This document shows, one piece after another, positions 1 to 64,000 of a stretch of DNA of 64,000 nucleotides. This DNA is from Oceanimonas smirnovii ATCC BAA-899 (GTDB lineage: Bacteria > Pseudomonadota > Gammaproteobacteria > Enterobacterales > Aeromonadaceae). The translations under genes were made by a program, and so were the position numbers. The notes under the pieces were generated by a model, which was not told the DNA's origin, searched no databases, and was given only the letters and a program-made list of their open reading frames with translations. Position 1 is the first letter of the stretch. Each line of letters opens with the position of its first letter. The stretch is from positions 1 to 64,000 of the forward strand of contig NZ_KB908469.1 of assembly GCF_000381965.1 (NCBI RefSeq), written 5' to 3'.

Positions 1-67
1 AGTGAAACGCAACCGCGCCGATGATAGTGTGGCAGCTGCCATGTGAAAGTAGGTCACTGCCAGGCAC
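1..67 (+). rRNA. rrf: 5S ribosomal RNA, 3' part
   Basis: The first 67 bases match the 3' half of gammaproteobacterial 5S rRNA: they open with AGTGAAACGC, continue through GCGCCGATGATAGTGTGG, and end with ACTGCCAGGCAC, which closes the terminal stem. The 5' half lies outside the window. tRNA-Asp follows 32 bases later, the usual arrangement at the end of an rRNA operon. Confidence 0.93.
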
Positions 68-99
68 CCAATTTAGTACTCTGACTATACAGCTTTTGC

Positions 100-176
100 G
101 GAGCGGTAGTTCAGTTGGTTAGAATACCGGCCTGTCACGCCGGGGGTCGCGGGTTCGAGTCCCGTCCGCTCCGCCA
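100..176 (+). tRNA. tRNA-Asp (anticodon GTC)
   Basis: A complete 77-base tRNA. The acceptor stem pairs GGAGCGG with CCGCTCC, the D-loop holds AGTTGGTTAGA, the anticodon loop reads CTGTCAC (GTC, Asp), the T-arm contains GGTTCGAGTCCC, and the CCA end is encoded. It lies just after the 5S gene, so it is probably co-transcribed with the rRNA operon. Its 3' 49 bases (128-176) recur exactly at 29748-29796, so this gene is the integration site of the island and is left intact at the left junction. Confidence 0.97.
128..176 (+). repeat. attL: 49-bp direct repeat, tRNA-Asp 3' end
   Basis: This stretch runs from the anticodon stem to the CCA end of tRNA-Asp and is identical over 49 bases to 29748-29796. 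Identity stops on both sides (base 127 is c against a at 29747; base 177 is c against t at 29797). An exact duplicate of a tRNA 3' end on both sides of a foreign-looking segment is the classic product of tyrosine-recombinase integration. I infer this is the left attachment site. Confidence 0.93.
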
Positions 177-185
177 CATTTAAGA

Positions 186-218
186 AGCCCTTAGCTAGTT
201 GATAGCTAAGGGCTTTTT
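186..218 (+). terminator. Rho-independent terminator after tRNA-Asp
   Basis: A perfect 12-bp stem (AGCCCTTAGCTA, loop GTTGA, TAGCTAAGGGCT) is followed by a run of T. It lies just inside the island, so the island supplies a terminator for the rRNA-tRNA operon that it interrupted. Confidence 0.88.
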
Positions 219-271
219 GCTTTTCTAGTTTCAGTAAATCCACACGCCTGCATTCTGTCAAATTCCCTCTC

Positions 272-358
272 GTGACCAAACCGTGACCATTTTGTGACCC
301 AGCCCCTGTTTTGACCGGAGGTCAAAATTTCCCCAGTGACCTGGCTGAGCATGTGACC
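272..358. repeat. GTGACC motif cluster at island left end
   Basis: GTGACC occurs at 272, 283 and 294 (exactly 11 bp apart), then at 336 and 353, with a variant GTGACT at 360. Two more copies lie side by side at 29618-29629, just inside the right end. Helically phased repeats at both ends resemble arm-type binding sites of an integrase or excisionase. That role is inferred. The rest of the 177-519 gap shows only the terminator. Confidence 0.55.
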
Positions 359-519
359 CGTGACTGGCATTTTTTATTGTCTCCTTATGGTCATGGTGTT
401 AGTTTTGATTCACATGGAGCCTAAAAGCCCTAAGTGCCGAAAAATTGCCAGTATTAAGATACAAAAAGGCTCTGTTGTTGCGGTAAAACATAGGCCAATC
501 ATTTTTCATTGTTAACTAC

Positions 520-978
520 TTGTCTGAAAGTGGTATAGAGAGGCGATGCTTGAAATCTACTTGTGAAGAACGTTATGGCGTGGATGCACTTGATGAGCCG
601 GATAAGCAGTACAGTAAAGCAATGATGACAGGGCCAGATGGAACACGAACATATATAAATGCGTCGATTGGTCCGTGTACAGACATTTTTGAAAATGCTT
701 ATAGGACTCTGGTGCGGAGAGAGACAGCGGAAGGTGCGTTAGCGCTGTTCCATGAAATGCGCAAAGAGCATCCTGAAACATGTATGCGCTATATGTACAA
801 TGATCCCGAATTGGGTTTTCCTCCATATTGGGAGATCGATCCCGACCCCAAAGCACTAAGAAGACGAATTCATGGTGCTGAGCCTGGCCATGCAACCATG
901 TATGCACTGTTCAAAGCTGGCCTTTCTAAAGAAGAAGCCACAGAGCTTTCTTTGCCATTGCTAGAAGCCAAAGAATAG
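520..978 (+). CDS. Hypothetical protein
   Basis: I do not recognise this protein. The longest reading is 152 residues from a TTG at 520 with no clear ribosome binding site. An ATG pair at 622-627 is an alternative start giving about 118 residues, so the N-terminus is uncertain. It is mostly polar and charged, with no signal peptide or membrane segment. Near the middle is a Tyr/Pro-rich stretch (YMYNDPELGFPPYW). The C-terminus is helical and acidic. It ends 16 bases before the metallophosphatase gene, so the two are probably co-transcribed as island cargo. Confidence 0.55.
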   Translation: MSESGIERRCLKSTCEERYGVDALDEPDKQYSKAMMTGPDGTRTYINASIGPCTDIFENAYRTLVRRETAEGALALFHEMRKEHPETCMRYMYNDPELGFPPYWEIDPDPKALRRRIHGAEPGHATMYALFKAGLSKEEATELSLPLLEAKE

Positions 979-994
979 CGAAAGAGCAGTCAGC

Positions 995-1930
995 ATGTAT
1001 GACCTTATCGGTGATATTCACGGCCATGCCGCTGCGTTGGAGTCTTTGCTGGTAACTATGGGGTACCAGCAAAGTTCAAATGGTTGGTGCCACCCTGAGC
1101 GAAAGGTGATCTTTTTAGGTGACTTTATTGATCGTGGGCCGGAGCAGTGCAAAACCGTGGAGATAGCCCGTAACATGGTGGAAAACGGTCAGGCACTGGC
1201 AGTAATGGGAAATCACGAGTTCAATGCCGTGGCCTATGCAACACCTGAACCAGACAATCCAGAGCAGTATCTACGTCCACATACAGTCAAGAACTACGAA
1301 CAGCATCAAGCCTATCTGAGTCAGGTTGGTGAGGGCAGTGACTTGCATCGGGAGCACATTGCCTGGTTCAAGAACCTGCCACTATATCTGGATTTGCCAG
1401 AGTTCAGGGTTGTACATGCCTGCTGGCATCCAGCGCAGATACGGAACATAAAACCTTATCTCGACGATAAGCAACGTATCTTGGAGGCTTCCTGGCCCGA
1501 ACTTACTCGACAAGGTAGCTCGGGCTTTGATGCACTGGAAACCCTGCTTAAAGGGCTGGAAATTATCCTACCCCAAGGGCATCAGTTTTTTGATAAGGAT
1601 CGCAACCCTCGCTGTCACATCCGTACCGAATGGTGGAATCTTGAGGCTCTTACCTACCGGGAGCTTGCTATGGTGCCGAGTGATGCCATTCCCCAGATAC
1701 CGGATACTCCTGTGCCAACAGATATGTTGCCGGGCTATGATGGCCATAAACCGGTATTTGTCGGTCACTACTGGCTAACAGGAGAGCCCACCCCGCTTAA
1801 TGAGCATATCGCCTGCTTGGACTTCAGTATTGCAGCCAAATCCGACGGTAAGCTTTGCGCCTATCGATGGGATGGACAACCACGCTTAACAGCCAAGCAG
1901 TTTTGTTGGGTTCCGTATAGAGCAGAGTGA
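995..1930 (+). CDS. Calcineurin-like metallophosphoesterase
   Basis: A 311-residue protein of the PPP-type Ser/Thr phosphatase / diadenosine tetraphosphatase superfamily. The metal-binding motifs are in order: GDIHGH at residues 6-11, GDFIDRG at 42-48 and GNHEFN at 72-77, with later histidines (VVHACWH, and VGHYW near the C-terminus) that should complete the two-metal centre. It should hydrolyse phosphomonoesters or phosphoanhydrides in the cytoplasm; the substrate cannot be told from sequence. It lies 16 bases after the preceding small gene and 48 bases before the next one. In the island it is cargo near attL. A link to the BREX operon is possible but unsupported. Confidence 0.85.
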   Translation: MYDLIGDIHGHAAALESLLVTMGYQQSSNGWCHPERKVIFLGDFIDRGPEQCKTVEIARNMVENGQALAVMGNHEFNAVAYATPEPDNPEQYLRPHTVKNYEQHQAYLSQVGEGSDLHREHIAWFKNLPLYLDLPEFRVVHACWHPAQIRNIKPYLDDKQRILEASWPELTRQGSSGFDALETLLKGLEIILPQGHQFFDKDRNPRCHIRTEWWNLEALTYRELAMVPSDAIPQIPDTPVPTDMLPGYDGHKPVFVGHYWLTGEPTPLNEHIACLDFSIAAKSDGKLCAYRWDGQPRLTAKQFCWVPYRAE

Positions 1931-1978
1931 CAAGCTTGTTTATATAAAAATAATGAAAAAGACAGAAAGGATATATCT

Positions 1979-2590
1979 GTGGCAGCACTCATAAAAGAAC
2001 GAATTTCGGCGTTGCCGGCCGATAAGCAATCAGGCCTGTTGGAGTGGTTGGGTATGATGGACAATGCACCCACCATGGCCTCCGAGCTTGTAGATATTTT
2101 GTGCGCGGGTGAGCCTGTGTTCCCTGGCCCAAGTCGGAGTTTGCTTCTCGAAGTGGCAGGCGCTGAGGAGCTAATGTCGCTCGCAACTAGGCTTACAGAC
2201 ATAACCGATGGCTCTACTCGTGAGAGCATATACAGGGTTATCGAAGCTGGAGTACACAGACTCAAGCCCTTGGTCGCGGCTAAAATTTACACGCTGGTGG
2301 CAACTTCTCTTTGCACCGACATAGCTAAATTTGATTGTGGCGATAATGTGGAAAAACTGACGATCGTCGCTGGTGTGACTGCTGCAGTAACATCTTGCAT
2401 CTGTGCTCGTGGTTCTGTGAAACAACCTGAAAATCAGTGTCCGCTTTCTGATGAATTGAAGTCAGAACTTTTTGAAAATATTAAAAACCGTGAGCTGTGG
2501 GTAGAAAGTGGAAGTGAAGATCCATGGAAGTTCTGGGGCCTTATTGGCGCTTTGCTGGCCAGTGAAAAAGTAAACTGGCTACTGAAATAG
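1979..2590 (+). CDS. Hypothetical protein
   Basis: I do not recognise this 203-residue protein. It starts at GTG 1979, chosen because AGAAAGGA lies about 9 bases upstream. The product looks alpha-helical and soluble, with an alternating hydrophobic/charged pattern, a small cluster of cysteines in the second half (SLCTD, DCGDN, SCICARG) and a C-terminal Trp-rich segment (DPWKFWGLIGALL). No catalytic motif or signal peptide is visible. It is the last gene before the 340-bp gap that precedes the BREX operon, in the same orientation. Confidence 0.6.
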   Translation: MAALIKERISALPADKQSGLLEWLGMMDNAPTMASELVDILCAGEPVFPGPSRSLLLEVAGAEELMSLATRLTDITDGSTRESIYRVIEAGVHRLKPLVAAKIYTLVATSLCTDIAKFDCGDNVEKLTIVAGVTAAVTSCICARGSVKQPENQCPLSDELKSELFENIKNRELWVESGSEDPWKFWGLIGALLASEKVNWLLK

Positions 2591-2792
2591 CTCTAAGTCA
2601 GCATCATCACGGCACAAGCTCACGGCGCGACACTGACACAAGTTGCCTGCACCCCCTGTATCACGAGAAACACAAGGGCATGCTTCGCAACAGGGCCGCC
2701 GAAGAAGCGCCTGAGTCCTTGCTGAAGTGCATGAGCCATCCGTCACTAAATCATTATCAAATCTGATAAGATCGGCCGATGCTTCGGACCTA

Positions 2793-2811
2793 TCCATATA
2801 AGGAATATGGA
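2793..2811. promoter_or_regulatory. Inverted repeat upstream of BREX operon
   Basis: A perfect 7-bp inverted repeat (TCCATAT, AAGGA spacer, ATATGGA) lies about 120 bases before the first BREX gene, in the 340-bp gap 2591-2930. That gap shows no gene on either strand. The repeat could be an operator or the core of the operon promoter. No regulator gene of the BrxR type is visible next to the operon. Confidence 0.35.
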
Positions 2812-2930
2812 CATTTTTAGAGGCAAATTACAGTATATGTTACTTTGCCACCAAGCTCGGTGTGGGATGTTTCAGGTTGCAGGTGTTCGTGTAAAGCACG
2901 GATCGAACGTTGTTTTTGAGGATTTGTGCA

Positions 2931-3716
2931 GTGTCAGTGAGTGAACAGGTGTTAGAACAGCTCGGCTTTAAGTACGGTGTTAGCGGGGCCCATGCTGCGC
3001 GAAGCATCATGATTGCAGACCTGAACGAGCTACTGGAACTGCACCCACAAGGTGCGCCACTGCATACTGTTAAAGAGGATATCGTTCACTTTAACGTGCT
3101 ACACAAAGACACAGCGAATAGTCGTAAGCTCACCTATCGTCACCTGGTTGACTTATACAGCCTTGATACCTGTGTCTGCCTGTATCGTAACTTTTTGAGG
3201 GTTTGGGCACAGACCCCCTCTCAGAGCCGGCCTCTGCTGGCTCTTCAGCTGGCATTTTGTCGTGATGCTCTGCTGCGAATTTCAATGCCCATGTTACAGA
3301 CTGTTGCTCCAGGCGAGACCTACAGCAAACAGCAAACGATAGAGTTGCTGGAGCAACATAACTCTGGTGCCTATAGTCCTTCCTCTATGAATTCGTATGC
3401 CCAAAATATCAACGGTAGCCTTACTCAAGCTGGCTTCCTTCAAGGGCGAACAAAAAAAATACGCAGTCAGCCCCGTGTAGCCGCCAGCAATGTGGCCTTT
3501 GCTCTGTTTGTAGCCCACTTGCATGGCGAAGATGGCAGCATTGCCTTCAACAGCCGGTGGCTAAAGTTGCTTGGGCTAAATCGAGACGAACTCATAGCGC
3601 ATGCCCACAGTGCGCACAGCCGAGGGCTTATTAAATTCACACATTCTGGCGACGTTATGGAAATTCGTTTTCCTAACTGGCTAACCGCACACGAGAAGGA
3701 CATTCTTAATGGCTGA
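2931..3716 (+). CDS. BREX protein, BrxA-like (positional assignment)
   Basis: This is the first gene of the BREX operon, about 261 residues from GTG 2931. I chose that start over the TTG at 2910 because GAGGA lies 8 bases before it. The protein looks like a helical nucleic-acid-associated protein. A segment around residues 120-170 (CRDALLRISMPMLQ, then SMNSYAQNINGSL) and the C-terminal half could be winged-helix domains, as known for BrxA (DUF1819). Direct similarity to BrxA cannot be confirmed by eye. The call rests on its place immediately before brxB, whose ATG overlaps its stop (ATGGCTGA). BrxA proteins bind DNA and act with BrxB and BrxC. It is longer than the usual ~200 residues. Confidence 0.55.
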   Translation: MSVSEQVLEQLGFKYGVSGAHAARSIMIADLNELLELHPQGAPLHTVKEDIVHFNVLHKDTANSRKLTYRHLVDLYSLDTCVCLYRNFLRVWAQTPSQSRPLLALQLAFCRDALLRISMPMLQTVAPGETYSKQQTIELLEQHNSGAYSPSSMNSYAQNINGSLTQAGFLQGRTKKIRSQPRVAASNVAFALFVAHLHGEDGSIAFNSRWLKLLGLNRDELIAHAHSAHSRGLIKFTHSGDVMEIRFPNWLTAHEKDILNG

Positions 3717-4257
3717 CCGTATCAGTAACTTGCTTAGTGAATATGAAAACCATATTAGCCTGAGTTGGCCAGTTGTTGCTTCAGGTGAAGAGCGTTCAAT
3801 CTTCGCCATTTACAAGCCTGAAGATGAATTGAAATTGCGCGCCAGGGTGGAGGCTTTTGAGCACTTTACTAAGGTACATGGCTACTACTGGCAACTACTC
3901 GATATCACACATGCATTTGAACAATGGCTTACAGATCAAGACTATGCTGAAGCCTACTTTGAAAATCCAGAATACTTAGAAGCAAACTACGAGTTCTTCG
4001 CAGAAGATCTCGCCCAACAGCTCCGTGAACAGATAAAAAAAGAGAGTGAAAATGATGCCAGCAAGACAGTCGTAGCTTTACTTGGCTGCGGCACATTGTT
4101 TGGTATTACTTCCGTTTCAGGATTGGTACGCCAGCTCGCCGACGTGATTCAAGGACGTTTGTTAGTTTTTTTTCCAGGAGAAAAAGACGACAACACCTAT
4201 CGTTTGCTCGACGCTAAAAATGGTTGGGGCTACTTGGCAACGGCATTAAAGGGTTAA
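3709..4257 (+). CDS. brxB: BREX protein BrxB (DUF1788 family)
   Basis: A 182-residue protein that overlaps the preceding gene by 8 bases. The C-terminal half carries the recognisable DUF1788 pattern: VVALLGCGTLFGI, then a hydrophobic strand ending in LLVFFPGEKDD, then YRLLDAKNGWGY. DUF1788 proteins are the BrxB component of BREX type 1 operons. They are required for defence, but their biochemical role is not settled. The next gene, brxC, begins 15 bases later with AAGGA as its binding site, so both are translated from the same message. Confidence 0.82.
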   Translation: MADRISNLLSEYENHISLSWPVVASGEERSIFAIYKPEDELKLRARVEAFEHFTKVHGYYWQLLDITHAFEQWLTDQDYAEAYFENPEYLEANYEFFAEDLAQQLREQIKKESENDASKTVVALLGCGTLFGITSVSGLVRQLADVIQGRLLVFFPGEKDDNTYRLLDAKNGWGYLATALKG

Positions 4258-4272
4258 GGATAAAAACTGCTC

Positions 4273-7200
4273 ATGTTAAACAAAGACATTTATTATAACG
4301 ATCCGACCACTCACCTATTAAAAAACCAGGGTGTGGCCAAGGTAAGTGACAGCCGCGATGCTGAGTCGTTGGCCACACTGGAATATGAACTAAAAACCTT
4401 TGTTTGTGATGGTAAATATCAAGAAGGTATTGAGGAGATTTTAAGCCAGTTTGTTAGCTTTTTTAACAGCCGTGATGAGCAGCCTGGCGTATGGATCTCC
4501 GGCTTCTTCGGTTCAGGTAAATCTCATCTAGCCAAAATGCTGGCCGCGCTCTGGACCAATGACGATATTGATGGTCAAAACGCCCGTTCATTAGCGGAGC
4601 TGCCAGACAGCACCTTAGCGCTTTTTAATAAACTAGATGACATTGCGCTGCAAACGCCAGGTAAACACCATGCGTCTGGCACCATTGGCAGTGCTGGAAC
4701 TAAAAACGTTCGCTTGGCCGTGCTGGCTCTTTTGTTCCGCTCTCTGGGGTTGCCAGAGCAATATCACCTAGCACGTTTTTGTGTTTGGCTTAAGCAGCAA
4801 GGTTTGTTAACTACCATTCAACAGGAGCTGGGAGCGCAACAATGGCGTAAAGCACTGCGTAACCTTTATGTGGCTCCAGATTTACATAAGGCCTTGTTGA
4901 AACACATCCCTGATCTGGCCGAATCACCTGTTGCGGTGGGCAAACTGCTGGCTAGCCAGTTTAAGTTAACCAATGAAATCAGTGACGACGACCTACAGCA
5001 AACCTTCTTTGATGTGCTTGAAGAAAATGGCGAAGTGCCATTAACGTTGATCGTCATGGACGAAGTACAGCAGTTTATTGGTAATGAAATAGACCGTGCT
5101 CATGATGTACAGCATGTGGTTGAGAAGCTTTGTGAGGCACCACAATTAAAATCACGGGTTATTTTTGTGGCAACCGGCCAGAGTGCACTAAGCAGTAACG
5201 AAAACCTGCAACGTTTGTTGGGGCGTTTTCAACTGAAAGTACAACTTGAAGATACCGATGTTGACTCTGTAATTCGCAAAGTAATTTTGCAAAAGAAAGA
5301 GTCAGCTCGGTCAGCAATTGAAAACGAGCTGAATGGTCACCTGGGTGAAATATCACGCCACCTGCACGGCACTGTGATTGAAAGCCACGCAGCTGACGAG
5401 CAACACTTGGTGGCAGACTATCCGCTGTTACCGGTACGCCGCCGCTTCTGGGATAGAGTACTGCACGCGCTGGATGCGACCGGTACCGTATCTCAGTTGC
5501 GCACTCAACTGCGAATTGTTCACGACGCCTGTAAAACCACAGCTAATAAACCGCTGGGCAATGTGCTACCGGCTGACTTTATCTACGACCAACTGAAAAC
5601 GCAGTTGGTGCAAGCCCAGGTTATCTCTAAAGACATTCACGAAACTATTAGCCGCAAAGCCGATGGTGATGCAACCGAGCAGCAACAAGCGCGTGTTTTG
5701 GCGTTGGTGCTGTTAATTGGAAAGTTACCAACGGATGTTGATCATGGCATTAGCGCCACAGCGGATTACCTGGCCGACTTAATGATTGAAGACTTGGCCG
5801 GTGAAAAATCCACCATACGCCAGCAAGTGCCAAGCTTACTGGAAAGCTTGGTAAAAGAAGGTCTGCTAATGACCTTTGAAAACAGCCTTGGCCATAACGA
5901 ATATCGCTTACAAACTGCCGAAAGCGCCCAGTGGTACGATCACTTTAAAGCTGAGCGAAACCAGTTAACCGGTAACCCCAACCGCATTGAAAACATGCGC
6001 CAAGAACTGATGCAAAATCACGTTCGTCGTTTGGTTGGGCAAACACGCCTCACCCAAGGAGAGAGCGCGGTATCACGGCCATTAATTAGCTGTTTTGATT
6101 CAACGCTGCCTGTAGATGCACAAGATAAGCTCTACGTTTGGGTGCATAACGACTCGGAAAAGAACTTTTTGCACGCAGCCCGTGGTGCCACTTCAGAGCA
6201 AGCAACCATTTTCCTGTATGTGCCAAACAAGCACCGAGATGATTTGTTCGACGCTATGGTAGAGCTAAAGGCCGCTGAGCAAACGCTAAGCACCAAAGGC
6301 ACTCCCAAAACCGAAGCTGGGCGCGATGCTAAAGCGGCAATGGAGCACCGCATGACCGTTGCTCAAGGGCGTATTGATGCCATCAATAAAGACATTTTTA
6401 ACGGCATTCAAATCAAAATGGCCGGCGGTAGTGACGTTGAGGGCGATACACCAGCAGAGCAACTAGAAATAGCTGGCCGCAAAGCGATAGAGCGTTTGTA
6501 CCCGGAATTTAGCAAGGCCGACGATAAAAAGTGGGAACAGGTCTACAACGCGGCACGTAAAAGCGGCGGCGAAACAGCACTGGATTTGTTGGCCAATAGC
6601 AGTGCCGGTGGTCTCGCTGTTACCGAGGCCATCAGCCGTTATCTGGGGGTGGGCAAAACCGGTAAAGAAATTCAGCAGAAGTTCAACAATGCCCCCTACG
6701 GCTGGCCAAACGATGCCATTGATGGTGCCTTGGTTGCCATGCTGGCCAGCAGCCAGCTCAACGCCAGTATCAATGGCCAAGGTGTGGATACCAAAACCTT
6801 GGAGCGGCGAGATATTGCCAAAGCCACCTTTAAGCCCGAAAAAGTACAGCTCACCAAAATGCAGCTGATCAAGGTAAAAGGCGTGCTGCAGGTACTGGGC
6901 CAAACGGTACAACCCGGGCAAGAAGCAAGTGCGGCTCACCCAGCATTGCAAGCGGGTAAAGCGTTAGCGCGTGAAGCCGGTGGTGATGCGCCACTGCCTG
7001 CAAGCCCGGCACCCACCTATCTAGACGATATTATGCAGCACTCGGGCAACGAGCTGTTGGCGGAAATTTGTGCCAACCAAGAGCGTATTAAAGCCGATGT
7101 GGAAGCCTGGCAACGCAGCAAAGAGCTGATTCAACAGCGCCAAAAAGACTGGCGTGAACTACGTAACTTGTTGCCCCTGTGCCGCGGCATGGCGTTTTAT

Positions 7201-7713
7201 GATGAATTGTTGCAAGAGCAACAGGCCATTATCGATAACCGCAGTTTGCTGGCAAATCCTAACCCGGTAACACCGCTTATCCGCAAGGCCATTTCATCCT
7301 TGCGTGATGCCATTGTGCACCACCAAAGCGAGTACCAGAGAGAATATGACCGTTGTGCACTGCAGTTGGAGGCCGACGAGCAGTGGCAACGCTTAGCTGA
7401 AGATGCGCAGCGCGAGGTGCTGCAGCAATTTGGCATTACCCAGATGCCAGAGTTAGACCTCACCAATAACGATCGTGTACTAGCAAGCCTGGAAAACTGC
7501 AGCCTGGGCCAATGGCATGATCGTACTGCCTCGCTTATGTCAAAGTTCGACCGTGCTCGAGCAGAGGCGGTGCGCCGCTTGCAGCCAAAGGTGCAGGTGG
7601 TACATGCACCACGCAAAGTCATTAATGACGAGAATGAGCTCAAGCAATGGCTGGCAGACTCCGAAGCCAGCATTCGTGCCAAGCTAGCCAATGGCCCGGT
7701 ATCGGTTGCTTAA
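4273..7713 (+). CDS. brxC: BREX P-loop ATPase BrxC
   Basis: A protein of 1146 residues, the size expected for BrxC (DUF499/PglY-like AAA ATPase). A Walker A motif GFFGSGKSHLAKML lies at about residues 77-90 and a Walker B motif LIVMDEVQQF at about 258-267. The middle and C-terminal regions are long, helical and Gln/Ala-rich, with probable coiled coils (near residues 945-1080). BrxC is the large cytoplasmic ATPase of BREX and works with PglX and PglZ both in host methylation and in blocking phage replication. The ATG at 4273 follows AAGGA by about 12 bases. The gene reads without interruption. The gap to pglX is 48 bases. Confidence 0.9.
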   Translation: MLNKDIYYNDPTTHLLKNQGVAKVSDSRDAESLATLEYELKTFVCDGKYQEGIEEILSQFVSFFNSRDEQPGVWISGFFGSGKSHLAKMLAALWTNDDIDGQNARSLAELPDSTLALFNKLDDIALQTPGKHHASGTIGSAGTKNVRLAVLALLFRSLGLPEQYHLARFCVWLKQQGLLTTIQQELGAQQWRKALRNLYVAPDLHKALLKHIPDLAESPVAVGKLLASQFKLTNEISDDDLQQTFFDVLEENGEVPLTLIVMDEVQQFIGNEIDRAHDVQHVVEKLCEAPQLKSRVIFVATGQSALSSNENLQRLLGRFQLKVQLEDTDVDSVIRKVILQKKESARSAIENELNGHLGEISRHLHGTVIESHAADEQHLVADYPLLPVRRRFWDRVLHALDATGTVSQLRTQLRIVHDACKTTANKPLGNVLPADFIYDQLKTQLVQAQVISKDIHETISRKADGDATEQQQARVLALVLLIGKLPTDVDHGISATADYLADLMIEDLAGEKSTIRQQVPSLLESLVKEGLLMTFENSLGHNEYRLQTAESAQWYDHFKAERNQLTGNPNRIENMRQELMQNHVRRLVGQTRLTQGESAVSRPLISCFDSTLPVDAQDKLYVWVHNDSEKNFLHAARGATSEQATIFLYVPNKHRDDLFDAMVELKAAEQTLSTKGTPKTEAGRDAKAAMEHRMTVAQGRIDAINKDIFNGIQIKMAGGSDVEGDTPAEQLEIAGRKAIERLYPEFSKADDKKWEQVYNAARKSGGETALDLLANSSAGGLAVTEAISRYLGVGKTGKEIQQKFNNAPYGWPNDAIDGALVAMLASSQLNASINGQGVDTKTLERRDIAKATFKPEKVQLTKMQLIKVKGVLQVLGQTVQPGQEASAAHPALQAGKALAREAGGDAPLPASPAPTYLDDIMQHSGNELLAEICANQERIKADVEAWQRSKELIQQRQKDWRELRNLLPLCRGMAFYDELLQEQQAIIDNRSLLANPNPVTPLIRKAISSLRDAIVHHQSEYQREYDRCALQLEADEQWQRLAEDAQREVLQQFGITQMPELDLTNNDRVLASLENCSLGQWHDRTASLMSKFDRARAEAVRRLQPKVQVVHAPRKVINDENELKQWLADSEASIRAKLANGPVSVA

Positions 7714-7761
7714 GAGCAGTGGGCATGAGCAGGCATAGGTAAGAACAAATAGGTAGTAATA

Positions 7762-10700
7762 ATGACAGCAACTTTCGTGCGCCAAGCGTTAAGCAAAACC
7801 CTGCGTAACCAGTTAGAAAAAACTGTTACCACAGCTCGCAACCTGGTTGAAAAGGCCGCCCGCGAAGAAATAGAGCGCCTCGGCGTGGGGGAAAGCAGTG
7901 CGCCCGGTTACTTGCAACCAGCCGATGCGAAATTACGCACCAGGTTGCGCGCCCATGGCCGTAGCCTGGGTGATGTTAAAGCCAGCGATGGCAGCCAACA
8001 AATTGGCCATTTGGTGGGTGAAGTGGCCTATGAACATTGGCACCGCATGCTGTTTGCCTACTTTTTGGCGCAAAACAACCTGTTAATGTGCGAAGGCTAC
8101 CCGGTTAGCTTGGAAGACTGTAACGAGCTAGCCCCAGAGCTGAACGCCCGCAGTGGTTGGGAGGCCGCAGGCTTATTGGCTGCCGATATGCTGCCCCAGA
8201 TATTTCGCATCGGCTCACCAACTTTGGCCATTAAACTGCCACGGGATGCCGTGCAGCAGTTAGAGCAGCTGATAACCAGTCTTCACCCGGATACCTTTCA
8301 GGCGCAAGACGCCCTGGGGTGGCTGTATCAATTTTGGCAAAGTGAGCGCAAAGACGCAGTGAATGCCTCTGGGGTCAAAATTGGTGCCGATGAGTTGAGC
8401 CCGGTTACCCAGTTGTTTACCGAACCCTATATGGTGAGCTTTCTGCTCGATAACGCCTTGGGGGCCTGGTGGGCCAAGCGTAAACTCACTAAAAACGATG
8501 TGACCACCACCACCACCGAGGCCGAGCTGCGCCAAGCGGCCAGCGTACCCGGTGTGCCGTTGACCTATTTGCGCTTTGTTAAGCCCAATGCCAGCCAGCC
8601 GCCCAGTGAACAAAATGCCTGGGCACCGGCAGCAGGCACCTTTGAGCAGTGGCCAACACAGTTAAGCGAATTAACCGTGATTGACCCTTGCTGTGGCTCT
8701 GGCCATTTCTTGGTGGCGGCGTTTTTAATGCTGGTGCCACTGCGTATGGCCGATGAAGGCTTAAATGCCAAGCAAGCCATTGATGCCGTACTTAGCCAAA
8801 ACTTGCACGGCCTGGAGCTGGACCAACGCTGTGTAGAGCTGGCCGCCTTTGCGCTTGCGTTAGAAGCCTGGCGCTATCCGGATGAAACCGGCAAACCCCT
8901 AGGTTACCGGCAATTGCCTGAGTTGCAGTTGGCCTGCAGCGGGGTTGCCATTAGTGCCGCCAAAGGTGAATGGAAGCAACTGGCTAAACAGATTGCTGCG
9001 CAAGCGCAGGATGCCAGCAGCAAAGCCTCAACAAGCAACAACCTCAGCATTGCCCTCGACTGGTTACAACAAACCTTTGAGCACGCTCCGGTATTGGGCA
9101 GCTTAATTAACCCGCAACGCAGCAAGGCGGCCAATATTGTTAACTGGCCCACCTTGCAACAAGCGTTGAACCAGGCATTGGATAGCAGCAGTGACCAGCC
9201 TTCTTTCGAAGCCCAAATTGCCGCACAAGGCCTGACCAAAGCCGCCGAACTACTGAGCAAACAATACAGTTGGGTGATCACCAATGTGCCCTACCTGGCC
9301 CGAGGCAAACAAAACGACGTATTAAAAGAGTACTGTGAGCAACACCATGCCAACGGGAAAAACGACTTGGCCACGGTATTTTTAGAACGTTGTCTGCAAA
9401 TGAACACTCAAGGTGGCCACACCAGTGTGGTCTTGCCACAAAACTGGTTATTTTTAACCAGCTATAAAAAATTCCGTGAACAGCTGCTTAAACAAGATAC
9501 CTGGAATATGGTGGCGCGTATGGGTAGCGGTGCCTTTGAAACCATATCAGGTGAGGTGGTTAAAGCGATTTTGTTAGGCATTACCCGTGGCCAAACTGAT
9601 CAAACATTGATGCTTGACTCAGCGGCTGAGCAGAGCACCCATGAGCTGCGTGGCTTGGATGTGGCAGGCTTTAAAACCGCGGCTGAAAAAGCCGAAGCGT
9701 TATTGGTGGAAGAGATTAAATCGGTAAGCCAGGCGGGACAGTTGGAGAATCCGGATTGCAGAGTTAGTTTGAATGAGTCGACAGGAGAAAAAAGGTTGGC
9801 TGCTTTTGCTGATTTTGCAAATGGAATTCAGACAGGTGATACGCAAAGGTTTGTTCGATGTGTCGCAGAGATACCAAGGCCAACAGAAGATTACCATTTT
9901 TACCAAACAACGGTTACATCTACTGCTCACTATGCTGGTCTGAGTCAATTATTGGCATGGAAGCAGAGTGGTGAGTATCTGGAGTTACAGCCTGGTTCTG
10001 TTATTCGAGGAACCAAGTCGTGGAATCAGCGCGGTATTTCTATTAGTGCTACAGGTTCTCTCTATGCCACTCTCTACACCGGCGCAAAGTATGACGAAAA
10101 TACCGTTGTAATATTGCCCACCGACGATGAGTTTTTAGGCAGTGTTTGGGCATATACATCTGATGAATCTTATCATGATGATGTCCGAGGATTGAATCAG
10201 ACACTGAAGGTGAGAGGCGATTTAGTCCAGGTATTTTTCGATAGGAAAGAATGGACTGAGCAGGAACAACTTAAGTATCCCAACGGCCTCCCTAAGCCCT
10301 ACACCAACGATCCCACCCAATGGATTTTCCATGGTCATCCTTGCGGTTCAGTGATTTGGAGCGACGAAAACAAATGGACCGAGCAGGACGAACTTCGCAT
10401 TGATGATACCGTGCTGCACATTGCTACCGCCCGTTTATTAGGCTATCGCTGGCCTGCCGAGCTAGACCCGGAGATGGAACTGGCTGATGAGCAGCGCGCC
10501 TGGGTAAATCGTTGCGATGAATTATTAGGCGATTTAGTCGATGACGATGGCATTGTCTGTTTGCCCGCCCTGCGTGGTGAATCCACCGCCGCTTACCGTT
10601 TAGAAGCCATGCTGGAAGCCGCCTATGGCGATGCCTGGTCAAACAGCGTGCGTGAGCAGCTATTGGCCAGCGTAGGGGCAAAGTCGTTAGAAGCCTGGCT

Positions 10701-11280
10701 GCGGGATAAGTTTTTTGAGCAGCATTGTAAGCTGTTTCAGCATCGTCCCTTTATCTGGCAGGTATGGGATGGCGTAAAAGACGGCTTTAGTGCCATGGTC
10801 AACTATCATCGGTTCGATGCCAATAATCTGGACCGTTTAATTTATACCTACTTAAATGACTGGATTAGCCAGCAAGCGGAAAATGTAAAGCAGCATGTGG
10901 ATGGTGCCGAAATTCGCCTGGCTGCCGCCCAAAACTTGAAAACCGAGTTAGAGGCCATTAAACAGGGCGAAAGCGGCTATGACATATTCGTACGTTGGAA
11001 GCCGCTGCACCAACAACCCATCGGTTGGCAACCGGATTTAAACGACGGCGTGCGGCTTAATATTCGTCCCTTTATGCTGGCCAAAGACGTCGGTAAAAGA
11101 GGTGCGGGTGTGCTGCGTGCCAAGCCCAATATTCATTGGAAAAAAGACCGCGGCAGCGATGTGGCCAGTGCCCCCTGGTATCACTTAGGGTTGGAGTACG
11201 GCGGCAAGGAAGGCGATCGCATTAATGATCATCACCTTACCCTGGCGGAAAAGCACCAAGCGCGGGCCAATAACCCATGA
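7762..11280 (+). CDS. pglX: BREX adenine-specific DNA methyltransferase PglX
   Basis: A 1172-residue protein, typical of PglX. The AdoMet-binding motif I is DPCCGSGHF at about residue 309. The catalytic motif IV reads TNVPY at about 506-510 instead of the usual NPPY. PglX methylates the N6 position of adenine in a non-palindromic BREX site to mark host DNA. The N-terminal ~230 residues are helical, the methylase fold follows, and the C-terminal part should hold the target-recognition domain. From about 9730 to 10330 the codon use changes sharply: Arg becomes AGA/AGG/CGA instead of CGC/CGT, and the stretch is richer in A and T. This suggests a swapped recognition segment. The stop overlaps the pglZ start (ATGA). 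Confidence 0.9.
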   Translation: MTATFVRQALSKTLRNQLEKTVTTARNLVEKAAREEIERLGVGESSAPGYLQPADAKLRTRLRAHGRSLGDVKASDGSQQIGHLVGEVAYEHWHRMLFAYFLAQNNLLMCEGYPVSLEDCNELAPELNARSGWEAAGLLAADMLPQIFRIGSPTLAIKLPRDAVQQLEQLITSLHPDTFQAQDALGWLYQFWQSERKDAVNASGVKIGADELSPVTQLFTEPYMVSFLLDNALGAWWAKRKLTKNDVTTTTTEAELRQAASVPGVPLTYLRFVKPNASQPPSEQNAWAPAAGTFEQWPTQLSELTVIDPCCGSGHFLVAAFLMLVPLRMADEGLNAKQAIDAVLSQNLHGLELDQRCVELAAFALALEAWRYPDETGKPLGYRQLPELQLACSGVAISAAKGEWKQLAKQIAAQAQDASSKASTSNNLSIALDWLQQTFEHAPVLGSLINPQRSKAANIVNWPTLQQALNQALDSSSDQPSFEAQIAAQGLTKAAELLSKQYSWVITNVPYLARGKQNDVLKEYCEQHHANGKNDLATVFLERCLQMNTQGGHTSVVLPQNWLFLTSYKKFREQLLKQDTWNMVARMGSGAFETISGEVVKAILLGITRGQTDQTLMLDSAAEQSTHELRGLDVAGFKTAAEKAEALLVEEIKSVSQAGQLENPDCRVSLNESTGEKRLAAFADFANGIQTGDTQRFVRCVAEIPRPTEDYHFYQTTVTSTAHYAGLSQLLAWKQSGEYLELQPGSVIRGTKSWNQRGISISATGSLYATLYTGAKYDENTVVILPTDDEFLGSVWAYTSDESYHDDVRGLNQTLKVRGDLVQVFFDRKEWTEQEQLKYPNGLPKPYTNDPTQWIFHGHPCGSVIWSDENKWTEQDELRIDDTVLHIATARLLGYRWPAELDPEMELADEQRAWVNRCDELLGDLVDDDGIVCLPALRGESTAAYRLEAMLEAAYGDAWSNSVREQLLASVGAKSLEAWLRDKFFEQHCKLFQHRPFIWQVWDGVKDGFSAMVNYHRFDANNLDRLIYTYLNDWISQQAENVKQHVDGAEIRLAAAQNLKTELEAIKQGESGYDIFVRWKPLHQQPIGWQPDLNDGVRLNIRPFMLAKDVGKRGAGVLRAKPNIHWKKDRGSDVASAPWYHLGLEYGGKEGDRINDHHLTLAEKHQARANNP

Positions 11281-13307
11281 AAATTATCGATGTCTTAATT
11301 CAGCAGCTGCGCAAGCAAGGCGATAAGGCCGATTTGTTGGCCTTACCACCCAGCGCCATTTTATGGACCGATAAAGATGCGGCGTGGCAGCCGGCCATGC
11401 CACTGCTAAAAGCGGCCATGCCAGAATTGCTTGAGCTGGGTGACTACAACCCAGCACAACGCACTGGCCCAGCAGTATGGCTAAAGTGTGTGATCGCCGG
11501 GCTCGCCAACCCTCTCGAAACCGATAAGGTGCCGGTTATTTATTTACCCGGCGTATCACGCCGCGAACTCAGAGCCATTGAAAGCTGCCCTGGTCACTTA
11601 ATTCCGTTGGCCGAGTTGCAATATCGTTCCTGCTGGTGGGCCACGCCCAATAACAACCGTGATTGGAGCCTTACCGCCTTTTTGGCCAACGCTGCAATTG
11701 GCTTAGAGCTGGATATCGCTAAAGACAAAACCACCCAGGCCACCTTGGCCCAAGTGCTGGAGCCCTTGTTAGAAGCCGATGCCAGCAGCCTGCAAGGCAA
11801 GCGCATTACCAGCGCCGAGTTGCAAGCCTTGGTGGTGGAAGATCCCATTCGGGATCTACTGCACTGGTTAGATAACCCAGCCATTGCCGATAGCTGGCAA
11901 CCCATGCGCTTAGCGATATTGCAGCAATATTGCCAAAAGGAATATGGGCTAACCGCAGAGAGCGGCAGTCGCACTACCTTTTTGGCCAAGCTTTGTGAAC
12001 AGCCTGGGCCTGTTTGGTCTGCCCTATGGACTCGTTTTGAAGACATGGCAGAGCGCCTGCCTGGCTTGCTAAAGCAGCTAGAAACCGTTCAGCCCTTGGC
12101 GCTAGCGTTAAATCCTGATTGTTATTTATCCTTGGCCTTAGAAGAGGAGCAGCAGCTGGCGAACGCCTTTAGCGCCATGGCCAGCAAAAGCGACTTGGAG
12201 GTGGATGCCGAGATCACTCAGCTGCATCAGCAGCAAGCGGGTAGAGCAGAGAGTTTGTGGTCTCGCCTGGGCTATACCGTATATGCCAATGCCCTAGAGC
12301 ATTTGGCAATCTTGGTTTCATTAAAAAACAAACCCTTTGGTGGCCCCGACTTAGACGTTATGGCCAGCGCCTATCAGCGCGAGTTTTGGCAACTCGATTA
12401 CGCGGCTTTGCAGGCCATGGCTTGTGCTCAACATGATAGCCAACGTGCGGTTATTGATGGTGTGTTATCTGTGGTGTACACCCCTTGGCTTGAGCATAAA
12501 GCCGAGCACTTTCAGCACTTAGTTAAACAGCTAGGCTACCAGCGTCGCGATCGCGATATTGAAGAGCCGGCCGCTGCAGGTTACCAAGCCGCAAGCCAGG
12601 TGGTGTTTTTTGTTGACGGCCTGCGGTTTGACGTGGCCAGCGAATTTGTTAAAAGCCTAGCGGCCGATTATTCGGTACAGCTATCGGCCCAGTGGTCGGC
12701 CTTGCCATCATTAACTGCAACCGCCAAAGCCGCGGTCACTCCCATTCGAGACTTGCTCGATGGTGATGTGGACAACAGTAACTTTATTCCTAAGGTATAC
12801 AGTAGCGGCAGTGACCTTTCATCAACGAACTTCAAAACGTTGCTTCAGCAACAGGGTTGGCAATATTTAGATGGGGTGGAAACCGGCGATCCTACGGGCT
12901 TGGCCTGGGTGCAAACCGGTGATTTGGATAAAGCAGGCCATAAAGAACAAATGCGTTTACCCAGCCGAATTGATGACATTTTAAGCGAAGTTAGATCGCG
13001 CATTGATGGCTTAAAACAAGCCGGCTGGCAACATATTCGCATCGTGACTGACCATGGTTGGCTATGGGTGCCCGGTAAAATGCCCAAAGCAACCCTTGCT
13101 AAAAATGCCACCAGTGAGCAAACCCCGCGCTGCGCTATTTTAAAAAGCACTGCCACCAGCGAGCAGGTCACAGCACCCTGGTACTGGAATAACCATGTGC
13201 ACATTACCTTTGCCCCTGGCATCAGTGCCTTTCGCGCCGGCTTACACTATGACCATGGTGGCTTGAGTTTGCAGGAGTGTTTAACACCGGTGATTGATAT
13301 TCATTAG
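11277..13307 (+). CDS. pglZ: BREX phosphatase-like protein PglZ
   Basis: A 676-residue protein of the alkaline-phosphatase superfamily, overlapping pglX by 4 bases. The phosphatase core is in the last third: FFVDGLRFDV at about residues 443-452, VTDHGW at about 589-594 and YDHGGLSLQE near the C-terminus, which place the Asp and His metal ligands. PglZ binds PglX and is needed for methylation and exclusion in BREX. It is shorter than the ~800-850 residues I associate with type 1 PglZ and ends about 15 residues after the DHGG motif, so a C-terminal domain may be missing or this may be a compact subtype. No brxL follows; the next 505 bases lack an intact gene. Confidence 0.87.
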   Translation: MKIIDVLIQQLRKQGDKADLLALPPSAILWTDKDAAWQPAMPLLKAAMPELLELGDYNPAQRTGPAVWLKCVIAGLANPLETDKVPVIYLPGVSRRELRAIESCPGHLIPLAELQYRSCWWATPNNNRDWSLTAFLANAAIGLELDIAKDKTTQATLAQVLEPLLEADASSLQGKRITSAELQALVVEDPIRDLLHWLDNPAIADSWQPMRLAILQQYCQKEYGLTAESGSRTTFLAKLCEQPGPVWSALWTRFEDMAERLPGLLKQLETVQPLALALNPDCYLSLALEEEQQLANAFSAMASKSDLEVDAEITQLHQQQAGRAESLWSRLGYTVYANALEHLAILVSLKNKPFGGPDLDVMASAYQREFWQLDYAALQAMACAQHDSQRAVIDGVLSVVYTPWLEHKAEHFQHLVKQLGYQRRDRDIEEPAAAGYQAASQVVFFVDGLRFDVASEFVKSLAADYSVQLSAQWSALPSLTATAKAAVTPIRDLLDGDVDNSNFIPKVYSSGSDLSSTNFKTLLQQQGWQYLDGVETGDPTGLAWVQTGDLDKAGHKEQMRLPSRIDDILSEVRSRIDGLKQAGWQHIRIVTDHGWLWVPGKMPKATLAKNATSEQTPRCAILKSTATSEQVTAPWYWNNHVHITFAPGISAFRAGLHYDHGGLSLQECLTPVIDIH

Positions 13308-13404
13308 TGTGTTTTTATTCAGCCGGCGGTGGCATGATAAGTACCGTTGCCGGCGTTCTATGACAAATTCATAGTGAAGCTCTCATCAACTTAATCACAT
13401 GTGA

Positions 13405-13530
13405 TTAGGCGTACTGGATCTTGTTCGGGGTAACCATGGCATCAGCGGCCAGCTGGGTTGCCCAGTGCTGAGCTTCATAATCAAAGTTCAGAGTGCCCAG
13501 CTCATCCAACGCCTGCGAAACGATTGGCAC
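13405..13530 (-). pseudogene. Gene remnant (C-terminal fragment, unknown)
   Basis: On the minus strand a stop at 13407-13405 is preceded by about 40 clean codons with good protein-like composition (LGTLNFDYEAQHWATQLAAD, then AMVTPNKIQYA at the C-terminus). A stop and no start bound it upstream. It looks like the surviving end of a deleted gene. I cannot name the family. It lies between pglZ and the toxin module, where brxL would be expected, but on the opposite strand, so it is not a brxL relic. The rest of 13308-13812 holds only the candidate regulatory sites of the toxin operon. Confidence 0.4.
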
Positions 13531-13709
13531 ATTCTACTCTGAGGACTCGGCGATATTCATTAGCGCGCGCACTCTCCATCAGACCCAGATGGGAAGTGTT
13601 TTGGTTGTAAATAACGCCAGTAATCCCATATTTTTCAGAAGCTTAAGATTGATTAATGCGAAGCGTAAAGTTTCAATACTTTTCATAGACAGTTGGAGCT
13701 GGTCTGCGC

Positions 13710-13723
13710 AACCTAGCTAGCTT
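13710..13723. promoter_or_regulatory. Imperfect palindrome upstream of toxin operon
   Basis: AACCTAGCTAGCTT matches its own reverse complement at 12 of 14 positions and begins with AACCT, the half-site known for E. coli MqsA operators (AACCT-N3-AGGTT). It lies 90 bases before the toxin start. It may be an autoregulatory operator for the MqsA-like antitoxin; this is inferred. Confidence 0.35.
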
Positions 13724-13804
13724 GTGGTACTCTACGGGAACTGAGATTCACGTGGCTAAACGATGTTAGCGCCATCAAATTTTTCATAGAATAACTGGAA
13801 AAAG

Positions 13805-13819
13805 TTACCATAATGGTAA
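13805..13819. promoter_or_regulatory. Palindrome over the toxin start codon
   Basis: TTACCAT-A-ATGGTAA is a perfect 7-bp inverted repeat whose right arm contains the ATG of the toxin gene (13813). It could be an operator for antitoxin autoregulation or an RNA hairpin limiting toxin translation, which fits the absence of a strong ribosome binding site. The second copy of a direct repeat (13817-13833) overlaps it. Confidence 0.4.
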
Positions 13820-14232
13820 ACAATGTTAGTGCCTACCAAGGCCAACTACCTGGGCAAGGTGCTACAGATACTCAGCGCTTAATCCCAGGTCCAATCTACT
13901 CCGCAGCCGATGTGCTCGCGGTACTGTCTTCAGGGAGCACCATTCCATGGACAAGAGACTGCACAAGAGATTTGCAAGATCTAGCTTTTGATGATGGTGA
14001 CATCCAAGAACTGATTCGAGCGGCTGTACAAGAAGGCTGCTACATCAACTCTCAATGGTGTGTTCAACGCCCCACTGGCCCTTGGGCAGCATGTGATGCC
14101 TACCAACTGAGCCGGCAGGAGTGGAATCAGTACGCACACAAAGAGTTGCGCGTTGATTACTATGTAAAATTTGCGATAGGCAAAACCGGCAAAATACTGC
14201 TCTTGGTTTCGGCACACATGCCTACGCGTTAG
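13813..14232 (+). CDS. MqsR-like toxin of a toxin-antitoxin-chaperone module
   Basis: A 139-residue protein. The core (from about residue 30) follows the MqsR/RelE-fold layout: a helix YSAADVLAVLSS, a segment with DLAFDDGDIQELIRAA, the WAACDAY block that parallels MqsR IWQDVY, and a terminal strand pair VDYYVKFAIG and ILLLVSAHM. MqsR-type toxins are mRNA interferases. The assignment uses this pattern plus the two downstream genes. The N-terminal 25 residues are extra compared with E. coli MqsR. It is separated from the antitoxin by 10 bases with AGGAGG before the next start, so antitoxin translation should be stronger than that of the toxin. Confidence 0.7.
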   Translation: MVNNVSAYQGQLPGQGATDTQRLIPGPIYSAADVLAVLSSGSTIPWTRDCTRDLQDLAFDDGDIQELIRAAVQEGCYINSQWCVQRPTGPWAACDAYQLSRQEWNQYAHKELRVDYYVKFAIGKTGKILLLVSAHMPTR

Positions 14233-14242
14233 GAGGTCTACG

Positions 14243-14875
14243 ATGGCTGCAAAATTATGCCCGATCTGTGAGTCGGGTAATCTGCATCCTCACAGTGAAA
14301 TGGTCGAAGTGGAATTTATGGGGCACAAAGCGATGCGGCCCAGCCTCTACTCGGTCTGTGACGCCTGCGGTAGTGAACAGGCTACAGCAGCTGATCTGCG
14401 TCATAACAAGCGTGACACTATTGCCTTCAGAAAGACCGTTATGAAGCTTCTCACCGGCGCAGAAGTCAAAGCCCTGCGTAAGCAATGGGGCTTAACACAA
14501 GAAGAAGCCGCCCGAGTATTTGGTGGCGGCCCTGTTGCCTTTGCCAAATATGAGGTTAATGATGTTGTACAATCAGAATCTATGGATAAGTTACTGCGTG
14601 TTGCTCAAGCTTTTCCAGAAGTGTTAAGCAAGCTTAAGAAAGATGCGGGTGTTCAGGATATAAAGCCAGAGAGAGACCTGATTGGTGTCGGTATCATCGC
14701 ACATGCAGCCTTTAAAGAGATTTTGAAAGATATTACAAACTCTCTTGATAACAATGAGGATGATGAACAGTGGAATCATACTCAGTCTGACGTATACAAG
14801 CTAGATGATTATCGACCAAAGAAAGAAGAAGTTAAAAATATTTTAAACTATCAGCAAGAGGCGGGCTATGCCTAA
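14243..14875 (+). CDS. MqsA-like antitoxin with Zn finger and HTH
   Basis: A 210-residue protein. The N-terminal zinc finger has two CxxC pairs (CPIC at residues 6-9 and CDAC at 39-42). The HTH domain spans about 70-130 (LTQEEAARVFGGGPVAFAKYE), the same order as MqsA. The HTH should bind the operon promoter and the N-terminal part should neutralise the toxin. About 70 residues follow the HTH, including WNHTQSDVYKLDDYRPKKEE. In known TAC systems a C-terminal extension of this kind (chaperone-addiction region) is bound by the SecB-like chaperone, which is the next gene. Its end overlaps the chaperone start by 8 bases. A strong AGGAGG precedes the start. Confidence 0.82.
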   Translation: MAAKLCPICESGNLHPHSEMVEVEFMGHKAMRPSLYSVCDACGSEQATAADLRHNKRDTIAFRKTVMKLLTGAEVKALRKQWGLTQEEAARVFGGGPVAFAKYEVNDVVQSESMDKLLRVAQAFPEVLSKLKKDAGVQDIKPERDLIGVGIIAHAAFKEILKDITNSLDNNEDDEQWNHTQSDVYKLDDYRPKKEEVKNILNYQQEAGYA

Positions 14876-15335
14876 TAAAGCTGACCAACAATTACAGCAA
14901 GCTATTGAGGCCTTGGCAATAGAAGATGTATATCTATATTCAAGCCAGGCCAGCTGCACAGATAACTTTGACCCGAAATATGGTAATGGGGTTATTGAGC
15001 TTAAGGTGCAACATATGCGCAAGCTCAAAGAAGTGCAGTTATTAACGCTTGATGATAAGCGGAAAATTTTACGTGTTCAGCTACAGCTAGGAACTCGACT
15101 GGTCAAACCAGTAGAAGCAACGCCAGTTGAGGTCATGGCTTTTATAGAAGCGACCTTTATTGCTGAATACGTTCTTAAAGGTGATCTCCCCGAGGACTGC
15201 ATTCAGGCATTCGCCAATAAAAATGTCAGCTATCATATCTGGCCATATTGGCGCGAGTTTGTAAGTTCACAATGTGAAAAAATGCATCTACCTAGAATTG
15301 TGGTACCAACCATTCAAGTGCCACGGTCACAATAA
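14868..15335 (+). CDS. SecB-like chaperone of the TAC module
   Basis: A 155-residue protein with a SecB-like pattern: an N-terminal helix, four strands (VYLYSSQASC, GVIELKVQHM, KILRVQLQLGTRLV, VMAFIEATFIAEYVLKG) and a C-terminal segment NKNVSYHIWPYWREFVSSQ, where SecB has its conserved Trp-Pro-Tyr-Arg-rich helix. In toxin-antitoxin-chaperone systems such a chaperone protects an unstable antitoxin. When phage infection disturbs this, the antitoxin is lost and the toxin is freed. It is overlapped by the antitoxin gene and followed by a strong hairpin at 15348, so the three genes form one operon. Confidence 0.78.
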   Translation: MPNKADQQLQQAIEALAIEDVYLYSSQASCTDNFDPKYGNGVIELKVQHMRKLKEVQLLTLDDKRKILRVQLQLGTRLVKPVEATPVEVMAFIEATFIAEYVLKGDLPEDCIQAFANKNVSYHIWPYWREFVSSQCEKMHLPRIVVPTIQVPRSQ

Positions 15336-15347
15336 ATTACTAACGAC

Positions 15348-15381
15348 AACATGAAGGTGGCTTTTGGCCGCCTTCATGTTT
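15348..15381. terminator. Terminator after TAC operon
   Basis: A long hairpin pairs AACATGAAGG(TGG) with (CCG)CCTTCATGTT across a short TTTTGG loop, followed by TTT. It lies 13 bases after the chaperone stop, and 150 bases separate it from the end of the convergent helicase gene. The stem is symmetrical, but the T run is short. Confidence 0.65.
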
Positions 15382-15536
15382 ACTTGTCACTACCCTTCAC
15401 TTTTCGCTTTCACCTAATCCTTTATTTTCACTAAGCTTATCACCTAGAAATAATGCGTCATATAAAAATTAAAGTTATATCAAAATCTTGCGTAGCTTTA
15501 TTTACAAAAATAGAGCAGTGATAGTTTTTTCAGTTG

Positions 15537-17399
15537 TCAGTCAAAAACTGAACTGCCGCCCTGCTTTTCTTTACTTGGGGTTTCGTAAAAACATTCTGTC
15601 TTTTCACCCCGCTCAAACAGTATTGCAATACTGTTATCATTCTCAATGCCTAACTCGGCGCATAGCTCTTCCATCTCATACAGCTCTATGGCGCGTTTAA
15701 ACTTCTCTACTTGAGCCGAGAGGTTATATACGCTAAAGATCACAGCATAAACGCTTTTATCTTCAACGCTTTCACCACCACCCGGATTGACCAGGGTTTC
15801 GTAATCAATATGGGTGCCTTCTTCCAGCTCTCTTAAATAGTGGAGAGTGCGATATCGCGCAGAGCTCATGCTATTGCTGAAATCATCAAAACTAACGCCA
15901 TTAACCCACTGGGCTTTAATCCAGTTTCTATCACGCCCACGCAATGCTCGATTTGTTTTTATCACTGGCCCTTCATCGTCGAGCAAGGTGTCACGAATAA
16001 TGTTAGCTGCCTGCTGCAACTGACGGTTTTGGGTAAATTGTTCAGGAGTGAAAGAATTAGAATCTAGCTGAAGGGGCACAATGGCCACATCACCAACCTG
16101 GTAGCGAGTTTGAGCTGCTAGCTCCTCGGTGTGTGGTGTTGCTTGTAGCGGAATGTCACTTAAACCACGGTCAAATCCCTGGATTTCATAGCGCTCACAA
16201 ATACGCTCAAAAGTGCTGCGTATTGCCAAAAGATCTGGCTCAGAATTAGCGAGCTCTAGGTGTGCTAAAATTTCGCTATAGGCGCTAATCGCATCGAGGT
16301 TGGTAAAGTGCAATGCTTTGTTATTGTTATGATAACCGCAAGCACGGCCGATGTTGGCTTGTACTACAGCGGCGATATTGGCTACTGTGCTGTCCCAGGT
16401 GGCTAGCAGATGATGCTTCAGTGTTTGGCCAAAGTTGATGCCGGCTCTGAAGCTTGCCACGGTAATTGCAATAACCTTCTCATCAAAATCAATGGCGGCT
16501 TCACACTCTCGCTTAAACTCAGCCAATGAGGTGAGTTCAGTTTCATCAACGCCCTTTAAACTCTGTCCGATGATGAAAACCTGTTCAGGTGAGTAACCAG
16601 CCTTAATGCAAACATTTTTTGCCTCTTGGGCATTATTGGGAGGCACCCGTATCAGCGCCCAGCCAGGGCCTGAAAAGCTTTCTAAGTGTTGAAACAACTG
16701 CCGCCGCATTAGTGAGTCGTTACAAAAATTGCGTTGATCTGGTGCAATTTTGATGATCTGCCGGTCGTGGTGCATTTGGCGAATACCACGGTACTCAGCG
16801 CTGGCCTTATGAAACACAATAGCAGTGTTGAAGTTGTGTTTTAAGATGGAGTCTTCACCGGTAGAAAACAGTGCGCTGAACGGCGTTGCCGAGACAAAAA
16901 CGACTTTACCCTGTAGGTTTTCTTGCTCAAGGTAGTTAAACACACCTTTATAGCGAATTGCCGACTTTGCCGAGCCATAGTGGCATTCGTCAATAATGAT
17001 CAGTTTGGGTGGGTGTTGTTTAAAGTCGCGAGCAATTGCTGAGCGAAAATGAGTAAAGTTACTGACTACGGTATTGCGGGCGGGCAGGAGATCTTCTTGA
17101 GCTTGCTCAAGTAGGGCTGTATCCGCCATGGTAACCAGGTAGAGCACATCTTTCAGTTGCTGTTTATCGCATAGTTGCTGATCGTTCAGGCTGTTGCGTT
17201 GTAAACAGGCCAGAGCCAGGGCAATGCCGGATTTACCCGATTGCATTTCAGCGGCTAACACAACGGCCCTGGAGCCGCTGTTGAGTTTTTCAAAGGTTCT
17301 TTTTGCCGCTTGGTGTTGGTGCTCGAAGGTGTGTGCCGTCAACGCGCTGTTAACGCGTTGACGGTGTTTCTCGGCTTGGAAAGTGACTCCTGACTGCAT
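15537..17399 (-). CDS. SF2 helicase-like ATPase, copy B
   Basis: A 620-residue protein with the superfamily-2 motifs in order: Walker A EMQSGKSG at residues 51-58, DECH box (LIIIDECHYG) at 133-142, SATPF, motif V SFRAGINFG and motif VI QANIGRACGY. It is a clear paralogue of the adjacent upstream gene, with the same motifs and the same C-terminal blocks (NWIKAQWVNG, and YAVIFSVYN near the end), but lacks the coiled-coil insertion after motif III. No nuclease, methylase or restriction domain is visible. The ATG shares one base with the stop of the upstream gene (TAATG), implying translational coupling and probably a hetero-complex. Exact function unknown; a nucleic-acid translocase with a role in phage defence is inferred from the setting. 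Confidence 0.75.
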   Translation of the reverse strand: MQSGVTFQAEKHRQRVNSALTAHTFEHQHQAAKRTFEKLNSGSRAVVLAAEMQSGKSGIALALACLQRNSLNDQQLCDKQQLKDVLYLVTMADTALLEQAQEDLLPARNTVVSNFTHFRSAIARDFKQHPPKLIIIDECHYGSAKSAIRYKGVFNYLEQENLQGKVVFVSATPFSALFSTGEDSILKHNFNTAIVFHKASAEYRGIRQMHHDRQIIKIAPDQRNFCNDSLMRRQLFQHLESFSGPGWALIRVPPNNAQEAKNVCIKAGYSPEQVFIIGQSLKGVDETELTSLAEFKRECEAAIDFDEKVIAITVASFRAGINFGQTLKHHLLATWDSTVANIAAVVQANIGRACGYHNNNKALHFTNLDAISAYSEILAHLELANSEPDLLAIRSTFERICERYEIQGFDRGLSDIPLQATPHTEELAAQTRYQVGDVAIVPLQLDSNSFTPEQFTQNRQLQQAANIIRDTLLDDEGPVIKTNRALRGRDRNWIKAQWVNGVSFDDFSNSMSSARYRTLHYLRELEEGTHIDYETLVNPGGGESVEDKSVYAVIFSVYNLSAQVEKFKRAIELYEMEELCAELGIENDNSIAILFERGEKTECFYETPSKEKQGGSSVFD

Positions 17400-19399
17400 T
17401 AGGCAAACACAACGTCAGGTATGCCAGTGAACTGGCTTTCATCGTTGACCGAGCCTTCAGACTCCGGCAGTTGGTTATGGTTGATTTTCGCCTGAGTGGT
17501 TACGTTATCGAATGCGCCCTGTGCGTATAACACCACAATGGTATTGTCTTCGGGCACCTCTAGCAGCGTTGCAATCTCTTTCATATCGGCTTCGCTCATT
17601 TGAGTTTTGGCCACTTTACGGCGAGATTGGTTATAGCGGCTAAAGATAGTAGCAGTGACAGCTTTGCTAGCTGAGTACTCGCCGTTACCTGGCATGACTA
17701 CTTGGTTATATTCAAGTGGCTCGCCTGCTTTTAATGCTTCAATGAAATGCAGGGTGCGCTCTTTCATGGTACCCAGTTTCAGTGCTTTTTCCGGGTTATC
17801 ATAGGTGTCGCCGTTAACCCATTGGGCTTTTACCCAGTTCTTTTGGGCACCACGCATGGCCCGATGGCCCTTAAGCCGCGGACCTGCATCTTTGAGGTAC
17901 TCTTCACGAATAAGGTGCAGAGCTTTGATAAATTCACCATTCTTGGTGTATTGCTCGTAGTCTGGGGCTTCGTCAAGCAGTTGTAATGGCACGACCGCAT
18001 ATTCGCCGGTACGGTAAGTTTCAACATCGCCAATTGGACGACGTTTCTTGCGCTTGACGGTAAGGCCTACATCCAAACCCTGAACATTATGCTCATCACA
18101 TAGCTCGTCAAAAAATTCGCGCAAACCATCAAAATTTGAAGCGCCAAACTCGTTAGTGTTCTCTTCTAAAAAGTTGAGCGAGTCAGCATAGGCTTGAACC
18201 GCAGGCAGGTTGGTGAAGTGCAGTACTTGGTGGTTACTGTGATAGCCACAACCACGGCCAATGTTTGCTTGCACAACGGCGGCTACGCTGGCGACAGTAC
18301 TATCCCAGGTAGAGATCAGGGTGTTTTTCATACCGCCGAAGTTAATGCCTGCGCGACAACCTGCCACGGTAATAGCAATAAACTTCTCATCGAAGCCTTC
18401 GGCATTTTCGTACTCACGTTTAAAACGTTCAATCTCGGTTTGATCGTCTTTTGGGATCCCTTGCAGTGATTTACCGATGATAAAGATATTTTCTTCAGGC
18501 ACGCCTTCGTTGATAAAGAACGATTTAGCATCGTTTACCGTACCTGCAGGCACGCGCACCAAAGACCAGCCATCGCCTTGGTGGGCTTTGAACTTGTCCA
18601 TGAACTTATCGCGCGCTGACGAAGAGGTAGTAAAGTTACGTTCGTCATCCACCAGTGGCTGCACTAAGCCAGCTTTCAGCATTTCGCGAACACCGAAATA
18701 CTCATCGCTAGTACGGTGGAACACCAGCTTGGTGCCAAAGCTTCTTCGTAGTATCGAGTTCTGGGCCGCTGTTTCTGCTTGTTGCTTCGCTTCCGCCTCC
18801 ACAGCAGTATCACCGGCTAACTGCGCTTCTTCTGCAATTTCAATCGCCTCATCATAGGCTTGCTCGGCTGCATAGAGTGCGCCGAATGGTGTGGCAGATA
18901 TAAAGACGATTTTACAGTCAGTGTTCTCTTCCAAGTAGTCAAACACACGGTTATAGCGTATGGCGTTGATGTTGGAGCCGTAGTGGCATTCATCAATGAT
19001 GATCAGCTTGGGCGGGCAGCCTTTGAAGTGTGACTCAATATCGCTCTCGAAGCGATTGAAGTTGGTGACGATTGCATTCTTGGCGGGTTTAAGGTCATCC
19101 TCGGCTTGCTGTAGCAGCGCTGTATCCACCATGGTCAGCATATAAACAGTATCTTTAAGTTGAGCGCGATCAGTGATGGCTGCATCAGATAAGCTCAAAC
19201 GTTGCAGGCATGCTAGAGCAACCGAAATACCTGATTTACCTGCTTGCATCTCAGCTGCGAGTACAACAGCGCGAGTATTGTCATCAAACGCATTAAAGGT
19301 CTTTTTGGCGGCTTCACGCTGATGCTCATGCATGCTGTCAGCATTTAGTGTGTCATGTACCTTGTCTCTCATTTTATCAGCGCGTGTCTGGGCAGACAT
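17399..19399 (-). CDS. SF2 helicase-like ATPase, copy A
   Basis: A 666-residue protein with Walker A EMQAGKSG (residues 50-57), DECH box at 136-139, SATPF at 168-172, motif V TVAGCRAGINFGG at about 344-356 and motif VI QANIGRGCGY at 377-386. Unlike copy B it carries an Ala/Glu-rich, coiled-coil-like insertion at about 178-215. The C-terminal 250 residues share blocks with copy B (WVKAQWVNG, IFSRYN) and match no nuclease I know. The start ATG has AAGGAG seven bases before it. The gene is first of the coupled pair and lies 75 bases after the 145-residue gene. Such motif sets (DECH, GRxxGY) occur in viral and restriction-type helicases. I cannot name a closer family. Confidence 0.75.
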   Translation of the reverse strand: MSAQTRADKMRDKVHDTLNADSMHEHQREAAKKTFNAFDDNTRAVVLAAEMQAGKSGISVALACLQRLSLSDAAITDRAQLKDTVYMLTMVDTALLQQAEDDLKPAKNAIVTNFNRFESDIESHFKGCPPKLIIIDECHYGSNINAIRYNRVFDYLEENTDCKIVFISATPFGALYAAEQAYDEAIEIAEEAQLAGDTAVEAEAKQQAETAAQNSILRRSFGTKLVFHRTSDEYFGVREMLKAGLVQPLVDDERNFTTSSSARDKFMDKFKAHQGDGWSLVRVPAGTVNDAKSFFINEGVPEENIFIIGKSLQGIPKDDQTEIERFKREYENAEGFDEKFIAITVAGCRAGINFGGMKNTLISTWDSTVASVAAVVQANIGRGCGYHSNHQVLHFTNLPAVQAYADSLNFLEENTNEFGASNFDGLREFFDELCDEHNVQGLDVGLTVKRKKRRPIGDVETYRTGEYAVVPLQLLDEAPDYEQYTKNGEFIKALHLIREEYLKDAGPRLKGHRAMRGAQKNWVKAQWVNGDTYDNPEKALKLGTMKERTLHFIEALKAGEPLEYNQVVMPGNGEYSASKAVTATIFSRYNQSRRKVAKTQMSEADMKEIATLLEVPEDNTIVVLYAQGAFDNVTTQAKINHNQLPESEGSVNDESQFTGIPDVVFA

Positions 19400-19474
19400 A
19401 GTGAACTCCTTATCCCTTTTTATATTTTGAATAGCCCACAGGGGGATGCTTAACAGGCACCACCCTTTTCTTTA

Positions 19475-19912
19475 TTAACCGGTGATCGGCTTCACCCGGG
19501 GAACGAAGCGCTCAGAAGCATCCTCCAAACCATCATACTCTACCCACTCTTTCAGCAGCGCCTGATTCAGATCGATAAATTTCCTGACGCGGTTGAGTAG
19601 GTCGGCCGGAGCATCCGCTTCGTTTCGGTACTCACTGCCTTGAACAGCGAACCAGTGTCCTTTTATCTTGTCTTCGGTCCCGATAGAAAAGACTTTCCTA
19701 GAAGCGCCCCATGCCTTACCTACGGAGACCTTGATACGATACGGGCTGTGTTGTCCGTCATCATCTGCACGTCCGCAATAAATGACAACACCCCCTATCC
19801 CTGTTCGCGTGGGTGATAGGTTAGCCATTTCAAACAGGTCGTAAGGAGCAAGACCCTCGACTTTCTCGAACTGCCGACCATTGTGCATCTTGTTCAAGTT
19901 ATTCTGTGGCAT
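19475..19912 (-). CDS. Hypothetical protein upstream of helicase pair
   Basis: A 145-residue protein that I do not recognise. The middle is a probable small beta-rich domain (GGVVIYCGRADDD, then YRIKVSVGKAW, then GHWFAVQGSEY). The last third is helical (LLNRVRKFIDLNQALLKEWV). There is no signal peptide or HTH. The ATG at 19912 is preceded by GGGAGTAGGG. Its position 75 bases before copy A, in the same orientation, makes it a probable partner or sensor in the twin-ATPase system. It could instead belong with the HTH gene 43 bases upstream. Confidence 0.55.
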   Translation of the reverse strand: MPQNNLNKMHNGRQFEKVEGLAPYDLFEMANLSPTRTGIGGVVIYCGRADDDGQHSPYRIKVSVGKAWGASRKVFSIGTEDKIKGHWFAVQGSEYRNEADAPADLLNRVRKFIDLNQALLKEWVEYDGLEDASERFVPRVKPITG

Positions 19913-19955
19913 ACCCTACTCCCATACAAAAGCAAAAAGCTACGCTTGAATGCGT

Positions 19956-20165
19956 TTATGAGCTCGGCTTCTCCAGCTCAAACAGCTCCCCCACCTCTAT
20001 CTCCAGATACCTGCACAGCTGTTCAATCACATCCAGCTCTACCCTGGTCGCGGTCTCGTTGTAGAGGCGGTGCAGGGTGTTTCTGTTGATACCGGTTTCC
20101 CGGGAAACCTCGGCAATTTTCTGCTTCCGTTCGCCCAGTATGCGGGACAGGTGGCACTTAATCAT
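19956..20165 (-). CDS. XRE/Cro-type HTH regulator
   Basis: A 69-residue protein that is essentially one Cro/C1-type helix-turn-helix: KIAEVSRETGINRNTLHRLYNE, then LDVIEQLCRYLEIEVGELFEL. ATG 20165 follows GGAGGTG. It is divergent from the xis-int-HD operon (start 20291), with a 125-bp shared regulatory region, so it is most likely the repressor controlling excision. It may also influence the downstream helicase operon. Small regulators of this kind are common beside AlpA/Xis genes in satellites and islands. Confidence 0.8.
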   Translation of the reverse strand: MIKCHLSRILGERKQKIAEVSRETGINRNTLHRLYNETATRVELDVIEQLCRYLEIEVGELFELEKPSS

Positions 20166-20290
20166 TTCACCTCCAAAGAGAAAAAATACCCACAGCAGTG
20201 ATAAATGACTTGCAATGGTGCTTATGTGTGCTAATTTCTCTCCTGTAGGTCATTTTTGTTCGGTGTAGAGAAAAAAGCGAGGGTTTGATT
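20166..20290. promoter_or_regulatory. Divergent control region, HTH gene / xis-int operon
   Basis: This 125-bp A/T-rich region separates the HTH regulator and the xis-like gene and must hold both promoters. It contains GAGAAAAAATACCC and, further right, GTAGAGAAAAAAGC, a repeated GAGAAAAAA word (about 20177 and 20267) that could be an operator half. I see no perfect long palindrome. Confidence 0.4.
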
Positions 20291-20506
20291 ATGGCACATA
20301 CCTATCTCACAACTGAAGAGCTGTCTGCCCGTATCAAGTACGACGCGCGCACCATCCGCCAGTGCCTCAAGGATTCAGTGCTGTTCGAGGGCGTGCATTA
20401 CATTCGCCCCTTTGGCGGCCGCAAGATCCTGTACATCTGGGAGCGGGTGGAAGAGTCCATGCTGCAGGGGGCATCCGCCCAGGATCTGATCCAGAGCATT
20501 CAGTAA
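20291..20506 (+). CDS. Excisionase/AlpA-like DNA-binding protein
   Basis: A 71-residue protein from ATG 20291 (GAGGG 8 bases before it; an upstream TTG at 20285 is less likely). The N-terminal half is a MerR/AlpA-type winged helix (YLTTEELSARIKYDARTIRQ), followed by the wing GVHYIRPFGGRKILY and IWERVEESML. Excisionases of this form bend DNA at attachment sites and direct the integrase toward excision. The gene is followed 11 bases later by the integrase with AAGGAGG as its binding site, so the two are co-expressed. Confidence 0.78.
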   Translation: MAHTYLTTEELSARIKYDARTIRQCLKDSVLFEGVHYIRPFGGRKILYIWERVEESMLQGASAQDLIQSIQ

Positions 20507-20516
20507 GGAGGACGTT

Positions 20517-21695
20517 ATGGGTGCAGTGAACGGCCGTGACGGCCGCCTTTATCTCGATTTTCGCTTCCGTGGCAAGCGCTGCCGGGAGCAGACCAAACTG
20601 GCTGATACGCCGGCCAACCGTAAAAAGCTCGGTAAGGTGCTGGCACTGATTGAGCAACAGATCCGGGCCGGCACCTTTGACTATGGCCATCATTTTCCCA
20701 ACAGCCCCAAGGTGGAGCAATTCCGGCAACTGGAGGTACTGATCCGCCAAAAGGCGGTGGGCGGTGAAATGGACTTCGCCAGTTTTGCCGGCCAGTGGCT
20801 GGACGAAAAGCGGGTGGAGTGGCGCGACAGTCAGTATGAAACCGTTGAAGGCATTTTGCGCTGCCATCTGGTGCCGGCGTTTGGCGAAATGGCCATGGGT
20901 GCCATTACCAAAAGTGACATTCTGGCGTTACGCATGAAGCTGTGTCAGGCGAATGCCGTTACCGGCAAGCGGCTGTCACCGTCACGTATTAACCACATCA
21001 TGACGGCTCTGCGCATGATCGTGAATGAGGCGGCTGAGCGGTTTGAGTATGAGAGCCCCTGGCGCAACATCAAGGCGCTGCCCATGCCCCGGGCCGAAGT
21101 GCAGCCTTTTACCCTGGAGGAGGTGCAACTGATTTTGTCACGGGTGCGACCGGACTTTCGGCCTTATTACACGGTGCGCTTTTTTACCGGCATGCGCACC
21201 GGCGAAATTGACGGCCTGACCTGGGACAACGTGGACTTTGCGGCGCGCAAAATCCACATCCATCAGGCGCTGGTACGGGGCAAGCTGGAGAAAACCAAAA
21301 CCAGCAGCTCTTACCGCAGCATCGCCATGTCCCAGCGGGTGTATGACGCTCTGTTTGAACAGTGGGAGCAGACCGGCGAGAAAAGCACTTATGTATTCTG
21401 CGCCCGCAACGGCCAGCCGCTGAATCACCGTAACGTCACTCGCCGGGTGTGGTACCCCCTGCTGGAATGGCTGGAGCTGCCCAAACGCAACCCGTACCAG
21501 ACCCGACACACGGCAGCCACTCTGTGGCTGGCCGCTGGTGAAAGCCCGGAGTGGATTGCTCGCCAGCTAGGTCATGCCAACACCAGCATGCTTTTCCGGG
21601 TCTATTCCCGCTATATCCCTAACCTGGTGGGCCGGGACGGTGCAGCCTTTGAGTCACTGCTGGATGAAGAGTTTGAACTGGAGGATGAAGCATGA
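20517..21695 (+). CDS. int: Tyrosine recombinase (integrase)
   Basis: A 392-residue phage-type integrase. The N-terminal ~60 residues form an arm-binding domain (GRLYLDFRFRGKRCREQT, DUF3596-like). A SAM-like core-binding domain follows at about 85-180. The catalytic domain holds Arg in FFTGMRTGEIDGL, Lys in KLEKTKTSSSYR, the YQTRH box (Tyr in the usual first His place, common in this subfamily), GHANTSM and the nucleophile Tyr in RVYSRY. It should carry out integration at a tRNA 3' end, fitting the 49-bp att repeats. It lies about 8 kb inside the island instead of next to an att site, which is unusual. Its stop overlaps the next start (ATGA). Confidence 0.92.
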   Translation: MGAVNGRDGRLYLDFRFRGKRCREQTKLADTPANRKKLGKVLALIEQQIRAGTFDYGHHFPNSPKVEQFRQLEVLIRQKAVGGEMDFASFAGQWLDEKRVEWRDSQYETVEGILRCHLVPAFGEMAMGAITKSDILALRMKLCQANAVTGKRLSPSRINHIMTALRMIVNEAAERFEYESPWRNIKALPMPRAEVQPFTLEEVQLILSRVRPDFRPYYTVRFFTGMRTGEIDGLTWDNVDFAARKIHIHQALVRGKLEKTKTSSSYRSIAMSQRVYDALFEQWEQTGEKSTYVFCARNGQPLNHRNVTRRVWYPLLEWLELPKRNPYQTRHTAATLWLAAGESPEWIARQLGHANTSMLFRVYSRYIPNLVGRDGAAFESLLDEEFELEDEA

Positions 21696-22561
21696 ATCCC
21701 ATGGTAATGACACATCAACGGCCCCAACTACTGTGGGCCAGCCAGTTGTTTGACGATGGCGCGCTGGCGTCATGGCAGTTCAGCGCGCCGGCGTGGCACT
21801 GCTCCCTGTTGCTGTTCCCCTGGCAGATGCAGGGCGTATGTCCCGAGGGCCAGTGGGTGCTGGCTGAACTGAACGGCCAGGATGAACAATGTCAGCTTGG
21901 TTCGGTGCAGACGCTGCCGGCTGTGGTCGGCCGGCAGCAAGTGGAGCGTCAGCTGGCCTGGCTGCCCGAGCCGGAACAGTCATTGCTGATGGATGTGTGG
22001 AGCATGCTGGCGGTAATTGACGATAAGGTGTTGCAGAATTTCTTGCTGGATATTCTGTCTAATGACGCCATCATGGCTCCTTTTTGCCAAAGCCGGGCCA
22101 GCCACCGGCATCATCACGATCAGCGCGGTGGTCTACTGGCCCATAGCCATGAAGTGGCCATGACCGCAGCCATGCTCTGCAGCCAGTATGGTTTGGGCAA
22201 AAACAGCATCTGGGTGGCTTTTGTTGGCGGGTTGCTGCACGACATCGGCAAAATTCGGCTGTATTACAACGAGAATGCCGGTATCTGTGGGCAACATGAA
22301 TCATTTAATTTCCTGGTGCTGGGGCAGCAGCTGGAGCAGCTGCGGCTAGCTTCGCCCAAGGTATTTGAAGCGCTGAGTGCCTGCCTCTCGATTAAGGTTG
22401 GACAGTATGCCGATCCCTACCAAGTGGCCAATATTGTGCGCATGTGCGACCGACTGTCGGCTGAGGTCAGCAATTGGAAAAATGCTTTTGCCCGGGTACC
22501 GGCGCACTTCTGGTATGCCCGCTGTCCACGGGATCAGCAGTGGTACAAACGGCTGGGGTAG
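21692..22561 (+). CDS. HD-domain protein, TraI_2/MobH N-terminal type
   Basis: A 289-residue protein whose central part has the TraI_2-type HD signature: HRHHHDQRGGLLAHSHEVAMTA written in two halves (HRHHHDQRGG, LLAHSHEVAM) and, 40 residues on, GLLHDIGKIRLYY. Known MobH relaxases carry this domain at the start of a much longer protein. Here only the HD part with a short C-terminus is present. Stand-alone versions downstream of integrase genes are common in islands and integrative elements. It may help mobilisation or act as a metal-dependent hydrolase. Translationally coupled to int by ATGA overlap, and followed by a terminator. Confidence 0.78.
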   Translation: MNPMVMTHQRPQLLWASQLFDDGALASWQFSAPAWHCSLLLFPWQMQGVCPEGQWVLAELNGQDEQCQLGSVQTLPAVVGRQQVERQLAWLPEPEQSLLMDVWSMLAVIDDKVLQNFLLDILSNDAIMAPFCQSRASHRHHHDQRGGLLAHSHEVAMTAAMLCSQYGLGKNSIWVAFVGGLLHDIGKIRLYYNENAGICGQHESFNFLVLGQQLEQLRLASPKVFEALSACLSIKVGQYADPYQVANIVRMCDRLSAEVSNWKNAFARVPAHFWYARCPRDQQWYKRLG

Positions 22562-22583
22562 GGAGTTATGGGGAGGAGAGGAA

Positions 22584-22613
22584 CGGGCAGACTAAAAATC
22601 TGCCTGTTTTTAT
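22584..22613. terminator. Terminator after HD gene
   Basis: A 6-bp stem GGCAGA / TCTGCC with a 7-base loop, followed by TGTTTTTATTTTT, lies 23 bases after the HD gene stop. It can serve the xis-int-HD operon. The opposite gene ends at 22662. Confidence 0.65.
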
Positions 22614-22661
22614 TTTTCTACAGAGTTAAGTTGACTTCTATTGAGCTTTTTTTAAGTGTTT

Positions 22662-23195
22662 TTAGTCTGTGACCTTTAATATGGTTTGATATTCAACCTT
22701 TACATCAATCCAGATGGAGCCAATTCTGAATATATTAGCCCAACCCAATTCAGTGCGATCGTACAGGCAATAATATAGCCAACAGTGATGTTCATGTTTC
22801 AAGGGGTGATCATAGAGCTGAAATTTATTGTGATTTACATTGTCAGCAATATTCCAAATTTCTCTTTTATGCTTTCCCATATGCTTGCCGGAGGCACATA
22901 GCTCTACTATGATATTATCATCTTCATCACTAAAGTATTGATCTTCATTGCTTAAAACAAATGTAACAACACACTCTAGCTCATAATCATTTACCCAGTC
23001 GTTTGGGTTATTTAATTTTTTCTGACAATCTTTTCTTAGTCTTGCCACTTCGCTGCCTATTTCCTTTTCAATGTCAGATAGCTGAGTATTCAATTTGAAA
23101 AGAAATTTTTTTTGTTCTTCAGAGAACTGTTCAGGCTCTATCGACCACTCCTCTATATATTGAACATATTCATCTCTCGAATTGCGGCATATCAT
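22662..23195 (-). CDS. Hypothetical protein, AT-rich orphan
   Basis: A 177-residue protein with an ATG at 23195 preceded by AAGGTG. I do not recognise it. The N-terminal half is a charged helical region (EEQKKFLFKLNTQLSDIEKEI). The second half is rich in His, Trp and Tyr (KHEHHCWLYYCLYD) and ends in strands (RIGSIWIDVKVEYQTIL). The gene is much richer in A and T than its neighbours, which suggests separate acquisition. It lies between the two recombination modules and has no operon partner. It could be an immunity or antitoxin-like orphan, but nothing shows this. Confidence 0.6.
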   Translation of the reverse strand: MICRNSRDEYVQYIEEWSIEPEQFSEEQKKFLFKLNTQLSDIEKEIGSEVARLRKDCQKKLNNPNDWVNDYELECVVTFVLSNEDQYFSDEDDNIIVELCASGKHMGKHKREIWNIADNVNHNKFQLYDHPLKHEHHCWLYYCLYDRTELGWANIFRIGSIWIDVKVEYQTILKVTD

Positions 23196-23598
23196 GTATT
23201 CACCTTTTTAATTGAAGTCAGCTATTAGGCGGGAGCCACGATGGGATGGACCAGGGGAAGAGACTGGTTCTCCTATCTGGCTAACAGGTGATCGTCGCGT
23301 TGCTGTCAACTCGTGAACAACAACCACACGATTGCCTGACCCTGAAGGCAACTGCCCTGATTTCGGCTCTATGTCTTTTCGTTCCATTCTGACGTGTCAG
23401 GATGATAATTCAATTGAGTCTATTAAGTTTGCTCTGCTTTGCGGGAAAATATCGGTCAGAATGTGAACTTAGGCAACTGGCAACAAAGATTTGGGGGATT
23501 TTTGAGCTTGTGGAGTAGGGCTGGGCCAAATGCAAGGCTAATCGGCTCAGTAAATGAGCAGTCCAAATAATTGCTTCGGATAACGCACTTTGTGGTGG
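23196..23598. other. Gap without genes between orphan gene and recombinase trio
   Basis: No open reading frame of believable composition is seen on either strand in these 403 bases. A short inverted repeat CTGAC-GT-GTCAG lies at 23389-23400. The segment probably holds the promoter of the orphan gene and the untranslated end of the recombinase operon, and may be an old junction between two elements. Confidence 0.4.
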
Positions 23599-26500
23599 TC
23601 AACTGGCCCGTTCGGCTTCTTCTTGCCAAGCTGCGATTTCCTCAGCGGAAAAGAGAATAATCGCAAGCCGGTGCAGCACTATACGCAGACTGTGGGATGA
23701 ATATCCTGCTTTGCTGGCCTCTTTGCGGTCGGCTTCCTCCTGATGTCGCAGGATCAGCCAGCCTGAGCCTTGTTCAAAGCGGGCTTTTTGCTTCATGGGA
23801 TACGGCTGAATGTTCAATGGGCCACAATGCCAGTTTTTAATGATATCTCTGTCGGTGTACCGTAACTGTAACTGCCAGCGCGGCCAGTCAAACAGCTGGG
23901 AAGCAATGGTCATGTAGCGGCGAAAGGTCTCCGCATCGTCAAAGCGCACACCCGATCGTGAGCTGTTGCAATGAGTCAGGGTATAGCGGATCAGCCAGTC
24001 CAATTTTTCCCGCTCCTGAGGAGACTGATAGAGTTTTCTGCAGCCAGCCAGCGCTTTGGCCACATCACGTTTTTCTGCCACACCCACCGGCTCGGGGGGC
24101 AGCAGTTGGTGTCGTCGACTGCGGGGGAACAGCCGTGGAAGTTGCTTTTCGGTGGTCAGTGCTCGTAATGCCAGGGCGCTTTGATGCCACTCTTCTATCT
24201 GTTCGGTACTCAGCTGATAAAACCAGGCGATTTCCCGGTGATCATAGCCGGCCTGAATTTTGCTCAGCACCGCCAGCATGGGTTCGTATTGGCGTTGTTT
24301 TACTGGTTGTAATGATGCGTTAATGCTGGCGGCGCAAGAGGCTCTGGGCGAGGTAGCGGGTCGAATATAGCGATTCAGTCGCTTGCATAAAAAGCCAGCC
24401 GTGTTGGCCGGCGTAATGACTTGTTTTCCCCTGTGACGCAGACGGATACGGTGGGGCCGTAAACCGAGCAGCACTTGTGCCTGATGGCTGGTGAGTTCGC
24501 GGCGGTGTTGCTGCAGATACAGCCCCAGCAGCAGATCGGTGAAATGCAGGTAGGTACTGAGGCTGATTTCGGGGCTGCTGTGGCCAGCAAAGGCCGCCAG
24601 TGCATGGTACCTGTCTCGCAAACGTCCGTGCCCTGTAATGAGGGTACGGATCTCCTGGCGCTTGGCATCGTCATAGGGAAGCAGTGCATCCACGCAGGTC
24701 GGCAGACGCAGTTGATCGGTGTGCAGCAGCAGTTGCAGGCGCGAAAGCGCACTGTGTCGCAGATGGTAGAGGCGGAAGTAGAGACCTCCGCTCAGATCTT
24801 TCAATAGGGTGCTCACCGCCAGCGAAAGCGGAGTGATATCCAGTTGCTCAAATTTGTTTTCAGCTGTTTGGTGAAAGAACAGCTCATTGTCACTTTTGCT
24901 TTTAATGCGCTGCTCGCTCAGGTAATGACGAACCACATCGGCTTCTTCAGCGGTTAGTAAAGGAAACAGGGGGACTTTGCGTAGTCCGGCTTCGGTTTTA
25001 TTGTTGCCATACCGGTTGTTCCTGATGAATAACCAGCCGGTTGGGGATGGCTCAATGTCACTCAAACGCAGCTTGGCCAGTTCACCCGGTCTCAGCCCGG
25101 TACGGTAGGCCATGATGAGAAAGCAGATATACGTTCGTTGCAGGTGGGGATCGAGATTGCCAAAGCATTGGAACTGTTTCAGCAAGCCACCAAAAAGTGG
25201 TTCGTCCACAACTGCTGCACTGACATGAACGACGCTATCGGTGCCTAGTATCAGGGGCTCTGGTAACGGAGGAAAGCCGAGTTGTTGTACGCCAAACACA
25301 TGCAGATCTTCCAGGCGCCCTGCCTGATACTCTCGTGCCTGCTGTTTACGAGGCCGGTTCAGCAGGCTCAAATACAGATCGTGAAATTCCTCCCCACTGT
25401 AGCTGAGCAGATCCTCTTCATCGGTGGCCATTAGCCAGTCGGCCGCAATGGCATCAAAATAACGCTTTGCGCTCGAGACGGCATTGTCACGCTCTGCAAG
25501 GTGATTGATCAGCCAGTTAACCAGCGTTGCCTCGGGCAACAGAAGTCTTTCATTACTGATCACCTCCAGTTCTTCAATGACGGCGCGTTTGCTTTTGGGA
25601 CGGGCTCGGTCTTGCTGAAACACTTCTCGTAATCGGGTCAGCAGGTAAGGCTGCGAGCGTCGCCCAACCGGCTTGCCGACTGGCCGGGGAGTGAGTTTCG
25701 GGAAGCGGGTAAAACGATGAAAATCCTGCTCATTACAGGTGAGCAGAGCCGGGCGTAACAACCGCTGCCAGTAGTCGTATGGCAAGCTGGCGCTGGGTTG
25801 TCTGCCGGTGGCGTATTCAACCAACACCTGTGGCAGTGATACGCCGTCGAGGTGCTCTGCCACTGTTATCCCGCCGGTGGCGAGCTGAGTGAGCGAGCAG
25901 TGAATGCCAAGCTCTTGCTTTAGTAAGAACAGGCACTGCTCCGGAGTAATCGGCGGTTGCCAGTCTCTGGGTTTGTGTTTCAGAAACTGCCTCAATAGTC
26001 CCAGGCTGATCGGATCAGGCGCATAAAGCACTTCGCAATGAGGTAACCGCTCGTTGGTGCCTGGATCATCTACATATAAGTTGCTGGGCTGGCCTCGGCC
26101 AGGTGCAGGCTCCAGCACCAGCCAGCAAGCTTCATTATTGCCCCTCAGCGGACGAGGCTGGTGTAGTGCCTGAGCCAGTGCAGGCCAGAGTGCCGGTCGG
26201 CCGAGGCCACCATAGAGCACCATCGACAGTAACAGCCGTGCAAACAATACATCAGGATCATTTGTATCTTCCTGCAAACGCTCAAGCCAGTGATGTTCGG
26301 CTTCAGCAATCAGGTGGGAGCTGTGCTGCCAGCGCAAGGTACGGGAAGGCCGGCGGCGACGTAATGTGATGTAAGGATCCGGTACCTGTACCGACCAAAT
26401 CCCCTGACGATTACCGATTTCCAGTTGTTTGCAGATAAAGCTGTAGGCGTACCGGTAAGCCCCTTCACTCTTCAGCTCCTGCTGTAACAGTGTATCGATT

Positions 26501-26694
26501 TGCGGCCAGGCCTTATCAAAGTCAGTATCAATAGGTGGGATTTGCAGCATGCTTGGCAGATGCTTTCTGAAAATGGCCATAGCAGCACGCAGGATCTGCG
26601 CATCCCGCTGTTGACGCTTGGCCTGACGATGTTCTCGTCCCAGCATGGTCATCAGTGCCGGCTGGGATGGAGGAAGGATCAGCGGATTGTCCAT
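23599..26694 (-). CDS. Very large tyrosine recombinase (third gene of trio)
   Basis: A 1031-residue protein with a tyrosine-recombinase catalytic domain in its middle (about residues 530-730): Arg in MAYRTGLRPGELAKLRL, Lys region NNKTEAGLRKVPLFP, the box YHLRHSALSRL, then AAFAGHSSPEISLSTYLHFTDL, giving His and the nucleophile Tyr. About 500 residues precede it and 300 follow, both without a fold I recognise, so it is far larger than ordinary integrases. It overlaps the preceding gene by 16 bases. Three-gene recombinase operons at island ends are known from gammaproteobacterial 'mobile-trio' (GMT) and GInt islands. This locus resembles them in layout, but family identity needs a profile search. 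Confidence 0.75.
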   Translation of the reverse strand: MDNPLILPPSQPALMTMLGREHRQAKRQQRDAQILRAAMAIFRKHLPSMLQIPPIDTDFDKAWPQIDTLLQQELKSEGAYRYAYSFICKQLEIGNRQGIWSVQVPDPYITLRRRRPSRTLRWQHSSHLIAEAEHHWLERLQEDTNDPDVLFARLLLSMVLYGGLGRPALWPALAQALHQPRPLRGNNEACWLVLEPAPGRGQPSNLYVDDPGTNERLPHCEVLYAPDPISLGLLRQFLKHKPRDWQPPITPEQCLFLLKQELGIHCSLTQLATGGITVAEHLDGVSLPQVLVEYATGRQPSASLPYDYWQRLLRPALLTCNEQDFHRFTRFPKLTPRPVGKPVGRRSQPYLLTRLREVFQQDRARPKSKRAVIEELEVISNERLLLPEATLVNWLINHLAERDNAVSSAKRYFDAIAADWLMATDEEDLLSYSGEEFHDLYLSLLNRPRKQQAREYQAGRLEDLHVFGVQQLGFPPLPEPLILGTDSVVHVSAAVVDEPLFGGLLKQFQCFGNLDPHLQRTYICFLIMAYRTGLRPGELAKLRLSDIEPSPTGWLFIRNNRYGNNKTEAGLRKVPLFPLLTAEEADVVRHYLSEQRIKSKSDNELFFHQTAENKFEQLDITPLSLAVSTLLKDLSGGLYFRLYHLRHSALSRLQLLLHTDQLRLPTCVDALLPYDDAKRQEIRTLITGHGRLRDRYHALAAFAGHSSPEISLSTYLHFTDLLLGLYLQQHRRELTSHQAQVLLGLRPHRIRLRHRGKQVITPANTAGFLCKRLNRYIRPATSPRASCAASINASLQPVKQRQYEPMLAVLSKIQAGYDHREIAWFYQLSTEQIEEWHQSALALRALTTEKQLPRLFPRSRRHQLLPPEPVGVAEKRDVAKALAGCRKLYQSPQEREKLDWLIRYTLTHCNSSRSGVRFDDAETFRRYMTIASQLFDWPRWQLQLRYTDRDIIKNWHCGPLNIQPYPMKQKARFEQGSGWLILRHQEEADRKEASKAGYSSHSLRIVLHRLAIILFSAEEIAAWQEEAERAS

Positions 26695-28907
26695 CCGGGA
26701 AGCGCCTTAATCTGATGTTTTTTTAGTACGGATTCAATCACTTCTGCCAGCTCGCGACATTCTCCCATGCTGACGAAACTGTGCCGCCCCATAGCTTCTT
26801 CTCCAATCTCCTCGTGACCCATCCAGGAGTCGATGAGCTCTGGGTTAACTTTCTGTTTTGCCAATTCTGATCTCAGGTGGTGACGAGCCCAGTTTTTGGC
26901 CCAGGGCAGGCAAGGCGCTGGCAGCTTTGCCAGCAAGGACGGAGTGAAATCTGCAGGCTCCTGACTACCTTGTCTGTCCTCAAATGCAAACAGCAGGTTA
27001 CCCGTACCATCCAGCGCCTGCTGGCAACGCGCTGCAAGATCCGGAGCCTGAAAGCGGCTATAAATACTTAGCTGGCGCAGATGCTCCAGGTAGAACTCCA
27101 CCTGCCTGGCGGCGGTAGCAGGGATCACCAGCGTTCTGGCTGACAGACCATGCCTTCTTTCCTTATCCGAGATCCACCAGGTGCGCTGGTAGGGATTGAA
27201 ATCACTCAGTTTGCCCATCGGGGCGGTCACATCTCGATGACCCGTCGAGAAAGTCAGCAGCGCCCAGACGTAATAGACATAGCGATTATGAAAGGCCCTG
27301 ATGTCAGCTTCGGGCTCGATGGCGTCTGCCAGCATGATGAAGATATGTTGCAGTATCTCTGATGGCACATATAACCGGCTGCCCAGGTTATTGTTTTTTT
27401 GAGCTCGAACCGGGAGACCCGGGCTTTGTTCAGCCATGGCAAAAATGGCATTTACGTACCGGGTGTGATGCTCGAGCGCATCACCTTGAGACAGGTGACT
27501 GTATGACAACGCGGGACGGGACTTGTGTGATTCACCGCGAAGCAGGGCAATGATAGCCCTGTCCGCCCCCTGATTCAGTAACCAGTGTTCCAGATATCGC
27601 ACTATCAGACCTGGCGTCAGCCTGGTTTTGTGTACCTCATTTATCGGTTTCAGCCACTCTCGTATTTCGCTGGGAGTCGGAGCGCTCATGGATGGATAAA
27701 ATCGTTTAACCCAGTCGTGCAGCTGGATGGGCAGGGGACGGAAAAAGTAATCCGATACTGCCGGCAGTATCGGGTTCAGCTCATTTGGCTGACTGCTTGC
27801 CGGAACGTGATGAGTAAGCCGAATAGATGGATGATTATCGACTATCTCCAGCAATTGCTCCTGATTGGCCCGTGCATGAAGCCAGGCGGGATCCCGCCCC
27901 GTAACCAGGGCCAGCAGCATCCAGCCGGCCAGCACATCTTGCTCCTTTAGCTGCTTCAGGCAATGCAGCACCAGATGTTGAATGTCCCACTCGCTGGCTT
28001 GATTGTAACTGCATGGCAGCGATTGCTGACGGCTGGAGAGCTGCTCTGCCAGACGCTGGCCTTGTATGGCTTTCACAACCAGTGCTTTCTTGCGTCTTAA
28101 TGGATCTTTAACCCTTAGCGTGTTGCCAGGAGTAATTCGGGCTGGCTCATCGGCCTGCTGACTATCTGGCGTTTCCGGTGTGAGCTGAAGTAGCTGAACA
28201 TCAAAACCTGATTCATCTGCAGGCTCCAAGGGGACCGTAGTGATGATTTCTGGTCGCTCGAAGGTCAGGTTTACCCTGCGCTTGCGAACAATGCCCTCGA
28301 TCTGATGCGCTGCATTACGGATGACGACGGACAGATAGCCTCGCTCCTTATCCAGCTTATAGTTCGGATATTTCAGCTTAAGTACTTCCAGCTCTTCGCC
28401 GAGATCGATTAGAGAGTCGGTGCTGGTCGTTCTTGGCAGAAACTGCAGTAACGGCGCATGCTTGGCGCTGGTAGCGATTTGTCGGACTTCCCGCAAGGCG
28501 GACTCAATACCTGAATCTTGGTGTCCCAGAATATGCACCTGACAGCAGCACAGCAGGATCACCCCAAGCCATTCTTCAAACTTTTCGACATCCTCTACTG
28601 TGTGCAAGGGGGCGCATAGCGCCGCTGCATAGGGTGCTTCCGTCAGCAGTTTCTGATTTTTTATCCAGTCAAAAGTCTGCTGATAAGTGCCGGTGTCAGG
28701 CATGGGCCATTGAGCCAGTGCCTGTAAGCGCTGTTCCATATGGTCGGAAAACAGCGGCAGGTGCTGCTGAAACTGAATCAGCATGGGAGAGCACACTTGC
28801 GCAAAGCGCAGAAAGACGATTTTCCGGTGAGCTGTTGGTAGTGACGGTGGGGCAATGATTTTACTGAGATATCCCCGCCGGGCGGCGAATGGGCTCAGCT
28901 CAGTCAT
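26679..28907 (-). CDS. Large divergent tyrosine recombinase (second gene of trio)
   Basis: A 742-residue protein. Its last ~220 residues have the recombinase pattern: FSTGHRDVTAPMGKL (Arg), then ISDKERRHGLSARTLVIP (Lys), then WARHHLRSELAKQ (HxxR) and SWMGHEEIGEEAMGRHSF, where the usual Tyr position is not obvious. A Tyr nucleophile is not clearly present, so the protein may be a non-catalytic or divergent partner. The N-terminal 500 residues are unrecognised. It overlaps the 213-residue gene by 8 bases and the 1031-residue gene by 16, so the trio is one tightly coupled operon pointing away from attR. Confidence 0.68.
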   Translation of the reverse strand: MTELSPFAARRGYLSKIIAPPSLPTAHRKIVFLRFAQVCSPMLIQFQQHLPLFSDHMEQRLQALAQWPMPDTGTYQQTFDWIKNQKLLTEAPYAAALCAPLHTVEDVEKFEEWLGVILLCCCQVHILGHQDSGIESALREVRQIATSAKHAPLLQFLPRTTSTDSLIDLGEELEVLKLKYPNYKLDKERGYLSVVIRNAAHQIEGIVRKRRVNLTFERPEIITTVPLEPADESGFDVQLLQLTPETPDSQQADEPARITPGNTLRVKDPLRRKKALVVKAIQGQRLAEQLSSRQQSLPCSYNQASEWDIQHLVLHCLKQLKEQDVLAGWMLLALVTGRDPAWLHARANQEQLLEIVDNHPSIRLTHHVPASSQPNELNPILPAVSDYFFRPLPIQLHDWVKRFYPSMSAPTPSEIREWLKPINEVHKTRLTPGLIVRYLEHWLLNQGADRAIIALLRGESHKSRPALSYSHLSQGDALEHHTRYVNAIFAMAEQSPGLPVRAQKNNNLGSRLYVPSEILQHIFIMLADAIEPEADIRAFHNRYVYYVWALLTFSTGHRDVTAPMGKLSDFNPYQRTWWISDKERRHGLSARTLVIPATAARQVEFYLEHLRQLSIYSRFQAPDLAARCQQALDGTGNLLFAFEDRQGSQEPADFTPSLLAKLPAPCLPWAKNWARHHLRSELAKQKVNPELIDSWMGHEEIGEEAMGRHSFVSMGECRELAEVIESVLKKHQIKALPGWTIR

Positions 28908-29541
28908 CTGGCGGACTCCACAGCTTGCTGAGTTCTGTAATCACATCGGATGTTGAGCTGGGGATGCTGGCTCTGTTTTTTTGTTCCCGACGTCGCCGCT
29001 GCTTGCGCTGAGTCATCAGTGTATTGTGAGCTCTGCCTGTCCATGCTGAGAGCATGCGGTCTGTGAGCTTGTCTGCGCCCAATAACTCTTGATGCAAATC
29101 CGCGGACATATGAGCAGCCAGCGTATCTCTGATCTCTGACAGGCGATCCGGATCTACTGACTGTATTAAAGAAGATATCACCGAACGCCAGGCTGCTTTT
29201 TCTATCTCCGAGGTAGTTATGTGATGCTCAAGGTAGGAAATCAATTGAGTGCCGTTGGGGGGCCTGTGTGATGGCCAAATAAGCACTGGCCATAGTGGGG
29301 CGAACAGCTGAAACGTGCGCGGCGACTTCTTCTTTTTCGAAGTGTCATCCTCTTCCTCTCCCAGTATTACTGCATGGAGAGTTTCCCGGCTGAGTTCCGA
29401 GATCAAGGGCTCTGGCAAGACAGATGCGTTAACCCAGCGGGGGTAAATGGTGCACCATTCATATGCTGCCCGGGCGGCAGGATGAAGCTCTACACGGTCT
29501 GATGAACGCACTTTTACTATCGCCGGCACGGTATTCCCCAC
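28900..29541 (-). CDS. Small protein of recombinase trio
   Basis: A protein of about 213 residues starting at GTG 29541; the GTG five codons in is also possible, so the start is unsure. It is soluble and helical, with a basic run KQRRRREQK in the last 40 residues that could bind DNA and a KKKKSPRTF patch near residue 68. No family recognised. It is the first gene of the overlapping trio and lies 206 bases from attR. In comparable systems (Tn554-like tnpABC, GMT, GInt) a small third protein accompanies two or three recombinases and acts as an accessory factor. Confidence 0.62.
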   Translation of the reverse strand: MGNTVPAIVKVRSSDRVELHPAARAAYEWCTIYPRWVNASVLPEPLISELSRETLHAVILGEEEDDTSKKKKSPRTFQLFAPLWPVLIWPSHRPPNGTQLISYLEHHITTSEIEKAAWRSVISSLIQSVDPDRLSEIRDTLAAHMSADLHQELLGADKLTDRMLSAWTGRAHNTLMTQRKQRRRREQKNRASIPSSTSDVITELSKLWSPPDD

Positions 29542-29617
29542 TCATTTGGTCATGATTTATACTGTGCGCGGCGGACTCATGTAGATCAAATCTTGCATCT
29601 AAATTTGTGTGGTTTTT

Positions 29618-29629
29618 GTGACCGTGACC
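29618..29629. repeat. Paired GTGACC motifs at island right end
   Basis: Two side-by-side GTGACC copies match the motif repeated at the left end (272-358). Nearby, TAGATCAAATC...TTGCATC (from 29582) and TAGATC...GATGCAAAATC (from 29636) form an interrupted inverted set. Together they make this 200-bp end a likely recombinase-binding region. Confidence 0.5.
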
Positions 29630-29747
29630 ACGAGGTAGATCTTGATTGATGCAAAATCCGCGAAACTGGACATCGATGTCAAATCTTTTTATAACAAAGA
29701 CTTACGCTTTATGTAGAATGGTGTATATTAAGATTATCTGACTGGCA

Positions 29748-29796
29748 CGGCCTGTCACGCCGGGGGTCGCGGGTTCGAGTCCCGTCCGCTCCGCCA
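29748..29796 (+). repeat. attR: 49-bp direct repeat of tRNA-Asp 3' end
   Basis: Identical to 128-176 over 49 bases and followed directly by host-type sequence. It contains only the anticodon arm, T-arm and CCA end, with no acceptor 5' half or D-arm, so it is not a functional tRNA. It marks the right end of the island. Confidence 0.93.
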
Positions 29797-29802
29797 TCAT
29801 AC

Positions 29803-29834
29803 AAAAGCCCTAACCTTACGGTCGGGGCTTTTTT
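29803..29834 (+). terminator. Original terminator of rRNA-tRNA operon
   Basis: The stem AAAAGCCC / GGGGCTTTT with inner pairing ACC / GGT is followed by a T run, 6 bases after attR. Before the island arrived this would have ended the rRNA-tRNA-Asp transcript. The island now supplies a replacement at 186-218. Confidence 0.75.
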
Positions 29835-29973
29835 CATTTCCGGCTGCGCCGGACTTGCTGGATGAGGTCGGTGCTGCGCACCTCAGCCTTCAAACACGGT
29901 TGCGGGTACCTTTCAGGGCTGCCCTGCTTGCGTAAAATTCCGTACAATGCTCGCCTTGTTTCAAGGGGGACTC

Positions 29974-30669
29974 ATGTCTATCAATTACAACAAACTGGTG
30001 TTCTGGAACCTGGCGGCGTTTGCCGTGCTGGGCAGCTGGTTCTGGCTGCCGAACCACGGTTTCTGGTTCGGGCTCGACAAGGCGGTGTTTTATTTCTTTA
30101 ACCACAAGCTGGGAGAGAGCCAGACATGGGTTAACCTGATCGCGGCACTCAACAACCGGGCCTTTGATGGCGTGGCGCTGCTTGCCATGGGCGCTGTGTA
30201 TTACAGCTTCTATCGTAAGGGAGACTCGGAACAGCGCCGGCGGCTGGTGATCATCGGCGTATGCATGCTGCTGACCGCAGTCGGGCTAAACCAGCTGGGA
30301 CGCGCCATTCCGGTGGAGCGCCCCAGCCCGACCCTGACCTTTGACAACGTGCTCAGGCTGACCGAGCTGGCACCGTTCAAGACCAAGGATTCCTCCGGTG
30401 ACAGCTTTCCCGGTGATCACGGTCTGATGCTGATGATCTTTACCGCTTTCGCCTGGCGTTTTCTGTCCTGGAAAGCCGGCCTCTGGGGTTGTTTATTTGT
30501 GGTGGTGTTCTCTGCGCCTCGTGTGATGGGCGGGGCGCACTGGTTTACCGATATTTATGTGGGTGCCTTTGCCGTGGCGGCCTTTGGGCTGGCCTGGTTG
30601 TTGCAGACCGGACTGATGGACGCTCTGGTAAGGAGAATACAGGCAGTCCTGCCGTCACGAGGCCGCTGA
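29974..30669 (+). CDS. PAP2-family membrane phosphatase
   Basis: A 231-residue inner-membrane protein; ATG 29974 is chosen because AAGGGGGA lies just before it (an ATG at 29947 has no such site). Several hydrophobic segments surround the PAP2 signature: GRAIPVERPSP, then SFPGDHG, then SAPRVMGGAHWFTDIYVG, which hold the catalytic His residues and the Arg/Asp partners. Such enzymes dephosphorylate undecaprenyl pyrophosphate, phosphatidylglycerol phosphate or lipid A. The substrate is not determinable here. First host gene to the right of the island, converging on the LysR gene with a 15-bp overlap of the coding ends. Confidence 0.83.
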   Translation: MSINYNKLVFWNLAAFAVLGSWFWLPNHGFWFGLDKAVFYFFNHKLGESQTWVNLIAALNNRAFDGVALLAMGAVYYSFYRKGDSEQRRRLVIIGVCMLLTAVGLNQLGRAIPVERPSPTLTFDNVLRLTELAPFKTKDSSGDSFPGDHGLMLMIFTAFAWRFLSWKAGLWGCLFVVVFSAPRVMGGAHWFTDIYVGAFAVAAFGLAWLLQTGLMDALVRRIQAVLPSRGR

Positions 30670-31572
30670 CGTTTCCTTTCTTTCCAGCAGGGCCGGCAGC
30701 TGGCGAATGAGCCAGCTCTTGGCCTTGCCCATGGCATCTCTGCGCCAGGCCAGTACCACATTGGCACTTTGTGGTGCTATGCCTGCCACCGCTTTCAGCT
30801 CTCCTTGCTCCAACATATCTTCAAGCCAGCTCAGAGGCAGGGTCGAGATCCCCAGCCCGGCCCTGAGCGCACTTATCTTGTCTTGCATGGTGCTGACGGT
30901 CAGGCGCGACTGCTTGCTGAATAAATGATAAGTGAGTGCAGGCTTATTGCGTGCCGTGTCAGCCACGGCAATAGCGCGATATTTCTGCAGCGTTTCGTCA
31001 CTAAGCGGGGCCCTTTCCTGATGAATGGGATGAGCAGGGTGAGCAACGTAAATAAAGCTTTCCTGATAGAGCTGCTGCGTTTTAATGCTGCTATGTACCG
31101 GCAGATCATGTTGTAGCGCAGCAATCGCCAGATCAGCCCTGCCAGTTTCCAGTGCTTCCCAGCTGCCAGCCAGAATCTCATGAGACAAGCGGATATCGGT
31201 ATCAGTCTGTTGCAGCAGGGCTTCGAGCGCCGGAAACAGGTGATGACAGGGCAGAATGCCGTCAACTGCTACGGTCAGACTGGTTTCCCAGCCCCGCTCC
31301 AGGGCCTGAGCACTTTCTACCAGCTGACTGGATGCCTGTAACAGATGGCGTCCCTGTTCCAGTAACAAACGTCCTACTGGCGTAAAGCGGGTTTTGTGGC
31401 CTGAACGATCAAACAGGGTTAAATCCAGCTCGTCTTCCAGTTTCTGAATGGTATAGCTGAGTGCAGAGGGTACCTTGCCCAGCTCATCGGCAGCAGCGGC
31501 AAAGCTGCCTCTGCGTTCAATGGCGTCAAGCACTCTCAGTGCATCCAGGGTCAGGGCTTTTTCCCGTTGCAT
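30655..31572 (-). CDS. LysR-family transcriptional regulator
   Basis: A 305-residue regulator from ATG 31572, which shares a base with the stop of the transporter gene upstream (TGATG). A longer reading upstream of this ATG runs through the transporter gene and is rejected. The N-terminal winged HTH is typical: LDALRVLDAIERRGSFAAAADELG followed by VPSALSYTIQKLEDELD (quoted in halves: LDALRVLDAIERRGSF, AAAADELG). The rest is a periplasmic-binding-like effector domain. It is translationally coupled to the AEC transporter and probably controls that gene in response to its substrate. Confidence 0.88.
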   Translation of the reverse strand: MQREKALTLDALRVLDAIERRGSFAAAADELGKVPSALSYTIQKLEDELDLTLFDRSGHKTRFTPVGRLLLEQGRHLLQASSQLVESAQALERGWETSLTVAVDGILPCHHLFPALEALLQQTDTDIRLSHEILAGSWEALETGRADLAIAALQHDLPVHSSIKTQQLYQESFIYVAHPAHPIHQERAPLSDETLQKYRAIAVADTARNKPALTYHLFSKQSRLTVSTMQDKISALRAGLGISTLPLSWLEDMLEQGELKAVAGIAPQSANVVLAWRRDAMGKAKSWLIRQLPALLERKETSAAS

Positions 31573-32528
31573 CAAAATTCTCCCAGGGTGCTGAGCAGAG
31601 TTGCACCCAGACTGGTGGTCAGCAGAGATCCCAGAGTGGTGACTGCAATAATGTTGGCTGCCAGCACGGCGTTGCCACCCATGGCCCGGACCATAACGTA
31701 ACTGGCGGCGGCGGTAGGTGACGCGTTGATCAAAAACAGCATTACCAGCTCGGCATCTCTGAATCCTATTGCCCAGCCTCCCAGGGTAATAAATCCCGGC
31801 ACCAGTATCAGCCGCAGCAATGTAATCACAGGCAACAGGCCGGTGTCTTCTCTGCCGGATTTCAGACTGAGGCTGGCTCCGGTACATAGCAGTGCAAGCG
31901 GTAGTGTCATTTGAGCCAGTGATGCGCCGGTTTTCATGAAGATATCTGGCAGTTGCCAGCTGCTAAGAGCAAAGGGCAGGGCGGCAACAATACCAATAAT
32001 CAACGGATTTTTAACAATGCCAAGCATAATGGCGGCGGGGCGTACTGCGTCACCGGTATTCAGACTGCGGCTCAGGGTTATCACCGCCAGAATATTAAAC
32101 AGTATGGTCAGACAGGCCACATAAAACGCCATGGCGGCAACGCCCTGGCTGCCATAGGCATTGTTGACATAAGCCAGCCCCACTATGCCCATATTGGCAC
32201 GAAAAGCTCCTTGTACCAGAATGCCACGCAATGATCTTTTGGGTGTCAGGCGGGTGGCCAGCAACTCCAGTAGCAGGAATATCAGTAAGGTAGCGGCAAA
32301 ACCATATACAATCAGTCCCGGGCTGGCCATCTTACTGATGTCGGCACTGACAATACTGGTGAACAGCAGCACCGGCAGTGTGATGTTAAAAACCAGCTTG
32401 CTGGCCCCATCGATAAAGCCTTCATTCATCATCTGCGTGCGACGCAGAAAGAAGCCAAGCAGTAATAACAGGCAGATAGGACCGGTAATTGACAGGGAAA
32501 ACAGCAGGCTGTTGGCCAAAGCATTCAT
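31572..32528 (-). CDS. AEC-family transporter (auxin efflux carrier type)
   Basis: A 318-residue protein with about ten hydrophobic segments arranged in two halves, starting LLFSLSITGPICLLLLLGFF. The motifs SKLVFNITLPVLLFTSIV, GLAYVNNAYG and the C-terminal NASPTAAASYVMVRAMGGN are typical of bacterial AEC permeases, which move small organic acids or amino acids across the inner membrane. It forms a two-gene operon with the LysR regulator (overlap TGATG). Confidence 0.87.
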   Translation of the reverse strand: MNALANSLLFSLSITGPICLLLLLGFFLRRTQMMNEGFIDGASKLVFNITLPVLLFTSIVSADISKMASPGLIVYGFAATLLIFLLLELLATRLTPKRSLRGILVQGAFRANMGIVGLAYVNNAYGSQGVAAMAFYVACLTILFNILAVITLSRSLNTGDAVRPAAIMLGIVKNPLIIGIVAALPFALSSWQLPDIFMKTGASLAQMTLPLALLCTGASLSLKSGREDTGLLPVITLLRLILVPGFITLGGWAIGFRDAELVMLFLINASPTAAASYVMVRAMGGNAVLAANIIAVTTLGSLLTTSLGATLLSTLGEF

Positions 32529-32620
32529 ATTGTAATGAGTATGACGGAAAAATCAGGGATCAAGCATGCAGTGACCGGGCCCTGTACGCAATATCAATGC
32601 CAGAGAAGCGTGAAGTCAGC

Positions 32621-32658
32621 AAACGAAAAAAGGCGCATGAAAGCGCCTTTTTTCGTTT
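32621..32658. terminator. Bidirectional terminator next to rnk
   Basis: A perfect 16-bp stem AAACGAAAAAAGGCGC / GCGCCTTTTTTCGTTT with a 6-base loop, with A and T runs on both sides. It directly abuts the rnk stop codon and terminates rnk. It lies upstream of the AEC gene start, insulating it. Confidence 0.88.
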
Positions 32659-33065
32659 TATGACTGATAATCTCCGGCCCGCTCGGGCTGATACTCCACA
32701 TCGGTAATGGTAACTGTCAGCGGCCTGCCGTTGGGACCGGGCCATTCAATGCATTGGCCCACAGACAAACCAAGCAGAGCGGTACCAATGGGTGCCAGCA
32801 CTGAGATTTTGTCTTTGCTGCCATCCATGTCGCGCGGAAAGCAGAGAGTCTTGGTAAAGGTTTCATCACTTCCTGCCATACTGAAACGGATCACCGAGTT
32901 CATGGTGACAATATTATCCGGCATCTCCTGAGGGGTGACGATAGTCGCCCGTTCCAGCTCGTTTTCCAGCCGGCGCACTGCATCCGAGTCGGGTTGTTTG
33001 TCGAGCAGCGCCTCAAGTCGGGCAAGATCGAGAGTAGAAATTGTTACAGGCGGCAATTGAGCCAT
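32658..33065 (-). CDS. rnk: Regulator of nucleoside diphosphate kinase, Rnk
   Basis: A 135-residue protein from ATG 33065, preceded by GGAGG; an upstream TTG in frame overlaps this binding site and is rejected. The N-terminus is a short coiled coil and the C-terminal domain (about 55-130) is the GreA/GreB-C fold, with FPRDMDGSKDKISVLAPIGTALLG as signature (quoted as KISVLAPIGTALLG). Rnk binds RNA polymerase near the secondary channel without the Gre cleavage activity and affects nucleoside diphosphate kinase levels. Monocistronic. Confidence 0.9.
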   Translation of the reverse strand: MAQLPPVTISTLDLARLEALLDKQPDSDAVRRLENELERATIVTPQEMPDNIVTMNSVIRFSMAGSDETFTKTLCFPRDMDGSKDKISVLAPIGTALLGLSVGQCIEWPGPNGRPLTVTITDVEYQPERAGDYQS

Positions 33066-33311
33066 ATTAACCTCCAACCAAAAAAATCAGGCAACGCCCA
33101 AAAAGCGCTGCCTGTATTCAATGACTAAAGATATACCCTAAGAATTCAGATTTGACCAGTAGCGCTCATGGCTATTTTTTCTGTAAGGAAAAGTTCCGTG
33201 GCTTGAGGCGAAAACCGCCCTTAGTTTGCGTTAAATCAAAAAAGTTCCGTAGCAGTTCGGGCAAACTGCTCTCAGTCGAAAACATCTTGATAAACATATT
33301 AAGGACAGAAT

Positions 33312-33929
33312 ATGAAAAAAGTTGCTCTTCTGGTCGCTGCCGCCCTGATGGCCCCTTCCGCTGCCTTTGCTCACCAGGCCGGTGATATTCTGGTTCGTGG
33401 CGGTGCTGTGACTGTGTCTCCTAACAGTAGCGGTGACAATGTACTGGGTACAGGTAACCTTGACCCTAATACTAATACTCAGCTCGGTCTGACCTTTTCT
33501 TATATGGTTACCGATAACTGGGGTGTGGAACTGTTGGCCGCAACTCCGTTTTCTCACTCTGTCAGTACTCAGGGACTTGGCGAAGTAGCAAAGATCAAGC
33601 ACCTGCCACCCAGCCTGATGGCTCAGTATTACTTTGGTAATGCCCAGAGCAAGGTGCGTCCTTATGTAGGTCTGGGTGTGAACTATACCGTTTTCTTTGA
33701 TGAAGAAGCGAGAGGCGCACTGGCAGCTGCTGGCTCTCCTGTTGATCTGGACGATTCCTGGGGTGTAGCTGCACAAGCCGGTCTGGATATGAAGGTGACG
33801 GATAACCTGTTTGTTAACGGCTCTGTCTGGTATATGGATATTGATACCGATGTAAAAACCGACCTTGGAACCTTTAAAACCGAAATTGATCCCATTGGTC
33901 TGATGGTGGGTCTGGGTTATCGTTTCTGA
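33312..33929 (+). CDS. ompW: Outer membrane protein OmpW
   Basis: A 205-residue protein with a clear signal peptide (MKKVALLVAAALMAPSAAFA, cleavage after AFA) and an eight-strand beta-barrel pattern ending in the C-terminal aromatic GLGYRF. Family marks include HQAGDILVRGGAVTVSP at the mature N-terminus and YYFGNAQSKVRPYVGLGVNYT (quoted in part: SKVRPYVGLGVNYT). OmpW forms a small hydrophobic channel and is often regulated by oxygen and osmolarity. Monocistronic with its own terminator. Two near-identical 14-base words (AAAAGTTCCGTGGC at 33188, AAAAGTTCCGTAGC at 33239) lie in its upstream region. Confidence 0.92.
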   Translation: MKKVALLVAAALMAPSAAFAHQAGDILVRGGAVTVSPNSSGDNVLGTGNLDPNTNTQLGLTFSYMVTDNWGVELLAATPFSHSVSTQGLGEVAKIKHLPPSLMAQYYFGNAQSKVRPYVGLGVNYTVFFDEEARGALAAAGSPVDLDDSWGVAAQAGLDMKVTDNLFVNGSVWYMDIDTDVKTDLGTFKTEIDPIGLMVGLGYRF

Positions 33930-33978
33930 TTGATTTGCAATACGGGTTGAGAGGGACTAAACCTCGGCAGTGTTTTTT

Positions 33979-34005
33979 GGGCAGACCATGGGTCTGCCCT
34001 TTTTT
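33979..34005. terminator. Terminator after ompW
   Basis: A perfect stem GGGCAGACC / GGTCTGCCC with loop ATG, followed by TTTTTT. It serves ompW. Confidence 0.9.
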
Positions 34006-34020
34006 ATTACCGGAATATCA

Positions 34021-35244
34021 TCAAACAGCTGCAACCGGCAGTTCTACCTGCGCTTTTATTTTATCAACAATATAGCCGCCAATAGGAATGGCAGAAGTGG
34101 CTGCCGGCGACGGTGCATTACATACATTCAGGGTGCGTCTGGTATTTACAAACAAAAAGTCGTCTACCAGGTTGCCGTCTTTGGATACAGCCTGAGCGCG
34201 AATACCTGCCGGATAGGGGGTAAGGTCACTCAGTGCCAGGCTGGGGCAGTATTTGCGTACCAGTTCCAGATAGCCGGCCTTGTTGATGGAATTTTTCATC
34301 TCGGTCAGGCCGGGTTTCAGGTTTTTCATCAGTACTTTAAGAATGCCCGGATAAGTGAGCATCTCAAGAGTATCGCTAAGGGAAATATCCCGTTTGTTAT
34401 AACCTTCGCGTTTGAACGCCAGCACCGCATTGGGGCCCACGGTAACGGTGCCGTCGATCATGCGGGTCAGGTGCACGCCCAGGAAGGGCATGTTCGGATC
34501 CGGAATCGGATAGATCAGGTGGTTTACAATCTGATTATGCTCAGGCTTGAGCAAATAATACTCACCACGGAAGGGACAAATCTTGAATTCGGGCTGCAGG
34601 CCCAGCATGCGCACTACTCTGTCGGCCATCAGGCCGGAGCAGGACACTAGGAATTTACCCTGAAAATCACCCTGGCTGGTTTGCACCACCACCTGCTCGG
34701 CTTCTTCCTTCAGGCCGGTTACTTCTGTGCTGTAACGAATTTCGCCACCCAGCCGCTCAAACTCCTTGCCCATGGCCGCGGTCACTTTCTTGTAATCCAC
34801 AATGCCGCTGGACGGCACAAAAATGCCGCCCACGCCGGTAATGTTGGGTTCGCGCTCCTTGAGCTCGTCGGCATTCAGCCAGTAGCGCTCCAGACCATTG
34901 GCTTCGCTTCTGTCCCACAGCGCCTTCATGCGCTCCATTTCCAGCTCGTTGGTGGCTACCAGCAACTTGCCGCACTCATCAAAGGGAATGTCATGCTCAC
35001 GGCAGAACGCCTTGGTAGCGCGGTTACCCTCAAGGCAGAATTTTGCCTTCAGGCTGCCTGGTGTGTAGTAAACACCGGCATGGATAACACCGCTGTTATG
35101 ACCGGTCTGGTGCCGGGCCGGGCCACTTTCCTTTTCTACCAGCAACATTTTGCTGTCGGGGTAGGTTTTTTTCAGCTGCCAGGCGGTAGACATGCCGACG
35201 ATACCGCCACCGATAATAATAAAATCAAACACTGTGCTGCTCAC
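34021..35244 (-). CDS. lhgO: L-2-hydroxyglutarate oxidase
   Basis: A 407-residue FAD enzyme of the DadA/GlpD-like fold. The N-terminal nucleotide-binding motif IIIGGGIVGMSTAW is at residues 9-22, followed by HQTGHNSGVIHAGVYY, the LhgO signature. It oxidises L-2-hydroxyglutarate to 2-oxoglutarate and passes electrons to the membrane quinone pool. It follows glaH in the same orientation (92-base gap), completing the glutarate to 2-oxoglutarate route. Expression should be controlled with glaH by GlaR. Confidence 0.92.
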   Translation of the reverse strand: MSSTVFDFIIIGGGIVGMSTAWQLKKTYPDSKMLLVEKESGPARHQTGHNSGVIHAGVYYTPGSLKAKFCLEGNRATKAFCREHDIPFDECGKLLVATNELEMERMKALWDRSEANGLERYWLNADELKEREPNITGVGGIFVPSSGIVDYKKVTAAMGKEFERLGGEIRYSTEVTGLKEEAEQVVVQTSQGDFQGKFLVSCSGLMADRVVRMLGLQPEFKICPFRGEYYLLKPEHNQIVNHLIYPIPDPNMPFLGVHLTRMIDGTVTVGPNAVLAFKREGYNKRDISLSDTLEMLTYPGILKVLMKNLKPGLTEMKNSINKAGYLELVRKYCPSLALSDLTPYPAGIRAQAVSKDGNLVDDFLFVNTRRTLNVCNAPSPAATSAIPIGGYIVDKIKAQVELPVAAV

Positions 35245-35336
35245 TCTTTGTTAGAGAAGACAACGCCGGGGCGGCCCCGGCGGTCTTAAATCATTGTTTT
35301 TAATATCAGGGTGCCGTCGGCACTCTGTCAATGGCT

Positions 35337-36305
35337 TTAGCCCTGGCGTGGATTTTTCAGGGTTTTGGCGTGAGTAAAGTAACCCCGCTGACGCATCAGC
35401 TCACGGCGCAGGCCGTCGTGGGCAGTAAACTTGTCACGGCCGTGCAGCCAGAAATGGTTGTTGATCAGCAAAAATGAACCGGTAGGCACGCGCACCGACA
35501 GCCGGTGAGCACTGGTTTCCAGCGCTTCAGACAGCTCGGCCAGCCAGACGCCTTCTTCATAGTTCTTGGGCTGCACAAACTGGTCAATGTAAGACATGAT
35601 GGGCTTGCCACTACGATCGGTATCGAACACGGCGTGGAACACATCCTTGGTGGTGTTCTTGCTGGGTGGTGCTGCCCAGCGCATCACGCGGCGAGCCATA
35701 GGATCGGCATAGAAGCGGTCCAGGTGCTCCCAGTCGTCCAGGTGCAGCAGCAAAGAGTTACCGCCTTCCATATTCTGCTCATCAATTTTCAGCATCAGCA
35801 CATAGTCGGTGTCCTGCTCCACAAAGGTACCGTCGTTGTGCAGCTCCATCACTCTGTGCGCCTGACGCAGGTAGCTGTCGGAGGCATCCTTGTTCTGTAC
35901 CACAAAGCGGGCGTAGTACTGACCGCTCATGGCATCGAAATTGGAGCGGCCGAACAGATGGGCAACCGCAGTGGTGAATTTGACCATGTCTTCGGCCTGC
36001 TCAACCTTGTCCAGACCTTCCGGGGTGATCAGCAGGCCACCTGTGTTGCGGTCCACCAAGGTATTTACCAGCAGCGGCTGCAGTGCCTGACCACACAAAT
36101 CGTTCAGGATCTGGGCAACCCGAAAGCGCAGAAAAGACTTGTATTCCAGCGCTTGCACCGGCCATTCGGCAGTGGCCTTCAGGTAGGCGTTCACGGTGTG
36201 CTCGTCAAAGCGCAGCTCCAGCAGGCGCTCAGACTGGGCAGAGGGTGCCAGGCTAAAACCCTGGTACTGGTGATTAACAAAATCGGCGGTAGCAATGTTA
36301 GACAT
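35337..36305 (-). CDS. glaH: Glutarate 2-hydroxylase GlaH (CsiD)
   Basis: A 322-residue Fe(II)/2-oxoglutarate dioxygenase. The iron ligands are visible as His-x-Asp in [15 protein letters not shown] and the distal His in [12 protein letters not shown], with the 2-oxoglutarate-binding Arg in [13 protein letters not shown]. It hydroxylates glutarate, a lysine catabolite, to L-2-hydroxyglutarate, the substrate of the downstream lhgO product. It is divergent from the GntR regulator gene, with a palindromic candidate operator about 60 bases upstream. No gabD/gabT follow, unlike the E. coli operon. Confidence 0.93.
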
Positions 36306-36366
36306 CTTGGGGGCTTCCTTGTAATGACACTGTGTTGATGAATGCGATTAATGTCGCTTTATATAT

Positions 36367-36382
36367 AAAATGTCGACATTTT
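36367..36382. promoter_or_regulatory. Candidate GlaR operator
   Basis: AAAATGTCGACATTTT is a perfect 16-bp palindrome midway between glaH and the divergent regulator gene. It contains ATGT-N5-TTTT, which I recall as the E. coli GlaR/CsiR binding pattern ([A/T]TGT-N5-TTTT). A weaker copy, TTGT-GTCAA-TTAT, starts near 36387. It probably represses glaH-lhgO unless glutarate is present. Confidence 0.65.
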
Positions 36383-36471
36383 TGATTTGTGTCAATTATT
36401 AGTGGTGATTTTATGATCTCCGTTACAATTTCGTTATAATGCGCACCATTCATTCACAGTGAGACATCATC

Positions 36472-37161
36472 ATGAGCAACCCCGAGGCTCCGCGGGAGAA
36501 CCTGGCCCGCACCGCCTACCAGCAACTGAAACAGGACATTATTGAGAGCCACTTCGGCCCCGGCGAAAAGCTGCTGATGAGCGGCCTTAAAACCCGTTAT
36601 GGCCTGGGAGTGAGCCCGCTCAGGGAGGCACTGTCGCAGCTGGTATCGGAGCGGCTGGTCACGGCAGAGAGCCAGCGTGGTTTTCGTGTCAGCTCCATGT
36701 CGGTGGCCGAGCTGCAGGATATTTATGACGCCCGCGCTCAGCTGGAAGGCCTGATCGTGGAGCTGGCCATGACCCGGGGCGACGATCTTTGGGAAGCTGG
36801 GGTGGTGGCGGCACATCATGCCCTGGCCAAGGTGACTCAGCTTAATTCGGTGGAAGATCAGCTCGATCAGTGGGATGGCCGGCATCAGGCTTTTCATGAG
36901 GCGGTGGCTGCCGGCTGCAATTCGCCCCAGCTGCTGGTGGTACGCCGCACCCTGATGGATCAGGCTGCCCGCTACCGGTATTTATGGCTGAAACGCACCG
37001 TGTTCAGTGAACAGGCACTGGCCGATAAGCAGCAAGAGCATCAGGCGTTGCTGCAGGCCATATTGGCGCGCCAGCCAAAAGCGGCGGCCATGATGCGGGA
37101 GCATCTGCAAAGTCCGGTGCCCATCATTACACAAGTGCTGGCTGAGCAGGGTATCAGCTGA
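36472..37161 (+). CDS. glaR: GntR/FCD-family repressor GlaR (CsiR)
   Basis: A 229-residue regulator with an N-terminal GntR winged HTH (YQQLKQDIIESHFGPGEKL; LKTRYGLGVSPLREALSQL) and a C-terminal FCD ligand-binding domain (YDARAQLEGLIVELAMTRG, with later His and Asp metal ligands). The pairing with glaH in divergent orientation identifies it as the glutarate-responsive repressor of the glaH operon. It is likely autoregulated through the shared intergenic palindrome. Confidence 0.9.
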   Translation: MSNPEAPRENLARTAYQQLKQDIIESHFGPGEKLLMSGLKTRYGLGVSPLREALSQLVSERLVTAESQRGFRVSSMSVAELQDIYDARAQLEGLIVELAMTRGDDLWEAGVVAAHHALAKVTQLNSVEDQLDQWDGRHQAFHEAVAAGCNSPQLLVVRRTLMDQAARYRYLWLKRTVFSEQALADKQQEHQALLQAILARQPKAAAMMREHLQSPVPIITQVLAEQGIS

Positions 37162-37227
37162 ATCAGCCCGGCTGTGTTTGCGTGTATTTACTGGTTTTTT
37201 ACAAGAAGATCTTGCTAACTCAAGTCA

Positions 37228-37267
37228 AGACGTGTAAATATTCAGACATTCAGATGTCTAAACGTCT
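37228..37267. promoter_or_regulatory. Five tandem MetJ boxes upstream of metF
   Basis: Five contiguous 8-bp units lie in exact register: AGACGTGT, AAATATTC, AGACATTC, AGATGTCT, AAACGTCT. The consensus met box is AGACGTCT; units 1, 3, 4 and 5 match it at 5 to 7 positions and unit 2 is weak. Arrays of two to five boxes bind MetJ-AdoMet cooperatively, so metF is expected to be repressed when methionine is plentiful. Confidence 0.85.
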
Positions 37268-37352
37268 TAATGTGCCACTACGGCTCATAAGTCAGCCGCT
37301 GGTTTACAGCAGGTGCGGTGATATCAAGGCATAATGGACTCACTTGAAGTAA

Positions 37353-38282
<930 letters not shown>

Positions 38283-38297
38283 GCGCCTTGTCAGTAA

Positions 38298-38333
38298 AAG
38301 CCCCCGGCAACGCGGTTGCCGGGGGCTTTTTTA
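38298..38333. terminator. Bidirectional terminator metF / zntA
   Basis: A very stable stem GCCCCCGGCAAC / GTTGCCGGGGGC, flanked by AAA on the left and TTTTTT on the right. It overlaps the last codons and stop of zntA and ends metF. Confidence 0.93.
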
Positions 38334-40493
38334 TGGCCGAAAGCGCAGCAGCCGCAGGGCGTTGAGGGTGACTAACGCAGTGGCACCCGTGTCGGCCAGC
38401 ACCGCCAGCCAGAGGCCGGTGACGCCGGTAATGCTGGTGATCAGAAACACCGCCTTGAGCCCCAGCGCCAGGGTGATGTTCTGGCGAATATTGGCACTGG
38501 CGGCCCGGGACAGCCGCACCGCGTCGGGCAGCGCCGTGAGCCGGTTGTGGGTGAGGGCAGCATCGGCGCTGTCCAGCGCGACATCCGTGCCCTGACCCAT
38601 GGCAATGCCGATGCTGGCCTGCTTCAGGGCCGGGGCATCGTTAATGCCGTCGCCCACCATGCCGAGGCAATGCTGCTCACTGAGCCGGGCCACCTGCTCC
38701 AGCTTGTGCTCGGGTTTAAGGCCGGCACGGTAGTCCATGCCAAGCTCAGCGGCAATGTGCCGTGCGGTTTGCTCATGATCACCGGTCAGCATCAGACTTT
38801 TTACTTTCAGCTTGTGCAGGGCGGTCATGGCGGCTTTGGCATCCTGGCGCAGGGTGTCTTGCAGCGCAAGCAGGGCGGCAATCTGCTGATTAACCACCAG
38901 CACCACCAGGGTGCAGGCGGCGGCCCGCAATCGCTCCATATCGGCGATTTGCTGAGGGCTGAAGTCGGCTTCGGGTAAATAAGACGGCGCACAGAGCAGC
39001 ACCGGCTGGTCTTGCCAGCGGCTTTGAATGCCGGCCCCGGGCAGAGTGTGTTTTTCACCGGTTTCCAGTGCTGCAATCTGCTCCTGAGCGGCAGCATTGA
39101 CCAGGGCTCTGGCAAGAGGGTGGTGAGAGCCGCTTTCCAGCCCGGCGGCCAGCGCCAGCACCTGCTCCCGCCCAAAACCGGCATACAGGCACAGCTCCCG
39201 CAGCACCGGCTGCCCCTGCGTCAGCGTGCCGGTTTTATCAAAGGCCAGCATATTCACCTTGCCCAGTTGTTCCAGCGCGGCACCGCCCTTGATTAACACA
39301 CCCATGCGGCTGGCCGCTGCCAGTGCCGAGGTAACTGCCGCCGGGGTGGAAATTACCAGGGCGCAGGGACAACCAATCAGCAGCAGCACCAGACCGCGAT
39401 AAATCCAGGTTTCCCAGTTACCGGCAAACAGCAAAGGCGGCAGCACCGCCACCAGAGCGGCGGTGGCGATCATGGCGGGGGTGTACCAGCGGCTGAAACG
39501 GTCAATAAAGCGGGCGATGGGTGCACGGTTGGCGTCGGCGTGCTCCATCAGATGCAGAATGCGGTCCAGGGTGCTGTGGCCGGGTTGTGAGGTTACCGTT
39601 AAGCGCACCGACTTATCCACCACCAGGCTGCCGGCGGCCAGCTGAGCGCCGCGCTCATGCTCCACCGGCACAGACTCGCCGGTAATGGCGCTTTCATCAA
39701 AGGCAGCCTGCGCATTCAGCAATATGCCATCGGCGGGCAGGCGACCGCCGGGGTGCACTTCTATTTCATGGCCGGGTTTAAGCTCGCTGACAGCCACTTC
39801 CCTGATGCCCTCGGGAGTGATCAGCCGGGCTTGCTCCGGCACCAGTGCCATCAGGGTTTTTACGCCCTGGCGGGCCTTGCCGGCGGCCAGGTTTTCCAGC
39901 TGCTCGCCAATGCCGAACAACAGCAGCACCATGGCCGCTTCGGCGGTTTCTCCCAGAAACAGGGCCCCGCTGGCGGCCACCGCCATCAGCATTTCAATGG
40001 AAAACGGCGATCCGCTGCGGGCCAGCCGCCAGGCCTGACGCACTATGGGCACCAGCCCCCAGAGTGTGGCCAGGGTAAACAGCCAGGGCGTGGCCGCCGG
40101 CCACAGCAGCCGGGCCACACCGGCCAGCAGCATCAGCAGCAGCAGGGTTAACAGGAAGAAATAACGCCGCCAGAAAGGCACGTCTGGGGCCGAGGGAGCC
40201 TGATCATTAAAGGGAGTAAAACCGGCGGCGTGAATGGCTCTGATTACCTGTTCCCGGCTGCCTTCAGCAGTCAGTCGCACCCGCAGCCGCTCGGTGGCAA
40301 AGGCGACCTCGGCGCTGTGCACACCGGGCAGGCGCTTAACGGCGGTTTCTATTTTGCCGGCACAACTGGGGCAGTCCATGCCGTGAATGCGCCAGCGATG
40401 CTCGGTGGTATCGGCGATGGGGGCGGCAGCACCGCCGTCATGGCCGACGGCGGTGGATTGATGACAGCTGTTTTGATCACAGCAGTGACGCAT
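38331..40493 (-). CDS. zntA: Zn/Cd/Pb-translocating P-type ATPase
   Basis: A 720-residue P1B-ATPase from ATG 40493 (AGGAGAG upstream; a GTG 7 codons earlier is less likely). The N-terminus has a Cys/His-rich head (MRHCCDQNSCH) and one HMA domain with MDCPSCAGK. The membrane metal site is the CPC in LIGCPCALVIST, the phosphorylated Asp is in FDKTGTLTQG, and the hinge motif is GDGINDAPALKQ. It exports Zn(II), Cd(II) and Pb(II) from the cytoplasm. The promoter has the long spacer of MerR-type control (see 40525-40555), but no zntR gene is in the window. Confidence 0.93.
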   Translation of the reverse strand: MRHCCDQNSCHQSTAVGHDGGAAAPIADTTEHRWRIHGMDCPSCAGKIETAVKRLPGVHSAEVAFATERLRVRLTAEGSREQVIRAIHAAGFTPFNDQAPSAPDVPFWRRYFFLLTLLLLMLLAGVARLLWPAATPWLFTLATLWGLVPIVRQAWRLARSGSPFSIEMLMAVAASGALFLGETAEAAMVLLLFGIGEQLENLAAGKARQGVKTLMALVPEQARLITPEGIREVAVSELKPGHEIEVHPGGRLPADGILLNAQAAFDESAITGESVPVEHERGAQLAAGSLVVDKSVRLTVTSQPGHSTLDRILHLMEHADANRAPIARFIDRFSRWYTPAMIATAALVAVLPPLLFAGNWETWIYRGLVLLLIGCPCALVISTPAAVTSALAAASRMGVLIKGGAALEQLGKVNMLAFDKTGTLTQGQPVLRELCLYAGFGREQVLALAAGLESGSHHPLARALVNAAAQEQIAALETGEKHTLPGAGIQSRWQDQPVLLCAPSYLPEADFSPQQIADMERLRAAACTLVVLVVNQQIAALLALQDTLRQDAKAAMTALHKLKVKSLMLTGDHEQTARHIAAELGMDYRAGLKPEHKLEQVARLSEQHCLGMVGDGINDAPALKQASIGIAMGQGTDVALDSADAALTHNRLTALPDAVRLSRAASANIRQNITLALGLKAVFLITSITGVTGLWLAVLADTGATALVTLNALRLLRFRP

Positions 40494-40524
40494 GACTGAC
40501 TCTCCTGATAACACACTGTTGTCA

Positions 40525-40555
40525 GTGTAAACCCTGGAGTCAGGTCAAGAGTCAA
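40525..40555 (-). promoter_or_regulatory. MerR-type promoter of zntA
   Basis: On the minus strand TTGACT (-35, 40555-40550) and TACACT (-10, 40530-40525) are separated by 19 bases, longer than normal. Within the spacer is the dyad CCTG-ACTC-CAGG (40544-40533). A 19-20-bp spacer with a centred dyad is the hallmark of MerR-family activators such as ZntR, which untwist the DNA when metal binds. Confidence 0.72.
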
Positions 40556-40566
40556 CCGGGCAATGC

Positions 40567-41835
40567 TTACGCCTTCAGCGCCTGTTCCAGGTCGGCAATA
40601 ATGTCGTCGGCATGCTCAATGCCGATGGACAGACGGATCATTTCGGGCTTAACGCCGGCCTGGGCCTGCTCGGCGTCGCTCATCTGGCGGTGAGTGGTAG
40701 AGGCGGGGTGGCAGGCCAGTGATTTGGTATCGCCAATATTCACCAGTCGCTTTATAAGCTTGAGCGCATCATAAAAACGCACACCGGCTTCATAACCACC
40801 CTTGAGGCCAAACGACAGAATGGCCGAGGGCTTGCCCTGCATAAACTGCTGCGCGCGCTCATAATCGGGATGACCTTTCAGACCGGCGTAGTTCACCCAG
40901 CCTACCGCGTCGTGCTGCTGCAGATACTCAGCCACCTTAAAGGTGTTTTCTACATGGCGCTCCATGCGCAACGACAGGGTTTCCAGCCCCTGCAGCAGCA
41001 AAAAGGCGTTGAGCGGGGCCAGGGCACTGCCGGTGTTGCGCAGAGGCACTGTGCGGGCGCGGGCAATAAAGGCGGCGGGGCCAAAGGCCTCGGTATACAC
41101 CACACCGTGGTAAGCGGCCTCTGGGTTGCTGAACTGAGGGAAACGCTCCTTGTGTTCGGCCCAGGGGAACTTGCCGCTGTCCACAATAATGCCGCCCAGG
41201 GAGTTGCCGTGGCCGCCAATGTATTTGGTAAGCGAGTGCACCACTATGTCGGCACCAAACTCGATGGGCTTGCACAGCACCGGCGTGGCCACCGTGTTGT
41301 CCACCACCAGCGGCACGCCTTGTGCGTGGGCCACATCGGCCAGGCCTTTAATATCAACCACGTTGCCTGCCGGGTTGCCGATGCTCTCGCAATATACCGC
41401 CTTGGTGTTGGCGTCGATCAGTTTGGCAATGGCTTCGGGGCTGGCGTTGTCGGCAAAGCGCACTTCAATCCCCATATCCGGCAGCATGTGAGCCAGCAGG
41501 GTGTAGGTTCCGCCATAGAGCTGGGGCGTGGTGACTATGTTGTCGCCGTTTTTGGCCAGGGTGATCAGGGCATAGTGAATGGCGGCGCTGCCGGCAGACA
41601 CCACCAGGCCGGCAATGCCGCCTTCCATGGCGGCCACCCGCTGCTCCAGCACGTCGTTGGTGGGGTTCATGATGCGGGTATAGATATTGCCCGGCACTTC
41701 CAGGTTGAACAGATCGGCACCGTGCTGGGCGCTGTCGAATTCATAGGCTACGGTCTGATAAATGGGCGTAGCCACGGCCTTGGTGGTGGGATCCGTGGTG
41801 TAGCCATGGTGAATGGCCAGAGTTTCGTCTTTCAT
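40567..41835 (-). CDS. metY: O-acetylhomoserine sulfhydrylase (aminocarboxypropyltransferase)
   Basis: A 422-residue PLP enzyme of the Cys/Met metabolism family, starting MKDETLAIHHGY at ATG 41835; longer in-frame readings upstream are not supported. The PLP lysine is in HSLTKYIGGHGNSLGG. The MetY type is suggested by YGGTYTLLAHMLPDMGI and the C-terminal SIGIEHADDIIADLEQAL. It makes homocysteine from O-acetylhomoserine and sulfide. Monocistronic. No met box is visible in the short 73-bp upstream region. Confidence 0.92.
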   Translation of the reverse strand: MKDETLAIHHGYTTDPTTKAVATPIYQTVAYEFDSAQHGADLFNLEVPGNIYTRIMNPTNDVLEQRVAAMEGGIAGLVVSAGSAAIHYALITLAKNGDNIVTTPQLYGGTYTLLAHMLPDMGIEVRFADNASPEAIAKLIDANTKAVYCESIGNPAGNVVDIKGLADVAHAQGVPLVVDNTVATPVLCKPIEFGADIVVHSLTKYIGGHGNSLGGIIVDSGKFPWAEHKERFPQFSNPEAAYHGVVYTEAFGPAAFIARARTVPLRNTGSALAPLNAFLLLQGLETLSLRMERHVENTFKVAEYLQQHDAVGWVNYAGLKGHPDYERAQQFMQGKPSAILSFGLKGGYEAGVRFYDALKLIKRLVNIGDTKSLACHPASTTHRQMSDAEQAQAGVKPEMIRLSIGIEHADDIIADLEQALKA

Positions 41836-41908
41836 CAAAAAATTCGTCCTTGTGCTTTGGTCGGGTTTTCCAATGTAGGCAGTTTGCCGAAGGGAGTAAA
41901 GGCCGGAG

Positions 41909-43291
41909 CTAATGCGGCAGTAATACCGTGGCCAGCAGGCCACCCCGGGAGTGATTGCTCAGGTGCAGTTCGCCGCCGTGCTGGTGTATTAAGGTGCGGG
42001 CAATGGCCAGCCCCAGTCCGATGCTGCCGTCTTCCAGATTGCGGGCGCTGTCCAGCCGGGTAAAGGGTTTGAACACTTCCTCCAGCTGATCCTCGGCAAT
42101 GCCGGGGCCAAAGTCACGAATAAGAATGCGAATATGACCGGGCTCGTCCAGCAGCCGCACTTCCACTCTGTTGCCGTATTTAATGCCGTTCTCCAGCAAG
42201 TTCTGCAGAGCCCGGCGCAGTGCCTGGCTGCGGCCATGAAATAAAATGGGCTCGCGTTCTTCCAATATCACCTTGTTGCCGGCGTCCTGCAGATCATCAC
42301 ACAGGCTCTGCACCAGGCTGGACAGATCCAGGTCCCGCATGGGCTCGTCCTGGCCGTCGTCCCGGGCAAAGCGCAGGGTGGCATTGAGCATTTGCTCCAT
42401 CCGTTTCAGCCCCTGTTGCAGCTTGTGTTTGTCTTCCCCTTCGGGCAAAAACTCGCAGCGCAGCTGCAGGCTGGTCAGTGGTGTGCGCAAATCGTGAGAA
42501 ATGGCGGCCAGCATGCGGGTGCGGTCGGTGACAAAGCGATCCAGCCGCTCCTGCATGCGGTTAAAGGCAGAAAGGGTATCGCGAATTTCGCTGGGACCGG
42601 TTTCCGGCAGCGGCTCGGCCTTGTCGCCCCGGCCCAGTTGTTCGGCCCGGCGTGCCAGCTGTTTAAGCGGCCGCGTAATGCGTTGCAGCAGCCAGATCAT
42701 CAGACCGGTGAGCAGGGCGGCCAACAGCCCCAGGGACAAGATAGCCCTGAGCGACCAGCCGGTATTCTCTGCGTCAACCAAAGAGGTGAAATGCAGCCAG
42801 ACGCCTTTATCCAGCTCAATACCACCATAAAGACGAATATCGGTACCATGCTGGTGATGAGGGCGGCGCTGGCGTGATTCTGACAGAGGAGGCAGAGCAT
42901 GGCCGCGTCCGGTTTCGGCATTAATATGAATGGCAAGGGGGGCCGGATAGCCCAGCCGGTTGCGCACGATGCGCTCAAACACCGGGTTGCGCTCACCGTC
43001 TTCGGGCGGCTGCCGGCTCAGGCTCAGCAACAGGGTTTCACTGCGGCTGGCGCGCAGTACTTCCTGCTGCAGCTCGGGAGGCGACTGATGTAATAAGCGG
43101 GTGACCGCCATCAGCCGCTGCAGAGTAAAGCGGCTGTTTACCAGCCCCAGTGCTTCTTCCCGTTCCAGCCGGTAAATTTGCAGGCTTACCAGCTGCACCA
43201 GCGCCAGGGCGCACAAGGCCACCAGAATAATCTGGCCGGTGAGGCTGCCCAACCAGAAGCGCAGCCGCTGCTTAATCTTCATGGTGCACAT
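41909..43291 (-). CDS. Sensor histidine kinase (EnvZ-like)
   Basis: About 460 residues from ATG 43291 (or ATG 43282, three codons later; both overlap the response-regulator gene). One membrane segment at residues ~14-38 and another at ~183-203 bracket a periplasmic domain of ~145 residues. A HAMP follows, then the H-box AAISHDLRTPLTSLQL, N-box NLLENGIKYG, and DFGPGIAE and GLGLAIART ATP-lid motifs. It pairs with the OmpR-type regulator. Given the divergent Spy-like gene, envelope stress or metal is a plausible signal (inferred). Confidence 0.92.
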   Translation of the reverse strand: MCTMKIKQRLRFWLGSLTGQIILVALCALALVQLVSLQIYRLEREEALGLVNSRFTLQRLMAVTRLLHQSPPELQQEVLRASRSETLLLSLSRQPPEDGERNPVFERIVRNRLGYPAPLAIHINAETGRGHALPPLSESRQRRPHHQHGTDIRLYGGIELDKGVWLHFTSLVDAENTGWSLRAILSLGLLAALLTGLMIWLLQRITRPLKQLARRAEQLGRGDKAEPLPETGPSEIRDTLSAFNRMQERLDRFVTDRTRMLAAISHDLRTPLTSLQLRCEFLPEGEDKHKLQQGLKRMEQMLNATLRFARDDGQDEPMRDLDLSSLVQSLCDDLQDAGNKVILEEREPILFHGRSQALRRALQNLLENGIKYGNRVEVRLLDEPGHIRILIRDFGPGIAEDQLEEVFKPFTRLDSARNLEDGSIGLGLAIARTLIHQHGGELHLSNHSRGGLLATVLLPH

Positions 43292-43997
43292 CCGCTGCCA
43301 GCATATAGCCGCCGCCCCAGATGGTTTTGATCAGCTCCGGATTTTTGGAGTCGGTTTCGAGTTTGCGCCGAAGCCGGCTGACCAGGGTGTCGATGGCCCG
43401 GTCAAAGGCCTGGGCTTCCCGGCCCCGGGCCAGATCCAGCAGCTGATCCCGGCTCAGCACTCTGTTTGGGTGCTGGGTAAAGACGTGCAGCAGATCAAAC
43501 TCGGCGGTACTCAGGCTGATAGTAATACCATTGGGGCCGGTCAGCTCCCGGCGTGCTGTGTTCAGCAGCCAGTGCCCAAAGCGTAATTTTTTTGGCATAT
43601 CGGCAGTGTGATGATGCTCGTTACCATGCTGGCGGCGCAGCACCGCCTTGATGCGGGCCAGCAGTTCGCGCGGATTAAAGGGTTTGGGCAGGTAATCGTC
43701 GGCCCCCATTTCCAAGCCGATAATGCGATCCGTGTCTTCGCCCATGGCAGTCAGCATTATAATGGGCACCTGATTGCCCTGGCCTCTGAGTTCCCGGCAC
43801 AGTGTCAGGCCGTCGTCGCCGGGCAGCATTAAATCAAGAATAATAAGATCGGGCTGGTGGCGGGCCAGATGCTGGCGCATGGCATGGCCATCGGGCACCG
43901 CCTGCACCCGGTAGCCATGCTGCTCCAGAAAGCGACGTAATAAATCGCGAATTTCTCCGTGATCGTCCACCACCAGTAACTCTTTACTCTTGTTCAT
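43272..43997 (-). CDS. OmpR-family response regulator
   Basis: A 241-residue regulator from ATG 43997 (AGGAG 6 bases before it); a longer reading upstream runs through the intergenic region and is rejected. The receiver domain has the acidic pair VVDDHGE, phospho-acceptor Asp in DLIILDLMLPGDDG and Lys in LPKPFNPREL. A winged-helix DNA-binding domain follows (LSTAEFDLLHVFTQHPNRVL, RRKLETDSKNPELIKTIWG). It is the first gene of a two-gene operon with the kinase and is divergent from the Spy-like gene, which is its probable target. Confidence 0.93.
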   Translation of the reverse strand: MNKSKELLVVDDHGEIRDLLRRFLEQHGYRVQAVPDGHAMRQHLARHQPDLIILDLMLPGDDGLTLCRELRGQGNQVPIIMLTAMGEDTDRIIGLEMGADDYLPKPFNPRELLARIKAVLRRQHGNEHHHTADMPKKLRFGHWLLNTARRELTGPNGITISLSTAEFDLLHVFTQHPNRVLSRDQLLDLARGREAQAFDRAIDTLVSRLRRKLETDSKNPELIKTIWGGGYMLAADVHHED

Positions 43998-44053
43998 TGT
44001 GCTCTCCTGCCATACCGGGCTCAGTATAGGTGCCGCCATGGCGGAAATAATGT

Positions 44054-44088
44054 CAAAGTGTGTCAGTGTGCGGCGTTGTGACACTTTG
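44054..44088. promoter_or_regulatory. Inverted repeat between response regulator and Spy-like gene
   Basis: CAAAGTGT (44054-44061) and ACACTTTG (44081-44088) form an exact 8-bp inverted repeat, with extra GTGTCAGTGT words between them. Located in the divergent promoter region 43998-44175, it is a candidate binding site for the response regulator. Confidence 0.45.
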
Positions 44089-44175
44089 TTGCAAAAAACG
44101 GCCTGTCCGACACAGTTTGCTGACAATCTCCTGCTTTACTGAATAGCGTATTCATCAGTTCGGGAGAACATTATT

Positions 44176-44640
44176 ATGAAAACTCGTCACACTGCTTTGT
44201 TACTTGCCGCCAGTTTACTGACCCTGCCCGCTTTGGCTGTGGCTGCTCATCATGGAGGCGAAGGCAGAGGCCCCATGGCTGAAGAATGCCACCATGGCCA
44301 GATGAAAGGTCACCACGGCAAGGGCCATGGCTATCATGGCAAGCGCCACCATGACGGCAAGGCCATGAGCCCGGCCCGCTTTGAGCAGCGACTCAAGGCC
44401 CGCATGGAAAAACTGGAAACGCCCGAGCTCAAGGCTCAGTTCATCAATACTCAGAAAGCCCGTCTGAATATGATGGAGCAAAAGCAGCAGCTGCACCGGC
44501 TGATGGCCGAACAGCGGGCCGGCAATGAGACCAATGAAGAGCTGAAAACGGCCATGCTGGAAAAGATTGCTGCCGACAGTACGCTGAAACAGCAAAAGCT
44601 GAAACTGATGCACGATGCTCTGAACACGCTGGAAAACTGA
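44176..44640 (+). CDS. His-rich Spy/CpxP-like periplasmic protein
   Basis: A 154-residue protein with a signal peptide (LLLAASLLTLPALAVA) and a mature N-terminus very rich in His and Gly (HHGGEGRG, ECHHGQMKGHHGKGHGYHGK) that should bind Zn, Ni or Cu. The rest is a long helical domain (FEQRLKARMEKLETPELKAQ) similar to Spy/CpxP/ZraP-type chaperones. Divergence from a two-component operon resembles cpxP-cpxRA and zraP-zraSR. Probably a periplasmic chaperone or metal buffer induced by that system. Confidence 0.78.
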   Translation: MKTRHTALLLAASLLTLPALAVAAHHGGEGRGPMAEECHHGQMKGHHGKGHGYHGKRHHDGKAMSPARFEQRLKARMEKLETPELKAQFINTQKARLNMMEQKQQLHRLMAEQRAGNETNEELKTAMLEKIAADSTLKQQKLKLMHDALNTLEN

Positions 44641-45117
44641 TCAGGGGGTGACGTCTCTGTCGATGGGCTGCTGCAGTGAGATCAGCGTTTCGGTAGACTG
44701 AATCTCCTCAATCGGCTGCAGGCGGTGGATCAGTACCTGCTGCAGCTCGTCAATGGAGCGGGTCATGACCTTGATAAAAATATTGTAATGGCCCGTGGTG
44801 TAATAGGCTTCCACCACTTCTTCCAGCGCCTCCAGCTGCGCCAGCGCCCGCGGATAATCCCGGGCGCTTTTTAGTATGATGCCAATAAAGCAGCACACAT
44901 CGTAACCCAGCTTCTTGCCGTTTACCTGTACGCGGGTGCCTTCAATAATGCCGGCCTGCTTCATTTTTTCTACCCGCACATGAATGGTGCCCGGGCTCAC
45001 CTGAAAACGCTTGGCCAGCTCCGCATAGGGCGTGCGGGCATTGTCCATCAGTGCCCTCAGAATGGATTTGTCCAGATTGTCGATTCGATAATGTGCGTCG
45101 CCTTTTTCCATGTGCAT
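44641..45117 (-). CDS. asnC: Transcriptional regulator AsnC
   Basis: A 158-residue Lrp/AsnC-family protein. The N-terminal HTH (NLDKSILRALMDNARTPYAE, RFQVSPGTIHVRVEKMKQAG) is followed by a RAM effector domain (GYDVCCFIGIILK, YYTTGHYNIFIKVMTRSIDE). It is divergent from asnA, as in E. coli, where AsnC activates asnA and is relieved by asparagine. The start is ATG 45117; ATG 45111 two codons later is also possible. Confidence 0.95.
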   Translation of the reverse strand: MHMEKGDAHYRIDNLDKSILRALMDNARTPYAELAKRFQVSPGTIHVRVEKMKQAGIIEGTRVQVNGKKLGYDVCCFIGIILKSARDYPRALAQLEALEEVVEAYYTTGHYNIFIKVMTRSIDELQQVLIHRLQPIEEIQSTETLISLQQPIDRDVTP

Positions 45118-45253
45118 TTATCAGATCCTTAAAAAAATGGCTTTGTATTAGTGAATTTAAGATCATAAAGGAGTTTTTGCCAGTGGTTGTTGAATTTGAT
45201 GTTTGTTTCCATGATTATTCTTCAAAACCAATCAGCAAGCTCAGGTGAATGAG

Positions 45254-46246
45254 ATGAAAAAAGCTTATATTGAACGTCAACGCCAAATCCGTTTTGTGAA
45301 AGAGTATTTCTCCGGCCAGCTGGCGCAGCAGCTCAATTTGCTGGAAGTTCAGGCTCCTATTCTCAGCCGTCTGGGCGATGGCATGCAGGACAACTTGTCC
45401 GGTGCCGAAAAAGCCGTACAGGTAAAAGTAAAGGCCATTCCCGGCGAGCGTTATGAAGTGGTGCACTCCCTGGCCAAATGGAAGCGTCATACGTTGGGAC
45501 GTTTTGGCTTTGAGCCGGGTGAGGGCATTTATACGCACATGAAGGCACTGCGCCCTGATGAGGATCGCTTAAGCCCCATTCACTCCGTGTATGTGGATCA
45601 GTGGGACTGGGAGCAGGTGATCAGCGCCGAACAGCGCCATGAAGGTTATCTGGTACAGACCGTTGAGCGCATTTATGGTGCCATCAAACGCACCGAGCAG
45701 GCCGCTGCCGACGAGTTTGGTATTACCCCCTTTCTGCCTGAAAAAATTCATGTATTGCATGCGGAAGAGCTGCTGGCCCGTTATCCGGAGCTGGATGCCA
45801 AGGGCCGTGAGCGTGCCATTGCCAGGGAAATGGGTGCCGTCTTCCTGGTGGGTATCGGTGGCAAGCTGAGCCATGGCGACAGCCACGATATGCGCGCCCC
45901 TGACTATGACGACTGGTCTACTGAAAGCAAAACCGGCCTGGCCGGCCTCAACGGCGACATTCTGGTGTGGAACCCGGTACTGGAAGATGCTTTTGAGCTG
46001 TCTTCCATGGGCATTCGAGTGGATCAGGAAGCCCTGCGTCGTCAGCTGGCGCTGACCGGTAACGAAGACCGCGCCAGCCAGGAGTGGCATCAGGCACTGC
46101 TGGCCGGCGGCCTGCCCCAGACCATAGGTGGTGGCATCGGTCAGTCCCGTCTTGCCATGCTGCTGCTGCAACTCAGCCATATCGGCCAGGTACAGTGCGG
46201 TGTATGGCCGGCCGAGCTGAGCGCAACCGTAGACGATCTGCTGTAA
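45254..46246 (+). CDS. asnA: Aspartate-ammonia ligase
   Basis: A 330-residue ATP-dependent asparagine synthetase of the class II aminoacyl-tRNA-synthetase fold, same length as E. coli AsnA when started at ATG 45254 (AGGTGA upstream; a GTG at 45245 is less likely). Marks include VEKRHT-like region [30 protein letters not shown] and the C-terminal [17 protein letters not shown]. It makes asparagine from aspartate, ammonia and ATP. Divergently regulated by AsnC. Confidence 0.96.
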
Positions 46247-46272
46247 CATAACCGGGCACAGCAACCAAAAAG

Positions 46273-46297
46273 GGGGCACTGATACAGTGCCCCTTAT
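46273..46297. terminator. Terminator between asnA and CBS gene
   Basis: A 9-bp perfect stem GGGGCACTG / CAGTGCCCC with loop ATA, followed by TTATTGT on the right and preceded by AAAAA on the left, so it can serve both convergent genes. Confidence 0.85.
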
Positions 46298-46316
46298 TGT
46301 ATCCGGTCAAGAATGA

Positions 46317-46727
46317 TCAGGTTGCCAGACAGGTCTTCAGCTGATTGTTTAAAAAGCTCATGACCTGATGGCGGGTGACCATACCAATCACCTTTTTGCC
46401 TTCTACTACCGGATACAGCTTGGGTTTGGGCCCGCCCATGGTGCGGGCCAGTTCAAATACATCGGTATCTGTGGTGACGCTGAGCGGATCCTGGCGCATC
46501 AGGTCAGATACCACGACCCGGTTATCGCAGTGATAGCTGGCACCCAGCAGTTTGGGAATGCAGTCCTGCTCCGACAGAAAACCAATCAGCTGTCGCTGGT
46601 TGTCGACCACCGGCAGCCCGCTCAGACCCGAGTCCAGCATGCGATCCAGTGCTTCCGACATCGACATGTCTGCGGTCAGCATGGGCACACTGTGCCGCAT
46701 AATTTCACCCACTGTTGCCATGGTCAT
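46317..46727 (-). CDS. Tandem CBS-domain protein
   Basis: A 136-residue protein made of two CBS domains: first MRHSVPMLTADMSMSEALDR to GLPVVDNQRQLIGFLSEQDC, second LMRQDPLSVTTDTDVFELA to LYPVVEGKKVIGMVTRHQV. CBS pairs bind adenine nucleotides and usually regulate a partner enzyme. Here the protein stands alone and no partner is evident. A small cytoplasmic energy-sensing role is possible. Confidence 0.88.
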   Translation of the reverse strand: MTMATVGEIMRHSVPMLTADMSMSEALDRMLDSGLSGLPVVDNQRQLIGFLSEQDCIPKLLGASYHCDNRVVVSDLMRQDPLSVTTDTDVFELARTMGGPKPKLYPVVEGKKVIGMVTRHQVMSFLNNQLKTCLAT

Positions 46728-46938
46728 TCTCCCTTAAGTAACTGATATACCGATTGTGGCAGGCATTGCTCCGCTAAGCCAATCGGCGGTCCCGTTGTTA
46801 TTGATAGCTAATACAGCAAGCCCGATATCAGCATAGTCCGAGGGCAAATACGTCATCCAGTACAATACCTGCTCAGCCTTTAGCGCTGATTTTGTTATTC
46901 TGGCCTGCTTATCACCAGCATTAAGGAGCAAGGAGCGA

Positions 46939-48378
46939 ATGTCAAAAGCGGCCAGGGGATTTGCACCCCGTTCATTACTGCGCCTGGTTCTTATCGCTTT
47001 TATCCTGGTATTGCTGCCGCTTATTTTGCTGGTCATTCAGAACAGCCGCACCCTGGAACAGGTTAACCGGCTGGCGGAAGAGGGCATACAGAGTGCGGTT
47101 ATCGACACGCGCCGCGCCTCGGACATGAATGATCTGGCGCTGGATATGGAAAGGGCCATTCGGCGCTATGCGGTGCTGGAAGTGCCGGATCTGCGGCTGC
47201 ATTATCTGCGGCTGCTGGAGCGTTATCGTATTGAGATGGAAGCACTGCTGAAGGTGGTGGATGCCGGTGAGCTGGATGCGTCACTGCGGGACCAGCTGAT
47301 AGAGCTGGTGGACCTGGCTCAGGCCAGCGGTGCCGACATTCGTGAACGGGTAGGCATTTTTGATCTGTTCAGTCAGGCCAATGTAGAGCTGGACCGGCTG
47401 GCCCGGGAGCAGATTGATGTGCGTATCAGCCGCATTCGCGAGCAGGTGGCGGAAGTGCGCCGGCGCATGTGGCTGCTGAGCGGTGGTCTGGGTGGTGCCA
47501 GTCTGGTGCTGGCGCTGCTGTTTACCTATCTGATTATTCGCCCGGTACGTCAGCTTGAAAAACGTATTCTGGGGCTGGGAGACGGCATGGCACCCGATGA
47601 GCGTCCCATCAGTGGCCCCGCCGAGCTGGTGGAGCTGGGCGAGCGGCTGCGCTGGCTGCATTACCGGCTGAGAGAGCTGGAAGCCCAGAAATTGCAGTTT
47701 TTACGGCATTTATCCCATGAGCTGAAAACCCCCCTGGCCAGTCTCAGGGAAGGGGCCGACTTGCTGGCGGAAAAAGTGACCGGCCCGCTGACCGCTGAGC
47801 AGGAGGAAATTTGTGAGCTGCTGGTAGATAACAGCTACCGGCTGCAGGGCCTGATTGAGCAGCTGCTGGACTATAACCGCATTCAGCAGGTGCAGGTCTA
47901 TCATCAGCCGGTAGATCTTAAGCCCCTGCTGAATGAAAGCCTGGATGCGCATCGCCTTGCCATCGAAAACAAGGGCATGACAGTACAGCTGGAGCTGGAT
48001 GATGAGCAGCCTCTGGCCGATAATCACCGGCTGCGGCTGGTGCTGGAAAATCTGATTTCCAATGCGGTTAACTACGGCGATAAAAACGGCAGCATTCACA
48101 TTTATACCCGAGCCTGTGAGCAGGAGTATGTGCTCAGTGTGGCCAACACCGGTCAGTCCATTCCCGAGGCGGACAGAGAGCGTATTTTTGAGCCTTTTGT
48201 GCAGGGTAGTCAGGAGCGCAAAGGCGTGCTGAAGGGCTCTGGCATCGGGCTCAGTATTGCCCGTGAGTCGGCCATCAGTATGGGTGGCCGGCTGACACTG
48301 GATTCTACCAAAACCGGGTGGGTTCGATTTGAACTGGGTCTGCCCTTACATGAGAGCAAGGAACCAAACCATGACTAA
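46939..48378 (+). CDS. glrK: Sensor histidine kinase GlrK (QseE)
   Basis: A 479-residue kinase with a membrane segment at ~15-37 (VLIAFILVLLPLILLVIQN), a helical periplasmic domain, a second segment at ~178-200, HAMP, then H-box HLSHELKTPLASLREGADLL, N-box NLISNAVNYG and GSGIGLSIARES. Together with qseG and glrR it forms the known glrK-qseG-glrR operon, which in enterics responds to envelope conditions and controls the sRNA GlmY and sigma-E genes. AGGAGCAAGGAGCGA precedes the ATG. Confidence 0.92.
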   Translation: MSKAARGFAPRSLLRLVLIAFILVLLPLILLVIQNSRTLEQVNRLAEEGIQSAVIDTRRASDMNDLALDMERAIRRYAVLEVPDLRLHYLRLLERYRIEMEALLKVVDAGELDASLRDQLIELVDLAQASGADIRERVGIFDLFSQANVELDRLAREQIDVRISRIREQVAEVRRRMWLLSGGLGGASLVLALLFTYLIIRPVRQLEKRILGLGDGMAPDERPISGPAELVELGERLRWLHYRLRELEAQKLQFLRHLSHELKTPLASLREGADLLAEKVTGPLTAEQEEICELLVDNSYRLQGLIEQLLDYNRIQQVQVYHQPVDLKPLLNESLDAHRLAIENKGMTVQLELDDEQPLADNHRLRLVLENLISNAVNYGDKNGSIHIYTRACEQEYVLSVANTGQSIPEADRERIFEPFVQGSQERKGVLKGSGIGLSIARESAISMGGRLTLDSTKTGWVRFELGLPLHESKEPNHD

Positions 48379-48868
48379 ATTTCTGGTCTCCGGCGTGCTG
48401 GCACTGTTCCTTACCGGCTGCAGCAGCACCGGACTTTTCTCCTTTGGAGAGGAACAGATGCCCAAGATGCTGGAAGGCAGCAGCCATGATGATTTGATGT
48501 ACTGGCTGGAGTTGTCGCATACCATAGTGCAGAGTGCTGAAGCCGAGCGTCTGAATGAAATCAAGCAGCTGCAGCAGTCACCCGCCCAGGATGAACTGGT
48601 GCTGGCACTCTGGCTCAGTCACCCCAAGGCCAACCTGGCTCAGCGTCAGCAGGCGCAGCAGCTGTTTGCCAGGGCGCTGCCCGGCGTTAACACTCGTCTG
48701 CAGCAGTTTTTTGCCATTCATCAGAGCTACAATCGAGAGATGATTACCTTTAACCGGGTGATCACCGACCGCCAGCAGCAGATTAATGTACTCACCCAAA
48801 AACTGAATGAGCTGGCCACCATTGATGAGCAAATCAGTGAACGGCGTTATCAGGGAGGTGAACAATGA
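48371..48868 (+). CDS. qseG: Lipoprotein QseG
   Basis: A 165-residue outer-membrane lipoprotein from ATG 48371, overlapping the glrK end by 8 bases. The lipobox LFLTGC ends a clear signal peptide. The mature protein is helical (EAERLNEIKQLQQ, RQQAQQLFARALPG) with a C-terminal coiled coil. QseG interacts with GlrK and is needed for its signalling. Its place between kinase and regulator is the conserved order. It overlaps glrR by 4 bases (ATGA). Confidence 0.88.
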   Translation: MTKFLVSGVLALFLTGCSSTGLFSFGEEQMPKMLEGSSHDDLMYWLELSHTIVQSAEAERLNEIKQLQQSPAQDELVLALWLSHPKANLAQRQQAQQLFARALPGVNTRLQQFFAIHQSYNREMITFNRVITDRQQQINVLTQKLNELATIDEQISERRYQGGEQ

Positions 48869-50205
48869 CCCGCAAGGCCCGCATTCTGCTGGTGGATGAT
48901 GATGCCAGCTTGCTGAAATTGCTGGGATTAAGGCTGCGCAGTGAAGGCTTTGAGGTTGCGACGGCCACTTCCGGTGCCGAAGCGCTGGAATGGCTGGAGC
49001 AACACAGGCCCGAGCTGGTGCTCAGTGATTTGCGTATGGACGGCATGGACGGCCTGGCACTGTTTGATCGCATTCAGCACAAGCATGTGGGGCTGCCGGT
49101 GGTGATTATGACTGCCCATGGCTCCATTACTGATGCCGTGTCGGCTACTCGTTCCGGTGTGTTTGGCTTTCTCACCAAGCCAATTGATAAAGAAGCCCTG
49201 CGTCAGACCATTAACGAGGCGCTGGCGGTGTCTTTGCCGGCTTTTGAAAACGACTGGCAGCACGACATGCTGACCCGCAGCCCGGCCATGACCGGCGTGC
49301 TGGAGCAGGCCCGGCGCATTGCTCCGCTGGATATCAGCGTGCTGATCACAGGTCCGGCAGGGGCCGGTAAGGAGCTGATGGCGCGCACGCTGCACAAGGC
49401 CAGCCCGCGGCGGGATCACCCCTTTATGGTGCTGAACTGTGGCTCCCTGACCGAGCCTTTGCTGGAGTCCGAGCTGTTCGGCCACGTGCGCGGTGCCTTT
49501 GACGGAGCCGATGCCGACTACTCGGGGGCATTAATTAATGCTCATGGCGGCACCTTGCTGCTGGAAGAAGTGGATGAACTGCCGGTCCGGCTGCAGGCGC
49601 GGCTGCTGCGCGCCATGGAGCAGCAGGAAGTGCGCCCCAGGGGCAGTGAACGCAGCATTACCACTGATGTGCGGGTGCTCTCGGCCACCAGTCGTGACAT
49701 GGTGGATGCCATGGAGCAGGAGCGCTTTCGGGAGGATCTGTTCTATCGGCTGAACGTGGTGAATCTGGCACTGCCGGCGCTGAAAGAGCGTCCGGAAGAT
49801 ATTCCGCTGCTGGCCCGGCACTTTCTGGAGCAAATTCGCCAGCGCCAGACCACTCAGGTGACCGGCTTTGCCCCCGAGGCGCTGTCGTTACTGGCGGCGG
49901 CCCACTGGCCGGGCAATGTGCGCGAGCTGCGCAATCTGGTCGAGCAGGCGGTGGCCATGGCGTCGGCACCGGTGATCAGTGCCCAGCTGGTAGAAAGCAT
50001 TCTGTCTGCCAGTGATGAGCAGTTTCCTACCTTTAATGAAGCCCGGGCCGAGTTTGAGCGCATGTACCTTAACAAGATACTGCGCATGACCGATGGCAAC
50101 GTCACCCAGGCGGCGGGGCTGGCCGGGCGCAACCGTACCGATTTTTACAAACTGCTCAGCCGCCATGGCATAGAAGCCGGTACCTTTAAGCGCAAGAGCA
50201 GCTGA
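48865..50205 (+). CDS. glrR: Sigma-54-type response regulator GlrR (QseF), with variant AAA+ motifs
   Basis: A 446-residue regulator: receiver with Asp in [20 protein letters not shown]+ domain from ~130 to 365, Fis-type HTH at the C-terminus ([20 protein letters not shown]). Walker A is GPAGAGKE. Two key motifs differ from the family: the sigma-54 contact loop reads GAFDGA (family GAFTGA), and Walker B reads LLLEEVDEL, with Glu in place of the first Asp of FLDEIGDL. The Arg finger region [11 protein letters not shown] is intact. It may act with an altered mechanism or without sigma-54; this is inference. Confidence 0.93.
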
Positions 50206-50264
50206 CGAAAGTTTTTTCCGCGTATCATGCTCTTTGTATACAAGTTTCGTCTGCAGGAGTATTC

Positions 50265-51281
50265 ATGTTAATCAGGGTTCGCAAAAAGTCTGAGCTGAAA
50301 GAGCATCAGGTTACCCCGGAAGCCATCTATAAGCAGCGCCGTCGCATTGTACAGGGGCTGGGGCTGGGTGCAGCCGCGCTCAGTCTGCCCGCCGGTGCCA
50401 ATGTGCTCAGCAACCTGCTGGGCAAAGACGAGCCGGCCGCCGTCAGTGATTTTGGCCGCAAGCCACTGGTGTTCAGCCAGCCTGATGCCTACCAGCCGGC
50501 GCTGACGCCCACCGCCGAACAGGTGGCCACCAGCTATAACAATTTTTTTGAATTCGGTACCGACAAATCGGATCCGGTGCGGTTCGCTCAAGGGCTCAAA
50601 ACCGAGCCCTGGACCATTGAAATTGACGGCGAAGTAGAAAAGCCCCAGACCATAGATGTGTGGGCCTGGATGGAAAAACAACAGCTGGAAGAGCGCATTT
50701 ACCGCCACCGCTGTGTAGAAGCCTGGTCCATGGTCATTCCCTGGCTGGGGGTGCCTCTGGCCAGCATTATCAAGGCGGCCAACCCTACTTCCAAAGCCAA
50801 ATACGTGGCCTTTGAAACCCTGTACGACCCCGAGCAGATGCGCGGCCAGGCCTCCCGCTATGTGGGCGGCGGCATTGATTACCCCTATGTAGAAGGGCTG
50901 CGCATGGATGAAGCCATTCACCCGCTCAGCATGCTGGTGGTGGGTATGTATGGCAAAACCCTGCCTAACCAGAACGGTGCACCGGTGCGGCTGGTAGTAC
51001 CCTGGAAATATGGCTTTAAAGGTATCAAGTCAATTGTGCGCATCAGCCTCACCGAGCACGAGCCACCCAGCACCTGGAACAAGCTGGCTTCTTACGAATA
51101 TGGCTTTTATGCCAACGTAAACCCCAACGTGGATCATCCGCGCTGGAGCCAGGCCAGTGAGCGCGCCATTGGTGCCGGCGGCCTGTTTGGCAGCGAGCGC
51201 AAACCCACGTTAATGTTTAACGGCTATGAAGAAGAAGTGGCCTCACTGTATGCCGGCATGGATTTGAGGAAGTTCTACTGA
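50265..51281 (+). CDS. msrP: Periplasmic methionine-sulfoxide reductase, molybdopterin subunit MsrP
   Basis: A 338-residue molybdoenzyme with a twin-arginine-type signal ([20 protein letters not shown]) and the Mo-binding Cys in [18 protein letters not shown]. Other marks are [17 protein letters not shown] and the C-terminal [18 protein letters not shown]. It repairs oxidised methionines of envelope proteins. It overlaps its haem-membrane partner msrQ by one base. Confidence 0.95.
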
Positions 51282-51877
51282 TGCGACTGGATGCCACTCG
51301 CCTGCGCTGGTTGCGGGTGCTGGTGCATGGGCTGGCGGTGTTGCCGCTGCTGTGGCTGCCCTGGGGCTTTTCCGCGGGTTATTTCAGTGCCGATCCGGTG
51401 CCCGAGCTGCTGCATTATCTGGGTATCTGGGCGTTGCGCCTGCTGCTGTTAACCCTGTGCATTGCGCCCCTGGCCAGGCGTTTTCGCCTTGGGGCTCTGG
51501 TGCGGCTGCGCCGGGCGGTGGGGCTGTGGGCCTTTGCCTATGCCAGCCTGCATCTGCTGGCCTGGATGCTGCTGGACCTGCAGCTGGCCTGGGGCCTGAT
51601 TGGAGAAGAAATTATCAAGCGCGGCTTTATTACGCTGGGCATGGCCGCCTGGCTGGTGTTGCTGCTGCAGGCCATTACCTCCACTCAAGGCTGGCAGCGC
51701 CGGCTGGGCAAGCGCTGGCAAATTCTGCACAACTGGATTTATCCGGCAGTAATAGTGGTGTGCATCCACTTCTGGTGGTCGGTTAAATCCGGCTGGATAG
51801 AGCCCTTTATTTATTTGCTGGTAGGGCTCTTGTTGCTGTCGCTGCGGCGGGAACGGCTGACCCGGTTGTTTCGCTGA
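51281..51877 (+). CDS. msrQ: Haem-binding membrane subunit MsrQ
   Basis: A 198-residue inner-membrane protein with about six hydrophobic helices (VLVHGLAVLPLLWLPWGF, WALRLLLLTLCIAPLARRF, YASLHLLAWMLLDL and others). The His residues in SLHLLAW, LHNWIYPAVIVVCIHFWW ligate haem. It passes electrons from the respiratory chain to MsrP. The coding ends share one base (TGATG) with msrP. Confidence 0.93.
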   Translation: MRLDATRLRWLRVLVHGLAVLPLLWLPWGFSAGYFSADPVPELLHYLGIWALRLLLLTLCIAPLARRFRLGALVRLRRAVGLWAFAYASLHLLAWMLLDLQLAWGLIGEEIIKRGFITLGMAAWLVLLLQAITSTQGWQRRLGKRWQILHNWIYPAVIVVCIHFWWSVKSGWIEPFIYLLVGLLLLSLRRERLTRLFR

Positions 51878-51910
51878 TCCTGTGCTGCGTAAGCGCTTTT
51901 CCGTTACACT

Positions 51911-51934
51911 GGCGGCAATTTATATTTTGCCGCC
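51911..51934. promoter_or_regulatory. Stable hairpin before the 51947 gene
   Basis: A perfect 8-bp stem GGCGGCAA / TTGCCGCC with an 8-base A/T loop lies 12 bases before the start of the next gene, ending just before GGAG. There is no T run, so it is not a normal terminator. It may affect mRNA stability or translation of the downstream gene. Confidence 0.4.
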
Positions 51935-51946
51935 ATGGAGTAACCG

Positions 51947-52408
51947 ATGGACGATCAACTGTGGGCTGTATGCTACCTCGATGAAGGCATTGCCTTGTCC
52001 GTTATCAGCCGCAAAGAAACCCGCTGTCAGTGGCTGGCCGGCGAGAACCAGGCCAGAGAATTTATTCTTACCGATTACCTGCATCATGTGGCCGAGCTGG
52101 GCGAGCTGGACCCGGATCAGCACCTTGCCGCCCGTGAGCGCTTTGAACTGCTGATGATGCAGTTTCCTGATCCTCAGGTTCTCACCGAATACCTCAATGA
52201 CCTCACCACAGATCTGACCCGTATTGTCTGGTTCGGGCCGCTCGCTGCGCTGGCCGAAGACTATTCCGACTTTGCCCTGGCCCTGCGTGCCCACTACTGG
52301 GACGAATATGGCGAAGACGACGAAGATCCGGTAACGCCGGTGCCCGAGGCCGACTGGCCCTATCTGGTAGAAGCCATGGACGACTTTTTGCTGAACGAGG
52401 AATACTGA
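51947..52408 (+). CDS. Conserved-looking hypothetical acidic protein
   Basis: A 153-residue, strongly acidic soluble protein (WDEYGEDDEDPVTPVPEADW near the C-terminus), helical, with many Trp, Tyr and Leu. No catalytic motif, signal or membrane segment is visible. I do not recognise the family. ATG 51947 has GGAG six bases before it. It is followed 34 bases later by topB, so co-transcription with topB is likely. Confidence 0.75.
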   Translation: MDDQLWAVCYLDEGIALSVISRKETRCQWLAGENQAREFILTDYLHHVAELGELDPDQHLAARERFELLMMQFPDPQVLTEYLNDLTTDLTRIVWFGPLAALAEDYSDFALALRAHYWDEYGEDDEDPVTPVPEADWPYLVEAMDDFLLNEEY

Positions 52409-52442
52409 GTTGCTGGCAGCGTGCTGATCCGGGAGAAAGCGG

Positions 52443-54359
52443 GTGATTCTTTATATTGCTGAAAAGCCAAGCGTGGGCCGGGCCGTGGCCGATGTGCTGC
52501 CCAAGCCGCACCAGAAAGGCGACGGTTACATTAAAACCGCCAACGGTGATGTGGTGACCTGGTGCATTGGCCACCTGCTGGAGCAGGCCGAGCCGGAAGC
52601 ATACGATCCTGAGTTTAAAAAATGGCGGCGTGAGCATTTGCCCATTGTGCCTCTTGAATGGAAGCATGTGGTAAAGCCCGCCACCAAAAAGCAGTTTACT
52701 GTGGTAAAAAAGCTGATAAAAGACGCGGATGTGCTGGTAAATATGGGCGATCCGGACCGGGTGGGGCAAATTCTGGTTGATGAAATCATCAATTACTGCG
52801 GAGTTCCGAAAGCCAAGCGCGAAGCCGCTCAGCGTTGCCTGATCAGCGACATGAACCCCGATGCCATTAAGCGCGCGCTGAATAACCTGCGGCAAAATAC
52901 CGACTTTATTCCTCTGGCCACCTCGGCCCTGGCCAGAGCCCGGGCCGACTGGCTTTATGGCATTAACATGACCCGTCTGTGCACCCTGCAGGGGCAGGCA
53001 TCGGGCTATCAGGGGGTGCTCTCGGTGGGGCGGGTGCAAACCCCGGTGCTGGGGCTGGTGGTAAACCGGGATCTGGAAATAGAAAACTTTGTTTCCAGGC
53101 CCTTCTATGAAGTGTTTATCGATCTCAAAACAGCAAAGGATCAGACTTACACCGCAAAGTGGAAGCCCAGCCCGGCTTGTGCGCCCTATATGGATGAAGA
53201 CGGCCGGGTATTGTTAAAAAAGCTGGCCGAAACCGTGCTGACAAAAGTGGTGGGCCAGCCAGGCACAGTGATGGCCGTGACCGAAGAGCGCAAAAAACAG
53301 GCACCGCCTTTGCCTTATAACCTGTCTGCGCTGCAGATAGACGCCTCCAGACGGTTTAACCTGAACGCACAGAAAACCCTGGATATCTGCCAGCAACTGT
53401 ATGAAAGGCACAAGCTCATTACCTACCCCCGTTCCGACTGCCGCTATCTGCCCCAGGGCCACTACCACGACAAACAGACAGTAACGGCGGCCATTGCTAG
53501 CACCTGCGCCGCGCTGGGCACTGCCGTAACGAATGCCGATCTTTCTGTTAAGTCAAAGGCCTGGAACGACAGCAAGGTAGGCGCGCACCATGCCATTATT
53601 CCCACCAGCCGGCGCCTGGACGGCAGCCGCCTGTCGGCCGATGAACAAAAAATTTATGAGCTGGTGGCCCGGCAATATCTGATGCAGTTTTACCCGCACT
53701 TTCAGTATCAGGAAAAACAGATTGATACTGAAGTTGGCGGCGGCACCTTTATCAGCAGGCAAAAAGAAGTGGTGGATAAAGGCTGGAAAGCGCTGTTACC
53801 CGAGCGCAAATCCAGCACCGATGATGACGAATTTTCGGCGATAAAACTGCCCGATGTGGCCAGGGGAGAAGGGGTTTTGTGTGTGGACGGCCGGCTGGAT
53901 GAAAAACAAACCTCACCACCCCGTCACTTTACCGATGCCACCCTGCTCGCGGCCATGACCGGCATTGCCAGATATGTGACCGATACCGAGATTAAAAAAG
54001 TGCTCAGAGACACAGACGGCCTGGGCACGGAAGCTACCCGGGCCGGCATTATCGAGCTGCTGTTCAAGCGTGGCTTTCTCACCAAACACGGCAAGGAGAT
54101 CCGCGCCACCGACGTAGGCCGCCGGCTTATTCAGTCGTTGCCGCAAGCCATGGTGCTGCCCGACATGACAGCACACTGGGAAGCGCAGCTGGAAGCCATT
54201 TCTGAAAAGCGCATGAACTATGGCCAGTTTATGCAGCCCATGCTGGAAGGTCTCGGCACTCTGATCCATCAGGTAGAGCAAATCCGGTTTGACGGATTGA
54301 AAGGGCTGGGCAAGGCCCCGCGCAAATTCCGGCCACGCAAAAAAGCCAGAACCAGGTAA
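52443..54359 (+). CDS. topB: DNA topoisomerase III
   Basis: A 638-residue type IA topoisomerase from GTG 52443 (GGGAG ~10 bases upstream). The TOPRIM N-terminus begins MILYIAEKPSVGRAVADVLP, with the acidic NMGDPDRVGQ. The active-site Tyr is in HKLITYPRSDCRYL, and DTDGLGTEATRAGIIELLF follows. It relaxes and decatenates single-strand-containing DNA. The C-terminus is basic (RKFRPRKKARTR) without zinc fingers, as is usual for TopB. Confidence 0.95.
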   Translation: MILYIAEKPSVGRAVADVLPKPHQKGDGYIKTANGDVVTWCIGHLLEQAEPEAYDPEFKKWRREHLPIVPLEWKHVVKPATKKQFTVVKKLIKDADVLVNMGDPDRVGQILVDEIINYCGVPKAKREAAQRCLISDMNPDAIKRALNNLRQNTDFIPLATSALARARADWLYGINMTRLCTLQGQASGYQGVLSVGRVQTPVLGLVVNRDLEIENFVSRPFYEVFIDLKTAKDQTYTAKWKPSPACAPYMDEDGRVLLKKLAETVLTKVVGQPGTVMAVTEERKKQAPPLPYNLSALQIDASRRFNLNAQKTLDICQQLYERHKLITYPRSDCRYLPQGHYHDKQTVTAAIASTCAALGTAVTNADLSVKSKAWNDSKVGAHHAIIPTSRRLDGSRLSADEQKIYELVARQYLMQFYPHFQYQEKQIDTEVGGGTFISRQKEVVDKGWKALLPERKSSTDDDEFSAIKLPDVARGEGVLCVDGRLDEKQTSPPRHFTDATLLAAMTGIARYVTDTEIKKVLRDTDGLGTEATRAGIIELLFKRGFLTKHGKEIRATDVGRRLIQSLPQAMVLPDMTAHWEAQLEAISEKRMNYGQFMQPMLEGLGTLIHQVEQIRFDGLKGLGKAPRKFRPRKKARTR

Positions 54360-54453
54360 AGCCGACCACGGATGGCGCACAGCGCTGCACTTTGGTTAAC
54401 CCTTGCGGCGTCTTGGGGTACACTGCAGCGGCATTTTTTCAGGATTTTACACC

Positions 54454-55482
54454 ATGCCGAGCAACGCCCATTCCCTTTTGCCCTTTAATACCTTTGGCCT
54501 GGCTCAGAGCGCCAATAACATAGTGACGCTGCACCACAGAGATCAGCTGGCGGAGCTGGCCGAGCATATCGGTCCGCGGCTGATGGTGGGCGAGGGCTCC
54601 AACCTGCTGTTTACCGCGCCTTTTGAGGGGCAGGTGGTGGTAAACCGGCTCAAGGGCATTCACGTCAGCGATGCCGGTGATGCCTGGCGGCTGACGGTGC
54701 AGGGCGGGGAAAACTGGCACCAGCTGGTGTGCTATTGCCTGGAGCACCATATGCCCGGGCTGGAAAACCTGGCGCTGATCCCCGGCACTGTGGGGGCGGC
54801 CCCCATTCAGAATATTGGTGCCTATGGCGTTGAGCTGTCCCGCTTTTGTGAGCAAGTAGAAAGTTACCACTGGCACAGCGGCGAGACGCACCTCTGGTCT
54901 GCACAAGACTGCGCTTTTGGCTACCGCGACAGCGTGTTCAAGCATGCTGCCAAAGGGCAGCTGATTGTCTCGGTCACGCTGTTGCTGCCCAAGGTCTGGC
55001 AGCCGGTGCTGGGTTATGGTCCGTTGGCGCAGCTGGGTGAGCAGGCCACGGCACAGCAAATTTTTGAGCAAGTATGTGCCACCCGCCAGGCCAAGCTGCC
55101 CAACCCCGCCGAGCTTGGCAATGCCGGCAGCTTTTTTAAAAACCCCAAGGTTATTCCGGCCCAGGCCGAGGCGCTGAAGCTGGCCTGGCCCGAGCTGCCG
55201 GTGTATCCGGCCGAAAACGGGCTGGTCAAGCTGGCTGCCGGCTGGCTTATCGACAAGGCGGGGCTGAAGGGCACTGCGGTGGGTGGCGCAGCCGTGCATG
55301 AGCAGCAGGCGCTGGTGCTGGTGAACCGTGGCGGGGCCAGCAGTGAGGATATTTTGCGGCTTGCCGCTTTGGTGCGAGACAGAGTGGCTCAGCAGTTTGG
55401 TGTGCAGCTGGAGCCTGAAGTGCGCATGATTGGCCCTTATGGTGAAACCCATCTGGACGAGGCGCTGTCATGGCTGAACTGA
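54454..55482 (+). CDS. murB: UDP-N-acetylenolpyruvoylglucosamine reductase
   Basis: A 342-residue type I MurB from ATG 54454 (AGGA upstream; the longer reading from 54403 lacks support). FAD-binding marks are LMVGEGSNLLF, IPGTVGAAPIQNIGAYGVEL and the active-site Ser region LGNAGSFFKNP. It reduces enolpyruvyl-UDP-GlcNAc to UDP-MurNAc in the cytoplasm, for peptidoglycan. It overlaps birA by 13 bases, the usual gammaproteobacterial murB-birA pair. Confidence 0.96.
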   Translation: MPSNAHSLLPFNTFGLAQSANNIVTLHHRDQLAELAEHIGPRLMVGEGSNLLFTAPFEGQVVVNRLKGIHVSDAGDAWRLTVQGGENWHQLVCYCLEHHMPGLENLALIPGTVGAAPIQNIGAYGVELSRFCEQVESYHWHSGETHLWSAQDCAFGYRDSVFKHAAKGQLIVSVTLLLPKVWQPVLGYGPLAQLGEQATAQQIFEQVCATRQAKLPNPAELGNAGSFFKNPKVIPAQAEALKLAWPELPVYPAENGLVKLAAGWLIDKAGLKGTAVGGAAVHEQQALVLVNRGGASSEDILRLAALVRDRVAQQFGVQLEPEVRMIGPYGETHLDEALSWLN

Positions 55483-56432
55483 CGCCGCTGCGAGAACGTC
55501 TGCTGCGCCACCTGGCTGATGGCCAGTTTCATTCCGGCGAACAGCTGGGCGACGCTCTGAGCATCAGCCGGGCGGCGGTCAGCAAGCATGTGCAGGCACT
55601 TAAAAGCCTGGGGCTGGATATTTACAGCGTGAGCGGCAAGGGCTACCGGCTGGCAGTGCCGCTGCAACTGCTGGACGCGGCCCGGCTCAGCCGGGAGCTG
55701 GCACCGGCACGGGTAGAGGTGGTGCCGGTCATCGGCTCCACCAACCAATATTGGCTGGAGCAGACAGAGCAGCTTAACAAGGGCGATCTCTGTTTGGCAG
55801 AATGTCAGACCTCGGGCCGTGGCCGCCGAGGCCGCAGCTGGATCTCGCCCTTTGGTGGTCAGCTGGTCATGAGCATGTACTGGCGGCTGGAGCAGGGCAT
55901 GGCGGCTGCCATGGGTCTGAGTCTGGTGGTGGGCATTGCGGTGGTGGAAGCGCTTGAACGCGCCGGCTTTGGCGGTGTGGCACTGAAGTGGCCCAACGAT
56001 CTGTATCTTAATGGCCGCAAGCTGGCGGGCATATTGGTGGAAATGTCCGGCACCGCCGGTGGTCCCTGTCATCTGGTCATTGGCATGGGGCTGAATATGG
56101 TGCTGCCCCAGAGTGAGCAGGATAAAATTACCCAGCCCTGGGCCGAGCTGGCGGAGCTGGGTGACATTACCGATCGCAACGGCCTGGTGGTTGCGCTGGC
56201 TACGGCCTGGCAGCAGGCACTGGTGCACTTTGAGCAGGAAGGCATTGCCGGCTTTCGCGAGCGCTGGAACCGGCTGGATTATTTTAACGGCAAGCCGGTG
56301 CGGGTGCTGATGGGCGAGCTGCAGGTGCACGGCACCGCCCGGGGCATAGATGAACAGGGCGCTCTGCTGCTGGAGCTGGAAAACGGTGACATCAAACGCT
56401 ATCTGGGCGGAGAAATTTCCCTGCGCGGCTAG
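55470..56432 (+). CDS. birA: Biotin-protein ligase / biotin operon repressor BirA
   Basis: A 320-residue protein. The N-terminal winged HTH (HSGEQLGDALSISRAAVSKH) is followed by a catalytic domain with the biotinyl-AMP loop GRGRRGRSWISPFGGQL and KWPNDLYLNGRKLAGILVEM. It attaches biotin to BCCP and represses bio genes. Translationally linked to murB. It ends convergently with the DUF1513 gene (coding overlap of 4 bases at 56429-56432). Confidence 0.95.
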   Translation: MAELTPLRERLLRHLADGQFHSGEQLGDALSISRAAVSKHVQALKSLGLDIYSVSGKGYRLAVPLQLLDAARLSRELAPARVEVVPVIGSTNQYWLEQTEQLNKGDLCLAECQTSGRGRRGRSWISPFGGQLVMSMYWRLEQGMAAAMGLSLVVGIAVVEALERAGFGGVALKWPNDLYLNGRKLAGILVEMSGTAGGPCHLVIGMGLNMVLPQSEQDKITQPWAELAELGDITDRNGLVVALATAWQQALVHFEQEGIAGFRERWNRLDYFNGKPVRVLMGELQVHGTARGIDEQGALLLELENGDIKRYLGGEISLRG

Positions 56433-57502
56433 CCAATCAGCGACCAGTGGTTGTCCCATTGCCAGGGTGAGTAGAAGCGGGTTTCTTCACCCTGCGCATT
56501 GAGTTGGCTGATGCCGCCCATGCCACTGCCCAGCCAGATGTCGCCGTTACTGGCCGAGGCACCCGAAGCATCGGGCAGGGGTGCAATGCGAATCAGCTCA
56601 CCGCTGTGTCTGTGCCACAGGCCATAGCAGTTGCCCGGGGGTGAGGTGGCGGCAATATGGTCATTGGTCACCGCAATGCTGGCGATGTAATGATTGAAGC
56701 GGGCCCAGTCCAGGGGCTCGCCACCCAGCGGCTGCAGTGCCTGGCCCCGGCGGTGGCGCACTATCAGCGGCGGATAATCGTCGGGGTTGCCGCGATACTG
56801 CTGGCCGGTAAAGACTTCGCCGTCGTGAGTGACCGCCAGATGGCGAATGGACAGGTGTTTATCCACCAGACTGCGTTGCTCCAGAATATCGCCATTGGCA
56901 GCTTTCAGATAACACAGGCTGGGATGCATGGTGTCCAGGTTTAATGGTTCCCGGCCCTGAGTGTGCACGCCGCCCACGCCCACCACCAGGTTGCCGTCGG
57001 GCAACAAACAGATTTCATGAGGGCCCAGACCAAAGCCCGAGAACTCATCCACCTTGGTCAGCTGTTCTTCCTCAAGCTTGTAAACACCGATAATGCCCTC
57101 GCTGGTGCTGCGTACCCCTTCGGTGGTGTACAGCAGCCCGCCGTCAGCGCTGAACACGCCGTGGCCGTAATAGTGGCGCTCGGGATCGGCATCGCGCAGC
57201 TGCAGCAGTGTGCCCTGTTCATGGTTAAACAGCGCCAGGTAAGCCCCGGGGCGGCGGGCATGGCACACCGCCAGCGGCAGAAACGGATGTGCCGCCATGC
57301 CATGGCCCCGGGCCGGCAGCGGCAGCTCATAGCGCAGGCTGCCATCCAGGTTCAGTGCCTGCACCACGTAACGGTTGCCGTCCCGGCGGCCGCCGCCCAC
57401 CAGATAGCGGCGCGGACCAGCGGGCAGGGCACAGCCCGCCAGTCCCAGACTGCACAGTACGCCGGCGGCAGACAGCCCCTTTAAAAATTGCCGGCGCTGC
57501 AT
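56429..57502 (-). CDS. DUF1513 beta-propeller-like periplasmic protein
   Basis: A 357-residue protein with a Tat-like/lipoprotein leader (MQRRQFLKGLSAAGVLCSLG). The body is a run of short repeated blades (VVQALNLDGSLRYELPLPAR, GPHEICLLPDGNLVVGVGG, AVTHDGEVFTGQQY), consistent with a seven-bladed propeller as known for DUF1513. It is the last gene of the imelysin/di-haem operon, and its start shares a base with the stop of the preceding gene (TGATG). Role unknown; iron-related from context. Confidence 0.85.
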   Translation of the reverse strand: MQRRQFLKGLSAAGVLCSLGLAGCALPAGPRRYLVGGGRRDGNRYVVQALNLDGSLRYELPLPARGHGMAAHPFLPLAVCHARRPGAYLALFNHEQGTLLQLRDADPERHYYGHGVFSADGGLLYTTEGVRSTSEGIIGVYKLEEEQLTKVDEFSGFGLGPHEICLLPDGNLVVGVGGVHTQGREPLNLDTMHPSLCYLKAANGDILEQRSLVDKHLSIRHLAVTHDGEVFTGQQYRGNPDDYPPLIVRHRRGQALQPLGGEPLDWARFNHYIASIAVTNDHIAATSPPGNCYGLWHRHSGELIRIAPLPDASGASASNGDIWLGSGMGGISQLNAQGEETRFYSPWQWDNHWSLIG

Positions 57503-58500
57503 CAGTCACCGTCCGTGGCATTAAAGCCAAGGCTGATCCCCAGTGCCTCGGGCAGGCGCAGTTTGAGCTTGCTGCCCAGGCGATCAAAGGAAAGTTTAAA
57601 GCGCAGCAGGGCGGCGTAGTTATCACCTTGCAGCCAGTGGGCCAGGCTGTCGCCTTCGGGCAGGTGAGCCAGAGTATCGGCAAAGGCATCGTCCAGCTCG
57701 GCGATCAGCGCGGTTTGCCGGCTTTGCTCAAGGTAAGCGCGAATGCCGCCCTGCTGATATTCCCGCTGCAGGCTTTGCAGGCTGGTGCGCATAAAGTGCA
57801 GCGACTGCTCGCTGCGCCAGGCTTCGGCAAACAGCGGGCGGGGGTGCTCAACCGTGTTCAGAGGCAGATCCAGCTTTTTCTCGATGCGATCAAAACGATG
57901 GGCGAGCTGGCCGAGTATTTGTACCAGCACCACCTTTTCGCCGCCCTGAACCGACATCTGCTCCAGTTGCTGCTGGTAATGAGACGGATTGTTCCAGGCC
58001 AGCTGCAGCCGTTCGCTGTTTGCTACCAGCTGGTCGTTCACTCTGGGCAGCAGCCGGCAGCGCTGTGCCTGAGTCAGATCTTCATAGAGCAGGTATTCCA
58101 CCGCCCCAAGAGTAATGCTGGCCCCCTTGAGCTGGCCGGGCCGGTTCAGCTGGCTGGCCAGCTGGCGGCCCGTGGTATCTTTTTTGTCGGGCCACAGCTG
58201 AAAGGCGTAACTCAGGCCGGCGGCATCCAGCGGACCGCCGCTCTGGCCCTGATGGGCGGTCCAGGCGGCAAAGGCCTGTTGCCATTGTTGCTGTACGGCA
58301 CTCAGCGTCTGTTCACCGGCGCAGTAATCCCGGCCGCTTTGCTGCAGCCGGGTCAGGCCATAAGCCAGCTCGTCGGCCTGCTGGCGCATCAGCTTAAGGT
58401 GGGTACCGGTGAGTTGCGACAGGGCCGGATTGGCCGGCGGCTGGCTCTGGCAGGCGGCCAGCAGGCTCAGGGCGGCAAGGGGTAACAGGCGCAGCATCAT
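57502..58500 (-). CDS. Imelysin-family lipoprotein (second copy)
   Basis: A 332-residue protein with a lipobox (LPLAALSLLAAC at the start) and an all-helical imelysin fold. The usual GxHxxE metal motif is degenerate here: the aligned segment reads TLGAVEYLLYED, lacking the His, while in the upstream paralogue (59944-61203) it is GYHAIEFLLWG. It therefore may not bind iron in the standard way. It overlaps the di-haem gene by 4 bases and couples to the DUF1513 gene. Confidence 0.85.
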   Translation of the reverse strand: MMLRLLPLAALSLLAACQSQPPANPALSQLTGTHLKLMRQQADELAYGLTRLQQSGRDYCAGEQTLSAVQQQWQQAFAAWTAHQGQSGGPLDAAGLSYAFQLWPDKKDTTGRQLASQLNRPGQLKGASITLGAVEYLLYEDLTQAQRCRLLPRVNDQLVANSERLQLAWNNPSHYQQQLEQMSVQGGEKVVLVQILGQLAHRFDRIEKKLDLPLNTVEHPRPLFAEAWRSEQSLHFMRTSLQSLQREYQQGGIRAYLEQSRQTALIAELDDAFADTLAHLPEGDSLAHWLQGDNYAALLRFKLSFDRLGSKLKLRLPEALGISLGFNATDGD

Positions 58501-59882
58501 AATGACTCCAGAAAGGCGATAAGTTGTTCACGTTCTTGGGCGCTGGCGGCCAGCACCCGGTTACGGGCCGCCTCGGCCTCGCCGCCGTGCCAGATCACGG
58601 CTTCCAGCGGAGTGCGGGCGCGGCCGTCGTGCAGATAGCGGGCGGGCTCACCAGCCACTTCATCGGCATAGCCAAGGCCCCACAGCGGCGGTGTGCGCCA
58701 CTCCCGGCCACTGGCGGCAAACTCGGGGCGGTTATCGGCCAGATCTTCCCCCATGTCGTGCAGCAGCAGATCCGTGTAGGGATAAATGGTCTGGCCGCTC
58801 AGCGCCGGGCTTTCATGCTCACCGGTGGTGTAAGACGGCGTGTGGCAGCCGGCACAGCCCAGCGCCAGAAACAGCCGCTCGCCGGCCTGCACCTGCGGAT
58901 CGTCCAGGTTGCGCCGGGCGGGCACGGCCAGATGCTGGCTGTAGAAGGTGACCGCGTCGAGAATATCGTCACTGACTTCGGGCTTGCCGCCGTCGGGGTA
59001 TTGCCCGCAGTTTTGCGCTGCGGTGCAGTCATCGACCGGCACCAGGTGGGAAGTCAGTCCCATATCACCGGCAAAGGCATGAGCATTTTGCTGGCGCAGG
59101 CTGGGCTGGCCGGCCTTCCAGCCAAAGCGGCCTGCCACGGTTTTATTTGCGGCATTGTCCCACACTTTGTTGGTGCGGCCGCGAATGCCGTCGTTGTTTT
59201 TATCGTTAATATCTTCCCGCGCCAGCAGACTGGCTTCGGGAATGGCTTCCAGCAGGCCCAGGCCAATCATGGGCGGCGCAATACGGGCCGAGGTGAGCAG
59301 CTCATTACCGGGCGCGCCGTAGCCCGGCTTTTCTATGGTCAGGTGCGGGCGGCGCAGCTCCAGGGTGCTGCCATCGTTAAAGCGCACGGTTTCGGGTGTG
59401 TAGCGAATGGCTACCTTGCCTTCGGGCACGGCACCGGGAATGGCCATGTCCTGCAGCTGACCGCCATAGACCGGATGAGGCACCACACCAAGGGTTTGCA
59501 GATAGGCCCTGTGCTGCTGGCTTTCATCGGCGGGAATGGACAGCCGCACCAGCATGCTGACCGCATTGTCACCGTCAAAGGCGGGCGGGTGGCCGCGGCC
59601 GTCTTTAACGTGGCAGCTCTGGCAGGCGTTGGTGTTGAACAAGGGGCCCAGGCCGTCGCGGGCATCTGTGGTGGCCGGGGCGGCAACCCAGGGGTTGCGA
59701 AAGAAACTGTTGCCCACGGAAAAGTCGAGGCGCTTGTCAAAGCTCAGGTTGGAGGCTGGCATGGAAAAGGCGTTGGCACCGGTTTTGGTGGTGCTGGTGT
59801 CGCCGCCGGGTTTGGCGGGGTTGGCCTGGGCGCTCAAGGCAAAGGCAGCGCCAAGCAGCAGACCGGTGAGTCGAAATAGCAT
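58497..59882 (-). CDS. Di-haem oxidoreductase (cytochrome c peroxidase-like)
   Basis: A 461-residue periplasmic protein with a signal peptide (LLLGAAFALSAQA) and two haem c sites, CQSCH at ~87-91 and CAGCH at ~343-347. The family is the 'di-haem oxidoreductase, putative peroxidase' group that accompanies imelysins. It may oxidise Fe(II) or transfer electrons during iron uptake; not proved. It lies second in the operon, separated from the first imelysin gene by a weak terminator-like hairpin. Confidence 0.9.
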   Translation of the reverse strand: MLFRLTGLLLGAAFALSAQANPAKPGGDTSTTKTGANAFSMPASNLSFDKRLDFSVGNSFFRNPWVAAPATTDARDGLGPLFNTNACQSCHVKDGRGHPPAFDGDNAVSMLVRLSIPADESQQHRAYLQTLGVVPHPVYGGQLQDMAIPGAVPEGKVAIRYTPETVRFNDGSTLELRRPHLTIEKPGYGAPGNELLTSARIAPPMIGLGLLEAIPEASLLAREDINDKNNDGIRGRTNKVWDNAANKTVAGRFGWKAGQPSLRQQNAHAFAGDMGLTSHLVPVDDCTAAQNCGQYPDGGKPEVSDDILDAVTFYSQHLAVPARRNLDDPQVQAGERLFLALGCAGCHTPSYTTGEHESPALSGQTIYPYTDLLLHDMGEDLADNRPEFAASGREWRTPPLWGLGYADEVAGEPARYLHDGRARTPLEAVIWHGGEAEAARNRVLAASAQEREQLIAFLESL

Positions 59883-59896
59883 AAAGACTCCAGAGT

Positions 59897-59920
59897 AAAA
59901 GGGCCGTGCATTGCCGGCCC
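59897..59920 (-). terminator. Weak intra-operon terminator/attenuator
   Basis: On the minus strand GGGCCG / CGGCCC (8-base loop) is followed by TTTT. It lies between the first imelysin gene and the di-haem gene. It may reduce transcription of the downstream three genes relative to the first. Confidence 0.5.
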
Positions 59921-59943
59921 TGTTGTTATTGTTGTTACTGCAC

Positions 59944-61203
59944 TCAGAATTCGTGATCGGCGGTATCCGGGTTCAGGTTGCTGATGCCAAGGGTGTTGGC
60001 GGCCAGTTCAATGGCGCGGGTCTGCTCCACCAGCGCGCTGATGGCGTTTTCCACCAGCTGGTTGCCTTGCGGGTTATCGGAGGCGATCAGCTGATCAAAG
60101 TGCACCTTGTTCACCTCGGCGGATTGTACCAGCTGATATACCGCCTGCTCACTGGTGCGGAACTGATCGCCGATTTGGGTGGCGGCCTGGCCATCCTGCT
60201 GGGCCACCAGCTGCAGCAGAGACGGGCCCTGCAGTGTGCTGCCGTCAATGCGCTGATATTCCCCGAACATCAGATTGCTGATGCCTTTCTCGTTGTAGTA
60301 GTGAGAGTGGTGAGTGTTGTCGGAGAAGCAGTCGTGCTCGTCTTCCACCGAGTTGGCCACCAGCGCCACCTTCATGCGTTCACCGGCCAGCTCACCCAAA
60401 GACAGGGAGCCCATGCCAAACAGCATGCGGCGCAGGCCTTCTCCCGCCGGCAGGGCGGTCAGCTCGGCGCGGTAGTTATCCTGGTCTGGCTGCCACTGGC
60501 CGGCCATGTATTGCAGATCCTGAATAAGCAGAGTGCTTGCCGCCTGCAGGTAGTCGCGGCGGCGGTCACAGTTGCCGTGGGTGCAGTTTTCACCCAGAGC
60601 ATAGTCGGTCCAGGGGCGTTCACCGGCACCGGCGTTGGTACCGTTCAGATCCTGACCCCACAGCAGAAATTCAATGGCATGATAGCCGGAGGCCATGTTG
60701 GCTTCAGAGCCGGCCAGCTCATTCAGGCTGGCCAGCAGCTCGGGGGTGATCTCGGATACGTCCAGCAGCTCGCTGCCTACCTGCAGCTGGGGGTTGGCAA
60801 TAATGTTGGCGGTGGCACCCGGGTTGCCCAGCTCGTGCTGATAGCCGGGGGCGACATAGTCGATCAGGCCTTCATCCAGCGGCCAGGCGTTCAGCTGGCC
60901 TTCCCAGTCGTCCACAATGGGGTTGCCGAAGCGGAATACTTCCGACTGCTGATAGGGTACCCGGGCAGCCAGCCAGGCGGTGCGGGCGGCATTCAGGCTT
61001 TGTTCACTGGGGTTGGCCAGCAGCTCGGCAATGGCCTTGTCCAGATCCTGCGCGGCGATTAAGGCGTCGCTGTAAACGGCATGAGCGATATCAGCGTAAT
61101 GCTCTACAACCTGATCCTGGGTAACGGCGGGTGTGCTGGTCTGGGCACAGGCGCTCAGCAGGCCGCCAATGGCGGCAGCAAGGGCAAGTTTGCGGAAGTG
61201 CAT
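59944..61203 (-). CDS. Imelysin-family iron-regulated lipoprotein
   Basis: A 419-residue protein with a lipobox leader (LALAAAIGGLLSAC). The imelysin motif GYHAIEFLLWGQDLNG (GxHxxE) is intact, along with WPLDEGLIDY and NCDRRRDYLQAA, as in IrpA/EfeO-like proteins that bind iron in the periplasm. It is the first gene of a four-gene operon (two imelysins, di-haem oxidoreductase, DUF1513). The 89-bp upstream region contains an A/T-rich AATACAAATAATT stretch that is at best a poor Fur box. Confidence 0.9.
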   Translation of the reverse strand: MHFRKLALAAAIGGLLSACAQTSTPAVTQDQVVEHYADIAHAVYSDALIAAQDLDKAIAELLANPSEQSLNAARTAWLAARVPYQQSEVFRFGNPIVDDWEGQLNAWPLDEGLIDYVAPGYQHELGNPGATANIIANPQLQVGSELLDVSEITPELLASLNELAGSEANMASGYHAIEFLLWGQDLNGTNAGAGERPWTDYALGENCTHGNCDRRRDYLQAASTLLIQDLQYMAGQWQPDQDNYRAELTALPAGEGLRRMLFGMGSLSLGELAGERMKVALVANSVEDEHDCFSDNTHHSHYYNEKGISNLMFGEYQRIDGSTLQGPSLLQLVAQQDGQAATQIGDQFRTSEQAVYQLVQSAEVNKVHFDQLIASDNPQGNQLVENAISALVEQTRAIELAANTLGISNLNPDTADHEF

Positions 61204-61292
61204 CTGTTTATCCTTATGAGGTTGCGAATTATTTGTATTGACAGGCGATTTTAACGGCAGCTCATGCAGAAAAACAATGAATAATTGGCTGA

Positions 61293-61754
61293 CTATTCCG
61301 CGATTGGCGCGCAGATAGCGTTAAGCAGACGTGCGATTTCTGCTGCGGAAATACCCACCGACAGCCCCCGCTTACCGCCGGACACCAGCACAGTGTTATG
61401 CTCGCGGGCGGAGGCGTCAATCACGGTAGTCAGCCGCTTTTTTTGGGCAAAGGGACTGATGCCGCCCACCTTGAAGCCGGTGAGCCGTTCGGCCTTTGGC
61501 GGCGGCATCATCTCCAGCTTTTTCACTCCGGCAGCCTTGGCCAGCCGCTTCAGATTCACCTTGCCCGACGAGGGCACCAGCGCCACCACGGCACCCTGTT
61601 CCCCTTCCGTCAGCAGGGTTTTGAACACGCGCGCCAGCGGCACCCCCAGCTGTTCAGCGGCGTGCGCGCCAAAGTCATCCTGCGCCGTGCAGTCATACTG
61701 GTACAGGGTAAAGGCGGCCTTTTGTTTTTCCAGAAACACAATGGCGGGGGTCAT
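61293..61754 (-). CDS. ybaK: Cys-tRNA(Pro) deacylase YbaK
   Basis: A 153-residue editing protein of the YbaK/ProX family. Marks are VFKTLLTEGEQGAVVALVPS, the catalytic-pocket Lys in VNLKRLAKAAGVKK, GYTVGG-like FKVGGISPFAQKKRL and the C-terminal SGGKRGLSVGISAAEI. It hydrolyses Cys mischarged onto tRNA-Pro. Apparently monocistronic. No strong ribosome binding site is seen before ATG 61754. Confidence 0.94.
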   Translation of the reverse strand: MTPAIVFLEKQKAAFTLYQYDCTAQDDFGAHAAEQLGVPLARVFKTLLTEGEQGAVVALVPSSGKVNLKRLAKAAGVKKLEMMPPPKAERLTGFKVGGISPFAQKKRLTTVIDASAREHNTVLVSGGKRGLSVGISAAEIARLLNAICAPIAE

Positions 61755-61826
61755 GAGAGTAGTCCGGTGGTGTTGAATAAAGGAAAATTATGCAGATAAG
61801 GGCGGGGAGTGGGAAGGGCTAATCAT

Positions 61827-61854
61827 GGGACTGGGGACTGGGGACTGGGGACTG
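61827..61854. repeat. 7-bp tandem repeat, four copies
   Basis: Four perfect head-to-tail copies of GGGACTG, followed by a degenerate GGGGGCT. It lies in the 269-bp gap between ybaK and ppc. Short tandem repeats of this kind vary by slippage. It does not overlap a coding region. Confidence 0.9.
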
Positions 61855-61938
61855 GGGGCTAGTGAATGGTTAAATGTAGGCCCGAATTTATTCGAGCAAA
61901 TGCGCTCACATGCTACATCGTTGCTCCGTTGAAACGGG

Positions 61939-61975
61939 GCCTGCAAAAATTGCAGGCACAATTGCGTGCCTGCAA
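61939..61975. repeat. Overlapping alternative hairpins between ppc and ybaK
   Basis: The arm TTGCAGGC (61950-61957) can pair with GCCTGCAA at 61939-61946, or, extended to TTGCAGGCAC, with GTGCCTGCAA at 61966-61975. The two pairings exclude each other. The neighbouring GGCCCGAATTTATTCGAGC is also partly symmetrical. This has the look of an intergenic REP-like element near the end of ppc. Confidence 0.6.
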
Positions 61976-62023
61976 TCACCGCCGAGCTACTTATAGCTGA
62001 CAGCTTAAAGCTTACGGCTGGGT

Positions 62024-64000
62024 TTAACCGGTGTTACGCATACCTGCGGCAATACCCGCTATGGTCACCATCAGCGCCTGATCCAGCACGGGGTGAATGT
62101 CACCCTGCTCCCGGGAGCGCTTGAGCAGCTCGGCCTGCAGCACGTTGAGCGGATCCGTGTAGGGGTTACGCAGCTTGATCGATTCCTGAATCCAGGGTTC
62201 GCTGGCCAGCAGCTCGGATTTTTCTTTCAGCTTCAGCACTAGCTCGGTGCTGGCGCGCAGCTCGTCCCGCAGTGTTTTGCCCAGGGCTTTCAGCTCGTCG
62301 GGCACCAGCACGCTGTCGTAGTAGGCGGCCAGGCCGAGATCGGCCTTGAGGAACACCATTTCCAGCATGTCGAGGCGGGCGCGGAAAAAGGGCCAGCCCT
62401 GATTCATGGCATGCAGGGTGGCTTCGTGGCCGTCTGCCATGACCTTTTCCAGCCCCTTGTGGGCCCCCAGCCAGGCAGGCAACATCAGCCGGTTCTGGGT
62501 CCAGGCAAAAATCCAGGGAATGGCACGCAGGCTTTCTACACCGCCGTTGGGCTTGCGTTTGGCCGGACGGGAGCCCAGCGGCAGTTTGCCCAGCTCCAGC
62601 TCGGGAGTGGCGGCACGAAAGTAGGGCACAAAGTCAGGCTCACCGCGAATAAGTGAGCGGTAATGAGCACAGGACACCTCCGCCATGGTGTTCATCAGCT
62701 TGCGCCACTCGGGCTTTGGCTCCGGCGGCGGCAGCAGGTTGGCTTCCAGCACGGCGCTGGCATAGAGCGTCAGGCTGTCGATAGCCACTTGCGGCAGACC
62801 GAATTTAAAGCGGATCATTTCGCCCTGCTCGGTGACCCGCAAACCGCCAATGGTGGAGCCCGGCGGCTGAGCCAGAATGGCCTGACGGGCAGGACCGCCG
62901 CCCCGCCCCAGGCTGCCGCCGCGACCGTGGAACAAAGTGAGGGTGACCTTTTCCCGTTCGCTGATGGCCACCAGTTTCTCCATGGCGCTGTACTGGGCCC
63001 AGCCGGCGGCCAGCATGCCGGCATCTTTGGCGGAGTCGGAATAGCCAATCATGACGTACTGGCGGCCCTGCATATAGCCGCGATACCAGGGCTGCTGATA
63101 CAGCCGTTCAATCACGGCGGCACCCTGGTTCAGATCATCCAGGGTTTCAAACAGCGGCGCTATGGGCATGGCAAAATCCACGCCGCACTCTTTCAGCAAA
63201 AGCTGTACCGCCAGCACATCTGACGGCTCACCGGCCATGGAAATGATGTAAATACCAAAGGCATCCTGTGGATGGCGGGAAATCACCCGGCAGGTATCCA
63301 GGGTTTCCTGAGTGTCGGCCGAGGGCTGCCACTGACGGGGCAGCAGCGGGCGGCGGGAGTTGAGTTCATTGAGCAAAAACGCCTGCTTGTCGGCTTCGCT
63401 CCATTCACCATAGTCACCCAGACCCAGATAGCGGGTAAGCTCCGCCAGTGCCTGAGCGTGGCGCTCACCGTCCTGACGAATATCCAGCTTGAGCAGATGA
63501 ATGCCAAAACAGGCAACCTTGCGAATTACATCGAGCAGCAGACCGTCGGCAATCTTGCCCAGACCGCATTGCTGCAGCGAGTGGTAACACAGTTCCAGCG
63601 GCTGGCGCAGCTGTTCGGTTTGGGTGATCAAGTCACGGGCATCGGTCTTCTGGCCCTGAACTCTTGCATTGAGGTGCAGCAGGGTTTCGCGCAAGTCTTC
63701 CCGCAGCTGGCGCAGCACCGCCCGGTAGGGTTCGTCGCTGTCACCGCTGGCGGCGCGCAGCTCGGTGCTGGCATCCGACATTGACAGCTCGGAGACCAGC
63801 TCCTGAATGTCATTGAGGAACAGCGAGCTGGCCATCCAGCGTCCCAGCAGCAGCACTTCTTCAGTGACCCTTGCGGTAACAAAAGGGTTGCCGTCCCGGT
63901 CGCCGCCCATCCAGGAGGTAAAGCGTACCGGTGCCGCATTCAGCGGCAGGCGTTCACCCAGCTCGCGCTCCATGCGCTGATCCAGCTGGCGCAAAAAGCG
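62024..64000 (-). CDS. ppc: Phosphoenolpyruvate carboxylase, C-terminal part (cut by window end)
   Basis: About 658 residues of PPC are present and the reading frame continues past the right edge, so the N-terminal ~220 residues are missing only because of the window. Signature regions are [16 protein letters not shown], the catalytic [20 protein letters not shown], and the C-terminal end [10 protein letters not shown] that closes all bacterial PPCs. It makes oxaloacetate from PEP and bicarbonate to refill the TCA cycle. No gene lies between its stop and ybaK. Confidence 0.96.

Follow-up and report, generated by a model that had tools for sequence, protein, structure and literature searches.

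The two adjacent SF2 ATPases HelA and HelB, encoded within the 64,000-nucleotide stretch of Oceanimonas smirnovii DNA analyzed here (the window), probably occupy the effector slot of a BREX variant that has a Type-1-like core (BrxA, BrxB, BrxC, PglX, and PglZ type B) and no BrxL. This assignment builds on direct observations: the pair is constantly linked to BREX, is inherited together with it, and occurs where BrxL is absent; both paralogues keep intact motor motifs; and PglZ is short, lacking its C-terminal domain.

The BREX operon runs along the forward strand from brxA to pglZ (2910–13307), just upstream of a toxin–antitoxin–chaperone (TAC) module, so named in the original prediction (13813–15335, forward strand), and the helicase pair on the reverse strand faces both. 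The operon encodes BrxA (2910–3716; 268 aa with a TTG start, the true start possibly lying further in; PADLOC BrxA PDLC02450, 1.6e-81), BrxB (3709–4257; 182 aa; PADLOC BrxB PDLC02469, 3.9e-64), the ATPase BrxC (4273–7713; 1146 aa; NCBIfam NF033441 at 827 bits against a cut-off of 400, PADLOC at 1344 bits) with the Walker A motif GFFGSGKS at residue 77, the adenine methyltransferase PglX (7762–11280; 1172 aa; PADLOC PDLC02528 at 1659 bits; NCBIfam NF033452, BREX_1_MTaseX, at 368 bits, below the cut-off of 500) with PCCGSG as motif I and TNVPY as motif IV, and a type B PglZ (11277–13307; 676 aa; NF033450 at 783 bits against a cut-off of 400). The hallmarks of the BREX superfamily, a PglZ-domain protein, a BrxC/PglY ATPase, and a PglX methyltransferase, are all present in the window, as are the BrxA and BrxB expected of Type 1 BREX. 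The core motifs of the window PglZ are intact and common to BrxL-linked PglZ, and the protein lacks the C-terminal domain. The original prediction had placed the helicases beside a TAC module and without a methylase. The TAC module does adjoin helB, but it is cargo in a variable slot, and the BREX operon upstream had been overlooked; similarly, no methylase lies within 15537–19912, but PglX makes the statement untrue of the window. A phosphatase (995–1930) that heads the island cargo resembles the PrpE and bacterial Pnkp models at scores far below their cut-offs.

HelA (17399–19399, reverse strand, 666 aa), the first of the pair, and HelB (15537–17399, reverse strand, 620 aa) are open reading frames matched by Pfam ResIII above its gathering score (4.1e-8 and 6.4e-7, respectively). 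The stop of helA overlaps the start of helB by one base (TAATG), a junction that had been correctly described, and the spacing among the other loci ranges from an overlap to a gap of up to 46 bp. Across the 11 pairs identified in this analysis, all 22 proteins carry the motifs that define SF2, with Walker A (AEMQ[AS]GKSG), DECH, SATPF, motif V (ITVA..RAG[IV]NFG), and motif VI (QAN[IV]GR.[CS]GYH) intact throughout. The insert that follows motif III (33 alignment columns) was found in 11 of 11 HelA and 0 of 11 HelB, and in a tree of the 22 proteins a single branch (support 100/100) divides the HelA from the HelB sequences, B_Alishewanella being a long branch of unsure placement. Both the restriction of the insert to the first paralogue and the divergence of the two proteins had been proposed from the window alone, and both extend to the full set; judged on their sequences, HelA and HelB are intact, ancient paralogues that appear to have diverged into two distinct subunits.

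The full-length structure model of HelA is weak (pLDDT 62) and shows only the SF2 core, with the listed fold matches being mostly SF2 helicases, and the C-terminal domain (from about residue 457), modelled at pLDDT 80, matched nothing among PDB and viral folds at E ≤ 0.001. PADLOC matches of 12 HelA and HelB members, with E-values up to 1 allowed, were limited to ZacC, REase_I, DinG, mad8, PDC-M27C, and Cas3 (best E 5.2e-5). A profile scan of IMG/VR gave at least 11 loci, aligned to parts of the first ATPase domain at 23–43% identity. A Vibrio plasmid protein (28% identity to HelB, 41% of HelB covered) has no Pfam match and, except for one Ig-like protein, neighbours annotated as hypothetical. 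A phage replication helicase was considered as a candidate identity and rejected: with a threshold of E ≤ 1e-3, HelB has no match among 50,697 phage records, and the match to phrog_16 is restricted to the first ATPase domain.

The 11 HelA–HelB pairs occur in 10 genomes, comprising the window, Aeromonas caviae, Salinibius halmophilus, Alishewanella tabrizica, and six more genomes of the window's order (e.g., G109 and G133), one of which (G779) carries two pair loci. At every locus the genes are in tandem, HelA then HelB, and face the pglZ of a BREX operon from the opposite strand, separated from it by nothing but cargo; brxC and pglX accompany the pair every time, within the stretch read or, for Salinibius and Alishewanella, elsewhere on the contig. 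Both brxA and brxB were fully read at seven loci (the window, G109, G133, G758, the second G779 locus, Salinibius, and Alishewanella), the stretches of the other four ending in or before these genes. Insertion sequences are present at the Aeromonas locus, where HelB is shortened to 563 aa. The record NZ_AP026896.1 (L005), listed as a plasmid, is 4.94 Mb in length, a size that suggests a chromosome.

This association also holds in a wider survey, which covers the BREX loci that the two PglZ models employed detect. Among 394 genomes of the window's order, a pair profile search (E ≤ 1e-20) matched seven and PglZ model PDLC02566 (E ≤ 1e-10) matched 14, seven at >750 bits and seven at 41–74 bits. 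The pair was present in 7/7 genomes with short-PglZ BREX, 0/7 with another PglZ, and 0/380 of the remainder; a one-sided Fisher test of the two PglZ groups, calculated by hand and ignoring kinship, gives P = 1/3432. Of 369 genomes drawn from the class, the window's own alone had the pair, and PglZ type B passed its cut-off in nine (the window's own and eight others) out of 15 matches in all; in 190 genomes of the phylum, the pair was again detected only in the window's own. The 394 and the 369 genomes were each taken as the same draw across paired searches, as their numbers and handles agree. Pairwise distances are correlated between HelA and HelB (0.92), HelA and PglZ (0.89), and HelB and PglZ (0.81), with 0/5000 permutations reaching any of these values. 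It should be noted that these counts are not independent, because one branch of the tree (support 86/100) sets all the pair-linked PglZ apart from the others.

The cargo between the operon and the pair is far less constant. In the window, the slot between pglZ and helB holds the TAC module, composed of an MqsA-type antitoxin (14243–14875), a gene weakly matching PD-T4-9_C (14868–15335), and a gene with no family match (13813–14232); the matches within the module were to Pfam MqsA (1.1e-17), TIGR03830, phrog_16879, and PD-T4-9_C (1.3e-4). Across the pair loci, cargo varies both here and between pglX and pglZ and, with one example of each kind scanned, includes a HEC-01A-like OLD ATPase, Orf5/HEC-06-like genes, PDC-M16A/B, PsyrTA, a patatin-like gene, and TAC. 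Salinibius has a 741-aa gene between pglZ and helB (L012:13894–16119) with no PADLOC match and with cysteine pairs near the C-terminus, possibly an unknown cargo gene, while a G779 slot (L062:4449–8486) holds a patatin-like gene with genes of 268 and 743 aa (no PADLOC match), possibly an unnamed three-gene module.

This variability bears on whether the two helicases are themselves cargo, forming an independent defence module that travels at the end of a BREX island much as TAC, PsyrTA, or PDC-M16 do. The pair is on its own strand and the adjoining slot holds changing defence cargo, as such a module would predict, but the cargo differs among loci while the pair is constant in 11/11, the pair was never found without the short-PglZ clade in the order-wide set, BrxL is absent where the pair occurs, and the pair co-evolves with PglZ. 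We therefore consider an autonomous module unlikely. The pair does look like the defence component originally predicted; the stand-alone system then envisaged is not supported, because a pair that adjoins the pglZ of a BREX operon at all 11 loci is not free-standing.

BrxL (PF13337), a criterion for Type 1 BREX, went undetected in the 10 genomes or records that carry the pair (seven of the order and three named records, the window's genome included) and was found in all 21 other genomes matching the PglZ models (seven of the order, 14 of the class). In the type-B loci with BrxL, brxL is directly 3' of pglZ on the same strand (9/9), and PglZ has 96–97 additional C-terminal residues (9/9). In all 11 pair loci, PglZ ends within 0–6 residues of the end of the window protein; 10 of these are natural ends, and the Aeromonas copy differs in its last residues, with an insertion sequence starting 65 bp further along. 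Ten other BrxL-linked PglZ could be aligned and extend 124–133 residues further, the alignment being weak (11–53 bits to the window protein), and the resulting tail count of 19 BrxL-linked proteins omits L055, L091, L093, and L094 (4 of the 14 other-PglZ loci), which have no PglZ match with the window protein. The NCBIfam PglZ_5 model ends where the window PglZ ends (residue 674 corresponds to model position 702 of 704), and the PglZ_4 model, from a BrxL type, extends 63 positions beyond that end. The Salmonella PglZ has a seven-strand beta-barrel at residues 749–867 (PMC12205998, partial text), a position that fits the longer tails of BrxL-linked PglZ. Type 3 PglZ lacks C-terminal domains and type 2 PglZ has a wHTH in that location, and both types have SF2 helicases and no BrxL (PMC12839542, partial text). 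The missing PglZ C-terminal domain appears tied to BrxL, and BrxL's absence and the loss of this domain may go back to a single evolutionary event.

BrxL is found in 76% of type 1 BREX (PMC12839542, partial text), and its role is disputed, as it is needed in E. coli and Acinetobacter and dispensable in Salmonella (PMC12205998, partial text). The Acinetobacter BrxL is dispensable for methylation and needed for full restriction (PMC9122589, partial text). We infer that the pair takes over this restriction role. By analogy with the studied Type 1 systems, the BREX core would locate unmethylated BREX sites via PglX, with self DNA marked by adenine methylation. Encountering foreign DNA, the BREX complex would then engage the HelA–HelB pair, probably a heteromer, which would use ATP to translocate on or unwind DNA, and this motor action could block replication and/or give PglZ single-strand access for nicking. 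As a counterpoint to replacement, the helicases are convergent to the operon, whereas brxL lies within it. Nor need replacement of BrxL mean an equal role, since Salmonella BREX can defend without BrxL (PMC12205998, partial text). On the broader proposal, that this is a further BREX subtype in which an obligate heteromeric SF2 motor pair replaces BrxL and PglZ lost its C-terminal beta-barrel because that domain serves a BrxL-type effector, we judge the chances to be evenly balanced.

A different function in the same position would be that of a regulator or repair helicase that shields the host from BREX activity and does not restrict phage. Some BREX proteins are toxic if expressed without others (PMC12205998, partial text), and both helicases weakly resemble RadD (HelA 6.2e-6, 25 bits; HelB 3.8e-5, 22 bits), far below the cut-off of 720. 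That similarity spans the first ATPase domain only, however, like the other helicase matches of the two proteins, and BrxL, the occupant of this slot in related systems, serves restriction (PMC9122589, partial text), making a protective role quite improbable.

The helicases had also been proposed to form a system with the 145-aa protein encoded next to them (19475–19912, reverse strand), and although that gene is on the same strand approximately 75 bp from helA, a three-gene system as a conserved unit is refuted, and is almost certainly wrong in any form, because the flanks covered at the 10 other pair loci all lack the small gene, and because G010, a congener without the helicase pair, carries a 95% identical copy on the same island backbone. 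In this homologue survey the three genes did not travel together: of the 11 pair loci, the window's alone has the small gene in the flanks covered. Small genes upstream of helA elsewhere (e.g., a 111-aa ORF in G747 and G779) differ from it, and the window's genome and G010 are its sole carriers among 75 genomes of the family. G010 also has no PglZ match. Its alignment to window positions 19476–29841 spans 10,378 columns at 93.9% and takes in the integrase, three large ORFs, a 69-aa ORF, and the 145-aa gene, at the end of which (window 19476) homology stops, with different genes beyond. The 145-aa gene is therefore part of the island backbone and outside the helicase module. Its protein has no family in Pfam, PADLOC, or NCBIfam, a marginal PHROG match (0.037), no match among plasmids, phages, or PDB, and one weak relative on a viral contig (38% identity, query residues 25–82).

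The island itself spans 128–29796 (~29.6 kb) and is bounded by the 3' part of a tRNA-Asp (attL-like end, 128–176, forward strand) and an exact 49-bp repeat of it (attR-like end, 29748–29796, forward strand); part of this backbone carries other cargo in G010. Three adjoining ORFs of 1031, 742, and 213 aa (23599–29541, reverse strand; 94–96% identical in G010), of which only the 1031-aa ORF matches Phage_integrase, may form a set of three recombinases belonging to the island, and an HD-domain/MobH-like 289-aa gene (21692–22561) directly follows the tyrosine integrase.

A natural swap of BrxL bears on how BREX stops phage once recognition has taken place. Exchange of BrxL for two SF2 motors, together with the loss of a PglZ domain, would single out a DNA motor as the thing that the effector slot has to supply, and would make the PglZ C-terminal beta-barrel a candidate effector-coupling surface. 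If true, the presence of that domain across BREX types would tell which effector is recruited, a BrxL ring or an SF2 motor, and helA and helB would serve as markers for BREX loci that otherwise seem effector-less.

Several known systems invite comparison with this locus. Hachiman, Druantia, and Gabija are defence systems with helicases, and HelA and HelB gave no PADLOC match to any of them. Type 6 BREX carries BrxE and BrxD, neither of which was among the PADLOC matches of the window proteins scanned. PADLOC has models for BrxHII, the helicase of type 5 BREX, and for BrxHI, that of type 6, and 0/12 HelA and HelB members match either at E ≤ 1. Types 5 and 6 resemble the window in a Type-1-like core with helicases often in BrxL's place, BrxHII being Swi2/Snf2-like and BrxHI Ski2-like (PMC12839542, partial text). 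Besides the helicases, the type 5 models (PglZ_5 at 65 bits, cut-off 250; PglX_5 at 194, cut-off 900) and type 6 models (PglZ_6 at 49 bits, cut-off 400; PglX_6 at 209, cut-off 900) score far below their cut-offs against the window. Type 3 BREX and the BREX-related (BR) systems are alike in having an SF2 helicase and no BrxL, and type 3 also in a PglZ without the C-terminal domain; their helicases, in contrast, are Swi2/Snf2 proteins with extra domains, e.g., an inactive REase (PMC12839542, partial text), whereas the pair consists of two ResIII-like paralogues with a C-terminal domain that has no known fold relative.

A paralogous helicase pair is not described in the available part of PMC12839542, which has BrxL replaced by BrxHI or BrxHII and contains no word beginning "convergent" or "paralog", and the literature searched for BREX with two, paired, tandem, or dual helicases, or for a BREX type 7, yielded none. 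The claim that no named system has this layout accordingly stands for PADLOC and the literature searched. The closest likeness is to Type 1 BREX (PglZ type B, NF033450), with which the window shares the brxC–pglX–pglZ core. TNVPY replaces NPPY as PglX motif IV in the eight pair-linked PglX read, e.g., that of the window, and in one BrxL-linked type-B PglX (G163), the only one found among eight BrxL type-B stretches in which PglX was sought; the Aeromonas stretch (30 kb) ends before PglX. Type 1 BREX with BrxL differs in having brxL directly after pglZ and a longer PglZ, where the window has no brxL and a convergent helicase pair. Because the literature searched gives no such pair and the BrxHI and BrxHII models do not match, the locus is designated a BREX variant, apparently undescribed and unnamed, with two SF2 motors in place of BrxL. 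We class it as a variant of BREX and not as a separate kind of system.
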